Assembly (NCBI GenBank): GCA_019448385.1
Contig: JAGTXO010000028.1
Coordinates: 372,001 to 436,000 of the forward strand
Length of the DNA stretch: 64,000 nt
Direction: 5' to 3'
Source: Diacronema lutheri
Taxonomy: Eukaryota > Haptophyta > Pavlovophyceae > Pavlovales > Pavlovaceae
Each line of letters begins with the position of its first letter. The first letter of the stretch is position 1. Position numbers and translations under genes: made by a program. Below the pieces are notes generated by a model that was not told the origin of the DNA, did not search any database, and worked only from the letters and a program-made list of their open reading frames with translations. Shown here piece after piece: positions 1-64,000 of the stretch.

Positions 1-1713
1 CGCTTCATCAGCTCATGGTGCACGCCGCCAAAGAGCGCGGCATTCTTGGTGAGCTCGCCAAGCCCCGCCTTCATCTGCGACTTGCCGAGCGACGCGTAGA
101 AGGACGTGTCCACGAGCACCATCGTCGGGCAGTGGTACAGGCCGACGATGTTCTTGTAGCCCGCGTGGTTGACCGCCTGCTTCTGCGAGGACGAGGCCGC
201 GTCGTGCGCGTTGAGGAAGGAAGTGGGCACCTGCGCGGGGGAAGTCCGGGGTGGGGTCCGGGGGGGGGGTCCGGGAAGGGGTCCGGGGGGGGGGGTCCGG
301 GTGAGGACGAGCAGGGCAGCGCGCGTATCAAGCCATCGCGGCGACAGCATCAGCGCAGGGAGGGTGCAGTAGGGTGCAGTAGGGTGAGAATGTGCAGGGG
401 GCAGTACGAGAGGGCAGTAGGGTGAGAAGCGGGCAGTACGAGGGCAGTAGGGGGGCAGTGACAGCAAGGGGCACGCACGCACCTGCACGAGCCGAATGCC
501 ACGGAAGAGCAGACCCGCGGCAAGGCCGTAGGTGTTGGACACGATGCCACCCCCGACAGGCATCATCACCGTCTTGCGCGAGCCGCCCATCTTGAGGAAG
601 GTCTCGAGAACGCCGTCGAGGGTCGAGACGGTCTTGGCCGCCTCGGTCAAGCCCATCACGTGCCGTTCAAAGGCGATACCCTGCTTACTCAGTTCGGCTT
701 CGAGGCGGTGACCGCAGTGTTTGGCCGTCATCTCGTCGTACCCGAGGAAGACCTGTGCCAGGCGGTGGGAAAGGGTTTGGGGTGTAGGGGGGGGGGGGGG
801 GGGGGGGGGGGGGGTTGAGAGCGTGGGGCAAACGCCGGCACGGTATGGCTGCAGCGGAGGGGGTGCGCCGCTCGACTTTGAAACAACCCCCCCCCCCCCC
901 CCCCCCCCTCCAGCCAAGGCGGGCGCACCGCCCAGCCGCACCGCTGCAGACGAGCACGGGCTGCATCCGCAATGCCTCTGCGCCCGATGGCCGCCCCAGC
1001 CGCACGGCGCTCAAAAAAAGTCGCGCGCCCATTACTGCGCCGCCGCGCACTGCGGCGGTGCGGGCACTGAGCCGCGCGGCGCGCGGCGCGCGGCGCGCAG
1101 TGCGCGGCGGCGCGCGGCGCGAGGCGTTCGGCAAGGCGTGCGTCGGGGCGGAAGCTCCACACGCGCGACGCGCCGAGCTCGGCGGCGACGGCTGCACGCG
1201 CTCCCAGGGCAAGGCACGGCAGGGCACAGCCCGCAGCGCGGCTGCACGCGTGCCGCGCAGCGCACCTTGTCGAGGTCGAGCTTCTTCAGCTCGCCGACGA
1301 GCTCGGGCAGCTTGTTGTACCCGAGGTACACGGGGTAGGTATGATCGCCAATGTGCATCGTGAGCTCCTTCACCCCGTTGGGCAGCTGCTTGGACTCGAG
1401 CTTATGCTCGCGCGCCGTCTGGGAACGCGCGCGCGGCGCCGTGCGCGCGTTGGCGTGAGCGGCGCGCGCGGCGCGCTGGAGGCGCATCGGCGGCACTCGA
1501 GCGTGGCCACGCGCACAGCGCAGCTGCGCGCGGCTGCGCGCCGGCTCCGCGCGACGACGCGCGCGCTGCCCGGGCCAACGTGCACGCCACACGCCGGCGC
1601 GGCCGGCCGACGCGCGCGCGCGCGCGTCTGGCGTGCGCGGGGACGGCGTGCGGCACCACCTTTTGCAGGAAGTCCTTGTTGTCCATCTCGGCCGGGATGT
1701 GCAGCGGCGCCAT
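1..1713 (-). CDS. Sugar-phosphate cyclase of the dehydroquinate-synthase fold (3' part outside window)
   Basis: Four exons on the minus strand: 1713-1660, 1418-1266, 752-483 and 230-1, running off the left edge. All joins are phase 0 and every intron is GT-AG. About 235 residues are visible. The glycine loop reads MPVGGGIVSNTYGLAAG, the equivalent of the NAD-binding loop of AroB-fold enzymes. It is followed by a substrate/metal region with AHDAASSSQKQAVNH and then GLGELTKNAAL. The family converts a sugar phosphate to a carbocycle using NAD and a divalent metal. The HDxxxSxxKQAVN signature recalls 2-deoxy-scyllo-inosose-synthase-like cyclases more than classical AroB (VDSSVGGKTGIN), so the substrate may not be DAHP. 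No plastid leader is obvious before the chosen ATG, which gives MAPLHIPAEMDNKDFLQK. The gene is divergent from RNASEH2B. Family confidence is high; the exact substrate is unknown. Confidence 0.82.
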
Positions 1714-1873
1714 GGGGCTTGCGAGCTGGTGGGGGCGTGGGCGGGGCACTCGCGGTCGAGCACGCCACCTGTGTCTAGACCAGCGCTGAGCGAGGATGTA
1801 TCGAAGGTCTCCAATCGCGTTTCGCCGTAGAATCGCCTTTTGAAAACGGCGCGTTCGCGCTCAAAGTCAGTGA
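1714..1873. promoter_or_regulatory. Shared divergent promoter between cyclase and RNASEH2B
   Basis: The 160 bp between two head-to-head start codons is less GC-rich than the flanking introns and contains TTTTGAAAACG and CAATCGCG stretches. No TATA box is evident. The promoter role is inferred from gene orientation only. Confidence 0.4.
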
Positions 1874-3356
1874 ATGGCGGAGCACGTCGTCGTCCTGGGT
1901 GGTGGTGATCGCGGCGCGGCGCCGCCGCGCACGATCGCGACCGCCTCGCTGCCGCACCCGCGCTCGGGCGAGCACTCTTCATACCTCCTCGTTGACGGCG
2001 CGCCGTACGAGCTGCAGCGCGTCAGCGCGGCCGGCGGTGGCTCGGGGCCCGGCGGCGCGGAGGGCGCGGCGGACGGCTCGTGGCTGCTCGCTGGCCCAGA
2101 TTCGGTGCAGGAGGGTGCGCGCACGCCGCGCGCCGCATGCCGGGCCCACCCATTGCCGCCGTGTGCCCGTGAGCGCGCCGTGCGCCCATGTGCGCCGCGC
2201 GCGCGCGCGCGCTCCGCGTCCCCGGCCGCGGCGCGCCCACCGCAGACGGCTCGCTGCTCGTCGCCTCGCCAATCGACCCGACCTTCTTCGTGCTCTCGCG
2301 GCTCTTCGCCGCGCGCGCGGCGCGCGCCGCATCGACGCACGGCGGCCGGCGCGAGCGCGCGGGCGACGAGCCGGCGCGGCCCCTCTACGAGCCGCTGTCC
2401 GACCTCCTGACAAACCTCGACTGCCCCGCGCTCTGCGCGCTCGCGCACGCGCCGGGCATCGGCGCTCGGCTCGCGCCCGCGTGCGACGTCAACGCAAAAT
2501 ACGCCGACGTCCTCGTCCGTTTCGACGAGGCCAAGGCGCTCCGCTGGCTGCGCGCCAAAGTCGCGCAGATCCAGGCGCGCAGGCCGCCGCTCCTTGTGGG
2601 CGACGAGGCGCGCACTCACGTCGTCTGCGCGGGCACGCTCGACGAGCATGCGCCCGCGCTGCGCGCCGGCGCCGGCGGAGCTGGCACCTTCGCCGCCCGT
2701 CCGGACGCCTCCGGCGCCGCGCCCGACGCGGCGCGCGCCGCGCGTGAGGCGGTGATCGGTGCGCGCGCGGCGGTCAGCGACCTGTCGGCGCTAGCGCTCC
2801 TCGCGGAGTACGTGCGCGACGACGCGCTGCAGCTCGTCGCACAGAGCTACGGGTGCGCGCGCGCGCGACCTCGTGGCGCGCGCGCCGCGCGGCGTCGGGT
2901 GCTCGCCATCGCGCCGTGCGCGCCGGCGCTGCGGCTGGGCGTGAGCGCAGCTGCGCCACCTGACCGCTCGCCACGCGCCGTGCGCGCCGCCGCCGCGCGC
3001 GCGCACCTCGCAGCTTGTCGGTCGCCCAGGTACGCGCGGAGGCGGCCGAGCCCACACCACACGCGCCGCCCTGCCTCGCGCCGCGTGTGCCGCGAGAGGC
3101 GGCGGGCGAAACGGGGCCCGACGAGGCCTCCTGCGCGGCTGCGGACGCTGCGGACGCTGCGGCGGCGGCTGCGGACGCTGCCCGCGCAAAGGTCGGGAGC
3201 GCACCGGCCGGGGCGGCCGCGGGCTCGGCGCGCCCTTTCGGCACCGGCAACGCGCCTGCGGCGAAGAAGGCGCGCGTCGCGCCGGCGATCGCGGCGCTCG
3301 CCAAGACGGACGTGCGTCGCATGCAGCCGCTCACCTCCTTCTTCGCCAAGAAGTGA
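1874..3356 (+). CDS. RNASEH2B: Ribonuclease H2 subunit B
   Basis: Exons are 1874-2114, 2246-2852 and 3014-3356, totalling 396 codons plus stop; joins are phase 1 and phase 2. RNase H2B is the scaffold subunit of the heterotrimer that removes ribonucleotides from DNA in the nucleus. Family landmarks are DGSLLVASPIDPTFFVLSRL (the conserved D-G-S...TPVDP block), a DVNAKYADVLVRFDEAKALR segment followed by RWLRAKV, and a C-terminal PCNA-binding PIP box MQPLTSFF followed by AKK at the very end, as in animal RNASEH2B. The first exon join recreates the D of DGS, which supports the splice site. Introns are short (131 and 161 bp), very CG-rich and start GTGCGC. The middle linker is Ala-rich. Confidence is high. 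Confidence 0.9.
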
Positions 3357-3495
3357 GGCGCCGCGCTGCGCTTGCTTCCCTGACGCGCACGGGCGTGAGA
3401 CTTGGTTGCCGGGCGCCGGCCTGCCGCGCAAGTCTGACTGGCGCTGTCAAAAGTCAAACGTCGTGATGTCTGAGGCGATGACACTCCCCGACCCG

Positions 3496-4393
3496 TCACT
3501 TGTGCCTGCGGATGAGCTTCGCGAGCAACTGCGTGTCAAAGTCGCGCCGCTCGGCAAAAGGCTCGCACCCGTGGATGGCGAGCGGCTGCGCGCTCTCCAC
3601 GCGCTGCGGCGGCTTGAGTAGGAAGACGGCCGTGCTGGTCTTCAGGTTCACCTGCGAGACGCGCGGTGGGGCGCGACGTCGCACATAGGGCACGCGGCAC
3701 GGATGCGGAGTGGATGGGCACGGGTCGGTCGGCAGGCGCGCGTGCACGGGCGTCGACCGCGCAGCGCAGCCTCAGGTGGCGGGGAGGGGGAGGGAGAGGG
3801 TGGGGGCTCGCTCGTTCCGCTTGCCAAGCACTCGCCGCGCGCACCTGCGCCCACGGCGGCGTGCGGACGCGCGGATCGAAGAGCGCGTGCTTCGCCTCGC
3901 GCGTCGGAGCGCTCTGCTCGTTCGGCATGCCGGACTCCTCCGAGACGGCGGAGACCAGGTCGGACAACTCCGACAAGGACGCGCTCTCGATCGCGTCGAG
4001 CGCATCGGCATGGCGGCGGGCGCGCGCCGCGTTGACGCGTACGCCGCGCGCACCCGTTTGACTCTCGGGGGTGACGAGTGCCGCAAGCCGCTCGAGACTG
4101 AGCGCGTCGCGATGCGCGGCGGCCGCGGCCGAGCGCGAGCGGGCGGCAGCGCTCGTCGGCGCCGCGGCGCCGGATGGCAGGTCGACGAGCTCGTCGTCCG
4201 CGTCGGCCCACGGCAGGTCGTGCAGGTCATCCACTGGCCCTAACTCAGAGCCCCCGCTCGGCGCGTGCGCCCAGCGCGCCGCCGCCGCCGTCCGCGCGCA
4301 ACGGGCTCGAGACGTGCTCAGGCCGCGCAGCATCGTGGGGTGTCCGAGTGTCGGGAAGCCGGACTCGGAATCGCACGGGAAAGGCCGTTCCAT
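3496..4393 (-). CDS. Unrecognised two-exon protein, about 234 aa
   Basis: Exons are 4393-3845 and 3651-3496 (183 + 51 codons, phase 0; donor CAG/GTGCGC, acceptor CTCGCAG). The N-terminal half contains an acidic patch (ADADDELVDLP) and Ala/Arg-rich helix. The conserved-looking C-terminal part includes LFDPRVRTPPWAQ joined across the intron to VNLKTSTAVFLLKPPQRVES, and ends IRRHK. I do not recognise the family. It converges on RNASEH2B (140 bp apart). If the first ATG is used, its start codon overlaps the ATG of the ankyrin gene on the opposite strand within one CCATGG. An internal ATG near 4332 is an alternative start. Confidence 0.55.
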
Positions 4394-6758
4394 GGCGGGA
4401 GAATCGCGTACTCTACGCCGGGTGCCCAGGCCGCTCTTCGCGCTCCTCGCCGATACGCGCGTTGGCGGCGACGTTGGCCTGTGCTTGCATCTCGCGGCGC
4501 GCGTGGATGACGCGCGTAGCGTCGCGCTGCTCGCAATCGAGCTCGCGCGCGCCGGCCGCTCGGTGAACGTGGCCGACAGTACGGGCGCCACGCCCTTGCA
4601 CGTAGCGGCTGCCGTGGGCTCGACGCTGGCAGCTCAAGTGCTGCTGCTCGCGCGCGCCGACCCGACGGCGCGCGCGGTGGACGGCCAGACGGCCGCGGAG
4701 GTTGCTGCGGAGCACGGGCACGCGCAGCTCGTCGCGCTGGTGCTTCGCGCGCGGATGCTCGCCGATGAGCCCGCAGGAGCCGCCGCGCCGTCCCATCCTG
4801 CCGCCAAGCGCTGCGCGCTCACCGGCATCCAACTCGCGCCCGGCGCGGACGCATCACTTGGGATCGGACCGCGCCTCTGCGCGCAAGCCGCGCGCGTCAT
4901 GCTGCTGTGCGAACGACACGCGCAGGGCGCAACTCGAGCAATGGCGCCGCACGAGGGCCCTAGCGCTGCACGCGAGGCGGAACCGCGGGGAGTGCGCGAG
5001 CACGCGGCGGCGGTGGCGGCAGCGCGCGAGCTCGCAGCAGCGGAGGCGGCAGGGCACGTTGATGCACGGGCACGGGCGCTGGAGGTGGCGAACGCTGAGG
5101 CGCGCGAGCGGGCGGCTGCCGACGCGCGCACCCGGGAGCAGGCCGCGGTGGCCGCTCAGGCAGGCGCGCGCGGAAAAGCGCGGGCAGCGGCGGACGCCGA
5201 AGCGCACGCGCGCGCCGGGAACGAGGCGCGTGCGGCGGCCGATGCTGCTGCACGCGAAGCGCAGGCGACGGCGCACGCACCGTCGGCCTCGGCCGCCCGT
5301 GCGGTGGCCATGGCGGACGACGCGGCGCTGGCGGCGCTCGCTGCGCAAACGGTGGCGCACGCGCCCCGCTCGGCGTGGCTCTGCCCACGCACTGCGCTCG
5401 GTGCGCTCGACGGCGCACCGGGCGCACACGCCGACCACAGCTCGCGCGCCGCCGCGCCCCGATGCGCAGAGCGCCCGTCGCATCCGTCCGAGCGCGCGCT
5501 CAGCACAGCCGAGCACGCGGAGCTGGACGCGCAGGCGGCGCAGCTCGCGTGCGCCGTCGCTGCTGCCACCTCGGCGAGCACCGCGGCGGCCAACCTTGCG
5601 GCGGCCACCGCCGAGCAGCCGCGGCCAACGTCGCCGCGCGGGCACTTCGTCTCCAAGCTGCCGGCGCTCATGATCACCGCCGCGGCGCTTGACGCGTGCG
5701 CGACGGCGAGCGTGCCACCGCCCGCGTCGCCCACGCCACCCGTCACATGCGAGCCCAACACGCCGCTCGCACGCACGCCGCTGCACCGCGCGGCGTCGCC
5801 CACCTGGTCGCGCGCTGCGTGCGCGCACGGTCGGCCTGGCCGATCGCCCGCCTCGACGGCGACGGCGACGCCGAACAACTCGTCCCCACCCAACCCGGCT
5901 TCGCCTGCTCGCTCGTCGCCCGCCACTGGCCGCCCGTTCGCGCGCGGGTCGACGCGCCCCGCGGTGGCGCGCGAGCGCGGCGCGGGCGGCGCGTGGCGCG
6001 AGGTGGGCTCGCCGCTCGGCGAAGGGTGCGTGCGTGCGCCGCGGCCGCGCGATCCGGAGGGCCCGAACGCTCGTCGGGCGGACGCCGACGTGCCCGGGCC
6101 CGCTAGCTTGAGCGCGAGCCGGCGCGCGCGCGGTGCAGCCGCCGAGCAGGACAACAGTGACGACGGTTGCAGGGACACGCGCGCGATGCTGACGACGGCC
6201 GAGCCGCCGGTCGAGACGCGCGAGACGCGCCGCGCGTCGTCGCCGAGCTCGCAGGCGCCCTTCGTGCGGCGCGGCGCTCACCAACAGCACGGCCAGACGC
6301 CGCGCGAGGACCAGCTGCCCGCGAACGGTGCGGCGCTGCGCGCGCGCGACGGCGGCGATTGGGCGCACCGCTCGTCGCACGACCACCACCCGCGCCTTCC
6401 CGACGCGCGAACGACGCCGTCGCTGCCGCGGCCGACGATCCGAGACGCGCCCGCATGCGAGTACGCCGCCGCCGCCTCTGCCTTTGCGGACGGCGCGGAT
6501 GGCGAAGGCACCGGCGCGCGCGCGCGAGAGTCGGCCGCGCAGTCGCGCCTGGCGCGCGCGTCGTCCGCGCCGAGCGTCAACGAACTCGGCGCGGCGGGCG
6601 CGCTGCGTGTGGCCGAGACGGGCGCAGACGGCCAGCCGCGCAAGCCAGGACCTGCGCTCGCCGCCGCGCTCGCCGCTGAGCGCCTCGCGTCGATGGCGCT
6701 CGCCGGGATGCTCGGGCCGCTGTCGGACGGCTCGCTGCGCTGCGAGGGCCGGCCATGA
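4392..6758 (+). CDS. Ankyrin-repeat, alanine-rich coiled-coil protein (3' end abuts retroelement)
   Basis: Single open frame of 788 codons from ATG 4392. Residues about 57-122 hold two ankyrin repeats, with VNVADSTGATPLHVAAA and DGQTAAEVAAEHGHAQLVAL as diagnostic cores. A short Cys/His segment follows, then a long Ala/Arg/Glu-rich stretch (about residues 190-330) likely to be helical or coiled coil, and a Pro/Ser/Arg-rich disordered tail. Ankyrin repeats mediate protein binding; the partner is unknown. The frame stops at 6756-6758, exactly where reverse-transcriptase coding begins in another frame, so the native C-terminus may have been replaced by element insertion. The last residues (SLRCEGRP) may therefore not be original. 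Confidence 0.65.
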   Translation: MAGESRTLRRVPRPLFALLADTRVGGDVGLCLHLAARVDDARSVALLAIELARAGRSVNVADSTGATPLHVAAAVGSTLAAQVLLLARADPTARAVDGQTAAEVAAEHGHAQLVALVLRARMLADEPAGAAAPSHPAAKRCALTGIQLAPGADASLGIGPRLCAQAARVMLLCERHAQGATRAMAPHEGPSAAREAEPRGVREHAAAVAAARELAAAEAAGHVDARARALEVANAEARERAAADARTREQAAVAAQAGARGKARAAADAEAHARAGNEARAAADAAAREAQATAHAPSASAARAVAMADDAALAALAAQTVAHAPRSAWLCPRTALGALDGAPGAHADHSSRAAAPRCAERPSHPSERALSTAEHAELDAQAAQLACAVAAATSASTAAANLAAATAEQPRPTSPRGHFVSKLPALMITAAALDACATASVPPPASPTPPVTCEPNTPLARTPLHRAASPTWSRAACAHGRPGRSPASTATATPNNSSPPNPASPARSSPATGRPFARGSTRPAVARERGAGGAWREVGSPLGEGCVRAPRPRDPEGPNARRADADVPGPASLSASRRARGAAAEQDNSDDGCRDTRAMLTTAEPPVETRETRRASSPSSQAPFVRRGAHQQHGQTPREDQLPANGAALRARDGGDWAHRSSHDHHPRLPDARTTPSLPRPTIRDAPACEYAAAASAFADGADGEGTGARARESAAQSRLARASSAPSVNELGAAGALRVAETGADGQPRKPGPALAAALAAERLASMALAGMLGPLSDGSLRCEGRP

Positions 6759-9690
6759 TGAATTGCTTGACAGCCACGGCATCGCTGACATCGCGCGCCC
6801 GGAGGTGCTCGCGCAGATGGTGGCCAAGCACCCGGTGCGTGTTGAGAGCGTCGACGCTGTCCTCGACGGTGTGGATGACGCTCCGCACCTTCGGGTCCTG
6901 CCCGCCGACATCGAGACTGCTTTTCGCCACCTCGACACCGACAAGGCTGCTGGCGCGTCGGCTTGGCGCTTCGAGTACCTCACGGCGCTGGTGCCGACCG
7001 TGCCCTTCCCCTCTCTCGTCGCGGCCGATGCGGCGGCCGCCGGTGCGTACTTCGCGACGCGCTTTGCGAACGGCGCGCTGCCAGCTTGGTTCAACTTTGT
7101 CTTCTCGTCCGTGCGGCTGCTCGCCCTGCGCAAGCGCGCCCCGTCTGCTGACGAGGCGGAGGATGCTAGGCCGGTGGGCATTTCCTGCGCGCTCCGCCGG
7201 GCGGTGACGAAGGCGATCTTCGCGAACGCGTCTTTGAAGGAGACCTTCGCGGGCCACCTCGCGCCGCAGCAGCTTGGGGTGGCGGTCGCGGCGGGCGCCA
7301 CCAAACTCATCATCGGCCTGCGCGAGCTGCTGGACGCTGAGCTGAGCTTTGCCATCTTCACCCTCGACATCTCCAACGCCTTCAACTCCGTCTCTCGCGC
7401 AGCCGTCCTTCGCCAGCTGTCCGACGGCAGCGTCCCCGGCGAGATCCGCGCGCTCGCTCGCCTTGCGCACGCGACTCTCGGCCCGCAGGCGCCCGTCTTT
7501 GCCGGCGGCGGTAGCGGCGGCGCGCCCCTCACGCAGCTTCCCTTCCGAAGCTCGGAAGGCGTGCAGCAGGGCTCGGTGGAGGGCAGCTACTTCTTCGCGG
7601 TCGCCATCCAGCCCGCGCTCGTGGCCCTCGACGCCGAGCTCGCCGCGGTCGGTGGGGCCGCCCGCGCAGGTCATGACGACGTCTACGCCGTCGGCCCGCC
7701 CGCTCTCGTAGCCGCTGCGCTCTCGCGCTTCGAGGCTGCGCTCGCCGGCCTCGGCCTTCACGCCAATCTGGCCAAGTCGGCGTGCTGGATCGATCCGCGC
7801 AGCGCTGATGCGCTCGAGGGCTGCCGGGGGGCCGTTCCTCTCGGCTCGGTGGCGGACCCGGCCACTGGCGCTCTCCACTACGGCCTCAACATCTACGGCG
7901 TGCCGGTGGGCTCACCTGGCTACGTGGGCAGGACACTCGCGACCAAGACCGACGAGATCGCTGGCATCTCGAACAAGCTGATCACAACGCTCGGCTCGTC
8001 GGCCAAACAGTCGCTGTGGGTCCTCACCCGCCGCTCCACCATCTTCCGCTTCTCCTACTTGATCTCCCACTCGTACCTGTCAGACTCCCTGCAGGCCGCG
8101 GCTGCCTTCGACGACATCCTCGCCCGGCAGGCTACCGTCGCTCTCGGCGTCTCCGTCTCGACGGATGCCATCGCGAGCCGCCGGCTGCCGCTCCCGATTG
8201 CGATGCATGGCACCGGCCTGCGCAAGCAGGTCGACCTCGCTCCCGCCCTGATCTGGAGCGCCGCCAGCCTCGCCCTGCCGCACCTGCTCGACACGCGCGC
8301 CGCGGACGGCTCGGTCCTGGAGGCGGGCGTCCTCGACCGGCCTGCCATCGCGGCGCGCGTCGGGCACGACGCCTTCGCCGACATGGACGCGCACGGGTGG
8401 CGCTCGTTCCTCGCCTCGGGCTCGCGCCTGGGGCGCGATCTCGCCTCCGCCTGGCACGCCATGCAGGCCGAGCTCGGCGGCGGCCAGGGCGACACGGAAG
8501 TGCGCGTCCTCCGCCTGCCGCCCGGCTCCGTCGCGCCCGCCGCTCCCGCCGCCGGACGCCGGCCTAGCCTCTTGGCCGACATCACTGGCGACCGCGAGCG
8601 CTGCCGCTTCGACGTGCTCAACGCTGAGCACGCCGCCATGCCGCCGGGCTCGCGCCCACGCGGCCTCTGGTTTGGCCTCGGCAAAGAGAGCGGCCTCTTC
8701 CTCGAGGCACTGCCGCGAGCTTATGCCGCTTTCTCGCCGGCGGAGTGGGCCGAGGCGGTTGCGCGCTACTTGGGTCTGCCGAGCCCCGTGTGCGCGCAGC
8801 TCGCGGCGGCGGGCGCGCGCCTCGCGCGCAGCGGCAGCCAGCGCCCGATCCCGGTCGATGCGTTCGGCGACGCGCTCGCGGCGGCACCGGGCGTCGCCCA
8901 CGACCACGTCGCGAAGCTTCGCCACGACCCCGCTCTCAACCTGCTCGCCTCGCTGGCTCGCGGATACGCCGGGACCTACGCGCGGCGCGAGGACGCGGAC
9001 ATCTTTGGCTCCGTGCTCGCCGGCGTGCCGCCGGCCGGGCGCGCGGCCCTGCGGCGTCGGCGCGTGCCCACCGTCGATCTCGTCGTCGTGCTCAACGGTG
9101 CGGGCTCGGCCCCTCAGCTCGTGCAGACACTGTGCGAGCTCAAGTCGATCTCGTACTGCCCCACGCGCTACGGCCAGTCGGACACGCGCCGCTGCCAGGC
9201 CGCTGAGCGGCGGGCGGCGGCCGTCGGCGGCGAGCGGCGGCGTGCGTGCGCTCAACTCGACGAGGAGCTCTTCGGCATGCAGCCGGGCCAGGTGGGCCCG
9301 ATGCAGGCGCGCCTCAACTCGTTCCCGCCGATCCGCGCGCTGGTCATCGGCTCGTTCGGCGAGTGGTCGGCCGGCCTCGCCGACCTGCTCGCCACCTTCT
9401 CGCACATGGGCGCGGACGCGTGGATGGCGCGCATGGGCGCGCCCTCGCGCGACGTCGCCCGCGCGGCCCTCGAGCGCCACATGCGCCTCCAGCTCGCCGC
9501 GTGCGTCGTGCGTGGGCACGCGCAGCTCCTGCTCGCGCGCGCGCAGATGGCGCGCGGACAGGCGCCGCCGCACCGCCACGCGGCTCACGGCGTCCAGGCG
9601 GATGTGGACGCCTGCGGCGGTGTGGACGGCCTCTGCTTCCGGCGCGGCGACGGCGGCGGCGGCCGGCGGGGGCCGGCGAGGGGTGGCTAG
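6745..9690 (+). CDS. Reverse transcriptase with C-terminal PD-(D/E)XK-like nuclease region
   Basis: Continuous frame of about 980 codons in a different phase from the ankyrin ORF. RT landmarks in order: ARPVGISCALRRAVTKAIF; the palm-A motif TLDISNAFNSVSR (catalytic Asp); SSEGVQQGSVEGSYFFAVAI (the QG motif); then AGHDDVYAVG in place of the usual YxDD box. This resembles a protist RT family whose signatures include DFxNAFNSVSR and SSEGVQQGDPLGP. Towards the C-terminus VDLVVVLNG is followed about 20 residues later by LCELKSISYC, a plausible D...ExK core of a restriction-like endonuclease. That would fit a site-specific, R2-like insertion mechanism; the nuclease call is inference. There is no in-frame ATG near the start, as expected for a 5'-truncated copy. 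Confidence 0.75.
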   Translation, partial: RAGHDELLDSHGIADIARPEVLAQMVAKHPVRVESVDAVLDGVDDAPHLRVLPADIETAFRHLDTDKAAGASAWRFEYLTALVPTVPFPSLVAADAAAAGAYFATRFANGALPAWFNFVFSSVRLLALRKRAPSADEAEDARPVGISCALRRAVTKAIFANASLKETFAGHLAPQQLGVAVAAGATKLIIGLRELLDAELSFAIFTLDISNAFNSVSRAAVLRQLSDGSVPGEIRALARLAHATLGPQAPVFAGGGSGGAPLTQLPFRSSEGVQQGSVEGSYFFAVAIQPALVALDAELAAVGGAARAGHDDVYAVGPPALVAAALSRFEAALAGLGLHANLAKSACWIDPRSADALEGCRGAVPLGSVADPATGALHYGLNIYGVPVGSPGYVGRTLATKTDEIAGISNKLITTLGSSAKQSLWVLTRRSTIFRFSYLISHSYLSDSLQAAAAFDDILARQATVALGVSVSTDAIASRRLPLPIAMHGTGLRKQVDLAPALIWSAASLALPHLLDTRAADGSVLEAGVLDRPAIAARVGHDAFADMDAHGWRSFLASGSRLGRDLASAWHAMQAELGGGQGDTEVRVLRLPPGSVAPAAPAAGRRPSLLADITGDRERCRFDVLNAEHAAMPPGSRPRGLWFGLGKESGLFLEALPRAYAAFSPAEWAEAVARYLGLPSPVCAQLAAAGARLARSGSQRPIPVDAFGDALAAAPGVAHDHVAKLRHDPALNLLASLARGYAGTYARREDADIFGSVLAGVPPAGRAALRRRRVPTVDLVVVLNGAGSAPQLVQTLCELKSISYCPTRYGQSDTRRCQAAERRAAAVGGERRRACAQLDEELFGMQPGQVGPMQARLNSFPPIRALVIGSFGEWSAGLADLLATFSHMGADAWMARMGAPSRDVARAALERHMRLQLAACVVRGHAQLLLARAQMARGQAPPHRHAAHGVQADVDACGGVDGLCFRRGDGGGGRRGPARGG

Positions 9691-9890
9691 GCGTGTGTGG
9701 GTGTCCGCCCATGACGCGTCCTGCCACGTCCTTGCCGTCCCGGCCGTTCCCGCTGCCGGCGTGCACAGGGTCGACGCCCTGATTTCGGCCTGATGTTGCG
9801 TGCGCCCTTTCGCTCGCTCCGTTTGTCCAGCCTCGGCCCCGTGCACGCCCCTCCTGCTCACCCGCCTGTAAGCGTCGTTAGTATGAATAG
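6745..9890 (+). mobile_element. 5'-truncated non-LTR-type retroelement
   Basis: The element consists of the RT/endonuclease frame, a 3' untranslated stretch (9691-9868) and the terminal motif TAAGCGTCGTTAGTAT at 9869-9884. No upstream RT N-terminal region, LTRs or poly-A tail are visible. The left boundary is set where RT homology begins, inside the last codons of the ankyrin frame. A target-site duplication could not be identified by eye. The same terminal motif closes a second, shorter fragment at 11284-11298. Confidence 0.7.
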
Positions 9891-9931
9891 GGGAGGGCGC
9901 TTATAAGGCTTTTGAACAGCTGCGAGGCACC
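9691..9931 (+). other. 3' untranslated end of retroelement plus spacer
   Basis: No gene is seen. The stop codon sits in GGGGTGGCTAGGCGTGTGTG, which is nearly repeated at the stop of the second fragment (about 11,197-11,216). The element's terminal motif follows at 9869-9884, then an ATAGGGGAGGGCG stretch. Confidence 0.6.
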
Positions 9932-10030
9932 GTGGTCCCCGTCGGCGCGGCGCGCGCCGGCGCGGCCGTGCCGGCCGGCAGCTTCGAAACGCCGGCTGCC
10001 TTGACGACGCCTGCCTTTGCCATCCAGGCT

Positions 10031-10907
10031 GCGCCCTCGCGCTCTGCTGGCCGCGCTCCGCGCGCCCCGCCGCCCCTGCCCATCGACTGCGCCGGCACCG
10101 CGAACAACGTACTTTTCGCCCCGGTCGGTGGGTTTGGGGGTGGCGGGGCGCGCGCGCACGGCCGCACGAGCGACGGCGGCGTGGCCTTCTCTACGACGAA
10201 ATCTTCGCTTGCGACGGCTGCGCCCTCGCGCTCTGCTGGCCGCGCTCCGCGCGCCCCGCCGCCCCTGCCCATCGACTGCGCCGGCACCGCGAACAACGTA
10301 CTTTTCGCCCCGGTCGGTGGGTTTGGGGGTGGCGGGGCGCGCGCGCACGGCCGCACGAGCGACGGCGGCGTGGCCTTCTCTACGACGAAACCTTCGCTTG
10401 CGACGGCTGCGCCCTCGCGCTCTGATGGCCGCGTTCCGCGCGCCCCGCCGCCCCTGCCCATCGACTGCGCCGGCACCGCGAACAACGTACTTTTCGCCCC
10501 GGTCGGTGGGTTTGGAGGTGGCGGGGCGCGCGCGCACGGCCGCACGAGCGACGGCGGCGTGGCCTTCTCTACGACGAAATCTTCGCTTGCGACGGCTGCG
10601 CCCTCGCGCTCTGCTGGCCGCGCTCCGCGCGCCCCGCCGCCCCTGCCCATCGACTGCGCCGGCACCGCGAACAACGTACTTTTCGCCCCGGTCGGTGGGT
10701 TTGGAGGTGGCGGGGCGCGCGCGCACGGCCGCACGAGCGACGGCGGCGTGGCCTTCTCTACGACGAAATCTTCGCTTGCGACGGCTGCGCCCTCGCGCTC
10801 TGTTGGCCGCGCTCCGCGCGCCCCGCCGCCCCTGCCCATCGACTGCGCCGGCACCGCGAACAACGTACTTTTCGCCCCGGTCGGTGGGTTTGGGGGTGGC
10901 GGGGCGC
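10031..10907. repeat. 189-bp minisatellite, about 4.6 copies
   Basis: Units start at 10031, 10220, 10409, 10598 and 10787 (period 189 bp throughout); the fifth is cut after about 121 bp. Copies differ by only a few substitutions (for example GCTGGCCGCGCT versus GATGGCCGCGTT in copy 3, and TTTGGGGGTGG versus TTTGGAGGTGG in copies 3 and 4). Because 189 = 63 x 3 and GC is high, several frames on both strands stay open. The plus frame would encode a 63-residue Ala/Gly/Pro repeat that runs on into the downstream element fragment and shares its stop. Whether it is translated cannot be decided from sequence. Confidence 0.9.
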
Positions 10908-11310
10908 GCGTGCGCGGCCACGCGGCCAGCATCGCGGCGCTTGCCACGCTGGCGGCGGGTGGCGGTGCGCTTCGCGGCGGCGGCAGGGGGCTGCGACGCG
11001 GCGGGGAGGGCGGCGGCTCGCTGGCGGCGGGCGTCGCGCTCTGCAGCGGCGGCGGGCGGCTTGGCGACGTGGCAGGCGGCGGCTCGGGGGTGGCGGTCGT
11101 CGCCGACGATCTTCGGGCCTCGGCGTGCGCGTGCGCGTCGGCCGGTGGTGTGATTGACGGCGGCCACCGGTGCGGCGGCGCGCGGGCGGCGGCGCGCGGT
11201 GGCTAGGCGCGTGTGGGCCTTTGGGCCTGCTCCGCCTGGCGCCTCGCTGCGCACTTCCTGACCCCATCTGTTGACCCGTCGGAAAGCGTCGTTAGTATAA
11301 TAATCCTGCG
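10908..11310 (+). mobile_element. Second 3' fragment of the same or related retroelement
   Basis: A Gly/Ala-rich frame ends with the residues ARGG and a stop in a context (GGTGGCTAGGCGCGTGTGGG) almost identical to the stop of the upstream RT element. It is followed by a short 3' region ending GTTGACCCG then AAAGCGTCGTTAGTATAATA. No RT motifs are left. The fragment follows directly on the minisatellite, so the repeat may have expanded inside an element copy. Confidence 0.55.
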
Positions 11311-11357
11311 TGTTTTTTCCTAGCGCTCTCAAGTTTTGCGCTTCATTTTTGGGGCGG

Positions 11358-11963
11358 ATGGCGTGCTGCACGACGGTGGCCGCCGCGTTGCCGCGCTTCG
11401 ACGCGCCGAGCACCGAGCCCGCGCTCCGGGTGCCCCTGCCCGCGCAGCTCTCCGCCGTGCCGAACAGCTACCAGCTTGTCCGCCTCATGGAGCAGTGGGC
11501 CGAGCGCTTCGGATACTACGACGGGCGGATCGACCTGAGCGCCGACATCTCGGCTTTCAGCACGCCCGAGTGTGCGCTGCTCCCGCACGCGCCGCTCTGG
11601 GGAAACAAGCCCGGGCGTGAGACGCTGATTGGTGCACAGGCCGTGCGCAAGCGCCTCAAGGACCTGCACAGCGTCTTCACGATCGTTCGGACCGACATGC
11701 ACCTCACGCTCCGCCCGGACGGCCGCGCCTTCTGCCTGTACTACAAGCGCGACGCCAACCTGTGCTGCGCGACGATTGATTCTGCGAAAAATCTTTTCGT
11801 CGGCGAGACCGAGCCTGACGGGCACGGCGGCCTCAAAGTGTCGCGCGTCGACGAGTGGGCGGCGACGGACCCGAGCGACGGGCTTGCCGTGCTCATCAAG
11901 GCGTGCGGATGGCCGGCGGCGACGCAGCCTTTCGCACCGTACCACGGGTTTGGCGCGGTCTGA
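11358..11963 (+). CDS. Small protein, possibly NTF2/SnoaL-like fold
   Basis: Single-exon frame of 201 codons from ATG 11358; an in-frame ATG at 11310 is the alternative start. The segment RLMEQWAERFGYYDGRIDLS, followed by a basic RKRLKDLHSVFTIVRTDMHL helix/strand and a C-terminal DGHGGLKVSRVDEW, gives the impression of an NTF2-like alpha+beta barrel. The resemblance is loose and no catalytic residues can be named. There is no signal peptide or membrane segment. A degenerate partial copy lies directly downstream (12,031-12,345), showing a local tandem duplication. Confidence 0.6.
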   Translation: MACCTTVAAALPRFDAPSTEPALRVPLPAQLSAVPNSYQLVRLMEQWAERFGYYDGRIDLSADISAFSTPECALLPHAPLWGNKPGRETLIGAQAVRKRLKDLHSVFTIVRTDMHLTLRPDGRAFCLYYKRDANLCCATIDSAKNLFVGETEPDGHGGLKVSRVDEWAATDPSDGLAVLIKACGWPAATQPFAPYHGFGAV

Positions 11964-12030
11964 TGCCCGATACGAACGGCTTCGCAGGCCGTGCGCTTCC
12001 TCCCGCCTGCCTCGGCGCTCGCCCGGATGC

Positions 12031-12345
12031 GAGACATTGCTCGGTGCGCAGGCCGTGCGCAAGCGCCTCAAGGACCTGCACAGCGCCTTTACGATCATTC
12101 GGACCGACATGCACCACGCTCTCCCGGACGGCCGCGCGCAACCTGTGCTGCGCGACGGTCAATTCTGCTGCGAAGAATCTCTTCGTCGGCGAGACCGAGC
12201 CTGACGGGCACGACAGCCTCAAAGTGTCGCGCGTCGACGATTGGGCGGCGGCGGACTTGAGCGACGGGCTGGCCGTGCTCATCGCCTGCGGATGGCCGGC
12301 GACGATGCGGCCTTTCGCGCCATCGCTGGCCATACGGTCACAGTT
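12031..12345 (+). pseudogene. Partial, frame-broken tandem copy of the upstream gene
   Basis: From GAGACATTGCTCGGTGCGCA onward the DNA follows the upstream gene's second half closely (GCCGTGCGCAAGCGCCTCAA matches). It lacks the codons for the FCLYYKRDA stretch and has small indels, so the reading frame changes between the conserved blocks. It has no start codon of its own. Confidence 0.75.
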
Positions 12346-12418
12346 TCAGTTTTCGCGACCACCTACCGAAAGCTCGCCCAATAGTTGTCACGCCGTCCCA
12401 TCCAGTTTCGTCATGTGA

Positions 12419-13309
12419 ATGGCCGGCGACGACTGTCTCGAGAACGCGCTCTGGAAAACGCGCTCGGGAAAACCGTCCATGTCTCCCATCCATGTCTCCC
12501 CCGATGAGCCGGTTTTCCCGAGCGCGTTCTCGAGACAGTCGTCGGGGGAACGAGCAGCGGGCGAGCGGCGCATCTTCGACCTGCAGGCGGACGAGCTCGT
12601 GCCCACGGTTGCAGCAGCACTGTCTGCTCTGATTGCGCCGCGCAACCCCCGCGACGACGAGGCGCCGATTGCGCCCGAGCTTGCGCCGTTCGCCGGTTCG
12701 ATTCGCTTCGACGGCTCTGACACGGAGCGGCAGACCAGTGAGCTGCTCGACAAGCTGGTGCACGCGGGCGTGCACCCGTCTGCGCTCATCGCCGCTTACT
12801 GCCTCGTCCGCCGGCTCGTCATCCGCATGCGCACGGCCGACGCGAGCCAGCCCGAGGCGGCCGTGCCGCCGACGGCCGCCAAGGCGCTCATCCTCACGTC
12901 GGCGATGCTTGCATGCAAGTTCAATTTCGATGTGGGCGCGCGAATGAAGGACGTCAAGGCGGACGACGCGCTCCTCGCCGAGCTCGGCGAGAGCCTCGTC
13001 GGCAAATTTGGCGCGCTCGAGGAGCACCTGCTCAAGCTCTTCGACTGGCAGCTCCGCGTGAGCGCAGACGAGTTTGCCGACGCGCATGCAACCTTCTCGC
13101 GACTCGTCTCGCCGACGGCGCTGTGCCCGCCGTCTCCTATCCGCATGCGCTCGCTGCCAACCTCCGCGACGCCGACCGGGCCGAGCGCGCCGCCCTCGCA
13201 ATTGCCGACGCCGCCCAGCCTCTCGCGTGGGCCGTCCATGCCCCCGCGCAGCCTGAGCACGAGCGTGCTGATGGCGATGGCGGGTGAGGTCGGCCCGCTG
13301 CTGACTTGA
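12419..13309 (+). CDS. PHO80-type (P-type) cyclin
   Basis: Single frame of 296 codons from ATG 12419; a second ATG at 12479 is possible, and both lie inside the inverted repeat, so the start is unsure. The cyclin core spans about residues 100-235: TSELLDKLVHAGVHPSALIA, AYCLVRRLVIRM, then TAAKALILTSAMLACKF with NFDVG, and EEHLLKLFDWQLRVSADEF, the usual landmark order for cyclins that pair with Pho85/CDK-like kinases. The C-terminus is Ser/Pro-rich and probably a regulatory tail. The gene converges on the Atg1 kinase gene with only about 60 bp between their ends. Confidence 0.8.
   Translation: MAGDDCLENALWKTRSGKPSMSPIHVSPDEPVFPSAFSRQSSGERAAGERRIFDLQADELVPTVAAALSALIAPRNPRDDEAPIAPELAPFAGSIRFDGSDTERQTSELLDKLVHAGVHPSALIAAYCLVRRLVIRMRTADASQPEAAVPPTAAKALILTSAMLACKFNFDVGARMKDVKADDALLAELGESLVGKFGALEEHLLKLFDWQLRVSADEFADAHATFSRLVSPTALCPPSPIRMRSLPTSATPTGPSAPPSQLPTPPSLSRGPSMPPRSLSTSVLMAMAGEVGPLLT
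12426..12545. repeat. Imperfect long inverted repeat
   Basis: The left arm contains GACGACTGTCTCGAGAACGC and the right arm its reverse complement (GCGTTCTCGAGACAGTCGTC). Pairing extends through CGGGAAAACCG apart from a small insertion in the left arm. The loop carries a direct repeat of CCATGTCTCCC. It lies across the start region of the cyclin gene. Confidence 0.85.
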
Positions 13310-13368
13310 AGAGTCAATAAACCTGAGCAGTGCCGCAAATTCACTTTGCTACGAAAAAATGAAATGTG

Positions 13369-16300
13369 CTATGCACCGCTGCCATGCGGCTCACACGAGC
13401 CGGCGAGCCGCTGGTTGAGCACCGCCGCGGGCAACCGCAGCGCGCCACCGTCGGATCCGGCCGAGCCGCGCCGCTCGCGCGTCGCCACCGCCACCGCCGT
13501 CGCTCCGACCGCAGCGGCGGCCGCGAGCGGCTGCCCGGCGAGGGCGTGCGCGTCGGCGAGGCGTGCGGCAAAGGCTGCGACCAACTTCTCGACGCTCGCG
13601 CGATCGGGCGCGTTAAGGGCGGGCTCTGCGAGAAGACCGTCGAGCAGCAGCAGCGCCGGCCTGTAGCGCGCGCACGCCGAGTCGGCGTTGCCGAGCAGCT
13701 CGTCGACGGCCGCCTCAGCGCCGAGCGCCACTGCCTGCCGAAAGACGAGCGAACACACGTCCACGCGCTCGCCCTCGCCCTCGTCGGGCTCGTCCGGGTC
13801 GGCGCGCTCGACGGCGGCAGACGAAGCGCCGCCGCGCGCGCGCGAGGCGGCGCAGCCGACGGCGCCGCAGCCGCCGTCCAACGCCGCGTGCGCTGGCGGC
13901 GGCGGCGGCGGCGGTCGCGTGGCGGTGGGTTGCGCGACCACCGCCGCCGAGGGCGTGCGCGCGCCGGCGGCGGTGGCAACGGCTGGGCGCGCGCGCGGCG
14001 GTGTGTGCGGCGGTGGCGGGCCGAGCGAAGAACCGCCGCCCTCGCCGCCTGCGCTGCCGCCGCCGCCTGCGCTGCCGCCAGCCTGCGGATGCACGCCGCC
14101 ATGCTGCGCCGCAAGGATCGCGAGGCGACGGCACGCGTCGGCGCGCTCGAGCAGTGCAACGAAGAGCGCGCGAGCGGACGAGCCGGCGGCGGCTGCGAGC
14201 GCGTTCCCGCCGGCGCCACCGCCCGGGCTGCCGCACCCGCCGCCGCCGCCTGCACCGCCCCGGGCGATCAGGGCGTGCGCGTGCGCGTGGTGGGCCATCG
14301 CCGTCTGCAGCTGGTGCAGCGCGCGCACGTAGATCGCGAGGGTCGCGCATGGCGGACATTGCCCCGCGAGCAGCCGATCCCCCGTGCACACACGCTGCAG
14401 CGAGGCGGCGGGCGAATGGTCGCCCATCGCCGCGTCCGCCATCACGGTGAGAGCGCGCGCGTGCAGCTCGGAGCGCGTCGCGGCCGCGGTGGCGGCGGCG
14501 GCCGCCGCGCGCAGCGCGTAACTCAGCGGCGGCGACGCGCCCGGTGGGTGCGGGAATGGCGGCGGACTGGAGGCGCGGAGCGATGGCGTCGGCGCCGGTG
14601 CAGGCCGGCCGTCGGCGCTCGCCCGCCGGCCGCCGCACGCGCCGCCTTCGCCGCCCGCGCTGGCCGGCATCGGCTGCGCCGCCGGCCTGCCGGCCGCGGC
14701 GACGGCCGCGCTCGCCGCCGCGGCCGCCTTGGCCGCCGTGGAACGCAGTAACGACACCCACACGTACTCGCCCCGGTCGCGCGCCGTGCACTCGGCCCCG
14801 CTCGCGCTGCCGCATGCGCCTGTCACCCTGCCAACACCGACGCCGCCACCGGCTGCGCACGCCGCCGGCGCGTCGGATGATGTCGAACCACCCGAGCCGC
14901 CGCCCGAGCCGCCCGCGTAGCCGCCCGCGCACGCCACGGACGCGACCGCCGCGCCCGCGTCGCCGCCTGTCGGCACGTGCAGCGCGAGCGGCGAGGCGGA
15001 CGCGTGCGGCTGCGGCGCGGCGGGTCTGTGCGCGTGCGTTGCCAACATCGCGTGCGTAGGGGGCAGAGCCCACGGCCCGAGCGCGCAGCCCGTCGCGCCC
15101 ACCGCGCCGCCCGCGCCCGCGACGGCGCAGCCCGTGCCCGCGACGGCGGCGAATGGCGGCGACGTGCAGCCGAAAGGATGGCTGCCGCCGCTCGACGCGG
15201 GCGCGTGGCCGAAACCGGCTGCTGCGACGGCGACGGCGTCTGCCTCGCCTGTCGCGCCGAGGAGCTGCAGCGCGACCGACGCGCCGCGGCTATACCCGCC
15301 GAGGCCACCGCCGAGGCCACCGCCGAGGCCACCGCCGAGGCCACCGCCGAGGCCACCGCCGAGGCCACCGCCGAGGCCACCGCCGAGGCCACCGCCGAGG
15401 CCACCGCCGAGGCCACCGCCGAGGCCACCGCCCGCCGCGGCGTGGTGCGCGCGCGCGCGCATTGCGTACTCGGGCTCGGGCGCGAGCGGCGGCGAGGGCG
15501 AGGCGCGGCCGTGCGCCCTTAGTCGCGGCGAGAGCGCCGGCCGCGCCACGCACGCGAGCGGCACGAGCGCGCCGCCGCAGCCGTAGCCGCCGCCGCCGCC
15601 GGCCGCGCGCGCGAAGCCGCCGCCCGCAGCCATCGTCGTATCGTCGAGCAGCGCGGGCGAATGCGCGCGCGCACAACTGGCGCCGAGCCCACCACACGCG
15701 GGCGGCAGCACCAAGGGCGCCACGCTCACCGCCGACGCGCCGAAGCCGCCGTATCCGCAGCAGCCGCCGCCGCCGCCCGCGTGCATGCCGCCCGCGTGCA
15801 TGCCGCACGCGCCGCCATGCTGCGCGTGCGTCCCCGCGCACCGCACGAGCGCGCCGCACCCGCCGCCGTCCGCGCCGCCGCCGCGCGGAGCCACGGCAAC
15901 CCACGCGACGGGCAGCGCGCAGTGTGGCGGCAGAAGCGCGCGGCCGGGCGCGAGCGCTCGCGACGCGCCAAACGGCGGCGACGAGGAGAAGGGTGCGGAC
16001 GGACCAAGCGGCTCGCCGCACGCACCGTCTGGCGAGCCGTGCTCACCACCCAGTTCGCCCCCGCCCACACCGACCGCCGCGTGCCAGAGCAGTGGGCTGC
16101 CCGGACTGCCCGGACTCGAGCGCCGCAACCCGCAGCCGCCCGCGTCCGCGCCCGCGGCGCCTCTGCCGCCCGCCGCGCCGCCCGCCGCGCCGGCGACCGG
16201 CGCGGCGGGCGTCGCGGCGGCGCCGCTGGGCGGCCGAAACGCGCCCGCCCCGGACGCGCCGCCCGGACTGTTTCGCTCGGCCGCGCAGCAGCCGCTCGGC

Positions 16301-18921
16301 GCAGCGGCCGCCGCCGCCGCGCAGTTTGCGTGCTCGATCGGCCAGGCACCGGCCGCACCGCGCGCGCAGCCGCCGCCATCGTTGGCTGCGGACGCCATGC
16401 TGCGCACGCCGCCGTACCCGCCCGCCACGCCCCCGCCCGACCGCCCGCCGTCCGCCGCGCCGCTCGCGGCCGCGCGCTCGTGCGCGGCGCAGGCGCCGCC
16501 CGCCGCGCGGCATGGCGCGCCCACGCCCACGCCCGCGCCGTCCGCGCCGCCGCCCGCGCCGCCCCCGCCATCGCCCAGTCGCACATGTGCGTGCGGCGGG
16601 CGTGGCGACGTGCCCAGCTGCACTGTAGTGAGCGGTACGCCCGCCAACCGCGCGCCAGCGCACGCGTCGGTCGGCGGCGTGGCAGGCGCGGTCGTGTAGC
16701 CGCAGGCGGACGCGCGGTGCGCGTCCGTGGCGACCCCGCCGCCAAGCCGCACGGGCAGTGGCAGCGGCTGCGGCTGCAACTGCGGCAGCGGCAGCGGCTG
16801 CGGCTGCGCCTGCGGCGCGGGCGGCGACGCGCACGCCGCGGGCGCGCCGCCGACGGGCGCGGCAGGCGCGGCGGCGACGGCGACGGCGACGGCGCCCGAG
16901 CCTCGCGCGTGCGGCGCGCCCGGCCGCGCGCCAGCCTGCGCGGGCGTCACGCCCGCGCCGCGCACGAACGGGTGGTCGAAGAATTCGTCAAACGTGATAC
17001 GCTCGAGCGGGTTGCGCCGGAGCAGTCCGGAAAGCAGCGCGTGGCAATGCGCGGAGCATACGCGCCCGTCGCGGTCTGTGAGCGGGAGCGGCGGCTCGGT
17101 TGTTTGAATGTTGTGCAAAAGCTCAACGTGGTTGGCGCCCTGCGATTGCGCGGCGCGCGCGCGGTGGACGCGGCGAGGCGCGCGAAGGTGAGGGGGAGGG
17201 GGAGGAGGAGGCGGGGGTGCATGGCGCGCGCACCGCGCCATGCGCCACGAGCGGGACGAAGGACATGCGACCGGGCGGGGGGGGGGAGGGCGCTAAGCTG
17301 CGCGAGCTGCTCGCCTGAAAGGGGGTACTGCCCGTTATGAGCTCGACCAGGATGGCGCCCACGGACCACAGGTCCGCCTTGGCGTCGTAGCGCTGGTAGC
17401 GCAAGATCTCGGGCGCCTGCCACGCGGTGGCGAACCACCCGACGGCAGACGCACAGGCGGGGGCAGGGGCGCACGGACGGGGGCGGAGAGAGGGCGGTGA
17501 GGGCCAACGGAGAGGGGGCGGTGAGGGCCCGGGGGGGGGGGGGGGCGGGGCGGTAGGAGTTGAGCGGAGATGCGATGCACTCGCACCGCGGCCCCTGCGC
17601 CGCTGGCAGCGTCGAAAGCCGGCACAGAGCGCATGTACATGCGCTCTGTGCCGCGCATGTCGGCCCCCTACCCTGCCCCCCGCACCATGTAGAGCGACTG
17701 AGCCAGCGAGCCCAGCCCAGCGCAGGCAGCCCCCCCCCCCCCCCCCCCCCCTACCCTGCCCCTCGCACCATGTAGAGCGGGGAGCCGCAGAGCGTCTCGG
17801 CGAGGGAGTGCGGGCTGATCTCGCGCGCAAAGCCAAAGTCAGCAATCTTGAGCAAGGGTACGGCAGGCTCGGCGACGGAAGGCGTGCCGTCGGGGCACGG
17901 CGGAGGGCGGGGCGCCTCGGGGGAGGCAAGGAGCAGGTTGTGCGGCTTGAGGTCGCGGTGCACAAGGTGGTGTCTGCGCAGCGCGGCAAGGCCGTCCGCT
18001 GCGCGCGCCGCCGCAACACCGCATGGGCGCGGGCGTGGGCGCGCGTGCGCGCCGCGCGTGGGGCCACGGCCACGCGGCAGGGATGGCGGTGCTGAGCGGG
18101 GCGCGCAGCTTCGCGCGCCAAGTGCGTGCCACGCCGCACGCCGCGAGCCCGCACGCATGGGCAGCGGCGCGCGGCGCGCTGCCGGCACGGCGCGGCCGCG
18201 CGCGCGAGATCGCCGCGGCTCCGGCAAGCGCGCGCGCCCGGCCGCGCCGTGCGCGGCGCGCGCTCCGGCGGCGGGCGACACACCAAGCTGCGCGAGGTAC
18301 TGCTGTGCTCGCCACTCGGAGATCGGGCCGTGCGTGCGCAACACGTGCGTCAAGTCGCCTCCAGCGCAGTACTCGAGGATCAAGTAGATGTGACGCTCGG
18401 TCACCTGCACGCGCCGTGCCCGGCGGACGCGCCGGCGCGCGCGCTCAGCCGCGCTCGTCGCCGGGGCGCGCGACAGCGCGCGGCATCGGGGATAGCAGCG
18501 CCTGGCGGAGCAACGCTGCAGCACCGCGCGAAGCGCTTGCAACCGTCGCTCGCGCTCGCGCCGCCCCGCCGCGCGCGGCGAGCGGCGCGCAGTCGAGCTG
18601 GGTGCGCGCGCGGCGCACGCACTTGCGTCGCGGCGCGGCGCGCGGCGGCGGCGGCGCGCGGCGCACCTGGATATCATACAGACAGACGATGTTTGGATGC
18701 TCGAGCGATTTGAGGATCGAGATCTCTGACTCGAGGTTCTCCATGAGCTTCTTGTTGAGGCGAGCGCGCGAGATGGCTTTGACGGCGACAATCTGCCGGC
18801 TGACGCGGTGCTGGCCGCGGAAGACCTTTGCAAAGCTGCCCGAGCCGATCATGTGGTCAATGTTGTACACGCCCACGCGGATCTGCCGCTTGGCGTGCGC
18901 GCTCGACAGCGGGCCCGCCAT
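13369..18921 (-). CDS. ATG1: Atg1/ULK autophagy-initiating serine/threonine kinase
   Basis: Five exons: 18921-18667, 18404-18284, 17998-17769, 17416-17315 and 17139-13369; 1,492 codons, joins in phase. The kinase domain covers about residues 14-292. It has [54 protein letters not shown] (catalytic Asp), [11 protein letters not shown] and [10 protein letters not shown] joined across an intron to [20 protein letters not shown], with [15 protein letters not shown] at the fourth join; this is the ULK/Atg1 signature. Intron 4 is GC-AG (CAG/GCGAGC). The last exon encodes about 1,200 residues of Gly/Ala/Pro-rich sequence with a GGLG tandem array; an Ala/His-rich helical region near the C-terminus is where Atg1 proteins carry their Atg13-binding MIT repeats. 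An upstream in-frame ATG at 18963 is possible. The kinase starts autophagosome formation by phosphorylating the Atg13 complex. Confidence 0.9.
15300..15432. repeat. 12-bp coding microsatellite (GGLG repeats)
   Basis: About eleven tandem copies of CCGCCGAGGCCA within the last Atg1 exon, encoding Gly-Gly-Leu-Gly repeats on the minus strand. Copies are essentially identical, which suggests recent slippage. Confidence 0.9.
17622..17653. repeat. Perfect 32-bp palindrome in Atg1 intron 3
   Basis: GGCACAGAGCGCATGT is followed immediately by its reverse complement ACATGCGCTCTGTGCC with no spacer. Confidence 0.9.
17672..17781 (-). repeat. Duplicated exon-end/donor segment in Atg1 intron 3
   Basis: The sequence around the exon 3 donor (CTACCCTGCC..CGCACCATGTAGAGCG, about 17752-17779) is repeated inside the intron at about 17672-17699, separated by a C22 homopolymer. 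The duplicate creates a second potential donor. Confidence 0.75.
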
Positions 18922-19045
18922 CTCACGCGCCCCGGGACTTGGCCCTTCGCCCCGTCCAAGCAACGAAGGGCTGTTTGGGACAAACTTCTGGGCCCGCTCC
19001 TTTTCAAAACGAGGACTGGGGCGAGGTCAAAAGAATCGCGTGGCG
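18922..19045. promoter_or_regulatory. Divergent promoter between ATG1 and FPSL-motif gene
   Basis: 124 bp between opposing ATGs, with GGGCCCGCTCCTTTTC and AAAACGAGG. The GGGCCCGCT string is also present in the STK16/MGST3 divergent promoter. Function is inferred from orientation. Confidence 0.4.
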
Positions 19046-20763
19046 ATGGCGAGCGACCTCGGGGTGAACACGAGCGCGCGCTTCTGGTGGCGCGCCCTAA
19101 CGGACGTGGACCCGATCACGCTTGAGCCGCTCAAGCGTCTGCGATACCCGCCTTTTCCGCTCCGAGCCGACGCCACCGTCTGCACCTGGTTTGACGGGCA
19201 CGTGCTCGGCACGTACCTGATCTCGACCGGCAACTTCACGCACCCGCTCAGCCGGCGCGAGCTCACGCGCGAGGATTGCCTTGCGCTCGACGCGTACCTG
19301 GTGCAGCACCGGTTCGACGCATCGCACGATCCTCCGCCGCGCGCGCCTCGCGCCGCCGCGTCGCCGCGCCGCGCGCCGCGCGCGCGCGACACAGCGCGCG
19401 CGCGCGGCGATGCGTGGTCCTCAGCGCGCCGGACCTCCTCGGCGCCGCACTCGCCGGTGCGCGCAGGCTGGGCAAGGCCGACGTGACGACGGCGTACGAC
19501 AATCGCGAGGATTACAACAAGACGCCCACGCGCGAGAACCGCATCGCCACGCTGCAGGCCGCCGCGACCGACCTCCTCACATCGCTATTTGCGTCCGTCT
19601 CCGCGCGCGACAGGCCGGCGGTCGTGGACGGCGCAGCGGATGGCTCGGCCGCGGCCGAGCGCGCGGCGGCCGATGCGGCGCGCGCGGTGGACCCGTCCCA
19701 CTTCTCCGACGAAGCGCACTTCCCCACGCTCCTCTCCGAAGCCGCGGCGGCGGCCGGCGGCGGCTCGGCGTCGCTTGGGAGCAGCTGGGCGACGGGCGCG
19801 TCCGCGTCGCTCACGAACGGCGCGCTGCGTGGGCCGGCCGCACGGATCAACTTCTCGTCCGCCGAGCAGTTCCCCTCGCTCGGCGGCGGCGGCAGCGCCA
19901 ACGGCGCCGCCGAGCCGCCGACCACGCCCGCTGGCTGGGCCGCCGCGGGCGCGCGCGCGGCCGCCGCGCCGTCTCGGGCAGTCGCCGCGCCGCCGAGCGC
20001 GGCCGCGCGCGCCGCGCCTGGGCCACCGAGCTCTGCGGACTTCCCATCGCTTGGTGGGGTTATCGGCGGCGGCGGCGGGGGCCTGCGTGGCGGTGTGCGC
20101 AGCCTGTCGGGCTGCAGCGGCAGAGCGCCATGGGCAGAGGCGGCGCAGCTGCCCGCGACGGCGGCGCGCAAGAAGGCCGGCGCGCCGCTGCCGCACGGCG
20201 CCACCGCCTTTGACTACGACGACAACGAGTACGTGCGCAAGCCCGCGCCCGACGCGGCGGGCGGGGTGGACGGCGCGGTCGGTGGCGCGTCCGCCGCTGC
20301 GGTCGTGCGCAAGGCGCAGGGCGGTGGCGCACCGCCGCGCGTGGACGACGAGGCGTCCTTCCCGGGCCTCGCCGCCGCCGCCGCTGCTGCCGCCGCCGCT
20401 GCCGTCGCAGCTGCGCCGTTGCCGCCGCCTGCGTCGCCGCAGCTCGGCGAGATCTCGCAGCGCACGGCCGCCGCCCTCGCCTCCATCCGCGCGGCGCTCG
20501 CCGAGCGCGCGGCGGGGCGCGAGGCGCGCAGCGCGGCGCGGCTGGTCGCGGCGGGCGAGGCGGAGGTGCGACGGCTGTGCGCGCGGTTGCAGTCGGGCGA
20601 GGCGAGCGCGGACGCGTTTGTCTCGCGCTTTGAGGTGGTTGTCGGCGGGCGCGACGCGGCGGCCGCGCTGCTGCCGCACGTCGTCGCGCTGCTGCCCGAC
20701 GCGCAGGGGCGCAAGGCGGTCGGTTTCCGCTACGCGGACGTCTACTTGCGTGAAGGTGGGTAG
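19046..20763 (+). CDS. Protein with U-box/RING-like N-terminus and repeated FPSL motifs
   Basis: Exons are 19046-19311 and 19467-20763 (520 codons; join in phase 2 giving QHR then LGKADVTTAYDNREDY). The N-terminus reads DPITLEPLKRLRYPPFPL, then TWFDGHVLGTYLISTGNF, THPLSRRELTREDCLALDAYL. This pattern of DPIT...FDG...HPLSRRELT is reminiscent of a U-box-like fold without zinc-binding cysteines. Downstream are several short aromatic motifs (HFPTLLSE, QFPSLGGG, DFPSLGG, SFPGLAA) in a Gly/Ala-rich linker, like the FPSL motifs of proteins such as ZNF598, and a C-terminal helical region RLCARLQSGEASADAF...HVVALLPDAQGRKAVGFRY. A role in ubiquitin signalling or translation quality control is possible but not shown. 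Confidence 0.6.
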
Positions 20764-21042
20764 AAAAAAAAAGGGGGGGGGGGGTGGGTCTTGATGACCA
20801 TGGCAACCACTGCCACTAGCCAGTAGCCAAAAGAAATTCAAAATAGTTTAAAACCGCGCGCAAGCATTGTGCGCGCGCGAACTTCCAACGACGCTCGCGC
20901 GCGCTATGCGCGCCGCGCTGGGCGCGCGCGCGCGACAGTACTGACCTCGCGCGCGCGCGGCCCTCCGCGCTCCGCGACGCGACGCCCTGCCTCGTCCCAC
21001 TCCCGCCGCACGCCGCGCACCGCGCAGGCGCGCGCGATCGTT
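20764..21042. other. Intergenic, CG-alternating spacer
   Basis: A short A-run followed by a G-run (about 20,764-20,784) after the stop, then alternating CG-rich DNA. No gene or clear signal is seen. Confidence 0.5.
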
Positions 21043-22050
21043 ATGCAATCGCTCGCGCGGATGTTTTTTTTCTCGTCCGCGAAGCCGACGGACGCGCCCT
21101 CGGCGCAACAGGCGATGCCGCAGATGGTGGCTGACAGCTCGGATACGCCGGATCAGGCTGCGCTCGACGCGGCGCCGCGCGTGATCGACCTTGCGGGCAA
21201 GAGCTCATCATCGCCCAGAGCGACCCGAGTCGCCGGCTTCGGAGCTTCGCCGCCGCGCCGCCCACGCGACGAGCCGGTCCTCGAGCAGTCGCCGGCATTA
21301 GGAGCACGCTCGCGCGACGACCCCTCTTTGCGCACGCTCGCGGACGTTGAGGCGGCCATCCGGGCAGCCGAGACGCGCGCCCATCCAGCTCCGATCCTCT
21401 TCCCGTCGGACCTGCCGACAAGGTCTTGGCTGATCGTGCCCTCGGAGGACGAGACGACCGACGAAGCGCTCGAGCGAACGGTCAGGTTGGCCATCGACGA
21501 CGTGCAGAACTACTGCAAGGACATCACTACCGGCGCGCTCAACAGTGTCGGCGGCCACAGTGTCAGGAAGTGCGGTGGCATTTATCCGCCCGGCGGCGCG
21601 AGGCTCACAGCCGGCCGCTTGATCCACAAGGGACACGGCATGCGGCGCCGTCTCGTCTGCTCGTTCGAAGGTCAGCCCGCATCAACGGCGATCGGCGAGG
21701 GCGCGGGGCGGCAGCGCAAGCGCGGGTCGGCCAGGTGCCGCTGCGGCTTCAGAGTCTGGCTCGAGCACGTCCACGGCCACGTCGCCATCATGGAGCTGTC
21801 GCACTTCAAGCACAACGGCCACGAACTCGCGACAACCACGGCGGACAAGGCGGCGAGCGCGGCGATGCGCGACCCGATCCCGCCGCACGTCTTCGAGGAG
21901 GCGCTGGTCTGGGCAGCCCGCATCCCGCTCTCGTCCGTCGTGCACGTGCTCAAGGACAAGGCGGAGAAGGCGACGGGCCAACGGCCGGATTGGACGGTCA
22001 AGGACTTTGCGAACAAGCGCGCGCGCGGCGGTCACGGTGCACGTGCATGA
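21043..22050 (+). CDS. FAR1/MULE-type DNA-binding domain protein (transposase remnant)
   Basis: Single frame of 335 codons. After a disordered N-terminus, residues about 190-275 carry RRRLVCSFEG, RCRCGFRVW and MELSHFKHNGHEL, the spaced Cys...Cys...H-N-x-H arrangement of the FAR1/WRKY-GCM1 zinc finger used by Mutator-like transposases. It ends with ATGQRPDWTVKDFANK, similar to the linker that normally precedes the MULE catalytic core. That core (DDE) is absent, so this is either a truncated transposase or a domesticated DNA-binding protein. Its stop overlaps the ATG of the next frame (CATGATGG). Confidence 0.55.
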   Translation: MQSLARMFFFSSAKPTDAPSAQQAMPQMVADSSDTPDQAALDAAPRVIDLAGKSSSSPRATRVAGFGASPPRRPRDEPVLEQSPALGARSRDDPSLRTLADVEAAIRAAETRAHPAPILFPSDLPTRSWLIVPSEDETTDEALERTVRLAIDDVQNYCKDITTGALNSVGGHSVRKCGGIYPPGGARLTAGRLIHKGHGMRRRLVCSFEGQPASTAIGEGAGRQRKRGSARCRCGFRVWLEHVHGHVAIMELSHFKHNGHELATTTADKAASAAMRDPIPPHVFEEALVWAARIPLSSVVHVLKDKAEKATGQRPDWTVKDFANKRARGGHGARA

Positions 22051-22214
22051 TGGCCTGCACAGACCGGCTCCCGAGGTGGCGCCCGTCAGGCCCGTGGCAC
22101 CCGGCTGCCGGCTGCCGAGTTCCGAATTCCCAAAGCGGTTTTTCTTCGGCCGGCGGGAAGACGTGCGGAAACTCGGACGGCGTTCGTCGTCCACTCGTGC
22201 GCGGTCCGTCCGCA

Positions 22215-22823
22215 ATGCTCGCAGCGCTCTTTGTTGCGTGCACGTTCAGCATGCGGTGCGCCGAGCGGAGGGCTATCCTCGTCGGCGCACCCGCCATCGG
22301 AGAGCTGATTGCGCGCGCGCCTCCACCTCCGCCGCCGGTGGCACGCCGCGCGCGCTCGCCGGCCGGCCAGCGCACGCCGTCCGATGCCGCGGCCGTGCTC
22401 GCCGATGCGCACCACACGGCATGCGGGTTGTGCGTGCGCCATCGATGCACCGCGTGGCACGGCTACAACTGCGCGGCGCACTACGCATTCAGCGATCCGC
22501 AGGGCTCGCAGCTTGTCGCGTGCACGTGCAGCTGCTGCCACAAGCAGTGCAGGCCGGCCGGATGCGCGGGCGTCGCGCTGCCACTCGTCTCGCAGCGGGA
22601 GCCGTGCGACGATGACTCGCCGGCCAGGGCGATACGCGGCAGCACGAACCGCGTGCCACGAGAGCGCGCGATCCTCGTCGACCCGACCGGCCGCGCGCCC
22701 GTGCTGCTCTTCCTGCTCTGCGCCTTTCTGTGCGTCGGCCTCGCCGCATGCCTCTTCGGCGTGGTCGTCGACACCGGGAGGCAAGGGCGTGGCGGCGTGC
22801 CGCCGGCGGCGTTCTCGGCGTGA
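22215..22823 (+). CDS. Cys-rich protein with signal-like N-terminus and C-terminal membrane anchor
   Basis: 202 codons from ATG 22215; the same frame is open from 22047. MLAALFVACTFSMRC is a short hydrophobic leader. A Pro-rich spacer follows, then a Cys/His cluster (ACGLCVRHRCTAWHGYNC and CTCSCCHKQCRPAGC), then a strong membrane segment (LLFLLCAFLCVGLAACLFGV, about residues 163-182) and a short tail. The Cys pattern does not match a zinc finger that I can name. The family is unknown; a single-pass membrane or secretory protein is inferred. Confidence 0.5.
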   Translation: MLAALFVACTFSMRCAERRAILVGAPAIGELIARAPPPPPPVARRARSPAGQRTPSDAAAVLADAHHTACGLCVRHRCTAWHGYNCAAHYAFSDPQGSQLVACTCSCCHKQCRPAGCAGVALPLVSQREPCDDDSPARAIRGSTNRVPRERAILVDPTGRAPVLLFLLCAFLCVGLAACLFGVVVDTGRQGRGGVPPAAFSA

Positions 22824-23028
22824 GCGCAGCGATCAAGGCGGCGTGACGCCGGTGACGGGCGCGCCGGTGTCAAAAAGTCAGTGAAGAAGAAAAAACAGTC
22901 CCGCGTGCAAGTTGTGTCACGTGTCTGGTCCCGTCAACCGTTGGTTGGCGCACGCATCGCGTTGGCGGTGCTGCGCGCAGCGCATGCGGCGGCCCACGGG
23001 CCCAGGCGCTGTTCTCGGCCCTCAGCTC

Positions 23029-24174
23029 TCACGGGATGCCCGACGCGTCCGCGTCGTACTGCGCGTCCTCGCGCCGACGGCGCTCCCACAGCGGCATCTC
23101 GTCATCAGAATTGCCACCGTCCGCCGCGGCGGCCGCAGAGCCGCCGAGCGGCTCGGCGGCCAGACGCTTGATCTCCGCGCTCGCCTCCTCGGGCGTCGTC
23201 TTCCAGTACGCAGCCACCTCTGCGGTCCCCGCCGCGTCACCACCGCCGGCCGAATCGAAGCGCACGACGCGCAGCGCCGCGGACAGGTACGTGGTGGTGC
23301 GCGGCAGCGCAAGTGTCGACTCGCTCATCGGCGCGCCGTCGAGCTCGAGCCGTTGGTACGTCTCCAGCGTGACGCACACGGGGCGCACCGTGTCGGTGCC
23401 GTCGGGCGCGGCGGGCGCAGCGTCGGCGCCGGCGGGCGCAGCTGAGCCTTTGAGCGCGGCGACGGCGTGGCGGCGGAGGAGCGGGTCGGCGATGACCTCC
23501 ACAATCTGTGCGGTCGGCTTGGCGGCCGAAAGCGCCTGCCAGTGCGCGACCACCTCGCAGCCCGCGCCTTGCGCCATCCCCGTGAGGCCGCGCGCGGCGC
23601 TCCGCCCCGATGCGAACAGCAGCTTCCAGAAGCCGAGCAGCGCATCTGATGGCTGCGCTGGCGCGATGGCGGTGCCGATGGCCTCGAGCGCGGCGAGCAC
23701 GCCCTCGACGCGCGCGCGCGTCGCGCCGTCCACCTCTGGCGCATCCAGGTTTGGCGAGAAGAGTTTGGCGCCAAAGCCGCGCAGCGCGGCCTCGAGCTCG
23801 GGCGCCGCCTCCGCCGACCGCCTGCTCACGGTGAATGCGTACTCGGACGCGGCGGGATCAAGGGCCTTCCCGACGTAGCCGCCGGCGAGAGGCGTCCCAT
23901 TCACGCCGACGATGATGTCGCCGACGCGCAGGTCGGGCTGCCCCGCCTGTAGCAGCACGAGATTGGCGTTGCTCACCTCGAGGCCGAGGCCGCCGCCCGC
24001 GCCGCGCCTCACGGTCACCGTCAGCTCCTCGGGCGCGGCGGACGCGACGCAGCGCGAGCCGACGCGCGTGCGCGCGCGCAGCCGCACCGCCGCCGGCCCG
24101 CGCGCCAGGCCCAGGCCCGGCGCCACACACGCGAAGAGCGCCACAGACGCCGCAAACACGCGCTTGGCGGCCAT
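23029..24174 (-). CDS. Plastid PDZ-fibrillin (PAP/plastoglobulin-like) protein
   Basis: 381 codons from ATG 24174; two in-frame ATGs lie upstream to 24207. The N-terminus MAAKRVFAASVALFACVAPG is a signal-peptide-like leader followed by an Arg/Ala-rich transit-like stretch, as expected for import into a secondary plastid. Residues about 50-120 form a PDZ domain (GGGLGLEVSN, LRVGDIIVGVNGTPLAGG). The C-terminal half has DALLGFWKLLFASGRSAARG, similar to the LxGxWxLLYTS entry block of plastid lipid-associated (fibrillin) proteins, and later EVVAHWQAL and VTLETYQRLELDG. Fibrillins bind lipids at thylakoids and plastoglobules. The PDZ fusion suggests tethering to a membrane protein C-terminus. The fibrillin call is moderate. 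Confidence 0.65.
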   Translation of the reverse strand: MAAKRVFAASVALFACVAPGLGLARGPAAVRLRARTRVGSRCVASAAPEELTVTVRRGAGGGLGLEVSNANLVLLQAGQPDLRVGDIIVGVNGTPLAGGYVGKALDPAASEYAFTVSRRSAEAAPELEAALRGFGAKLFSPNLDAPEVDGATRARVEGVLAALEAIGTAIAPAQPSDALLGFWKLLFASGRSAARGLTGMAQGAGCEVVAHWQALSAAKPTAQIVEVIADPLLRRHAVAALKGSAAPAGADAAPAAPDGTDTVRPVCVTLETYQRLELDGAPMSESTLALPRTTTYLSAALRVVRFDSAGGGDAAGTAEVAAYWKTTPEEASAEIKRLAAEPLGGSAAAAADGGNSDDEMPLWERRRREDAQYDADASGIP

Positions 24175-24510
24175 GCGAGCGACGCGCGGAGGGCGCCAGT
24201 GCCACAACTAATCACTCACTCACTCACAGAGTCAGTGAGTGCGTGGGCACTGGGCAGCGTGGCTGACGCGGCATTCTCAGATGTGGCGCGGGGCTGGCAC
24301 GCGCCGGCGACCACAGCGGCATGCTCGGGTGTCCGCCAGGCCGATGAGACCGTGCGACGGACCCTCGCCGCGCCGCCGTTCTGGCCCCGCGCGCCAGCCG
24401 CTCGCGTCCCACACTCGCATCGCGGATTCGCGCCGTTTCGCGGTGGTGCGCCGCCCAGCGCTCAGCGCCAGGGGCCAGCGGCCGCGAGGCGAGCCCGCGC
24501 GCGAGGCGCA

Positions 24511-26528
24511 CTAGTGCCCATGCTGCGCCCGCTGCCTGCGCAGCTGCATCTCCGCCATGCGCAGCGCCGCCGTCGCCTGCCCGTTGCCCGGCTCAAGTTC
24601 CACCGCGCGCGAAAATGCTCCTATCGCCTCGGCGTAACGGTCGAGCGCCTGGAGAGCAAGGCCGCGGCGGAACGCGGCCTTGGCGTGCGTAGGCGCGAGC
24701 GCGAGGGCGCCGTCCGCGTCGGCGAGCGCCTGCTCGTACCTGCCGAGCTTGAGGAAGGCGGCCGCGCGGTTGGCGCGCACAGCGACCATCGCGTCGGTGG
24801 TCACCGCTGCCGACGCCGCCACCGCCGTCGCCGATCCCACGGGCGCAGCGTCGCCGTTGGCGGGCGCGGGCGCGCGCGGCGGCGCCGAGTCGAGGAGGGC
24901 GAGCGCTTCGGTGTACCGCACCGCCGCCTCGTGCCATTCCGACCGGCCGAATGCCGCGTTCCCCGCGGCGCGCTTGGCCGCGGCGCGAGTTGCGAGCTCG
25001 GTCGCGACGGACGCCGCCGCGTGCGCGTCGCGCGCGGCCGCGGTGGCCTCGGCATCGGCGCTGGCGGCGAGGCGCGCGAGCTCGGCCTTGGCCTGTGCCG
25101 ACATCGTGTCGCCCGCCGTGCCGAGCAGCGCGGCCGCCGCGCCGCCCTCGCCGCCGCCGAGCACGGCCGCGCGCACGCTCGTCCGCTCCGCGTGCTCGCG
25201 CGCCTCGCGCGCGGTCGTCGGGTAGTCGTTGGCGAGGCGTCGGACGTGCTCGGTGAGGAGCTGGGGCGGCGGCGGTGGCGAGGTCGGCGCGTCGCGAGCC
25301 GCCGGGCGCAGCCGCGTGATGAACTGCTCGCCGTCGACGGCCAGCCCGGCGGTGAACTCGGCGCGGGTCGGGTCGGCCGCGAGCGGGCGCAGCGCGTCGA
25401 CGCCGCTTTCGACGGCGAGGGCGGTGTGGTCGGCGAAGGAGATGGAGAGCGAGCGGACGGCCTGCTGCACGACACACTCGAAGAGGGTGAGCGAGTCGAA
25501 CGCGAGCGCCACCTCCACGCACTCGTCGATCTGCACCGTGCGCAGCGACGTGCGTGCGATGACGCGCGCACCGTTGCACCGGTAGAGCTCGCACGTCTCG
25601 GTCGTAACGCGGCCAGCCAGCTCGAGGCTGAGACGCGAGCAGCCGTCGGCGCTCACCTGCGGGCGGGAGCGCGGGAGGGCACAGCGCGCGCGCGCGCGCG
25701 CGCGCGGGAGCGCGCGCGCTGAGCGGCGCACGTGCGGCCACGCGCGCGGCGGTGGCGGCCTCGCCGCGCCCCAGCGATGTCACGCGCGCGCCTTGACGAC
25801 GGTGGCGTCGGGCGCGAGGCGGACGGTGAGGTCAGTGCAGTCGCGGAGGAGCAGCACGGCGACGGGCGGCAAGTCCGCCGCGCGCAGCTCAACCGACTGC
25901 GCCGCCAGCCCGCTGAGCACGTGCGGCACCGCCGCTGACTGCGGCAGCGCGCCCGACCTGCTCGCCGTGTGCGCGGCGCCCGGCGCAGCCGGCGCGGACG
26001 CGGGCGCGCCCGCGGCGGCGGCGGCGGCGGCGGCGAGCGGGTCGGGCGCGCCCTTGCGCCGCTGCCCATCGAGGAGGACGGGCGAGTGCCTAACGGCACG
26101 CGCGATCGCACGCGCCAAGCGCGCGGACGCGCGCGCCGGCCGCGCGGCCGTGAGCGGGCGGCGGCGTGGACGCTGTGGTGGGCGCGCCGCGCGTGCGCGA
26201 GGGCGCGCACGCACTCTGCGTCCGCGAGGAAAAGGCGCGTCCACACGGCGGGCACGGCCTTGCGCAGGCTGATCGACAGCTGGCGCGGCGAGTCCTCGCG
26301 CGTCCACACGCATTCGTCCACCACGACCACGTCGTGCAACTCGCCGTCGAGGACCGGCGCGTCGTCCGCACCGTCCGCGGCGCGCACCGTGAGCCGGCGA
26401 GCGCCAAATGCGACGGAGCCCTTGGCGTCAAGCGCGAGCGGGACGGTAAGCTCGATGCTCTCGCGCGTCTGCGTCCATGCGAACGCCTCGGCCGACGCGC
26501 CGGAGTACTTGCCCGGCACGTGAAACAT
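24511..26528 (-). CDS. CS-domain / beta-helix (CAP-like) / TPR co-chaperone-like protein
   Basis: Exons are 26528-26215, 26089-25792 and 25656-24511 (585 codons, phases 2 and 0). Residues 1-105 form a CS (p23/NudC-like) domain: FAWTQTRESIELTVPL, LDGELHDVV, ECVWTREDSPRQLSISLRKA then VPAVWTRLF. The middle (about 150-270) has short beta-strand repeats (SVELRAADLPPVAVLLLRDC, VTTETCELYRCNGARVIA) like a CAP/tubulin-cofactor-C right-handed helix. The C-terminus has TPR repeats (KRAAGNAAFGRSEWHEAAVR, VRANRAAAFLKLGRYEQALA, AAFRRGLALQALDRYAEAI). CS plus TPR suggests Hsp90-linked folding; the beta-helix hints at actin or tubulin clients (inference). Intron 2 appears GC-AG (AAG/GCGCGC). Head-to-head with the next gene, 115 bp apart. 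Confidence 0.8.
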
Positions 26529-26643
26529 GCGCGGGCGCCCTTGGAGACGACTTGGCGCCTCTCCGCCCTTCACGCCGGACCGGCCACCCTCCCGGAGTGA
26601 CTGTTTCGAGTTTCGACGCAACGGAGCGGGTGGGGGGCCCAAG

Positions 26644-27983
26644 ATGCCCACGGTGCACGAGAAGTTTGCGACGCTCTTCGATGTGCACGCGCAGCCAACG
26701 GCGCAGCCAACGGCGCACACGCGCGCATTCAGCGGCGTCGCCGCCACCTCCTTTCCCTCCGGCACGTTTGGGCTCGGCGCGAGTGGCGCGGGCGGCGCGG
26801 GCTTTGATTTCGCGTCGCCGCACCCTATCTACGGCTTTGGCAACGCGAGCCTGCGCTTCAACACCGTCGAGTTTCCGGGGCAGCGGCACGGCTTGTCCAA
26901 CAAGGTGCGCGCCGGCCTCGCGCGCCCTGCGTAACCTACCGCCGCCACGCCCGCCCACCCGAGCGCACGGCCCGCGCGCGCCCGACCGCGCCGCGCCCGC
27001 AGCAAGTCATCGAGCTCGCGGACGGCCCGCCGTTGGCGGTGGGCGATATGGCGCCAGGCGCGCTCTCCAACACGCTGCCCGCCTACGCCGCCAAATTTGT
27101 GCCCGAAGATGGCCGCGCGTGGGGCCGCACCCCCGCGTTTGGCCCTGTGGACACGACCAAGGCGTACATTTTGCCAAAGCCGCACTTCGTCAACGGCCGG
27201 CTGACCGAGCCGGACGTGGTGGAGGTGGCGGTGCCGCGCGGCGCGGCGCCGACGGGCGGTGCGACGCACGAGGTGCCCACCGGCATCATCACGCCGCTCG
27301 AGCGGCGCGAGGCGCTCGCTTTTGAAAAGTCGCTGCAGCGCGCGCGCCTTGCACACCGCGCGGAGAAGAGCGAGGCTGTGCGCCGCGCGCAGCTCGCGCG
27401 CACCGTCCACCCGCACGGGCTGGCGGGCGTCGAGGCGCCCGGCACGAGTGGCACGCACATCTACGCCACCGCCACTGTCGCGCTTGAGCGCGATGCCGCG
27501 GCGGCCGGCGCGCGCATGGCCGCACGCGCCGACTTCTTACGCGCGCGCGGCAACTCTGCCGTCGGCCACCCGCTGCTCGAGCACGCGGAGGATGGCGGCG
27601 CCGGCGCCGGCAGCGGCGGCGCGCGCGAGCGGCTCTTCCAAAGCCGCGCGCGCGCACCGCATTCCGCCGACGCGTGGGGCTCGCGTGGCGAGAGCTACGA
27701 ATTCGCGCCGTCGGCGAAAAGCCACCCCGTGCGGCTGCCGGGCAACACGCAGGAGCGCCCTCTCCGCCCGCCGGGCGGCGCTCGCGCCGAAGCCAACCAC
27801 AACGCGCGCGAGGGCGGGCGCAACTGGGACATCATCTCGGGCGTCGAGAAGAGCGTGCGCTGCGCCGGCCCCGAGCGACTCGATCGGTGGCGCGCGCATG
27901 AGTCGCATTTTGCCGCGGCCAACGCGGCCGCGTCAAAGTGGCCGGGCGGGCTGGGCAAGTATGGCCCGCCGACAGTGCGGTGA
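26644..27983 (+). CDS. Unrecognised 413-aa protein, conserved-looking
   Basis: Exons are 26644-26904 and 27003-27983 (87 + 326 codons plus stop, phase 0; donor AAG/GTGCGC). The N-terminal exon reads MPTVHEKFATLFDVHAQPTA and has FASPHPIYGFGNASLRFN. The second exon has repeated Pro/Tyr-containing strips (YILPKPHFVNGRLTEPDVVE, EVPTGIITPLERREAL) and a basic helical stretch, and ends WPGGLGKYGPPTVR. Normal amino-acid variety argues for a real protein, but I cannot name a family. There are no membrane segments. It may be a structural or cytoskeletal protein; that is a guess. Confidence 0.6.
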
Positions 27984-28064
27984 GCGCTTGCGGGTGGCGA
28001 TAAAAGGTGACTCGCTCGAAAGCGTGAGTTTACTTTCACCCTATTCCCCCCTCTCTTTGAAAAA

Positions 28065-29300
28065 CTATTTGTATTTGCCCTTAGCGAGCGAGTAGGCGGC
28101 GGCGCCCATGATCGCCATCGCCGAGCCAAGCGCGCCGAGCGGGCTGAGCGGCGTGCGGAAGACGAGGATCGAGACGATGATGATCACGACGCGCTTCACC
28201 GTGTTGGTGACCGCGTGCGTGACGGGCGCGACCTCGGAGAGGGCGAGGAATGCCACCTCGTTATAAATGTAGTACAGGAAGCCCGAGACGGAGAGCAGCT
28301 TGAAGAGGCGCGCCTTGGTGTACCCCGCGGCGAGCGCCGCTTCGAAGGCGGTGCGAATCGTCGCCGGCCCCTCGAGGGCGAGCGAGACGGGGAGGATGAA
28401 CAGGAAGCCGAGGATCGTCAGCACGCCAAACATGTTCGCCGGCGTCAGGTTCTCACCGAGCGGCTTGCCGTCGAGCACCTTCTTCGAGAGGATGGCCTTG
28501 GCGGCGGACGCTACCGCTGAGAGCACCGCCGCCGTGAACGAGAGCCACGAGAAGGAAAGTTCCTTGAGCGACGCAAGACCGACGCCGCCGATGATCGGCA
28601 CGAGCGAGAAGTAGACGGGCAGCGGCAGGAACTCCTTGTAGCAGACGGCGAGGAGAAGCGCCGACCAGACGGGCTCGGTCGCCTTGAGCACGTGCGTGAA
28701 CGAGATCGCGCCCGCGCCGAACGAGATCACGCCGCCGACGTGCGTCGCTGCGAGGAAAAAGCCTTGCGATGCGAGCTTGCGCACGTCGGCAAACGAGAGC
28801 TTGGGCGTCTTGCGCAGGCCGGTACCCCAGAGGAGGAGCACGTACGGCAGGCCAAAGAAGAGCTCGACCGTCGCCGCCGTCCATGGGATCGGCAGCGCCG
28901 TCAGCACGAGCTTGTTGCCAATGTTGTAGGCGACGTTGAGCGCGTACCACAGCCCAAACAGCGTCGCCAGCTTGATCAGCCGCGGCAGCCCGCTCGCCGC
29001 TGGCGCGGCCTCAGCAAGCACCGGCTCGCAAAACTCGACATCTGTCGTGTCGCACGTCTCGATCAGCTCGCCGCCACCGCCGCCGTCCGCGCCGAGCGGC
29101 ACGGCGGGAACGGCCGCGGACGCGCGCGCCGCCGTGCGCACCCCGAGCGGTGTGCGGCGTGCTGAGAGCGCGGCGGCGGTAGGGCCGGCGTGGTGCGCGG
29201 TACGCAGTCCTAGCGGCGCGTGGCGCACCGAGAGTGCGCCCAGCTGCCACGCGCTCGCCCGCGCAACGCAGAAGAGCGCCGCGATGACGCGCACCATCAT
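28065..29300 (-). CDS. Triose-phosphate translocator family carrier (plastid)
   Basis: 411 codons, no introns. The leader MMVRVIAALFCVARASAW looks like a signal peptide, followed by an Arg/Ser/Ala transit-like region to about residue 90. The mature part starts LPRLIKLATLFGLWYALNVA, then YNIGNKLVLTALPIPWTAAT, the classic TPT/NST family entry, and continues with about eight more hydrophobic helices including VLKATEPVWSALLLA and YYIYNEVAFLALSEVAPVTH with AVTNTVKRVVIIIVS, the most conserved TPT block. It exchanges phosphate for phosphorylated C3/C5/C6 compounds across plastid envelope membranes; the exact substrate cannot be read. It ends KGKYK. Confidence 0.9.
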   Translation of the reverse strand: MMVRVIAALFCVARASAWQLGALSVRHAPLGLRTAHHAGPTAAALSARRTPLGVRTAARASAAVPAVPLGADGGGGGELIETCDTTDVEFCEPVLAEAAPAASGLPRLIKLATLFGLWYALNVAYNIGNKLVLTALPIPWTAATVELFFGLPYVLLLWGTGLRKTPKLSFADVRKLASQGFFLAATHVGGVISFGAGAISFTHVLKATEPVWSALLLAVCYKEFLPLPVYFSLVPIIGGVGLASLKELSFSWLSFTAAVLSAVASAAKAILSKKVLDGKPLGENLTPANMFGVLTILGFLFILPVSLALEGPATIRTAFEAALAAGYTKARLFKLLSVSGFLYYIYNEVAFLALSEVAPVTHAVTNTVKRVVIIIVSILVFRTPLSPLGALGSAMAIMGAAAYSLAKGKYK

Positions 29301-29383
29301 CACGAGCGTCCTTTGCCGACGGTCTCTTTGACGCGACGCGAATTGATGAAACGGCAACAATTCCGTCCTCTGTCCAGAGAAAC

Positions 29384-29989
29384 ATGCGCACGCTGCACGT
29401 GCTGACGCTCGCGCTGCTCGCGGCGGCGGGCGCGAGCTCGGCGCCCGAGGCGAAGGGTGCAGCGCTCTGCCCGGACGAGCGCGCATCGGGCCGATCGTCC
29501 GCGAAGGCCGCCGGCTGGCTCGCGCCCGCCGCGCCCGCGCTCACGCTCGCCGCCGCCGACGAGATGGCGAGCGCGGCGATCCGCGAGGCGGAGGAGCGCG
29601 GCTTCTTCGACATCTCGGTGACCGTGATCGACGCGTCCGGGCGTGTGCTTGTGGCGAAGACGATGACTGGCTGCCCCAGCTTGCCCCCGCGCATCGCCCT
29701 CGCCAAGGCGATGGCGTGCCTCAGCACGCACGCGCCGTCGAGCCGAGCGCTGCGCGACAAGTACCTGCCCGACCGCGCGCCGCAGCTGCTCGCGATGACG
29801 GTGATCGGCGCTGAGTCGCAGCTGCCGCTCTCGGCCGTGCCCGGCGGGCTCCTCCTCCGCGACGCGTCGACGAATATCGTCGGCGCCGTCGGTGTGTCGG
29901 GCGCGTCGGCCGATGAGGACGAGGAGTGCGCGATCGCGGCGGCGCGAGCCGTGGGGCTCTCGACCAACCCGCCGGGGTGGTCGGTGTGA
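29384..29989 (+). CDS. GlcG/HbpS (DUF336) family secreted protein
   Basis: 201 codons. A signal peptide (MRTLHVLTLALLAAAGASSA) is followed by a single GlcG/HbpS domain: LTLAAADEMASAAIREAEER, FFDISVTVIDASGRVLVAKT, PPRIALAKAMACLSTHAPS, PGGLLLRDASTNIVGAVGVS and GASADEDEECAIAAAR. The GAxGVSG...D...A pattern near the C-terminus is the family hallmark. Bacterial members bind haem or sit in glycolate loci; the function in algae is not established. Only 83 bp separate it from the divergently transcribed translocator. Confidence 0.8.
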   Translation: MRTLHVLTLALLAAAGASSAPEAKGAALCPDERASGRSSAKAAGWLAPAAPALTLAAADEMASAAIREAEERGFFDISVTVIDASGRVLVAKTMTGCPSLPPRIALAKAMACLSTHAPSSRALRDKYLPDRAPQLLAMTVIGAESQLPLSAVPGGLLLRDASTNIVGAVGVSGASADEDEECAIAAARAVGLSTNPPGWSV

Positions 29990-30094
29990 TCGGCACGCGG
30001 AGCGCGATGGGCCTCGCCGCGTACGCAGCCCTCCGACTCACATCCACACGCACACAGTGACTGCAAGCGCCAATTGCGTCATCTCAAGAAGGTG

Positions 30095-32463
30095 TCATCT
30101 CAAGCCGCAGCCGGTGGCCGCTGACAGCTCCGCTTCGGACGGCACGGGCAGATGCGGCGCGGGCGCGAGCGCGACGGGCGGCGCGGGGTTGGCGCCATTG
30201 CTCGCGCACGCGGAGAGCTCGCGCTGCAGCGCGACGAGCGCGAGCAGCACCGCGCGGAACGTCGGTCGGCGCGCCGGCTCGTCCGCCCAGCACTGCGTCA
30301 TCAGCGTCACCCACGCGGCGGGCACGTCGGCGGAGAGCGGCGGGACGGACGGCCTGCCCCCCTTGGAGACCTCCATCGCCACCTGCGGCGCGGTCAGCCC
30401 CTTGTACGGCAGCTTGCGCGTGAGGAGCTCCCATAGCACGATCGCGTATGAGTACACGTCGGCTGGCTCCGAGTAGAGTTGCGACTGCAGCACCTGCGCA
30501 CGAATAAAATAAAATAAATAAATACAGAAGCCACACACAAACAAGGAAAACGAAACGGAAGGCGCGCGGTGTGCGCCTCAGGCCGGCGTGGCGGGACCCC
30601 GACGGAGCGACGCGGCGAGGGGCGCAGATGCGATCGGGCGCGAGCGCATCGCCCGTGGCGGCGCGCCGCGCGGCCGCGCCCGTCGCGCGCGCCGCACCTC
30701 GGGCGCCATCCACTGCCAGGTGCCGCACTGCGCGGTCATGTTGCCCCCTGCGAGCGCCTTTGCGCGCGCCAGCCCAAAGTCGGTGATCTTGATGCGGCCG
30801 ATCTCATCGACGAGCAGGTTGAGCGACTTGAGGTCGCGGTGCAGCACCACAGGCTGCTTGAGGTGCAAATAGTTCCTGCCGGAAGAGGGGGAGGAGGAAG
30901 GGGGGGGGGGTGGGTGGGGGGGCAGGGGGCAGGCGCGCAGCGCGGCGCGGATGCGAGGGCGGTGGTCGGCAAGCGGCCGCCGCCGCGGCGCGCTGCGCGC
31001 CGCGCCGCGCTGTGCGGGGGGGGGGGGGGGGGGGCGGCGCGGCGGCGCGGCGGCGCGCACATGCCCCGCGCCGTGTCGAGCGCCATGCGCAGCCTGAGCG
31101 GGAGCGGCAGGTGCGGCCTGCGCTGCGTGTCTTGCAGCAGCGCGAAGAGGTTGCCGTTGGGCACATACTCGGTCACGATACACAGGTGCGGGATCTTGAC
31201 GCACACGCCCATGAAGAGCACAATGTTCGGGTGGCGCAGCGCCTGAAGCGTGCCGGCCTCGACGAGGAAGTCCTCGAGCTGGCGCGCGTCGGCGAGCGGG
31301 TTGCCGAGCAGCCTCTTGACCGCGACGGGCGTTCCCCGCCAGTCAGCTCGGTAGACTTCGGCAAATGAACCACGCCCCACGAGGCGGTCAAGCCAGATCT
31401 CGGACATGGCGATGTTCGAAGTGGCGGTCAGCTGCTCAATCGACACGGCGCCCTTCTCGGCCGCGGCCGCAGACGCACCCGCCGCCAGCTGCCCCCCGCC
31501 GAAAATCAATTGCGACCCGGCGGACGCGTCGCCGCCAAGCGTCGCGCCGCCGCCGTGCGCGCAGTGCGGCGCGGGCGCGTCGCGGCGCGGCGCGGTGCGC
31601 TGCGCTGCGTCGGGCCGGCCGGCCGCGCCCGCCGCGCTCTCGCCCGCCGCGCTCTCGCCCGTCGCGCCGCAGCGCGCGCCTGCGCCGTCCGCGCCGCAGT
31701 TCTCGCCACCGCGCGCGCGCGCGTCGGCGGCCGCGGCCAGCGCGCCGCCGCCGCCCGCCGTGGCGACCGTCGAAGCCACGGCGCGGGCCGCGTCGCCACC
31801 GCCGTACGTGCTGCCCGCGGCGGGCGGCGGCGGCGCGGTCGGCCGGCCACTGTGCGTGGCGAGCGGCGCGCGCGCACACGCGCCATTCGCGGCGGGTACG
31901 GCCGCGCCGCCGGCCTCGGGCGCGTGCCCGCGGCCGGCTTGCGCGGGCGGTGGCGGTCGCGGCCCCGCCTCGGCCCTGCGCGCGCCCGCGCGGTGATGCG
32001 ACTCGCCACCGCCGAGCTGTTGCCCGCCTTGCTCCTGCACGCCCTCCTCGCCATCCGCCTCGCGCACAGAGTCACGCCCGGGCCGCAGCTCGCCCAGTTG
32101 CGCGAGCATCGACGAGAAGTGACGCGGCGCGCTCGCGCCGTCCGTGCGATCGCCGCTCGAGCTCGCACCGCTCTCTCCGCCATCGCTGCCATCGCTCTTG
32201 CACACGAACGTGCCCGCGTCCGACGCGGAGCCCTCGCCACCATCGTCGCCGCCGCCCTCGCCGCCCTCGTCGCCGCCGACGCGCGCGCTCGCGCCGCGCG
32301 CCGCGGTCGGGGCGCCGCCGACGGCGGCGAGGGCGGCGGCGGTGAGCTGCGTGCGCTCCGACGGCGGCTCGGAGCCACGCGGCGCGGCGGGCGCGCCGGC
32401 CGCCGTGGACGGCGGCGGCGAGCGCCTGCGCGGCGGCGCTGCTGCCCACCAATCACTACCACC

Positions 32464-32495
<32 letters not shown>

Positions 32496-34178
32496 CACCG
32501 CTTGCCGGCGTCGCGGGCGGCGTCGCGGGCGGCGTCGCGAGCGGCGGGCGGCGTGCGTTCGCGGCAGCGGCGGCGGCGGCGGCGGCGGCGGCTGCCGACG
32601 CCATTGCCTGCGCACCGGGCGGCTGACCCGGCTGCGCGCCGCCCAGCCGGCTGCCGCCGAGCGGCGCTGCACCGCTGCCATTTCCGCTGCCATGTCCGCT
32701 GCCGCAGCCGCCGCCGAGCCCGCACCACGGTTTCCACGCGTTGGAGCCCGTCGCGCCCGGCGCGTAGCGATGCTCGAGCCGGCGGAGGGCGTGCGCGCGC
32801 ATCGCGCCGCTCGGCCCGCCACCCGCGCCAGTGCATTCGCACACAACTGTGGTGCCGGCGGCGCCGCCGCAAAAGGCGCTGGCGGCGCAGACGCCGCCGC
32901 ATCCGCTGCCCCCATTGCCGCACGCGCCGCCAGCCGCCGCCGCGCTTGAGCGCAGCTGGCGCAGCTGAGCGCACGCCGCCACATCCAGCACCGGACTGCG
33001 TCGATGCGTTGGCCGACGGCCGCCACCGCCGCCCGCGCCTGCATGGGCGTCAGAGGCGTCGGCGGCGGCGTGTGCCCACGTGCATGGCACGGGCGTCGGA
33101 GGCGCGGGCGGCGGAGCGGCCAGCGTGTCGCGCGCCGCCGGCTGCGCGGGCGTTGGCTGCGCGGCGGGCGCTGTCGGTGGCCGCGCCGGCTGCGCGCCGG
33201 GCGACGCGGGCACGACCGGCTGCGCGCGCGGCGGCGTGCGCGGCGCCTCGCGCGCGGCGCGCAGCGGCGGCTGCGCGCCCGGCCGAGACGGCGGCGGCTG
33301 CGGCGGCGGCGGCTGCGGCGGCTGCGGCGGCGGCGGCGGCGGCGTGCATGGCGGCGGCGGCGGCGGCGGCTGCTGCGGCCTCGGCGGGATAAGCAACGCG
33401 CCGACGGGCGCGTCGAGCGCAGGTGCGCTGTCGACAGCGCCCACCGGCGCGAGCGCGGGCACGAGCGGCGAGCCGCTGTCGCCGCACGCGCCGTCGTCGC
33501 CACCACCTGCGGCCGCGGCGGCGGCCGCGCGGCGCGGCGACGCCCTGAAGAAGCCGAGGCCACCGTTCAGCCTGACGCCATCGGGGGTGGGCGGGAGGGC
33601 GGGCAGCGCGCCTTCTCCATCGCAGTGCGCGTGCGCCGCTGCCCTACCCATCACGCCGCCACCCGCCCTGCCCACGCCCCTGCCTGCGCCGCCGCCCGCC
33701 GGCGACGTGGCGGCGCACTCCGCCTCCGCCTCGGCGAGCGCGTGCAGGAACCCACCCGCGCCGCTCAGCGCGAGGCTCAAACCGTCGCCATCGGGGCATG
33801 AGAGCGAGCGCAAATGCGCGCGCGCGCAGCCGGCGCAATGGGCAGAGCCCCCATGCGCCCAGGCCTCTTGCCCTACGTGCAGTCTGTCGCCAAAGCCGAC
33901 CGGGCGGCCGCCGCCGGCCGCGCCCGCGCACGCGACGATCGGTGCGGCCGGTGCGGCGGCGACGGGCGCAGCGCCGCAGGCGCCGAGGCCGCCGCTGGCT
34001 GCGCCGACGAGCTGCGGCCCGTGCCCGTGCGGCTGTCCGTATGGCTGTCGCAGCCCCTCGTGATGCACGCACGCGCCACCGGCTGCGTGCGGGCTGCTGC
34101 TGCTGCTCCAGCTGCCCGCCTCTTCGCGCGCGCCGCGCGGCGCAGCGCACAGCGCGGCGGGTAGCACGCCCGCGCCCA

Positions 34179-34261
<83 letters not shown>

Positions 34262-37200
34262 TGCGCGGGAACGGCCGCCATCGTGAAGGGCAGTGGCGAC
34301 GAATGCGCCGCTGCGGGCGCGGCGTGCCACGCGGGCCCACCAGCCCCGCTGCCACCAAGCAGCGGCTGCGGTTGCGGCGTCAGCGGCTGCGGCTGCGCGG
34401 GCGGCTGCAGCGAAGCGCCCGGCCACGCGACGCCGGCGGCGAGCGGTTGCGATATTGGAAGTAACGGCGGCGATGGCCGATCGGCGCCGACGGCTGCCGG
34501 AACGAACGCGTCAAGCGTGCAGCTCTGCGGCGCCGCCATCGCCGCGAGGCGGCCGAGTCCGCAGCTTGGCAGTCCGGCGGGCAAAAACTCATCAAGTAGG
34601 GAGCACGCTGAGTTGCAGCTTGGCAACGTGGGCGACGCGGCGCAAAACGATGGCGAAGGCGGCTGCTGCTGCATGCGCGCGCGCATGTCGCCGCCCTGCC
34701 TGCCGTTGCAGTTGGCGACGGGCGGTGCCGCGCCCGTCGGCTGCGGCGGAGCGCCGGTCGGCGGCGGCGGCGCCGTCGGGCCTGCGCGTTGGCCCTGCCC
34801 GTCCGTGGTCCAGCGCCGCCGCAGCGGCTGGCGCACGCTACCCGCGCTCGCGCCCACGGCCGCGCCGCCCGCGTCGGCCGCCGCCGCGACCGCCGCGCTG
34901 TCAACACGCGCGCGCCGCACGGAGCCAAAGTTGAAAGCGGCACGTAGGCCGCACCCGCCGCCCTGCTGCGCGCCGTGGCCAGCGGCCGCGCCCGGAGCCG
35001 CGCCGCCGCCCGCGCCCTGCGCGACCGCCGCGTCGCCGGCGGCGCCCGTGCCGGCGGCAGCGCTGGCCGCGCTGCGCCACGCGGGTCGGTGGCCCGCGCC
35101 GCCGTCGGCACCGAGACCGCCGATGAGCAGCTCGTCGCCCCAGCCCGGCTCGGCCCCGGAGTCGGCGCCCTCCGAGCCACCGCCGCCTGCGCCGCAGCCC
35201 GCGCCTCCGCCTCCGCCTCCGCCGCCTCCGCCTCCGCCTCCGCCTCCGCCGCCTCCGCCGCCGCCTCCGCCTCCGCCTCCGCCGCCTCCGCCTCCGCCCG
35301 CACCGCCGGGCCCGGCCGAGGCGGGCGAGCGAACCGCCGCCATCGCCCAGAAGCCGTGCGTGCCGAGTGCGGAGAGCGCGCTCGGCGGCGTGGGCGGCGG
35401 CACGATCGGCGGGCGCGCGCTCGTCGGCGAGGCCGGCGGCTGCACTGCGCCGTCAAGCGCCGCGCGGCCGAGCGGCGGCGGGCGGCCCGCGCCTTCGCCG
35501 GCCGCACCGCCGGCCGCGCGCGGCCTCGCGGCGCACTGCGCCACCTGCTCGAGCGATGGCGGCTGCGCGGCGAGCAGCTGCGCGAGTTGCTGCGAGATTT
35601 GGCTCTCGAGCGATGGCGGCCCAAAGGACACATCCGACGGCTGCCCGCACGCCGCGCAGTCCGGCGGCGAAAGCGCGCCGGACAAGCCGCCCGACGCACC
35701 AACGCGTCGCCACCGCTCACCGTCGGCGAGCGGCGCGGCGGGCAGCGGAGGCGACGTGGCGTCCGATGCGGCGTGCGCGGACGCGCAGTCACACGGCGAC
35801 GCGAAGAGATGCGCCGCCGCCGCCGCGCACGTGCCTCCGCCTCCGACCGTCGAACTGCCGCCACACCACGGCGGCGCGAACGCAGCCGCGAGCTGCGCTG
35901 GCGGCGCGTGGCGCGGCGCCGCGGGCTGCGCGCCGTCGTCGCACACCATGCCGCCGTCGAGCAGCTCGGCGAGCGGCCACGGCGCGGGCAGCGCGCGCGG
36001 CGCGCCCCCGCGCAGCTCGGCCGGCGGCTCGTCGGCGCGCAGCGCGAGGAGGGGCGGCGGAACGCCCGGCAGCAGCCGATGCGCGTGGGCTGTGCGCATT
36101 GCGCTCGCGCACGCGCACAGCTGGCTGTGCAGCGCGGCGCCGCGCGCGACGAGCAGCTCGAGCGACGGCTCGGTTGGCGAGAGCGGCGAGCACGAGCCGC
36201 TCCACTCGCCCGCGCTACTGAGGCAGCCGCAGCCGAAGCCGCAGCCGCAGCCGCAGCCGCAGCAGCCGACGCCGCCACCGGTGCCAAGCGTCGGCGAGCT
36301 GCCGCTGCGCATCGCGCCTGCGGTCGCCGGCCGCGGCAGCGCGCGCGGCGCGCAGCCGCCGCAGCCGGCGTGCGTCGGTGCCGCGCCCGCACTGCCCGGC
36401 CGCGCGGGCGGCGCGCCGCCGAGCGCCGCTGCGCCGCGCGGCAGCTCGGGCGCAGCAAAGTGCACGAGCAGATCCGTCACGCGTGACGTCACGCGTGACG
36501 CGTCCGCTCGTGCACTTTGCGTCACGCAGCCGCCGATATCGCCGCCGTTCCGCGTGCGCTCGGCTGCGCCGGCGCACGCCGCGCCGCGCGCCGCGGCGCC
36601 GTGGCGCAGCACGCGGATGCAAAAGCACAACGCGGCGTACACGGACGCCGCGTCCTCCGCCGCCGTGAAGAGGGCGCCCGCCGCGCACGCCGCAAGCGCC
36701 GCGCCGCCGCCACCGCCCGGCGCGCCGCCGTCCGCCGCGGCGGCCGCCGCTGTGACGATCGCGCGAGCGCCGGCGCCGCCCAACGTCGCGTGCGCGCACT
36801 CGCGCGCGCCGCCGTCGGCGCCGCCGCCCGCTCCGCCCGCTCCGCCCGCGCCGCCCGCGCCGCCCGCTCCGCCCGCGCTGCCCCATTCGCCGCCCGCGGC
36901 CCCCGCACCGGCCGCGCCACCGGCGGCGCCGGCGGCGCCGGCCGACCCGCTGCCGCCGCCCAACCCGCCGCCGCCGCCGCCGCCGCCGACCGCGCTGGGC
37001 GCAACGCCGGCTGCTGCGAGGAGGAGAGCGACGAGCCGCAGCGATGACGCGCACAGCTCACACAGCGCGCCCGCCGTCTGCGCGTCGAGCAGCTCGCCCA
37101 ACTCGCCGCCGCCGACGCCGTCCGCGGCCGCCGCCGGCGCGCCAGGAGGCGCGGCCGCGTCGCCGCCCGCGCCGCGGAATGCGGCGCCGTCGGCGGCGCC

Positions 37201-38633
37201 CGCGTGCGCCGACTGGCGCATGCGCGCGGCGGCCGCGTCGAGCGAGAGGTTCGGCTCATAGTGCCGCCAGCGGCCCCTCGCGCACACAAAACCGAGGCGC
37301 GCGCGCAGCTGCGCCGCGTACGCGCGCGAGAGCGCGGACCACGCGGCGAGGCGCGGCGACGGCTGGCGCGGCGGCCGCCCATTGCCCGCGCCGCCCCTGT
37401 CGACGCACGCCCTGTCGCACGCGCCCGTGCCGGCGATGGCGGCGACGCACGCGGCTGCGTCGCGTTCGGTCGCGCCCGTCGCGCCCGTCGCGCTTGCGCC
37501 GCCGACGCGCGCGAGGAGCGCACACAAGTCCGGGTGCAGCTCGACCCACGCAGGCAGCGCCTCTACCGGACTGTGCGTGTGCACACGATGGAGGGCGACG
37601 AGTGCCTTGAAGGCACCCACGACCTCGGAGCCGAGCGCGACGCGCCCGAGCTGCGACACCGCCGCGCGCGTGAACGCGTCCACTGCGCCCGGGCCCGCTC
37701 GCCTGGCCTCCCAGCTCGCGACAACCAGCTTGCGAACGTACCTGCCGCAACCAAATGGAGAAAGTAAGGGGGGGGGGGGGTGTCTCGCGGTTGGCACATG
37801 CACGCGGCGTGGTGCGCTCGTGCGCGCGCGTGCGAGTTCGCAAAGCCAAGCGCTGAGCGCCCGCGGCCCGCTAGGCGCGAGAGCGCGCGCAGGCCAGTCG
37901 GCAGCGGCGCGCGCGCTGCCGACTGGTCGGCGGGCGGGCGTGTGGGCAGGCGGGCGGGCGGGGCCGCGTTGGGCGCGCACTTTGGCTTGGGAGGGCCGGG
38001 GTCGGAGCCGGTCGCCTTGCGCACCCAGAGGCGCATCTCTGCACCGCTCACGCGCGCGCCCGCGGACGACGCGCCGCCGCCCTTGCCGCCCGCCGTCGCG
38101 GATGCGGCCGCGACGGCAACGGCGAGCGCCAGCGACGTGTCGCCCTCGCCCTCCGCCGCCCACGCGCCGAGCGACCCTCCGCCCGCGCCACCGGGCGCGT
38201 TGGCCGTGGCGGGCCGGCGCGGCGACATTGACGGCATCGTGAGCGAGAGGCGCGAGCGCAGCCGCGACGCCGCCGAATCGCGCTTCGGCACGAGCCGCGA
38301 GCTCAGGCCGTCCGCGCACCCGCCGCCGCCGCCCGCGCCCGCGCACGCGCCGTCGCCGTCGAGCAACGCGTGCGCGTGCGCGGCGCCGGCGAGCACGATG
38401 CCGCCGGCGTGCACGTCCGCCGGTTGGTGCGACACCTGGCCGAACGATGCGCGCGCGCCACCGACGAGCGACGCGCTCGCGTCGCACGCGGACGAGGCGC
38501 GGGCGTGCGACGCGCCGTCATCGTCGCTGTCGACCGACTCGTTGTTGGACGAGCGGCGCGAGTCAACGTCGTCAACGAGTCGGCGCGACACGCTCGGCCG
38601 CGTCGACGCGCTCGGCCGGCTCAGCCGCAGCAT
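30095..38633 (-). CDS. Giant ANTH-domain TKL (Raf-like) protein kinase
   Basis: Exons are 38633-37981, 37741-31061, 30875-30698 and 30493-30095; 2,636 codons, phases 2, 2 and 0. Residues about 200-400 look like an ANTH phosphoinositide-binding domain: WVRKATGSDPGPPKPK joins YVRKLVVASWEARR across intron 1, then VVGAFKALVALHRVHTH and LAAWSALSRAYAAQLRARL. About 1,900 residues of Gly/Ala/Pro-rich low complexity follow. The kinase domain (about 2,332-2,600) has LVGRGSFAEVYRADWRGTPV, AVKRLLG, HRDLKSLNLLV, KITDFGLARAK and GTWQWMAPEV, the TKL/Raf-like pattern; all catalytic residues are present. ANTH domains act at clathrin-coated membranes, so a membrane-recruited stress or signalling kinase is plausible. 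The ANTH call rests on the join and the KALxxLHR/RAYAxxL motifs and is moderate. Confidence 0.8.
34164..34262. repeat. 6-bp GCGCCC array, about 16 copies
   Basis: Tandem GCGCCC units in the low-complexity coding region of the ANTH-TKL kinase, encoding alternating Gly-Ala on the minus strand. Confidence 0.9.
36455..36520. repeat. Near-perfect 66-bp palindrome inside kinase coding sequence
   Basis: GCAAAGTGCACGAGC at the left end pairs with GCTCGTGCACTTTGC at the right end. The centre is GTCACGCGTGAC twice in a row. Only the six bases between arm and core differ (AGATCC versus GCGTCC). Confidence 0.9.
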
Positions 38634-38733
38634 CGCCGGCTGCTCCCGCGCCGAGCCAGGACGGCGGCCACCACCCCAGGGCCCACCCCGGTGCGATTTT
38701 CACTCGGGAGAGTGCCCTATGGGGGTCCTATTG

Positions 38734-38748
38734 TACTAACGACGCTTA
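38734..38748 (-). repeat. Copy of the TAAGCGTCGTTAGTA element-end motif
   Basis: On the minus strand the DNA reads TGACCCGCTTGTAAGCGTCG then TTAGTACAATAGG, matching the 3' ends of the two retroelement pieces near 9,870 and 11,285. It lies in the 200-bp gap between the ANTH-TKL gene start and the STK16 gene end. No RT coding is attached. Confidence 0.75.
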
Positions 38749-38835
38749 CAAGCGGGTCAGGGGGGGGAAGGGCTCGCCTGAAAGCTCGCCTCCACCGGGC
38801 CGCCCGTGGAGGGCCCCACCCGCTCCCGCGCGACG

Positions 38836-40903
38836 TCACGCGTGCGCGTCCGCCCACACGCGCGCTGCGTCACCGCCATCGTGCGCACCACGCCCGCGCA
38901 ACTGGGCGACCTTGCGCTGCACCTCGTGGACAAATGGGCGCTTGTCCTTGTCGACGGTGAGCAGCCAGCGCACGAGCTGCACGAACTCGTCCGAGTACGC
39001 GTGTGCCTTAGGGAACTGCAGGCCTCCGATCACACGCAGGTACGAGCACTCGCAGACGCGCGCCTGGTCGTCCTCGCCGATCGTGCACTCGAAGGGCGAG
39101 AAGTAGAAGGCCATCGCAAAGAGCGTGCAGCCGAGGGACCACACGTCCGTCCGCTCGTCGATCTCGCAGTCGGACGGCGGGTCCCACAGCTCGGGCGCGC
39201 GATATGCCATCGAGCAGTTTTGCGCCGCGTCCTCCTGCAGCAGCAGCGCCTCGGTGCGGCTCTTGACGAGACTGCGCGCAACCTTGGTCGAGCCAAAATC
39301 CATCAAAACGGGTACGTCAGCCTCTTTGAGCAGCACGTTGGCGGGCTTGATGTCGCGGTGCGCCCACGGCGGCGCGTGTTCGTGGAACTGTCTCAGGCCG
39401 TCGAGGATGCCGTCAAGGATGCGCAGGCAGTCCGCCTCCGCCCACACCTCGCCGCGGCCCATCAGCTGGCAGATACGGTCGTGCACGGACCCTGCGCGCC
39501 CGCGCGAGCGCGAGCGCGTGGCGTGGCGTGGCGTGGCGTGGCGTGGCGTGGCGTGGCGTGGCGTGGCGTGGCGTGGCGTGGCGTGGCGTGGCGTGGCGTG
39601 GCGTGGCGTGGCGTGGCGTGGCGTGGCGTGGCGTGGCGTGGCGTGGCGTGGCGTGGCGTGGCGTGGCGTGGCGTGGCGTGGCGTGGCGTGGCGTGGCGTG
39701 GCGTGGCGTGGCGTGGCGTGGCGTGGCGTGGCGTGGCGTGGCGTGGCGTGGCGTGGCGTGGCGTGGCGTGGCGTGGCGTGGCGTGGCGTGGCGTGGCGTG
39801 GCGTGGCGTGGCGTGGCGTGGCGTGGCGTGGCGTGGCGTGGCGTGGCGTGGCGTGGCGTGGCGTGGCGTGGCGTGGCGTGGCGTGGCGTGGCGTGGCGTG
39901 GCGTGGCGTGGCGTGGCGTGGCGTGGCGTGGCGTGGCGTGGCGTGGCGTGGCGTGGCGTGGCGTGGCGTGGCGTGGCGTGAGCGGCTGGCGCGGCGTGCG
40001 GCACGGCGCGCTGGCGGGCTGGGCTTGGAGGCGAGGCGGCGCGCGGCGCGCAGGCCAACACGCACCGAGTGAGTAAAGGGGCATGAGCAGACGAAACTCG
40101 GTGGCTGGTTGGGCGGACGTGCCGGCGAGGGACGTGTGGTCGATGAGAGGCATCAAATTTGGGTGCGCAAACGAGCAGTGCACCTCAACCTCCCACTGGG
40201 TCGCCTTGACCGCCTCCTTATCGGCTGCGAGCACCTTCTTGAGTGCGTACCGCTCACCTGTCGCGCTGTTCGCCACGAGGTACACGAACGAGAAGCCGCC
40301 CTCCGCGAGCAGCCGTACCACCTGTGCCGTGCGCGGGCGGCGCGTGACGGGCAGCCGTGTGGCGGTGAAGACGACCGTAGCCCCCCCCCCCCCCCCCCCC
40401 CCCCCGGGGGGGGGGGGGGGGTCGCGCGCGCGCGAGGCGCGCAGCGTGTGCGGCGGCGCGTCTCGGCGCACCTTGAGCTTGCGGCTGCCGACAGACATGT
40501 CCCTGCCTGCGCAGCGCACACGGCGCCGTGCGCCAACCGCGTGCGGGCTCAACGGCCCGGCGGCGGACGGCGGGCCGCGGCCGGCGAGGTGCGGCACGCG
40601 CCGTGTCCAGCCGCGCGTTGCCGCTTCGCTCGTAGGGTGCAGCTGTGGTTGGCACGCGAGCGGCAGCGCTCGCGAGGGCGGGCAGCGCGATGCGCGCTGC
40701 GCGCGCGCGCCGCGCGCACCCGGCTTGAAGAAGGCGAAGAACAGGCGCGTGCGCAGCAGCAGGCAACGGACCAGCCAGCCAAGCAGCCCACCCGCACCCG
40801 CGCTGCGCGCATCGGACGCCGAGCCGCCGTGCGCGCGGCCCGACGCGTTCAGTGAGTCGGACTCGGTGTGCGCGTCCTCCGCGTGCTTGTCCAGCTCGGC
40901 CAT
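38836..40903 (-). CDS. STK16: STK16/MPSK1-like (NAK family) serine/threonine kinase
   Basis: Exons are 40903-40720, 40506-40472, 40321-40066 and 39491-38836; 376 codons, phases 1, 0 and 1. The kinase starts about residue 74: RLLAEGGFSFVYLVANSATG, YALKKVLAAD, the catalytic loop AHRDIKPANVLLKEADVP, VLMDFGSTKVA (DFG) and LLLQEDAAQNCSMAYRAPEL followed by DERTDVWSLGCTLFAM. This last block closely follows human STK16, a Golgi-associated kinase. The N-terminus is acidic and then hydrophobic (LVRCLLLRTRLFFAFF), so membrane attachment is likely, although STK16 itself uses acylation. Intron 3 carries a GGCGT pentanucleotide array of about 460 bp and intron 2 a C25-G16 homopolymer palindrome. Confidence 0.9.
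39517..39980. repeat. (GGCGT)n pentanucleotide array, about 92 copies
   Basis: An uninterrupted run of GGCGT units filling most of STK16 intron 3. Because five is not a multiple of three and no unit creates a stop, all frames stay open and translate as His/Ala/Thr/Pro/Arg or Ala/Trp/Arg/Gly/Val repeats; these are not considered coding. Confidence 0.95.
40381..40421. repeat. C25-G16 homopolymer palindrome in STK16 intron 2
   Basis: Twenty-five C are followed directly by sixteen G with no spacer. Transcribed, this would form a pure G:C hairpin between the donor (40471) and acceptor (40322). Confidence 0.9.
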
Positions 40904-40991
40904 CCGCGCGGGCGTTGCCGTTGCGCCCGATCGAGATCACGGCCGGAAAACCTTTTTTCGGGCCCGCTTTTCACCACCGCCGACCCGAAGG
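40904..40991. promoter_or_regulatory. Divergent promoter STK16 / MGST3
   Basis: An 88-bp gap between opposing ATGs containing TTTTTTCGGGCCCGCTTTTC, similar to the GGGCCCGCTCCTTTTC string in the ATG1 divergent promoter. Confidence 0.4.
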
Positions 40992-41615
40992 ATGCCCGTC
41001 ACGCTCAGCCTCACGCCCGATTACGGCTACGTGCTCGCTGCGGCGGGCGTGATCGGCATCACGTCGACCTACATAGGCGCGCAGGTCATGTCGCTGCGCG
41101 CCAAGTGCTTCAAGTCCGAGTCGTTCACCGCGTCCAAGGCCGTGCAGGCGATGCGCGACGAGCACAAGAAGGCGTTCGGGACCGACATGAACAACCTTGG
41201 CTACCCCGGTACGGCACGGAGAGCGTGCGCGCGCACGCGCACGGCGCAGGAGCCGCGCGTTCACCTCCGCGCGCGCGCGCGCGCGCGCGGCACAGACATG
41301 GGCAACGGTCGATATGCCGCGCAGCTCGACTACGCATCGTGGGTCATGTTCAACAACGGTCAGCGCGCGCATTACAACATGGTCGAGAGCGTCGGCCCAT
41401 TGGTCGGCGCGCTCCTCACCTCCGGCCTCGCCGCGCCGCGCCTGGCCGCGTCGCTCGGCGTGTGCTACGCGTTGGGCCGCCTCCTCTACGCGCGCGGCTA
41501 CTGCTCGGAGCAGGGCGCGGACGGGCGGATCCCGGGCGCGGGGCTCGCCTTCCTCAGCATGCTCAGCCTGTACGTCCTCGCCATCGTGCAAGGCGTGCGC
41601 GCCGCGCTCTTCTGA
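40992..41615 (+). CDS. MGST3: Microsomal glutathione S-transferase 3-like (MAPEG family)
   Basis: Exons are 40992-41208 and 41296-41615 (178 codons, phase 1; the join makes LGYPD/MGNGRYA). Four hydrophobic segments are present. GYVLAAAGVIGITSTYIGAQ opens the first. FNNGQRAHYNMVES is the FNxxQRAHxNxxE signature of MAPEG enzymes that binds glutathione, and CYALGRLLYARGYC matches the GRxLYAxGY block of MGST3. The enzymes act in ER or outer-envelope membranes as glutathione transferase/peroxidase or LTC4 synthase-like. The intron is 87 bp and CG-rich. Confidence 0.85.
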   Translation: MPVTLSLTPDYGYVLAAAGVIGITSTYIGAQVMSLRAKCFKSESFTASKAVQAMRDEHKKAFGTDMNNLGYPGTARRACARTRTAQEPRVHLRARARARGTDMGNGRYAAQLDYASWVMFNNGQRAHYNMVESVGPLVGALLTSGLAAPRLAASLGVCYALGRLLYARGYCSEQGADGRIPGAGLAFLSMLSLYVLAIVQGVRAALF

Positions 41616-42373
41616 AGCCGCAGCTGCAATGCCCCCGTCGCACGCGCACGCGAGAGAAGACCTGCTTTGCAGCTGGGGCCCGGCCGCGGCCCGCCCCAGC
41701 GCCACAGCCGCCTCACCCGCTGCCTCGGGAGAGGAGGACTGGAGTGCCATCGTATATGATCGACGACATTGGTGGCTACTCGATTCCCCCGCAGCTGGTG
41801 CTGACCCCGCTGTCCTGACGTAAGCGCCGTTACTATATATGGCGCGGTCCGGGCTGGTCCGGCCAGTGTAAGGCTGAGAGTACGACCCGGGTCGTACAAT
41901 CAAGGGTTAAAAGCCAGCCAATGAGCGCTCGAGGGGTCGGGGCGAGGCTTATGACGAGCCTAGGACCGAGACACCCTCCTGACCGGCCGATTTGGAGTAG
42001 AATTCGGGGTCGAGCGGGCGCGGCGGACGGAGGGCCCGAGCCGGGCCGACGGAGGGTCCGACCCCGGAATGCGGGCGACCGGAAGGGCTTGGGTGATTTA
42101 CGCCTAGTAGAATAGAATGGCGGATTCCGGGGGGGCTCGCAACTGGCATCGCGCAAGCTGAGGCCCCCTGACTGACCGGACCGCGCCGAGTGCGCGTGCA
42201 CCCCGTGGAGGGCGCGGCCAGTCGGACACTCTTCGCGACTGAGCTCGCCGCGGCATACCGTGCGCTGCGCCGGCGCGCTACTTGCCGTTGGCCGAGCTGC
42301 GGGTGTTGCGCACCGCCGTGTTGCGCAGCCAGCGGCTGGATGCGCCGGTGGCCGGAACCTTGGCGCGCTTTGG
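41616..42373. other. Gene-free stretch with one motif copy and a palindrome
   Basis: No convincing gene is seen. TAAGCGCCGTTACTATATAT at 41821 is a diverged copy of the element-end motif, preceded by GTCCTGACG. GTACGACCCGGGTCGTAC (41880-41897) is a perfect 18-bp palindrome. GGAGGGCCCGAGCC and GGAGGGTCCGACCCC are near-repeats around 42,030-42,065. Confidence 0.5.
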
Positions 42374-42551
42374 CTAAGCGACCTCGGCCTGCACAGACTC
42401 GAACGCGTGCGTAAACTCGAGGCGTTGCAGGTGGCGAGCACGTGAGTTCGCGTAGGAGGTCTTGTACTCGGTGGCCTGACTGTCGACCGACGAGAGCTTG
42501 GGCGAGTTCGGCGGCACGTTGGCTCACTTGGGCTCGGTGCGCGGCTCTGCC

Positions 42552-42584
<33 letters not shown>

Positions 42585-43417
42585 CTTCGGACTCGCTGCC
42601 CGGCTCTGCCTGTGCGGGCGCGATGCACTCGGACTCGATGCCCGGCTCTGCCTTCGTGGGCGCGGTCGCGGGCACGGGCGCGCCCTCGACCCCGTCGCGG
42701 TTGAAGACATCGAACTCGACGCACACGCCGTGGTCCTTGAAGTCGGTGGCCTCGCTGTCGTTCGCGTAAGCCTCGGGCGAACTCGCAACGAGCGACGACA
42801 TCTCGGCGTGGAGCCAGCACATCTCATGCTGCACCGCGTGTTCAGGTTCTCGAGCGCTCCGTTGAAAGAGTCACTCTCACCGAGGCGCTCGCTGCACCAC
42901 ACCAGATAGCCATCGAGCTTGTGAGCGTGCTCGTGCGCCCGTGCGAGGTCCTTGGAGAGCGCGTCGGCGCGCGCGCACATGCCGTCGCATGACTTGGCCG
43001 GTGTCATGCTGTGCTTCCAAGGCCTGGTGCTCGGCGTTGAGCGTGTCGTGATCCTCGCGAACGAGCTGCAACCAGCTGCAGCAGCCGCGCGACGCCGCTG
43101 TCGCCGACGATGCGCTGGAGCATGTGGCCCATGAGGTGTGCGCGGCACGTGGCGAGCGCCACATTTCTGCGCAGCAGCGCGAGGATCCGGGCGCCGCGGA
43201 CGAGCCGGCCCATGCACTTGAGCGCGTAGATTCGGCCGCACATGCACGCGCCGACGACCGAGTCGGCGGGCCCGCCGTCGAGCCAAAAGTTGGCCTCGGC
43301 CGCATCGCGGCGGCGGGCGACGCGCTGAAGGATGCGCACGCGGTAGTGCCGGTCGACGAGCAGCTCGTCGCCGAAGATCTCGTCGGGCAGCAGCTCGGAG
43401 ACGTTCTGGGGGTACAT
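42374..43417 (-). pseudogene. Decayed gene of unknown family, coiled-coil-like
   Basis: Minus-strand coding blocks fall in different frames: MYPQNVSELLPDEIFGDELL opening a block up to GDSGVARLLQL; VREDHDTLNAEHQALEAQHD; SCDGMCARADALSKDLARAH with HEHAHKLDGYLVWC; MCWLHAEMSSLVASSPEAYA with FDVFNRDGVEGAPV; and a terminal VDSQATEYKTSYANSRA ending EFTHAFESVQAEVA before TAG 42376-42374. The blocks are adjacent and need small indels, not introns, to join, so at least three frameshifts are present. Sequencing error is an alternative. The protein would be Ala/Glu/His-rich helical; I do not recognise it. Confidence 0.5.
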
Positions 43418-43503
43418 GCTGTGCGAGCGTGCACGCGACGAGATCTCGTCGGGCGTGCCGTCCGTTCGTTCAGAGCAGAGCGCGTCGGACCGGCAGACAG
43501 ACG

Positions 43504-43707
43504 ATGCAGCGCGCGAAGGCACCTGCGGCGCGCGGCGTGGCCTCGCGTGCCGTCACGAAGCCGCCTGCGCGCACTGCGGAGGCGGCGAGCGCGACGAGGG
43601 CGGGCGCGGACGAGGTGCTGAGCGGCGTCACGTACGCGCCCTCGCTCGCCGAGCTCGACGCCGCGGCGCTGACGATGCGCGCGGCGTACCACACCGACCG
43701 CCCCTGA
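43504..43707 (+). CDS. Possible small basic/Ala-rich protein
   Basis: 67 codons from ATG 43504 (open from 43429). The N-terminal half is Lys/Arg/Ala/Pro-rich; the second half (ADEVLSGVTYAPSLAELDAA) looks more ordered. It could be a fragment or a chance frame. No family is recognised. Confidence 0.25.
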   Translation: MQRAKAPAARGVASRAVTKPPARTAEAASATRAGADEVLSGVTYAPSLAELDAAALTMRAAYHTDRP

Positions 43708-43832
43708 GACGATGCGCGGCGCCCGCGGAGGACTGGTCCGTTGGCGCGCAAACCGTGGGCGAAAGGGCGCGAAGCCAACGGCCGTCCGCGCACGTTCAAA
43801 CGCGCGCATACGGGTGGCATCCTCCCACCTTC

Positions 43833-44153
43833 GGCGCCGCTTTCTAAAAGGGTGTAGGGTGTAGGGTGTAGGATGCAAAACAAGCCCTCCCCACATTTGG
43901 GCCCGACGTCATTCCTTCTTCGAAGCCGTGACGTTACTCACATACGAGTACCTTTACTTAGTGTAGGATGTATCTATTCTCTAGGTATTTGCATAGTGTA
44001 GGGTGTAGGATAAGTACGGTTATGAAAGTCCCATAGGGGGGAGAAGGAATGACGCTGTGACGAAAGAAGGAATGACGTCGGGCCCAAATGTGGGGAGGGC
44101 TTGTTTTGCATCCTACACCCTACACCCTACACCCTTTTAGAAAGCGGCGGCGC
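43833..44153 (+). mobile_element. TIR element, copy A (non-coding, foldback)
   Basis: Terminal inverted repeats of about 90 bp start GGCGCCGCTTTCTAAAAGGG, then three TGTAGGG-type units, GATGCAAAACAAGCCCTCCC and GGGCCCGACGTCATTCCTTC. The interior (ACATACGAGTACCTTTACTT, GTATTTGCATAGTGTAGG) is lower in GC than its surroundings. It encodes no protein and resembles a MITE or foldback element. Confidence 0.85.
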
Positions 44154-44381
44154 CTCGGAGCATGGCGGCTCGACAGCATGGCGCCTCGACAGCATGGCGT
44201 CGTCCAGCGTGGCGTCCAGGATGGCGACTGCGCCCGGGCCGTGACGCCGCGACGTCGTTCGGCTGCGTCACGGAGGAGCGCCATCCGTGCGCCACGGAGG
44301 AGCGGCAGGACCACGACGCGGCGTGACGCTGGACGACGCCATGCTGTATAGGCGCCATGCTGTCGAGCCGCCATGCTCTGA
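44154..44381. repeat. Spacer foldback between the two TIR elements
   Basis: About 55-bp arms: GAGCATGGCGGCTCGACAGC with ATGGCGTCGTCCAGCGT on the left, and the reverse complements ACGCTGGACGACGCCAT and GCTGTCGAGCCGCCATGCTC on the right. The centre is about 44,268. Confidence 0.85.
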
Positions 44382-44706
44382 GGCGCCGCCGCTTTTCAAA
44401 AGGGTGTAGGGTGTAGGGTGTAGGATGCAAAACAAGCCCTCCCCACATCTGGGCCCGACGTCATTCCTTCTTTCGTCACAGCGTCATTCCTTCACTCCCT
44501 GTAGGACTTTCGTAACCGTACTTATCCTACACCCTACACTATGCAAATACTTAGAGAATAGATACATCCTACACTAAGTAAAAGTACTCGTATGTGAGTA
44601 ACGTCACGGCTTCGAAGAAGGAATGACGTCGGGCCCAAATGTGGGGAGGGCTTGTTTTGCATCCTACACCCTACACCCTACACCCTTTTAGAAAGCGGCG
44701 GCGCCT
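44382..44706 (-). mobile_element. TIR element, copy B, inverted relative to copy A
   Basis: Same element as copy A read in the opposite direction: the interior appears as CCTACACTATGCAAATACTT then ACTCGTATGTGAGTAACGTC. A few substitutions and a short difference around CTCCCTGTAGGACTTTCGT separate the copies. With copy A and the spacer it forms one nested foldback of about 870 bp. Confidence 0.85.
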
Positions 44707-44799
44707 CAGAGCATGGCGCCCGCCCGCTCGAGCCGGACCTCCGCGCAGCCGGACTCGCCCCGCCCCGGGCTGCTCTGGCTGGGCGACGTCGTGCGCGCC

Positions 44800-45276
44800 T
44801 CAGAACGCCGCGCTCGCCACGCGCACGTAGCCCTCGTCCGGGTCCGGCTCGGGCGCCGCGTCGCGCACCGAGCGCGACGCGGCCTCGACGCCCGGCGTTT
44901 CGGCACGCGAGGCGACGGATGCCTCGTCCGGCCGGCCCCACGGCAGCTGCAGCTCGAGCTGGCGCTGGATGCTGCGCGGCGTCGCCACGCGCCCGTGCTG
45001 CACCTCGCGACGTCGCGCGCGCACGTAGAGCACGATCGCCACCGAGCCGCTGAGGCCCATCATCGCGCCGAGCAGCACCGAGATTGTGGTCTCATTGTCT
45101 GCTTGGGCGCGAACGGAAAACGCGCGAAGGGTGGCGACGAAGATCGTTGGGTTGGGTTGGGCCACCGGCTCCCGAGGATTGCTTGTGGCGCTCGACTGAC
45201 CGTTGGCCCAGCTTTTTTTTTTCTCGAACCTACTGTGGAGCCGCCTGCAGCGTGATCTCCCGCGCACAACGACCAT
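44800..45276 (-). CDS. Single-pass membrane protein of unknown function
   Basis: 158 codons from ATG 45276. A membrane helix TISVLLGAMMGLSGSVAIVL (about residues 62-81) is followed by a basic stop-transfer YVRARRRE and a polar tail ending DEGYVRVASAAF. The start is uncertain; this ATG overlaps the opposite-strand ATG of the helicase-related frame in a CCATGG. No family is recognised. Confidence 0.45.
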   Translation of the reverse strand: MVVVRGRSRCRRLHSRFEKKKSWANGQSSATSNPREPVAQPNPTIFVATLRAFSVRAQADNETTISVLLGAMMGLSGSVAIVLYVRARRREVQHGRVATPRSIQRQLELQLPWGRPDEASVASRAETPGVEAASRSVRDAAPEPDPDEGYVRVASAAF

Positions 45277-47690
45277 GGCCGCCATCGACCTGCGCGCCTT
45301 CGACGCGGCGCTCGTCAACTGCGAGATCGTGAGCACGCGGCCGGTCAAGCCGAGCGAGCAGGCGCGCACGGTCGACAAGCTGAGCTACGGGCCGTCGCGC
45401 CGCGCGCTCGCCTTCGTCTCGCCGCCCTGCGTCGTCGACTGGCCCGAGCTCACGGGCGACGGCAACTTTGGCACCATGTACGGGCCGACGGACGTCGACA
45501 AGGCGGCGTACACGGCCGGCGTGACCGACAAGGAGCTGCCGATTGAAGGCGCGCCGCTCGCGCAGATGGACGCCTACTTTGGCGCCCTGCGCGCCATCGA
45601 CGATCAGCGCGTCGAGACGGTGCACGCGCGCCAGAAGGAGCTGCTCAACACGCGCGGCCTCTCGAAGGAGGAGGTGCGCGGCAAGCTCTCGCCCGCCGTC
45701 AAGCCCAAGTACGAGGACGACACGCTCGCGCACACGCGGCTGAACATGTCGACGCGCACGTTCACGTGGGCGGGCTCCGAGCGCGTCGTGCCGCTCGTCG
45801 ACGCGCGGCGCGAACCGGTCGACGAGATCCGGCACGAGGACGTCTGCGCCATCGCCACGCAGCTCGACCGCGTCTACACGGGGCTCACGGGCTCGATGTT
45901 TGGCACCAAGTGGAACGTGTGCGGGGTCATGCTCCTGAAGCGCGCCGAGCAGCGGCCGCAGCCCGGCTCGGACGCCTTCGCCTCGTACGGCGTGCCCGCC
46001 TGGGCCGACACGTTCGACTCCACGGGGCTGTACGTGCCCGACGAGCGCGAGCGCGCGGCGGCGCTCGCGGCGGTGGCCGGTCTGCGCACGGCGCGCGCGC
46101 CGGCCGGGCCGGGCGGGCGCGAGCTCGCGCGCGCGCAGGGCTACCATCGCGCCGAGCGGGCTGCGAGCGCGGCGGCGGCGCGCGCGGCGATGGCCGAGGG
46201 CGGCCAGCAGTGCGCGCTCCACGGCGCGGTCGTCAAATCGGCGCTGCGCGGCGTGGGCAACCGGCTGCATCTTTGCGACGCGCCGGGCGGAACGGGCAAG
46301 ACGTTCGTCGAGCGCGCCATTATCGCCGCCGTGCGCGCGGATGGGCACGCGGTCGTCGTGGGCGCGTCCTCGGGCGTCGCCGCCACGCTGCTGCCCGACG
46401 GCCGCACCTTCCACTTGACCTTCAAGGTGCCCGGCGGTGCCGACTCCGACGGGCAAGCCGTTCAATGGCGTGCCGCGCTCCGAGCGCGGGCGCTCCCTGG
46501 CCGCCGCGGCGGCTGGTCGTGTGGGACGAGGCGCCGATGCAGACGCGGTGCCACCTCGACTCGCCTGATCGGTGTTTGCGCGACGTGACGGGCGTCGACG
46601 AGCGCTTCGGCGGCGAGACGCTGCTGCTCGCCGGCGACTTTCGCCAGTGCTTGCCGGTGGTGCGGCGCGGCTCGCGCGCGCAGATCGTGCGCTCCTGCCT
46701 CAAGTACTCGGCGCCGTGGCAGCACGATCGGCAGCACGCCTTGGTCGAGAACGTTCGCGCCTCGAGCGCGGCGCGCGACACGGGCGACGCGCTCGGCGCG
46801 GGCGAGTGGGCGGAGCTGCTGCGCAGCCCCGGCGACGGCGCCGTTCCCGCGGCGGTGCCGGCGGCCGGGGCCATGCCCGGCGCATTCCCGCTCGATCCCG
46901 TGCAGCTGCCCGAGGCCGTCGGCGGCGTCCCCATCCGCGTGGGCTCGGCCTACCCGACGGAGCTCGTGACGACTTTGTCCACGGCGCGACGTGTTGGACC
47001 GACGACGGCTCGCTGTGCGACCGCGCGGTGCTCTGCGCCAAGCAGACGGACGTGGCGCGGATCAACTGGCTGGCGATCGGCCGCTTCCCGGGCGCGGCGG
47101 CGAGGTGCGCGTCGGCGGACGAGCTGGCGCGACGACGGGGCGGGCAAGCAGATTGCGCTGGCGTCGGTCGAATTCCTCGACTCGCTCGAGCACGCGCAGA
47201 TGCCGCACCGCGTCCTCGACCTGAAGCCCGGGATGGTGGTGATGCTGCCGCGCAACCTCTCGCCCGGCGAGGGGCTGTGCGGCGGCACGCGGCTGATCGT
47301 GCGCGGCATGCGCGCCGGCGGCCGGCTGCTCGAGTGCGCACGCCCCGGCGCGGCCGCCGGGCGCGACAGCACCGTGCTCGTCGCGCGTGTCGACCACCAC
47401 TCGCCCGACGACGGCACGTTCGCGCTTGTGCGGATGCGCCGCCAGTTCCCCGGTGCGGCCGGCGTAACGAGGCGCAGGGGCAAGCGCTCGGGTGCGCGGG
47501 CGTGTGGCTCGCCGAGCCGTGCTTCACGCACGGCCAGCTCCACGTGGCCGCTTCGCGCGTCGGGCACACGTCGCGCGTCCGCTTTGCGCTCGGCCCGGAC
47601 CTCGTGACGCGCAGCGTCGTCTTCAAAGAGGTGCTCCGCGCGGTCAGCGGTGGCGAGGCGGCGGCGGCGGCGCTCGCCGCGGCCGCCGTC
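45275..47690 (+). pseudogene. Decayed Pif1/Helitron-type DNA helicase with an extra N-terminal domain
   Basis: The frame is intact from ATG 45275 to about 46450. Residues 1-230 form an unrecognised domain (LSYGPSRRALAFVSPPCVVD, VCAIATQLDRVYTGLTGSMF, GTKWNVCGVMLLK), vaguely like ssDNA-binding-like domains of large viruses and mobile elements. The helicase follows: DAPGGTGKTFVERAI (Walker A), ASSGVAATLLPDGRTFHLTF, then in other frames RLVVWDEAPM (Walker B), LLLAGDFRQCLPVV, CAKQTDVARINWLAIG, LPRNLSPGEGLCGGTRLIV and QGQALGCAGVWLAEPCFTHG followed by QLHVAASRVGH. Block order and wording match Helitron-associated Pif1 helicases. At least five frame changes (about 46450, 46505, 46972, 47130, 47460) break it. 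No HUH Rep domain was found. Confidence 0.75.
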
Positions 47691-49181
47691 GCCGCCGCGC
47701 GCGAATGCGCGGCGGCGGCGCGCGGTGGCGGCGGGCGCGGACGGCGCGCGCGGCGCCGGCGGCGGGCGGCGCGCTGGCGGCGGGCGCGCCGCCGGCGCGC
47801 GGTGCTGGCCAGCACCCGCCGGCGCGACGCCCGCCGCGCCGCTCGCGCCGACGCGCAGCCGTCGGGTGCTCGCCAGCACCGCGCGCCGCGCGACCGGCCC
47901 GCGTACCTGCGCGCCCTTCTAGGGCGCGCAGGGCGGCGCCAATGCGGCCGGCGCGCAGGGGCCTCACGCTGGCGCGCTGCCCGCCGCCGCGTGGGTCGCC
48001 GCTGCGCGCGTGCCGTCGGCGCTGCCGCCGCCCGGCGTCGCGCTCGCGCCGCAGCCGCAGCCGCCGCCGCCGCCGTCGCCGCCGCCTGCCGCCTGCCGGC
48101 AAGCTGGGCAAGTGCGCAGCGGCGGCGACGGCGGTGCGCGACCCGGCGAGCAGGCGGCGCGCCGCCGAGCCGGGGGCGGGCTCCGTGGGCGACGAGGCTC
48201 GCCCGCCACTCGCACTACTCGCGCGCCAAGTGCGCACAACGCGCCCCCCCCCCCCCCCCCCCCCCACCCCACCCCCCGATGAATTTAATGCTCATACCAT
48301 GGCGTCGCGCCACGGCAGTACGCCCGTGGCCCCGGCGGCCAGCCTCGCGCCGCTACGCCGTGTCGTCGCGGCCGGCGCACACAGCGAACTGTGTTTCCGC
48401 GGCACATGCCCGGCTGCTCGCGCGCTGCAAGCTTGCCAAACTGCTCGCGCTGGAATGGCGCGTTGCGGGCGTGCCCGCGCACCGCGCGTGTGCCATGCGC
48501 GTTCCGGGAGCGCCGCGCCGCGCGCCAAAGCGGCGCGCGGCGGACGTGCGGCCTCGGGCCGAAGAGGGGCCGGCGCGACCGGCCGCGAGGCGGGCGCAGA
48601 CGCTCGGCGTGCCGGTCGATGCGTCGTCCAAATCCGCGTCGGGCGGATGCGCGCCTGGGCCGGCGCTGCGTGCAGTCGGCGGGGCCCGGCCACGCGCTCG
48701 GGCGTAACGTTCGCGCCTGTTCGGCCGAGGCGCACTCGCCGTCCCCTCGCGCCGGCAACGTGCGTGCGGGCCAGCACGCAGGCAGCGTACGATGCCACGG
48801 CAGCGGCGAGCGCGTCCCCGCCGGTGTGCCGCTCGGCGCCCCGTCACGCGCAACGTGCGCGCCGCCCGCTGCATGCGCACGCATACGCGCGCTGGCAGCG
48901 TGCGCAAAATTGCCCGGGCAAGATCGTCCCGCGCTCGCGCCGCCGACGCATCATTCCATGTGTCCGTTTCGGCATCTGCCACCATCCACCAGCCCTCGAA
49001 AGCCGGCTTGCGCGTGGGCGCCCGTCCGGTGCGAGAAGCGGCTCGCGTCCTCGCGCGGGGCGCCTCCGCGCCAGGCGCCCGGCGCGCGCTCGTCTTGCCG
49101 CGCCACCACGCTGATCTGCGCCCAACCCTCGCTCGCCAATTCCCCCGTCGTCCCTGCTGCGCAGCCCGCAACAGCGCGCGC
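47691..49181. other. Unresolved region between helicase and USP gene
   Basis: Ala/Arg-rich open frames on both strands without recognisable domains. GGTGCTGGCCAGCACC and GGTGCTCGCCAGCACC (about 47,800-47,880) are two small hairpins. A C22 run at 48244-48265, of the type found in introns here, suggests an intron or intergenic tract. Upstream exons of the USP gene could lie in this stretch. Confidence 0.4.
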
Positions 49182-50605
49182 ATGGCGCGTGCACGGCGCG
49201 GCGCCTTGAGCAAGTTTTACGTCGTCGGTCGGCAGCCTGTGGAAGACGCGTTTGACGGCCCGATGTGGCCGGTGAGAGTGCCCGGCGTGCCGCGTGGTGA
49301 GCGCCTGCACGGCTTGCCGGGCTCGGCGCGCGCCCAGCCAGCCTCCCTCCATCCCGCCGCAAACCGTGCGTGCGCACCCCGCACACCCGGCGCTGCGCGG
49401 CGCGGCGCAGGCGCGAAAAACGAGGGCAGCGCGTGCTACACGACCGTCCTTATGCAATCGCTCTTCGCCCTGAACATGCTCCGTGCGATGCTTCGCTCCG
49501 CTTCGCGCCGTGCCAACAGCGTCGAGAGGGCGCGTTTTCGGGACTTTGGCACGCTGATCGAGGACACCAGGGCGCCGACACGGCTGTGTCTTGTGTCCGT
49601 CATCGACGTCATCTCGGGCCGTGGCGCGCGAAGGACGCCGCAGGATGCCGCTGAGTTCTTCCGGTTGCTGCTCGGCCGAGTGCCCGGGCTCGCTGCGGCC
49701 TTTGAAGCCGACACACGCGTCGGGCCAGTGCTCGAGCAGATCGCCGTGCCTTCAGAGGCCGGCGAGGGCATCGCCGTACTCGTCAGCGTCGGCGGCGATG
49801 CGGCGCGCGCGCTTGCACACGCTCTGGGGGGCGCCGCTGGGCCGCCGCGGGATCGCCACACGAACGCGGGCCACTCGGGCGTGCTCACGCCAGCCAGCAT
49901 TGCTGTCGAGGCGCCGCGCACGACGCGCGGCAATGGCTCGCAGTGCAAGAACAACCGCGCGCTCGTGTGCGCGCCGCGGCTGCTGCTCGGCGGGCGCGAC
50001 CACCTCCCCGTCGCCGGCGTGGTGCACGTGGGCGAGGGGCCGATGAGCGGGCACCTTGTCGCCATCGTGCTCCGCAACGAGGCTTGGTTTCCGTGCGACG
50101 ACTACAACGTGCGGCGGCGCGCACGGTCGCTCGGTGCCGCGACCGGCGGTCGAGCGCAGCCGCGACCGCCCCGTCCTCCCGCGCGGCACGCGCGCGTGGC
50201 CTGAAAGCTCGCGCGCGCGCCTGCCGCACGCACGCGCGTTGCCCGCGCAGATCTACAACGTGCCTGAGTCCGACGCGCTGGCGTGGGCAAGTGGTGCGAG
50301 CATGCTCGTTCACAGCCGGCTCGACGTGGAGCCGTTGGACCCGGCGCTGGGCTCAGCGTCACCGCCGTCGGCCGCATCGCCTGCGTGGCCGAGCTCGGAG
50401 CCCGACGCGCCGACCTTGCCGGCAGCCTGGCCGCGGGTGCGGCAGATGGCAGCGGTGCCAACAGATGCGACGATCGGCATCGCGGAGACGGCTGCAGACA
50501 TCTCTACGGCGGCGATCGGCCCAGCTGCGTGCGAGGCCCGCCAAGTTGTCTCCGTGACGCGCGCATTGCCAACAGCGGTGAGTGCGTCCTCGTCTCCGGC
50601 GGCCG

Positions 50606-50637
<32 letters not shown>

Positions 50638-50854
50638 ACACACACACACAACTCTCCCTACCTTCTTCCTCCTTTCGCACCTCGCACGCGCACGCCGTCC
50701 GCTGTCCGCTGTCCGCGGCCCAAATTGCCTTGCGGAAGCCGAGCAGGCAGAGCCCTGCTTGGATGGCTCCAGCGCGCATCTTGTGGATGGCGACGCTGTG
50801 GGCGAGCACGGACGCTCAAATGTGACCAGTGGCGCGCACGTGCACGTGCGCTAA
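49182..50854 (+). CDS. Compact USP-family (C19) ubiquitin-specific protease
   Basis: Proposed exons are 49182-49296, 49411-50108, 50251-50577 and 50747-50854; 415 codons, phases 1, 0 and 0. The Cys box is AKNEGSACYTTVLMQSLFAL (Cys at about residue 47), standing for the usual NxGNTCYxNxxLQxL. An aspartate-rich linker with GRGARRTPQDAAEFFRLLL resembles the QQDAxEFxxxLL block. The His box is HVGEGPMSGHLVAIVLRNEA with WFPCDDYNV (His about 252, Asp about 269), followed by a final strand SGASMLVHSR. Catalytic residues look present, but the domain is short (a typical USP catalytic core is about 300-350 residues) and I see no Zn-finger CxxC pairs. It removes ubiquitin from proteins. The true N-terminus is uncertain. 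Intron 3 contains a C27 run and a CA repeat. Confidence 0.7.
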
Positions 50855-51636
50855 CTGGACGTCGAGCGTGTGCGCCTTGTCCGCACGTGTGCACTCACGT
50901 GCGACTGCGGCGATCTGCCCGGCGTAGTAGTCCGCGCGCGCGGGAGCCGCGTCGGCAGTAGGAGCAGGATAACGTACTTGCGCCTGACGAGGACGGCGAG
51001 AAGTGCGGCTTTTCGCTCGGGGTCTACCATGCCGCCGAGGTTGGCGCTGGCGCGCGTGAGGCAGTCGGAGCGCGCTGGGCCCGGGTTAAAGGCCTCACCC
51101 CGGGGGACGGGAGGATTCAAGGCGCCGAGCCGCTGCGGGTGCGGCGGGAGGCCCCGGGCGGGTGTGCTAATGCGGCTCGATGGCCGCCTGCCGGGGGGGG
51201 GGGGGGGGGGGAGGGGGGGGGGGGGGGGGGGGGGCGTTGGGCCGCCCGCGGAAACGGAGGTGAGCGTGTGGGAGCGGCGCGCGTCGGCGCGCGCGGCTGG
51301 CGTGCAGCACGGATAAGTCTTGTGTGGACTTCGCGGGGCGGATCCCGGTGCAGGGATTGCCGACGTAGGCCGCGAGCGCGAGCAGGGCGGGGATGAAGAC
51401 GGATGATGGGGTTGGGGCCAAGGCCGCCGCACCCGCAGCTATCACGGTGGCAGCGACCGCCACGGTCAGTGCGAGGCTCGCGTGGCCGCTGCGCGGGCAG
51501 CTCGCCCGCCAGGTCCAGGAGGGCCGGCCTGCGGCCTCAGTGCCCAGCGTTGGGCATGTCAGCGTCTGCGTCTGCGGGCCCGCCACTGCGATGGCGCATT
51601 GAGCCTGGCGCACCAAAACGCAATCGGTCCGCCGAT

Positions 51637-51677
<41 letters not shown>

Positions 51678-53583
51678 CGAGGCGTGCGCGGGGGCTTGGG
51701 GTGGGCTCCGGGTGCCGGCGCTGTGCCAGCGGCGGGCTTGGTTGACGCCGTCTCGCCGGGGCCCTTGCGCCTTGCGGCGCGAGCGTCGCGGAGGGGCGTC
51801 GGCTGCGCTGGCTCCGCGTCGGCGGTGGCGTGGGGCAGGCTCTTGTGGAGGGCGGAGCGCTCGCGCACGAGTCGGTTGCCAAGGCGGGCTGTCTGCGTGC
51901 CGTTGGGCTGCGCTTGGGCAGGTAGGACCTGCGGCCTCGGGGGCGGGCGGGTTTTCGTGTTGGGCCAGGCGGCAACGCGCACCGGCCGTGTTCGCGGCCG
52001 GCAGGCGGACGTCCGCAGCGGGGCGGAGAATGCGGGTGAAGCGCTTGCACGGGCGCGGTTCGCACCTGGCGGCCAGGCGATCACGAACCGTTGGGTCGCC
52101 CGGCTGTTTGGTGGAGCCGAGGGCAGCAAGGATAGCGAGCTTGGCCGCCTCATCGGTGACGAGCGGCACTGTTGCCCAGCTCTGTACCTCGAAGCCCTGG
52201 ATGTGCAGGCGTCGGGGAAGTTCCCGGCAGCGTCGCCTGCGTCCGTCGAGAGGCGGACCGAAGTCGCGCCCGTGCCCCCGTTGGCGACACCGAGCTCTCG
52301 CTCGTTCACACCGGCCCGCCGACGCGGGCGCGTGGTGCGCGCGCGTTGGGTGCGTGTCTGCCTCGAGCAGCGTGCCCAGTCGCAGTGTGGGCGCGTGTCC
52401 GTCTGCCTCAAAACGCCACGTGGAGGGGAAGGCGCGGGGCGGGCTCGCCGAGGAGGTGCCGCCGCTCGCTGCCACCCGGCGCGGGCTCGGGGCAGCCGTC
52501 TTCGGGTGCCGCGCTCTTCGCGCCATGCACGAACGTTCCGCCGCGCTCGCAGCGCGCGAGCGCACACACAGAGCGCGCGGCGACCCCGGCGGGGGCAGTG
52601 CGTCCCGGTGGCACTCGCGGGCGCGCGCCTGGCCTGGGCGCAGCTGGGCGCGTTGCCGCCCGCGCAGCGAGCCGCCCGCGCGCCTCGCCGCGCGCGCGCT
52701 TCGTCGCACGCGTGCGCCCTGCATGCACGCGCACAGCGCGCGGCGGCTCGGCGCAGTGCAAGGCAGAGCGTGCTGCAACGGTTGCGAGGGCGCGCACGCG
52801 CGGCGCGGCGCGCCCCTGTGTGGTCGCCTGCGCGCGGCGCGTGGTCCGGACGCAGCTCGGTGGCGTGATGCCGTTCGTGCAACACAGTGCGCGTGAGAGC
52901 CGCACGTGCACACCTGCAGTGCAACGCGGCATTGCGCGCGTTGCGTGGGCGGAGCGCGGCTGGATGTGCTTGAGGTCGCGCAGCATGCCGCGCGCCGCGC
53001 GCTGTGCGGCGCAGCGAGTCGGCCATGCCCCTGGTCCTCGTCTCCGGGGGGGGGGGGGGGGGGGTGGTGGTGGCAACCAGGATCCGCCAGCGCGTGGTGG
53101 GCGCCGTCCAACTCCCAGCCAGGATGCGCCCCGTTCTTCCCCGACACTCTCCGTCCAAACCCGCCGCCCAGCCTGCCGCCGCACCCGCCGCCAACGCCGC
53201 CGCGCACCCATCCGCCGAGCTCACCTCGCGCGCGCTCGCGCTCACGCTGCGCGACGAGGCTGCGCAGGCCGGCGCGCGGCCGTGCAGAGCAGCGCAGGCC
53301 GGCGCGCGGCCGCGCGCGCGCGCTCACGTTGCGGCCGCGCAGCGAGCTTTCGCCGCGTCGCAGCCCCTCCGAGCAGCCACGATGCACGCCCCCGGAGGAC
53401 GTTGGCCGCGCTCGGAGGCCGCGCTCGGGCGCGCAAAGAGAGGCGGCGCGGGCAAACGAGTAGGCTCGGCGCGCTGGCGGGTCCTGGTTGTGGGAGAGCG
53501 GGGCATTCTCCAGGGCATCATGTAAATTCTCCCAAGTATCATCCGGGCCGCCATCCGGACACTGACGTGCCCACAGTCTGCAG
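50855..53583. other. Unresolved stretch, probably an intron-bearing minus-strand gene
   Basis: On the minus strand, C-runs (plus-strand G at 51193-51234, 51638-51677 and 53046-53064) sit just upstream of plausible acceptors, for example GGTGCGCCAG before 51602. The open block after that acceptor, about 51602-51290, encodes a hydrophobic stretch (SLALTVAVAATVIAAGAAAL then PSSVFIPALLALAAYVGNP) consistent with two membrane segments. Another ordered-looking minus block is LHIQGFEVQSWATVPLVTDE at about 52,200. No family is recognised, exons cannot be chained with confidence, and the plus strand also has open frames. Confidence 0.35.
51290..51602 (-). other. Candidate exon with two membrane segments
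   Basis: Minus-strand block from 51602 down to about 51290, preceded by a C40 tract and a CAG acceptor. Hydrophobic residues as described in the parent region. Listed separately because it is the only part of the unresolved stretch with protein-like features that I would defend. Confidence 0.3.
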
Positions 53584-56500
53584 ATGGAGGACTCCGTGAA
53601 GGACGCTTTGCCCGGCGGGCGGGGCGGCTCGGACAGTTTCTCGCTGGCCCTCAGCACCATTCTGTCGCCGGGAGATACCCACCCCCACGTGGTCCCATCC
53701 ACTTGCCTCATCGCCCTGCTGCGTTACGCGGATTTCGGCACGAGCAGGGTTAGGGTGGGCGACACGGGGTGCTCGCAGCATGCGCTCAAGGTGGCGCTGC
53801 GCAACCTGCGCAAAGCATGCGCGGATGCGGACCGGTTTGGGCAGGTGCTCGTGGTCGTGCTACCGCTCTGCCTCCGCGCGTCCAGCGGCCTCGTGCACTG
53901 GACGGCGGCGTACCTGCTCCTCGCGCCGCCCGCGCAGCGCGGCGCGCCGCCCGGCGCCGCGCTCGCCCTGCTCGCCGATTCGCGCACCTTGGGCAACGGC
54001 GAATCGGCGTACGCCACGGCGGCCGGCGTGCTCATCAAGAAGCTTGCGCAGCGCATCGGCAGAACAGCGCCGCCCATCGATGCCTTCAAGGCGCCCCCGC
54101 AGAGTGGGGCCGCGTGTTGCTTCGCCGCGGCAACAGTCGCGGCCGAGGTCGTGGCGAGCGCATCGACGCTCTACGGCCGCCGCGCGAGTGTCCTTGTCGA
54201 CATCAAGAAGGCTTTGGACGCGCGCCTCGCGCGCCTCACGACGGCCGCGTACGAGGAGACCCGCGCGCGCACGCTCCGCGCCGCCATCGGCGCTCTGCTC
54301 GGCGACCGCGCCAGGCGCTTCGGCCCGTTCACCCGCGAGGCCGCGCGGCTCGCCGAGGCCGCGCGGCTCGCCGAGGCGTGCGATGCCAGTGTCGGCGGAT
54401 CCGCGCCCGACGGGCTGCTGCAGGCCGTCGAGGCGGCGCTGCGCGCGCCCGACGACCGCATCGCACGCACGGCCGCGCTCGACGCGCTCACGGGCGCTGC
54501 AGGCCGCGCGCTGTCGACGGCGGCCAGGCCGCGCGGCGCGGCGGCGCCAAGGCCGCCGTCGCGAGCGCCACCGCCGCGTGCGCCGCAGCGGCGCGCCGCC
54601 TCGGCGTGGGGGCCCCGACCATTCAGCAGCCTCGGCGGGGGCGAGGGCGACGGGGACGATGGCGACGCCACCACCGCTGACGACGGGGAGGGCGCGGAGG
54701 ACGGGGACGACGACCCCGCGGGCGCGGCGGCTGCGGCGGTGGCGACGGGCACGGCGGCGACGAGCGCGGTGGCGGCGGGCGCGGCGCCAACCTCGCCGGC
54801 GGCGGCGGACGGCGGTGGCTCGGCGCCGCTCGAACGCCGCTGCGTCTACACTGCGCCTGATGAGGGCGACGCGGACGCGCGCGTGTACGACGCCAAGGAC
54901 CCCGAGCAGCTAAAAGCGGGCAGGGCGCGGCTACGGGCGAACAGCGGGCGCGCGCCCGCCGTGGTCGACACGCTTTTCGCGCACGCGACGGGCACGATCG
55001 TCACGCGGCAGCGCACGGAGGGCGTGACCGGCGCGGGCATGCACCACCTCGCCGCCCCGACGCAGGGCGCGGGGTACGGTGCCGTCGTGCGGGCCGAGCT
55101 GGGCGAGCCCGGCTTCGCGGGGACGACATGGCACATGACGTCGGGCGTGGAGAACCAGCCGCGCGCGGTACGAGCGGCCGCGCGCGCGTACGCGCACGAC
55201 GGCTGGGGCGGCGTGTACAATGCGCACGAGGACTTTGCCGCCTTCGAGGGCTTGCCGCGGCTCGCCGCGCCCGAATCGCTCGCGGCCATCGCCGGCGGGT
55301 CGGCGGACGCGGTGTTCTGCTGGCGGTCCGGCCGGTCCGTCATCGGCGAGGTGACGACGGTTCACTTCAATGGCGACCGCGCCGCCGCCATCGACCACGC
55401 GCGGGCGCTGCGCGTCAGGCCCGATTGGCGCTCGCAGCCCAGGATCTACGAGGCGGCGTGCGGCGCGGAGGGCACGGTGCTGCTCGTGTGGGTCGTGCCC
55501 GACCGTCACAAGAACCCGCGGCTGGACTGGGCGCCGATTCTCGTCGTGATCCACCTGCCCGCCGACCCCGACTGGCTCGCGCGCGCCACGCCGGCGATCG
55601 CGAAGGCGCGGCGCGAGGTCGAGGACGGACGCGCGCGCGCGGAGGCGCGCGGCGTGCCGCAGCACCTCGCCTACACGCTGAGCCCACGCTTCCGAGGCAC
55701 CGCGCCGCGCGGAGCCGCGCGCGTGCCGCCGCGCCTCGGCGCGAGCGACGCGCGCGAGGCGCGCGCGCTCGCGGCGCTCGAGCCGGCGCTCATGTTCGCG
55801 CCGGCCTGGCGGCGCGCGGTGCGCGCGGCGAGCCGCGCCCCCGGCAGTGGCGCCGCGGCCGTCGAGCGCGCGCTCGCGCGCCTGCACAACGCGCTCGAGC
55901 CCGATGACGAGAGCGCGCCCGAGTCGACGCGCGTCGCGCCGCTCGCCGCCGCGCTCGAGCAGTCGGCGGGCTGGCCGGCGGGCACGGCGCGCATGGCGGC
56001 AAGCGTGACCAAGGGCCCCGGCGTCGGAGATGGCGCAGGTGGCGACGAAGTGACCAAAGTGGAGGAAACGGCGAAGACGAGCGGCGACGGCTGCACCGGC
56101 ACGCCTCCTCTGCGCCCGGCCGCGCGCGCGGCCGGCGCGGCGGACGACGGAGGGGCGGCGGTCGTGGCGGGCGTCGAGGGCGAGCGCGACGCACTCGCCA
56201 AGACGGGTGCCGGCGGCTGCGACGACGACGCTCGCGAGCCGCTGTCGGCCGGCAAGCCCGGCGCACTCGCCGCCGCGGCGACCGTCGGGGGTCTCGGCGA
56301 GCTCGTCGGCAGCCTATGCGCGTGGCTGGCGCGCGGCGCGGCTGGCGGCGCCATCGCGGCCATCTCCCCCGGGACGGCCGCGCGCGGAGCAAACGGCACG
56401 CCGCAGCGCGCCGAGCCGCCGGCCGCCGGCGATCCCGTCGCTCCGCACGCGCGCGTCGCCGCTGCGGCGCCCTTGGCGGGCAGCGCGGCGGCGCCGTCGT

Positions 56501-59500
56501 CGGCCGCGCGCGACGCGCAGCGCGGCGTCGCGGGATTCGACGCGGCCGCGCACGCGCACGCGCGCGACGGCAGGCGGGCGGCACGGCGGATGCGCGAGCA
56601 GGAGGGGGCGGTGCACAGGGCCTTCCGCATGTCCCTCTGGCGCGACGCGACGTTTGTCGAGTTCGTTGAGAAGCTGCGCCCCGACGGCGGCGCGCAGCTG
56701 CTCGCGCGCGAGCCCACGCGGCGCGCGGCGGCGGTGCTGTGCGAGCTCGCGCGCGGCCGCGACGGCGCGAGCGGCGCGGCCGGGCTGCTGCACGAGATGA
56801 GAGCCGCCGATGCGCGCGCGCGCGAGGCCGCCAAAGCGGCGGAGGCAGCGCAGCTTGCGCACGGGACGCTGCGCATCGTGGCAACCGTGGCGCTGGGCGG
56901 TGCGGTCTTCGCCGGCATGTCAGCGCTGGTCGTTGCTTGCGCGGCGCGCACGGCGACCGGTGCGCTTTTTGGGGCCCGCCGCCCGCGGGCGGCCGCGCGC
57001 GGAGCCGACGACGCGCTCGGCACGCTGCAGCGCGCCGAGCCGCCGCCCGCCGACAAGGGCAAGCGCAGGCGCGCCAGAGCCAACGACGACCCCGTCGACG
57101 CGGCGCGCAAGGCCGTGGGCAAGGCGGAGGGCAACTGCCGCAAGGCAGCCCGCCGGCTGCACCTCGCTGCACTGGGCGAGGAGGAGGCGCAGCAGCGCGT
57201 GCTCGACGCCGAGGCGGCGGAGCAGCTGGCGCGCTCGCGCGAGCCGGCCGGCGGCTGGGTAGGCAGCGCGCGCGCGCGCGCGCGCGCGCGCGCCCCGCCG
57301 CGCGCGCGCCCGTCGATTGGCGTGCGCGCAGCGCAGAACGGCGCGCCAGCTCCGTCACCTGCGCGCCGCCGCGCCCGTGCCCCTCGCGCGCAGGGGCGCC
57401 CTGCGGACCTGCGGCTGCAACAGGCGCACTTTGGCATGCGCGAAGATGCCGACGCGGAAGTGCGCCGCGCGCACGAGGCGCTGCGCCGGGCGAGACAGGG
57501 TGTGGCGTGCGCCAAGGCCAGCGTGCGGCAGATGGAGGCGGCGTTGCTCAACGCGACGCGCTGCGCCACCGCGGTGCTCGCGCCGCGTGGCGTGCCGGAG
57601 GGTGACGAGCAGGCCGCGGCGAGAGAGCAGGCGGCGCTGGACCGGGAGGCGCCGCCGGCCGCGCAACGCGCGGCGCCGACGGCGCGCTCGCCCTCGGAGC
57701 CGCCGTCCGAGTGGGGCCCGCCAGCGGTCGGCCGGCGCCCGACGCCGCGTGCACTGTCGCACGCCGCGGGTCGCGGGGACGACAACCCGTTTGCGCCGCT
57801 CGCAACCGTCAGCGGCGATTGGTCGCCCACGCCGAGCTCGCGCTCGCCGTCCTCGCCGCCGCGGCAGCCGCCGTCCGACCGCCGCAGCGCGCAGCGTCGC
57901 AGCGCGCGCGCGCGGCCGCCGAGGCCGACCGTTTCGCCCGAGGACGCGCTCGCAGCCGAGCGCCAGGCGCGCGCGCTGTCGGAGCAGGCGGAGCAGAGGC
58001 GCGCCAAAAAGGCCGCCGCCAAGGCCGCGCGCCGCGCCGCGCGCGCCGCCGACAAGCGGACGGCGCGCGTCGTCCACGCGTGCGTAAGCGCCGCCTTGCG
58101 GCGCGTCTGCACGAGCGTCGCCACGGGCACGCCGCTCGCCGTGCTCCGCGAGCGCGCCGAGGGGCCGCGCGCGCCGAAGCCCGCGCCCGCGCCGCCACGC
58201 CGCGCAGCGGACGGCGGCCGCGCGCTCCGCCACGCGCGCCGTGCGGCCGCCGCGGCGGCGGAGCGCGAGGCGGCGGTGGCGGCCGACGCCGACGAGCGGT
58301 TCGAGCGGCAGCCCTCCGCCGCCCGGTTCGACGGCGGCGATGGCGGCGGAGGCGGCCACGTCGAGGCGAGCGCGCGACCGCGCGCCGGCGAGGCCGGCGA
58401 GGCTGGCGCGCACGGCGCGCCTGGCGCAGCGGGGACCCCGGCGGCGTCGCTCGCGTCGCGCAGCCCGTGTGATGCGCGCCGCACGGCACGCCTCCCGCAC
58501 GCACGCGCCGCAGCCACCTGCGCACGCAACGGCGGCTGGGGTGGCAACGTCGGCGGCGACGTGTGCGGCGGTTGTTTCGGCGGCGGCGGCGTCCGTCGCG
58601 ACGCCTGCGGCGGCGGCGACGCCACCTGCGGCTGCGGCGATGGCGGCGTCGGTGCTGGCGCTGGCGAGGCCCCTGCACACGGTGCGCCGGCGCGCGCGAC
58701 GGCGTCGCGCTTGCTGCGCTTGCTCGGCGCGCCACGCGCCGTGCTCGGTGCGATGGCGCACGCCGCGGCCGTGTTGGCGCGCGGCGTGGCCGCAGCCGTC
58801 GCTGGCGTGCGCGCCGCCGCGCGCGCCGTGCGGCGCGCGCGCCGCCGAGCGCCTCGCGCGCGCCGCACGGCTGCGCGGCGGGCTCGCGGCCCGCCGATGC
58901 GCGACGTCGACGGCGCCCTGCGGCCCTCGCCGTCCTGGTTGCGCACACGCCTCGTCTGCGGCCGGCGCCTCGCGCCTCTGCGCCGCGCGGGCGCGCGCCC
59001 GCCGCCCGCACACGCCGCGCCGAGTTCCCGCGCGCGCGCTGCGCAACCCGACAGCGACGCGCCGGCGTGCGCGCCGCGGCGCTCGGCGCCTGTCGGTGCG
59101 CCGCCGCGCGCGCGTGGCCTGCGCGCGGCGCGCGCACGGCGCTTCCTCGACGTCGCCGGCCGCGCGGCGCGGAGCGCGCGCCTCGGCGCGCGCATCACGC
59201 GCCAGCGCACGCCGGGTTCGCCATCGGAGCCCTGCACGGCCGAGAGCGGCGACGGCGCGGGCGCCGGCGGCGTCGGCGCGGCGGCGCCTGGCGCGGCGAC
59301 GATGCGCGCCACCGGCGCGCGCGCAGCGCGCGCTGCGGCGGCGGCGGTCGGTGGCGCCTCGCGTCTCGCGCGCCGCGCGATGGCAAGCGCCGCCGCCGCT
59401 GCCACCTCCATCGCCGGCGCTGCCGCCTCCACCGTCGCCGCCGCCGCCGTTGCCATCGGCGCGGCCGTCACGTCACCGGCGTTCGCCGCGGCGCGCGGCA

Positions 59501-61841
59501 TGGCGGCCGCATGCGTCGCTGCCTGCGCCCGCCCCACCGCCGCGCAGGCGGCCGCGTCGCGCGCGCTCGGCGCGCTCTTCGTGCTCGTCGACGCGGCCGA
59601 CGCGGCGGGCGACAGCGACGCCGCGCTCGGCGCGCTCGCGGCCGCGGTCGACGCGACGGAGCTGCGCCCGCCGCCGGCCTTTTGGCGCGCGGGCCGCGCC
59701 GCGGCGTACGCACCGCGTCCGCCGCCCCTCGACTCGGCGCGGCCGCGCTACAACCGGCGCGCGCGCGCACCTAGCCCTCCCGTCGCGGCCGCGCGGCGCA
59801 ATCTCGCGCGCGCGGTGCGCGAGCTCACGCGCGCCGCGCGCGCTGAGCGCGAGCGCGCGCCGGCGCCGCGCGGCGCGCGCGGCGGCGTGCTCCACGCGCT
59901 GCGCGCGTCGCTCCCCGTGCACGCGCGTGCCGCGCTCGGCACGGACGCGGAGCTGCGCGCGGACATCGCCGCGTTCGCGCGCGCGCGCCGCGAGCTGCAC
60001 AGCCTCACCGACGCCGAGGTGGCGGCGCTCGCGCGCCCGGACGGGCCGCCGCTGCCCGTGCGGCTCGCGTGCACGGCGGTCGCGCGCGCGCGCGGCGTGA
60101 CCGTGCTGCTCGACATCGTGCCGCGCGGCGGCGGCGCGCCCGAGCGGCTCGTGTGCCGCGCCCGTCGCCGCGGCGCCGCCACGCGCACGCCACGGCCGAC
60201 AGCCGCCGTTATCGCGCGCGCGCCTTGCATAGCGGCGCGCGTTGGCCACACTGAGCCGGCGCGCGCGTGCGCGGGCGGATCGATCGGGGTCGCGCGCCTC
60301 CGTTCAGCGCGCCGCCGCTCTTGGCGTGGGGCGCGGCTCGACGTGCACACCCGCGAGCGGCTGGCCACACCGGTGCCAGGCCACGTCGTGGCCTGCGCCG
60401 CCGCCTCGGCCATCGGCGCGTGCGTCGCTCGCGCGCGGCTTGGGCTTGCACGGCTGGCGCGCGCGTGGCCCTGCGCCTCCGCTCCACTGGCCGCTGCTGC
60501 TGTCGCCTTCGCGCCTGCCGCCGACGGTGTTTTCTGCGCCCCGCTGGGCGCTCCTGCATCCGCCTTCGCGCCTGCCGCCGACGGTGTTTTCCCCGCCGCA
60601 CTAGCCGCTGCTGCATCCGCCTTCGCGCCTGCCGCCGATTTTCCCGCCCCACTAGTTGCTCCTGCATTCGCCTCCGCGCCTGCCACCGACGGCGTTTTCC
60701 CCGCCCCACTAGCCGCTGCCGCTGCCGCGTCCGCGCCCGCCGCCGCGGGCGCGTCTTCCGCCCCACCAGCCATCGCCGCCGCGCCCGCCGCCAACGCGCG
60801 CACCGCCAACGTGCCCGTTGCCAACGAGGCTACCGCCACCGAACCAGCCGCCCTTGAGCTTCCCCTCCAACCCGCCAACTCGGCGCTGCTTGCGTGGGCG
60901 GGCGACGCGGCTGCGCGCCGGCTGGCCGCCGCCGCCGCGAGCGCCGGCCTCCCGCAGGCAGAGGTGGAGCGCATCGCCAGCGGCGACATGCTCGCCTCAA
61001 CCGTCGACGCGTGCTGCGAGGTCGTGCTGCGCGTGCACGGGCAGGCCGGCGGCGGGCATGTCTGCCACGTGCCGCTCGCCGCGCAACCCGCGGTGTTTCA
61101 GGACGACGCCGAGCGCGCCGCGCTGCTGCACCGCCTGCGCAGCGAGGCGACAACGCAGGCTGTCATCGGCGTGTGGAGCCCGTCGGACGAGCGCGGCGGC
61201 GCGGGCGGTGACGACGGCGCGCAGCTCGCCTCCGGCCATTTCACCGCGTTGCGCCTTGTGCGCGTCGCGCGCGCGGGCGAGCATCGCTACGACGCGGTGC
61301 TCGTCGACACGCTCGCGTCGCCCTGCAGGCAGGCGCTCATGCTCGCCAAGGCGATAACTGCCACGCTGCACGCGGCGGGTCTCGACATTTCGCGCGTGCG
61401 CCGCGCGCTGCTGCTCAACGAGGCGGCGCAGCGTGGCGCGACGTGCGGCCTCGCGATAGTGGGCGCGCTCAACGACGCGCTCGCCGCGGCGGGCTGCTCG
61501 TCCGCGCCGCGCACGTTCAGCGTGGCGGACATGTACGCTGTCGGCGAGCGCCTCCGCGTCGCGCTGACCGGCGCGGCCAGCGATCGTGCGCCGGGCGGCG
61601 TCTGCGCGGTCACGAGCGCGGTGCGCGGCGGGGGCAGCCCCGATGGCGCCGAAACGCCGCCGCAGACGCGCGGCGCCAAGGCCGCCGCTGGCGTCACCGC
61701 CGCCGCCACCGCCGCCGCCACGCCGCCGCCGCCCGCGCTGGGCGCCGCCGCCGCCGCCACCGCCGCCGCCGCCGCTGCTGCCGCCGCCGTGGCCGCGCCG
61801 CCACCGCCGCCACCGCCGCCGCCGGCCGGCGACGCGGGCGA

Positions 61842-61917
<76 letters not shown>

Positions 61918-64000
61918 GCCGCGCGCACGTTCTTGAAGCTCGCGCCCAGGGCGCGCGCGGCCGCCTCGGCGCGTGAGGCGTTGCGCGCCGCGTGTGCGCG
62001 CGCGGACGCGGCGGCGTCGTCACACGCGTCGGCGCCGCACGCGCCCGCCGGTGCGCGCCGCCGGCGGCGCGCGAGCGCAGGCGAGCTGGCGCTCGCGGCT
62101 GCGCGCGCGCTCGCCTCGACGGAGCACGGCGATTTGACGGACGACGCGCTCGAGGCCGCCGTCGAGCAGGAGCTGGGCGACGAGCGCGGCCAACTGCTGC
62201 TGTGCACGCGGGGCGCAGCGGCGCAAAGGCCCGCGCTTTGCCGGCTCCTGAAGCACGCGTGCGCGTCGGCGCGCGCGGCGAAGCGCGCGCAATTCACGGT
62301 GTTCGTCGTGCGCGCGGCCACGCGCGGCGAGCGGGGGGGCGCCGCCGCGAGGCGCGTGGACTCGGTGGTCGAGCTGTCGTGCGCGCTGCACGAGAAGGCG
62401 GGCGCGCTCGGCGGCCTCCAGCGCGTCTGTGTGCGTGGCTTCGCCCTCGAGCGCCGCCGGACACTCGACGCTGGCGCCGAGGCCGGCGCGTCCGCCATCG
62501 GCCAGGACGAGCAGGTCGAGGCAGAGGCGGGCGAGGCGTGCGTCGCCGGCGTGACGATGGCCAAGCAGCTGCGTCAGTTTGCCGAGCAAGCTGCCCGCGA
62601 CGACGTGCTCTTCCACGTCGCCGTGTCCGAGGCCGACGCCCACGCCCGGCTGGCGCGCGTTGCGGGTGACGATGTCGGCGCGTACAGCGTCGTGCTCGCA
62701 GTCGCCGGGCTCGTCTGGCTGGCCAAGGCCGACGAGGTTGCGCCGGCGGCCGCCCAGCCCGCCGCCGTGCCGCCCGCCGCCCCGCCTGCTGCCGCCACGT
62801 CCGCCGACGCCGAGCGCGACGCCTCGCCTTCCGACCGCCTGCGCGCGCTGACGCTCGCCGTGCGAGTCGCGCTCGCGCGCGGCGTGCTGCGCCACCTCCT
62901 CGCCGACGCGTCGCCGGGCGCGTCCGCGACCGCTGGCGGTAGTTGCGCGACGCCCGTCGAGGCGGCCACGTCCGCCGCCGCGCCGCCCGCCACGGGCGTC
63001 GTGACGAGTGGCGTTGCGGCGGGCGCTGTGGCGGCCGCACCGGCTGCTGCGGGCGGTGCGATGGCGGGTGCATCGCCCATCACGCGGCCGGCGAAGCGCG
63101 CGCGGCGCACGCTCACCGCCGCTCCAGCCGCCTCGGCCGTTGCGGCCGCTGGAGGCGCACGCGCGGGCGCACGCGGCGCGGCCGGCGCGCCTCGCGCGCG
63201 CGCCGCGCGCGCGCCGGCCGAGTACGTCTGGCTTGCCATCGCGCGCCGGATGCTGGCGGCGCGACACGCGGCGGCCGCGGGCGGCGACTTTGTCGCGTCG
63301 TGCGTCGCCGCGATGCAGGCCGAGTACGGCGACGGCTGTGCCGTCGTCGTCGGCGACGCGCCTGATGACGCCTTGGTCGAGGCTGCGGCGGCGGCGCTGC
63401 TCGAGGGCAAGCACGCGGCGGTGAGCCTCGGCTGCGTCGACCGGCCGGCGGTGCTCGTCGTGCAGCGCGCCGTGGACGCGCCCACGTCGCGCGTGCACGG
63501 GTGGTGCGCGCACGCGGCGGGCGCCGCCGAGTTTGACGAGGGCGCCGCGCACGGCGTGTTCAACGCGATCGTCGAGCGCGCGTGGGCGCTGCGTCCGGAC
63601 CCGGCCGACGGCAGCCCGCCGCCCACGCGCACGTGGGAGGTCGAGCAAATCGCTGACGACGCGCCCGACCAGGCGGGCGTGGCCGCGCTGCGCGTGCTCT
63701 ACGCGCTCGTCGCGGCGCACGGCCGCTACCGCTCGGCCGCCGCGCTCTTTGGCGCGCTCGCGCAGCTGCACGCGCCCGACGCCGCCGGCGCGCGCGCGGA
63801 GGTCGTCGCGGCGGCGTGCGCGGTGCCGCCCGGCGCGCGGCCGGGCGCCGCGCCGGCGGCCCGCGCGGGACGACGCGAGGGAGCGCGCATGGGACGGCGC
63901 TCAGATCGCCGCGCTCGCCGTCGGCGCGGACGCTGCGCGCAGGCGTGTCGCGCCCGTGCGCGCGCTCGTCGACGCGCTCGGCACGCCACCGACCTCGGCG
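53584..64000 (+). CDS. Giant protein with two Ulp1/C48-like cysteine-protease signatures (3' end outside window)
   Basis: One open frame without a stop from ATG 53584 to the window edge, 3,472 codons. The preceding in-frame stop is at 53563. First signature: VHWTAAY (His 105), LLADSRT (Asp 132), PPQSGAACCF (Gln 173, Cys 178/179). Second: SGHFTALRLV (His 2552), AVLVDTLASP (Asp 2575), NEAAQRGATCGLAIV (Gln 2616, Cys 2621). The order H-D-Q-C and the Q...C(G) spacing match Ulp1/adenain-type papain-fold proteases, and the Asp-to-Gln distance is 41 in both. Between them are an acidic linker, an ordered unknown domain (about residues 480-700), a membrane helix (TLRIVATVALGGAVFAGMSA, about 1096-1115), Ala/Arg-rich coiled coils, a Cys/Gly-rich strip near 58,500-58,640, and Ala/Pro repeats near 60,480-60,840 and 61,680-61,920. 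A third region near 63,600 is similar but lacks a Cys. Near 63,870 another frame looks better, so an intron or indel may lie there. Confidence 0.7.
61840..61920. repeat. GCC trinucleotide run (poly-Ala)
   Basis: About 25 consecutive GCC codons with a single ACC, encoding a polyalanine tract inside the giant protein, bordered by CCG (poly-Pro) runs. Confidence 0.9.

Follow-up and report, generated by a model that had tools for sequence, protein, structure and literature searches.

A giant gene as the candidate core of a large DNA transposon amplified recently in the alga Diacronema lutheri

We suggest that a giant open frame reaching the right edge of the 64,000-nucleotide stretch of DNA analysed here (the window) serves as core gene to a DNA transposon that is large and has recently been amplified, a reading to which we give somewhat better than even odds (about 0.55). 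The host is Diacronema lutheri NIVA-4/92, a marine alga, and the haptophyte context supposed by an earlier reading of the letters alone (the sequence-only reading) was right. The same reading had named mobile DNA as a possible source of the frame, and this is borne out by 216-228 element ends genome-wide, fixed ends, a target motif and near-identical copies. Fanzor-bearing transposons as such are already known; within the literature searched, we found no element of this architecture in print.

Ends, copies and insertion sites

Comparison of ends and copies places the window's element, a member of a 31 kb class (roughly 31,000 bases), on the plus strand from 41841 to 64000 and for 8,900 bases beyond the window, its right end falling at window-equivalent 72900, one base before the end of the contig. 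Genome-wide there are 228 left and 216 right ends. The 42 end pairs matched by hand gave sizes of about 21.5, 26-27, 29.2 and 31.0 kb, with three more of 31.6-32.5 kb; the 21.5-kb class is amplified, accounting for 9 of the 42. Copies are 99.1-99.7% identical to the window's, and the family is therefore young. The element begins with GGCGCGG and ends with CTATAC, the terminal inverted repeat spanning only about 5 bp, with none longer seen; the left part also holds a nested inverted-repeat cluster (43832-44718) with arms of 89-207 nt that are 95-99% complementary.

Insertion follows a short motif. The hexamer TATATA lies directly 5' of the window copy (41834-41839, plus strand) and stands at 82 of the 97 distinct left junctions among 100 listed left ends. 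Most copies have TATA at both ends, the junction variants falling in that core, and all four informative copies have unmatched junctions, that is, no matched target duplication. No direct repeat of at least five bases is shared in 20 of 33 end pairs, the others showing TATAC (10 pairs) or TATACTA, CGTCG or a 13-nt repeat (one pair each). We looked for an empty site and recovered none, so that it is at the four variant junctions alone that a TATA duplication can be dismissed. Flanks are distinct for 97 of 100 listed left ends and 96 of 100 listed right ends, with a composition close to background; three of the 100 left junctions repeat another's flank, and a few copies may therefore have been duplicated along with their surroundings.

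The giant gene and its neighbours

The frame seen by the sequence-only reading as open from 53584 to the window edge does run on, stop-free from the ATG at 53584 to 64824 (3,746 codons). Openness driven by GC content alone, which that reading had raised against itself, was checked: 200 sequences simulated for this stretch with a first-order Markov model had, as their longest stop-free run in any of six frames, a median of 792 and at most 1,424 codons, and codon periodicity favours the same frame and strand in 29 of 33 windows of 450 bases whose first positions run from 53701 to 63301. The other four begin at 59101, 60301, 60601 and 63001, and frame contrast is weak at 58.2-59.5 kb; GC by codon position is 0.83/0.69/0.87 across the whole frame. 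The giant frame is real and coding, beyond GC-driven openness.

It is probably not intron-free, as had been claimed. GT-AG borders at 57259 and 57423 enclose a (GC)n stretch that lies near 57.27-57.31 kb. The interval between these borders measures 165 nt in the window copy, which is divisible by three, and 163 nt in all six sister copies compared; in those six the open frame breaks here, as it does in a seventh copy. We read the interval (57259-57423, plus strand) as a putative intron on this length comparison. Periodicity and sister copies then point to a first exon at 53584-57258 (1,225 codons) and a second that runs from 57424 to the window copy's frame break at 63860 and, in sister copies, past the window as far as about 70.7 kb equivalent, all on the plus strand. 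A second intron would split the Fanzor part beyond the window, and the predicted three-exon gene of an intact sister copy would encode about 6,208 residues. The description as a polyprotein-like giant gene holds in so far as this is a single, very long, multi-domain frame.

The window copy itself is frame-broken, and intact copies exist elsewhere. It differs by one base in length from six of six sisters near 63.86 kb, which is why its frame stops at 64824, and it carries in its chromodomain a nonsense codon absent from all four sisters that reach that place. Near 63.9 kb the coding signal switches frame, and it then persists to about 72.45 kb. Open frames elsewhere reach 4,518 and 4,504 codons in two sister copies (C89 and C1) and 4,190 in a copy of the 21.5-kb class. 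An alanine-rich (GCC)n stretch (61655-61922, plus strand) differs in length between copies, and pN/pS between two size classes over 61930-62700 is 1.53 on five changes.

The statement that the protein matches no family stands for the part inside the window (Pfam) and fails outside it, where profiles of a RecE-like exonuclease, a chromodomain and TnpB/Fanzor-type nucleases match the same gene. Within the window, a Ulp1/C48-like stretch (60901-61655, plus strand) was recognised by eye only, from its H..D..Q..C order; Pfam, PHROGs, NCBIfam and a PDB sequence search gave it no support, and its structure model was unusable (pLDDT 45). The RecE/lambda-type exonuclease occupies residues 537-728 of the translated first 2,400 bases past the window (PHROG_434, E 5.6e-16); PHROG_149 matches too (E 1.8e-9), with matches below cut-off to TIGR03033 (NCBIfam, E 2.8e-6) and YqaJ (Pfam, E 0.0038); the profile covers the nuclease core, and the SPDG, ExK and Q motifs were recognised by eye. 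The chromodomain matches at E 6.4e-13 in sister copy C89, and PDB chromodomains match to E 7.1e-10.

The part for Fanzor, a CRISPR-like type of RNA-guided nuclease, lies at the element's right end; in intact copies it shares a single long frame with the exonuclease and the chromodomain, its last piece lying in a further predicted exon. Pfam TNB matches it above cut-off (E 1.7e-6) and a relative, P0002, at E 0.38. Its C-terminus reads D-X184-TS-M-H-C, four cysteines, then HRD, which falls under the definition D-X(125-275)-[TS][TS]-x-x-C4 zinc finger-X(5-50)-RD (PMC3627910). Six residues before the first zinc cysteine stands a glutamate, E-PYTSMH-C in P0001 and the window copy and E-AYTSMH-C in P0002, which is the "Ealt" fingerprint (PMC10711439); P0003 stops short of the zinc-finger region. 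RuvC1, for which a Fanzor should have DPG, is DPN in the D. lutheri copies (P0001 and the window copy), DPG in P0003 and DTG in P0002, and the first pair of zinc ligands departs from CxxC. Cas12f (E 0.0093 in a PDB profile search; PADLOC, E 0.0074) and TnpB (NCBIfam, E 0.018) match weakly, a single-sequence PDB search returned only Cas12f1 (E 0.4), and an AlphaFold2 model of the Fanzor half was too poor for fold comparison (pLDDT 41.7). The N-terminal half is open in three of six right-complete copies.

Two genes precede the giant one on the plus strand. A PIF1-type helicase gene extends over three frames, probably three exons, at 45275-47650 (Pfam PIF1, E 3.7e-14 and 1.8e-24; Pif1_2B, E 5.3e-13), about 250 residues without assignment preceding the helicase, and a ubiquitin carboxyl-terminal hydrolase match (UCH, Pfam E 4.3e-8, above cut-off) lies at 49410-49676 inside an open frame at 48708-50201. 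The start of the PIF1 gene is missing from the copy read of the amplified 21.5-kb class, and PIF1 may therefore not be needed in cis.

Candidate routes of transposition

No profile of the HUH, tyrosine-recombinase, serine-recombinase or DDE families matched in the frames scanned (Pfam, PHROGs, NCBIfam), the sole "transposase" match being phrog_506 (E 0.22) on the Fanzor piece. The motif scan contained no serine-recombinase motif. Two of four HUH matches (56548, 66605) and one of nine H-x-x-R matches (65012) fall in the giant gene's coding frame; no other Rep motifs or recombinase boxes were recognised by eye.

The element could be a divergent giant Helitron (Helitron2-like) whose Rep-HUH domain either escapes recognition within the giant protein or is provided in trans. 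PIF1 would then be the split-off helicase half and Fanzor a passenger, a role described for it in algal Helitrons. We regard this as rather unlikely. It would account for the PIF1 helicase, the variant junctions without matched duplication and the A+T-rich motif that insertion adjoins, and it can call on the two HUH-type motifs in frame, a near-palindrome lying 28 nt from the right end and a left end whose folding is somewhat stronger than that of shuffled sequences (z -1.97, equalled by 9 of 200 shuffles); the right end, however, folds no better than shuffles (z -0.91). The Rep/Helitron N-terminal profile was likewise unmatched in the frames scanned, where divergence beyond detection is possible, the ends GGCGCGG and CTATAC differ from 5'-TC/CTRR-3', and inspection of the end sequences did not find Helitron2's 3' asymmetric repeat or the matching 5' repeat. 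The ends and the missing Rep domain thus fall outside the Helitron2 definition. A close parallel is found in the Fanzor1-bearing Helitron2 elements CRe-1/2/3 of Chlamydomonas reinhardtii, where a unicellular alga likewise has Fanzor within a DNA transposon, insertion is beside a short T- or A+T-rich motif, and no target duplication is seen at the 5' end of copies that extend to its full length; related Helitrons go in behind TTTT and leave no duplication, and a direct repeat like the 13-nt one in 1 of our 33 copies is reported for some Chlamydomonas elements (Bao and Jurka, 2013, PMC3627910). Unlike the D. lutheri element, CRe-1/2/3 are described in the passages drawn on here with no mention of a giant multi-domain gene, RecE-type exonuclease or chromodomain (PMC3627910).

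We consider it quite unlikely that this is instead a Crypton-like element, one that forms a circle and then integrates through crossover at a short TATA core by means of an unrecognised tyrosine recombinase. TATA at both ends of most copies, junction variants within that core and a terminal inverted repeat not beyond about 5 bp are what it would leave, and Fanzor1 is on record with Crypton recombinases (PMC10711439), one such case being called uncertain (PMC3627910). Yet the right core remains TATA whenever the left varies (3/3), and the converse was seen once (1/1), so that the cores are not exchanged copies. Tyrosine-recombinase profiles were unmatched as well (Pfam, frames scanned), and around the H-x-x-R motif at 65012, which would favour this route, the other boxes were not seen by eye.

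An endogenised virus, polinton-like or a nucleocytovirus, multiplied in the genome would explain the size, the giant polyprotein, the helicase and the exonuclease, and Fanzor is known in large DNA viruses (PMC3627910). We nonetheless judge this very improbable. The suggestion of virus-derived DNA finds little support: one PHROG family annotated "virion structural protein" (phrog_19855, E 9.2e-7) matches, over the same residues as the exonuclease families, whereas capsid, packaging-ATPase and polymerase were unmatched in Pfam or NCBIfam, pattern-based scans of IMG/VR contigs, which reach close relatives only, gave no relative, and the chromodomain and fixed target motif suit a transposon better. 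Polintons and other large self-synthesising elements resemble ours in spanning tens of kilobases, carrying many genes and moving at the DNA level. The hallmarks of Polintons and polinton-like viruses are a type B polymerase, an integrase, capsid genes and long terminal inverted repeats; in the frames scanned, polymerase, integrase and capsid had no Pfam match, and long inverted repeats are absent, with about 5 bp only. Hardly credible is an artefact of assembly, or a family of host genes that segmental or subtelomeric duplication has spread: several contigs (C1, C3, C8, C12 and C14, with C3 the window's own) start or stop at a right end among the first 100 listed, the read N50 (23.5 kb) is below element length and three listed left junctions share a flank, but assemblers yield contig ends at unresolved repeat borders, a left end also lies at a contig border (C32:7), and nearly all listed flanks are distinct, near background in composition and beside one target motif.

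A proposed mechanism and its meaning

The Fanzor exon adjoins a non-coding right end of 405 nt that is identical to the window's in three of five compared copies and 98.8-99.8% identical in the other two, against 96.7-97.7% for the exon in the same comparison. We suggest that this right end may be the scaffold of a guide RNA, although its RNA hardly outdoes shuffled sequences in folding (z -1.18 and -1.29), and that TATATA is probably Fanzor's target-adjacent motif and the right flank the guide. IS200/IS605 elements are small insertion sequences. The D. lutheri element is eukaryotic and 31 kb long, and a Y1 HUH transposase was not found in the frames scanned. IS200/IS605 elements with TnpB share with it insertion 3' of a short motif and an RNA-guided nuclease gene near the right end, and their right-end RNA is expected to read into the flank, as proposed here (PMC10711439). 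In known Fanzors the guide comes from sequence outside the right end, and the motif that they recognise is 5' of the target; SpuFz1 of Spizellomyces punctatus is likewise a TnpB-like nuclease of a eukaryote whose guide RNA region follows the stop codon and reaches to the right end, and its motif CATA resembles TATATA, whereas its elements have 30-nt inverted repeats, against about 5 bp here, and the D. lutheri Fanzor ends a much longer frame (Nature 2023, PMC10432273).

The spliced giant gene would yield either one protein some 6,200 residues long or a polyprotein that is cleaved afterwards, perhaps by protease-like parts of its own. A recombinase would join the right end (CTATAC) and the left end (GGCGCGG) at a TATATA-like target without target duplication, much as IS200/IS605 elements, Helitrons or elements with a tyrosine recombinase do. 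Fanzor, carrying a guide RNA made of the 405-nt scaffold and a right-flank guide, would cut the vacated or allelic empty site beside the left-flank TATATA, the RecE-type exonuclease and PIF1 helicase would help to copy the element back by recombination, and the chromodomain would direct the complex to marked chromatin. Only tentatively, and as something we would not yet expect to hold in full, we raise the idea that giant eukaryotic DNA transposons of this sort form a new superfamily, whose polyprotein of about 6,200 residues (protease-like units, RecE-type exonuclease, chromatin reader and Fanzor) would perform "RNA-guided homing", Fanzor cutting at TATATA-flanked sites before exonuclease-assisted copying, with a transposase of whatever kind, or with none.

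If all 216 right ends belonged to elements of mean paired length, the family would make up about 14% of a genome that its own paper calls compact and streamlined; "transpos" and "Helitron" are absent from the main text of that paper, which suggests that a 31-kb high-copy element can go unnamed in a genome paper. A culturable alga holds a young family with more than 200 ends of each kind, a Fanzor whose N-terminal half is open in some copies, a clear candidate motif, a fixed right end and an in-frame exonuclease, and the idea of nuclease retention or homing is therefore directly testable here, which bears on why eukaryotic transposons retain RNA-guided nucleases.

Borders, copies and gene content of the element

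We conclude that the giant gene starting at the ATG at 53584 is part of a mobile element of about 31 kb that bears a Fanzor nuclease, a reading to which we assign a probability of about 95%. The borders of the element lie near 41841 on the left and at window-equivalent 72900 on the right, positions beyond 64000 continuing the numbering of the window along its contig. The genome searched for copies comprised 43,492,796 bases in 103 contigs. In it, the first 2 kb of the giant open frame occurs at no fewer than 40 places, all of those listed being 100% identical after rounding, and across the 20.7-30.1 kb compared, six further copies show 99.1-99.7% identity to the window contig. A 29-base right-end pattern, allowing at most two mismatches, was found at 216 places and a 30-base left-end pattern (at most three mismatches) at 228, with no places for the reversed-pattern control of either. 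Among the listed ends (100 places per list), 42 pairs could be matched by hand, leaving out partnerless ends and one 16-kb pair on contig C46; their lengths are 21.4-21.6 kb (n = 9), 26.2-26.9 kb (6), 29.1-29.4 kb (5), 30.5-31.1 kb (19) and 31.6-32.5 kb (3), with a mean of 28.2 kb. Outward-pointing copies about 19.3 kb from a contig end, of which there are several, might suggest a telomere-associated gene; this explanation is rejected on account of internal copies, which share the right end but are joined there to other sequence, and of a contig that breaks at an element left end (C32:7).

To the left of the giant gene, the element carries an inverted-repeat cluster (43.8-44.7 kb), a PIF1 helicase in three frames (45.3-47.6 kb) and, around 49.5 kb, a UCH match, the latter two by Pfam; in the region between 41.8 and 53.7 kb, ten more frames gave no Pfam match. 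A moderately periodic frame on the minus strand of the left part (42880-43908) matches no family. The size classes differ in how much of this they hold. The 21.5-kb-class copy on contig C14 has the left 2.4 kb in common at 99.2% and is without the start of the PIF1 gene; window positions 50588-60770 are replaced in it by 2.36 kb not otherwise matched, and from 60770 to the right end it is 97% identical to the window. This copy has an open frame of 4,190 codons itself. A 26-kb-class copy, compared only over 54.5-61.5 kb, is 99.1% identical to the window over 54533-61535. Both classes that were compared between 60.8 kb and the right end retain this stretch, whereas one of them lacks the PIF1 start; a transposase, if the element encodes one, would be expected in the retained stretch.

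Between the 21.5-kb-class copy and the window, pN/pS at 60772-61650 is 0.60 in the coding phase, against 1.08 and 1.25 when the two remaining phases are read. For the same pair it is 0.91-1.72 in the coding phases of the PIF1 and UCH pieces and 1.53 at 61930-62700 (five changes), and protein-level selection is thus backed at one stretch only. For the part before about 60.77 kb, a protein comparison of the long frames of this pair aligned regions of low complexity, and its result was dropped.

The giant gene and its Fanzor nuclease

The sequence-only reading had taken the giant frame to be a real, intron-free gene, and the first part of this claim stands. The frame is open from 53584 to 64824 (3,746 codons), against a longest stop-free run of 1,424 codons in simulations (six-frame, first-order base statistics, 200 runs), and of 33 analysis windows with starts from 53701 to 63301, 29 have a three-base GC pattern that favours this frame on this strand. 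Codon periodicity and simulation together rule out that the frame is open merely because of its GC content. Near 63.9 kb the periodicity shifts to another frame until about 70.6 kb, and then follows the first frame until about 72.45 kb. That the gene is intron-free, on the other hand, is probably wrong, since GT-AG borders enclose a (GC)n stretch at 57259-57423 that, while a multiple of three in the window copy, is two bases shorter in all six sister copies compared (other genomic copies of the element), where the frame is split.

In the sister copy on contig C89, the second frame runs 4,518 codons without a stop (57263-70816 in offset coordinates), and with the inferred introns its giant gene would encode 1,225 + 4,409 + 574 = 6,208 residues. 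The frame leading from exon 2 into the N-terminal half of the Fanzor is open in three of the six copies bearing a right end (C89, C1 and C14) and broken in the other three (C4, C80 and the window copy, C3); it is also open in C17, up to the limit of that contig, and broken in C27. In the window copy, the length differs by one base near 63.86 kb, and a nonsense codon interrupts the chromodomain. Copies with an intact giant frame are present in the genome, and polishing errors in GC-rich repeats may explain some of the breaks.

The giant protein had also been said to match no family. This holds within the window, where no Pfam profile scored above the cut-off, but not beyond it, where a RecE-like exonuclease, a chromodomain and a TnpB/Fanzor-type nuclease were detected. 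The RecE/lambda-type exonuclease (about 65.6-66.2 kb equivalent) matches PHROG_434 (E 5.6e-16) and, below the cut-off, TIGR03033 (E 2.8e-6) and YqaJ (E 0.0038); the same residues also match a single PHROG family annotated "virion structural protein" (E 9.2e-7). The only relative found for this region is a EukProt peptide named Pavlova lutheri (P0004), the N-terminal 739 residues of the giant protein gave no protein relatives, and pattern scans of viral contigs confirmed no viral relatives of the element. The chromodomain (E 6.4e-13) matches solved chromodomains in the PDB down to E 7.1e-10, and the best E for other giant-gene and helicase pieces against PDB sequences was 0.17. Several further stretches look, by eye only, like degenerate Ulp1- or USP-type protease units, with no backing from profile, PDB or structure results.

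The nuclease (TNB, E 1.7e-6) has the motif D-X184-TSxxC...RD, which accords with the Fanzor definition given in PMC3627910, and carries the "Ealt" glutamate fingerprint as defined in PMC10711439. Its RuvC1 motif is DPN in D. lutheri, DPG in the relative P0003 and DTG in the relative P0002. The protein search with the Fanzor half yielded P0001, P0002 and P0003; BLASTP matches to P0002 (source label lgn, about 44% identical) and P0003 (jgi, about 40%) show that the Fanzor protein is conserved elsewhere.

Insertion junctions, the right end and a possible mechanism

To count as a junction, a place needed an exact anchor and had to finish, on the far side, in G or C; of 119 such places on the right and 131 on the left, 100 each were listed. 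Among those listed, TATATA is the hexamer preceding the element in 82 of 97 distinct left junctions, with C as the base before this hexamer in 78 of 97, and the element ends in TATAC in 85 of 96 distinct right junctions; the flanks beyond these motifs are near genome background composition. Direct repeats of at least 5 nt are absent from 20 of 33 end pairs, the others having TATAC (10), TATACTA (1), CGTCG (1) or a 13-nt repeat (1). This last copy (C9:2907806-2938842; L072/L073), whose repeat ends in TATAT at the flanks, is unlike the other 32 pairs compared. A terminal duplication of TATA is ruled out for only four informative copies, chosen for an unusual core on one side: the usual core is kept on the other, so that the two do not match and an identical duplicated core is excluded. 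In the remaining copies, such a duplication is indistinguishable from a fixed end combined with a preferred target. The simplest reading is that the element inserts 3' of a TATATA-like target, without duplication.

The sequence directly left of the element (41758-41832) is where a different repeat family ends, its consensus end being AAGCGYCGTTAGTATA; this family has 238 places for a 26-base body pattern (at most two mismatches) and 701 for an end pattern (at most one). Some of its copies are inverted pairs joined at TATA, and at least eight places, among those listed, lie within about 50 bases of an end of the giant element. This family resembles a MITE or another small DNA transposon targeting TATA. 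Empty sites were sought through this neighbour, which has TATA at its own end; its flanks proved too variable, and no clean pre-insertion site was found.

The 405-nt right end after the Fanzor stop is identical to that of the window in three of five copies and 98.8-99.8% identical in the other two. In contrast, Fanzor exon 3 of the window copy (70860-72410 equivalent; L009:6860-8410 in the sequence right of the window) is about 2-3% off the same five copies (96.7-97.7% identity), with both sides nearly identical, so that the window copy has a different exon-3 version amid shared sequence. This suggests gene conversion or recombination among element versions. The near-constant right end fits a cis-acting end and a putative guide-RNA scaffold. 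It occupies the place of the RNA region of SpuFz1, which is described as lying between the stop codon and the right end, with the motif CATA (PMC10432273); folding of the right-end RNA (z -1.18 and -1.29) by itself gives the scaffold idea no support.

We propose that the element is a DNA transposon that moves without target duplication, that the Fanzor would read TATATA plus the right flank and cut empty sites, and that the exonuclease and helicase would assist copy-back of the element. The parts and their positions are as observed; the activities of Fanzor, exonuclease and helicase, the guide RNA and a transposase are putative, and we give the mechanism as a whole about even odds.

Surrounding sequence and the D. 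lutheri assembly

Left of the element, the window holds a GCGTG tandem array at 39516-39998 (96 copies, 98% matches) and, at 30736-38487 on the minus strand, a 2,583-codon open frame that towards the C-terminal end of its product matches a protein kinase (E 3.8e-19). Searched against the genome, a 2-kb portion of this frame has one full-length place, its other matches being short and repetitive, and an ARAGORN tRNA-Ala call inside it is probably false. A 1,120-codon frame at 6328-9690 on the plus strand, with a weak RVT_1 match below the cut-off (E 0.0011), is possibly a retroelement remnant.

The published assembly of D. lutheri NIVA-4/92 totals 43,502,671 bp in 103 contigs, the longest measuring 3.042 Mb; its N50/L50 rows give 852.26 kb, and its GC content is 73.25% (PMC8379373). 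The genome paper gives 22.9% repeats, most of the annotated ones being LTR elements, at 32.7% of masked bases, and LINEs, at 3.8%, and neither "transpos" nor "Helitron" occurs in its main text as available (PMC8379373). We found no description of an element of such architecture in the titles and abstracts listed by searches of open-licence literature or in the available part of PMC6338049, which falls short of proving absence. If all 216 right ends had the mean pair length, the element family would amount to about 6.1 Mb, or 14% of the assembly, an estimate rather than a count of whole copies. Contigs C1, C3, C8, C12 and C14 start or stop at, or one base from, an element right end, so that some breaks between contigs of the D. 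lutheri assembly probably stem from the element.
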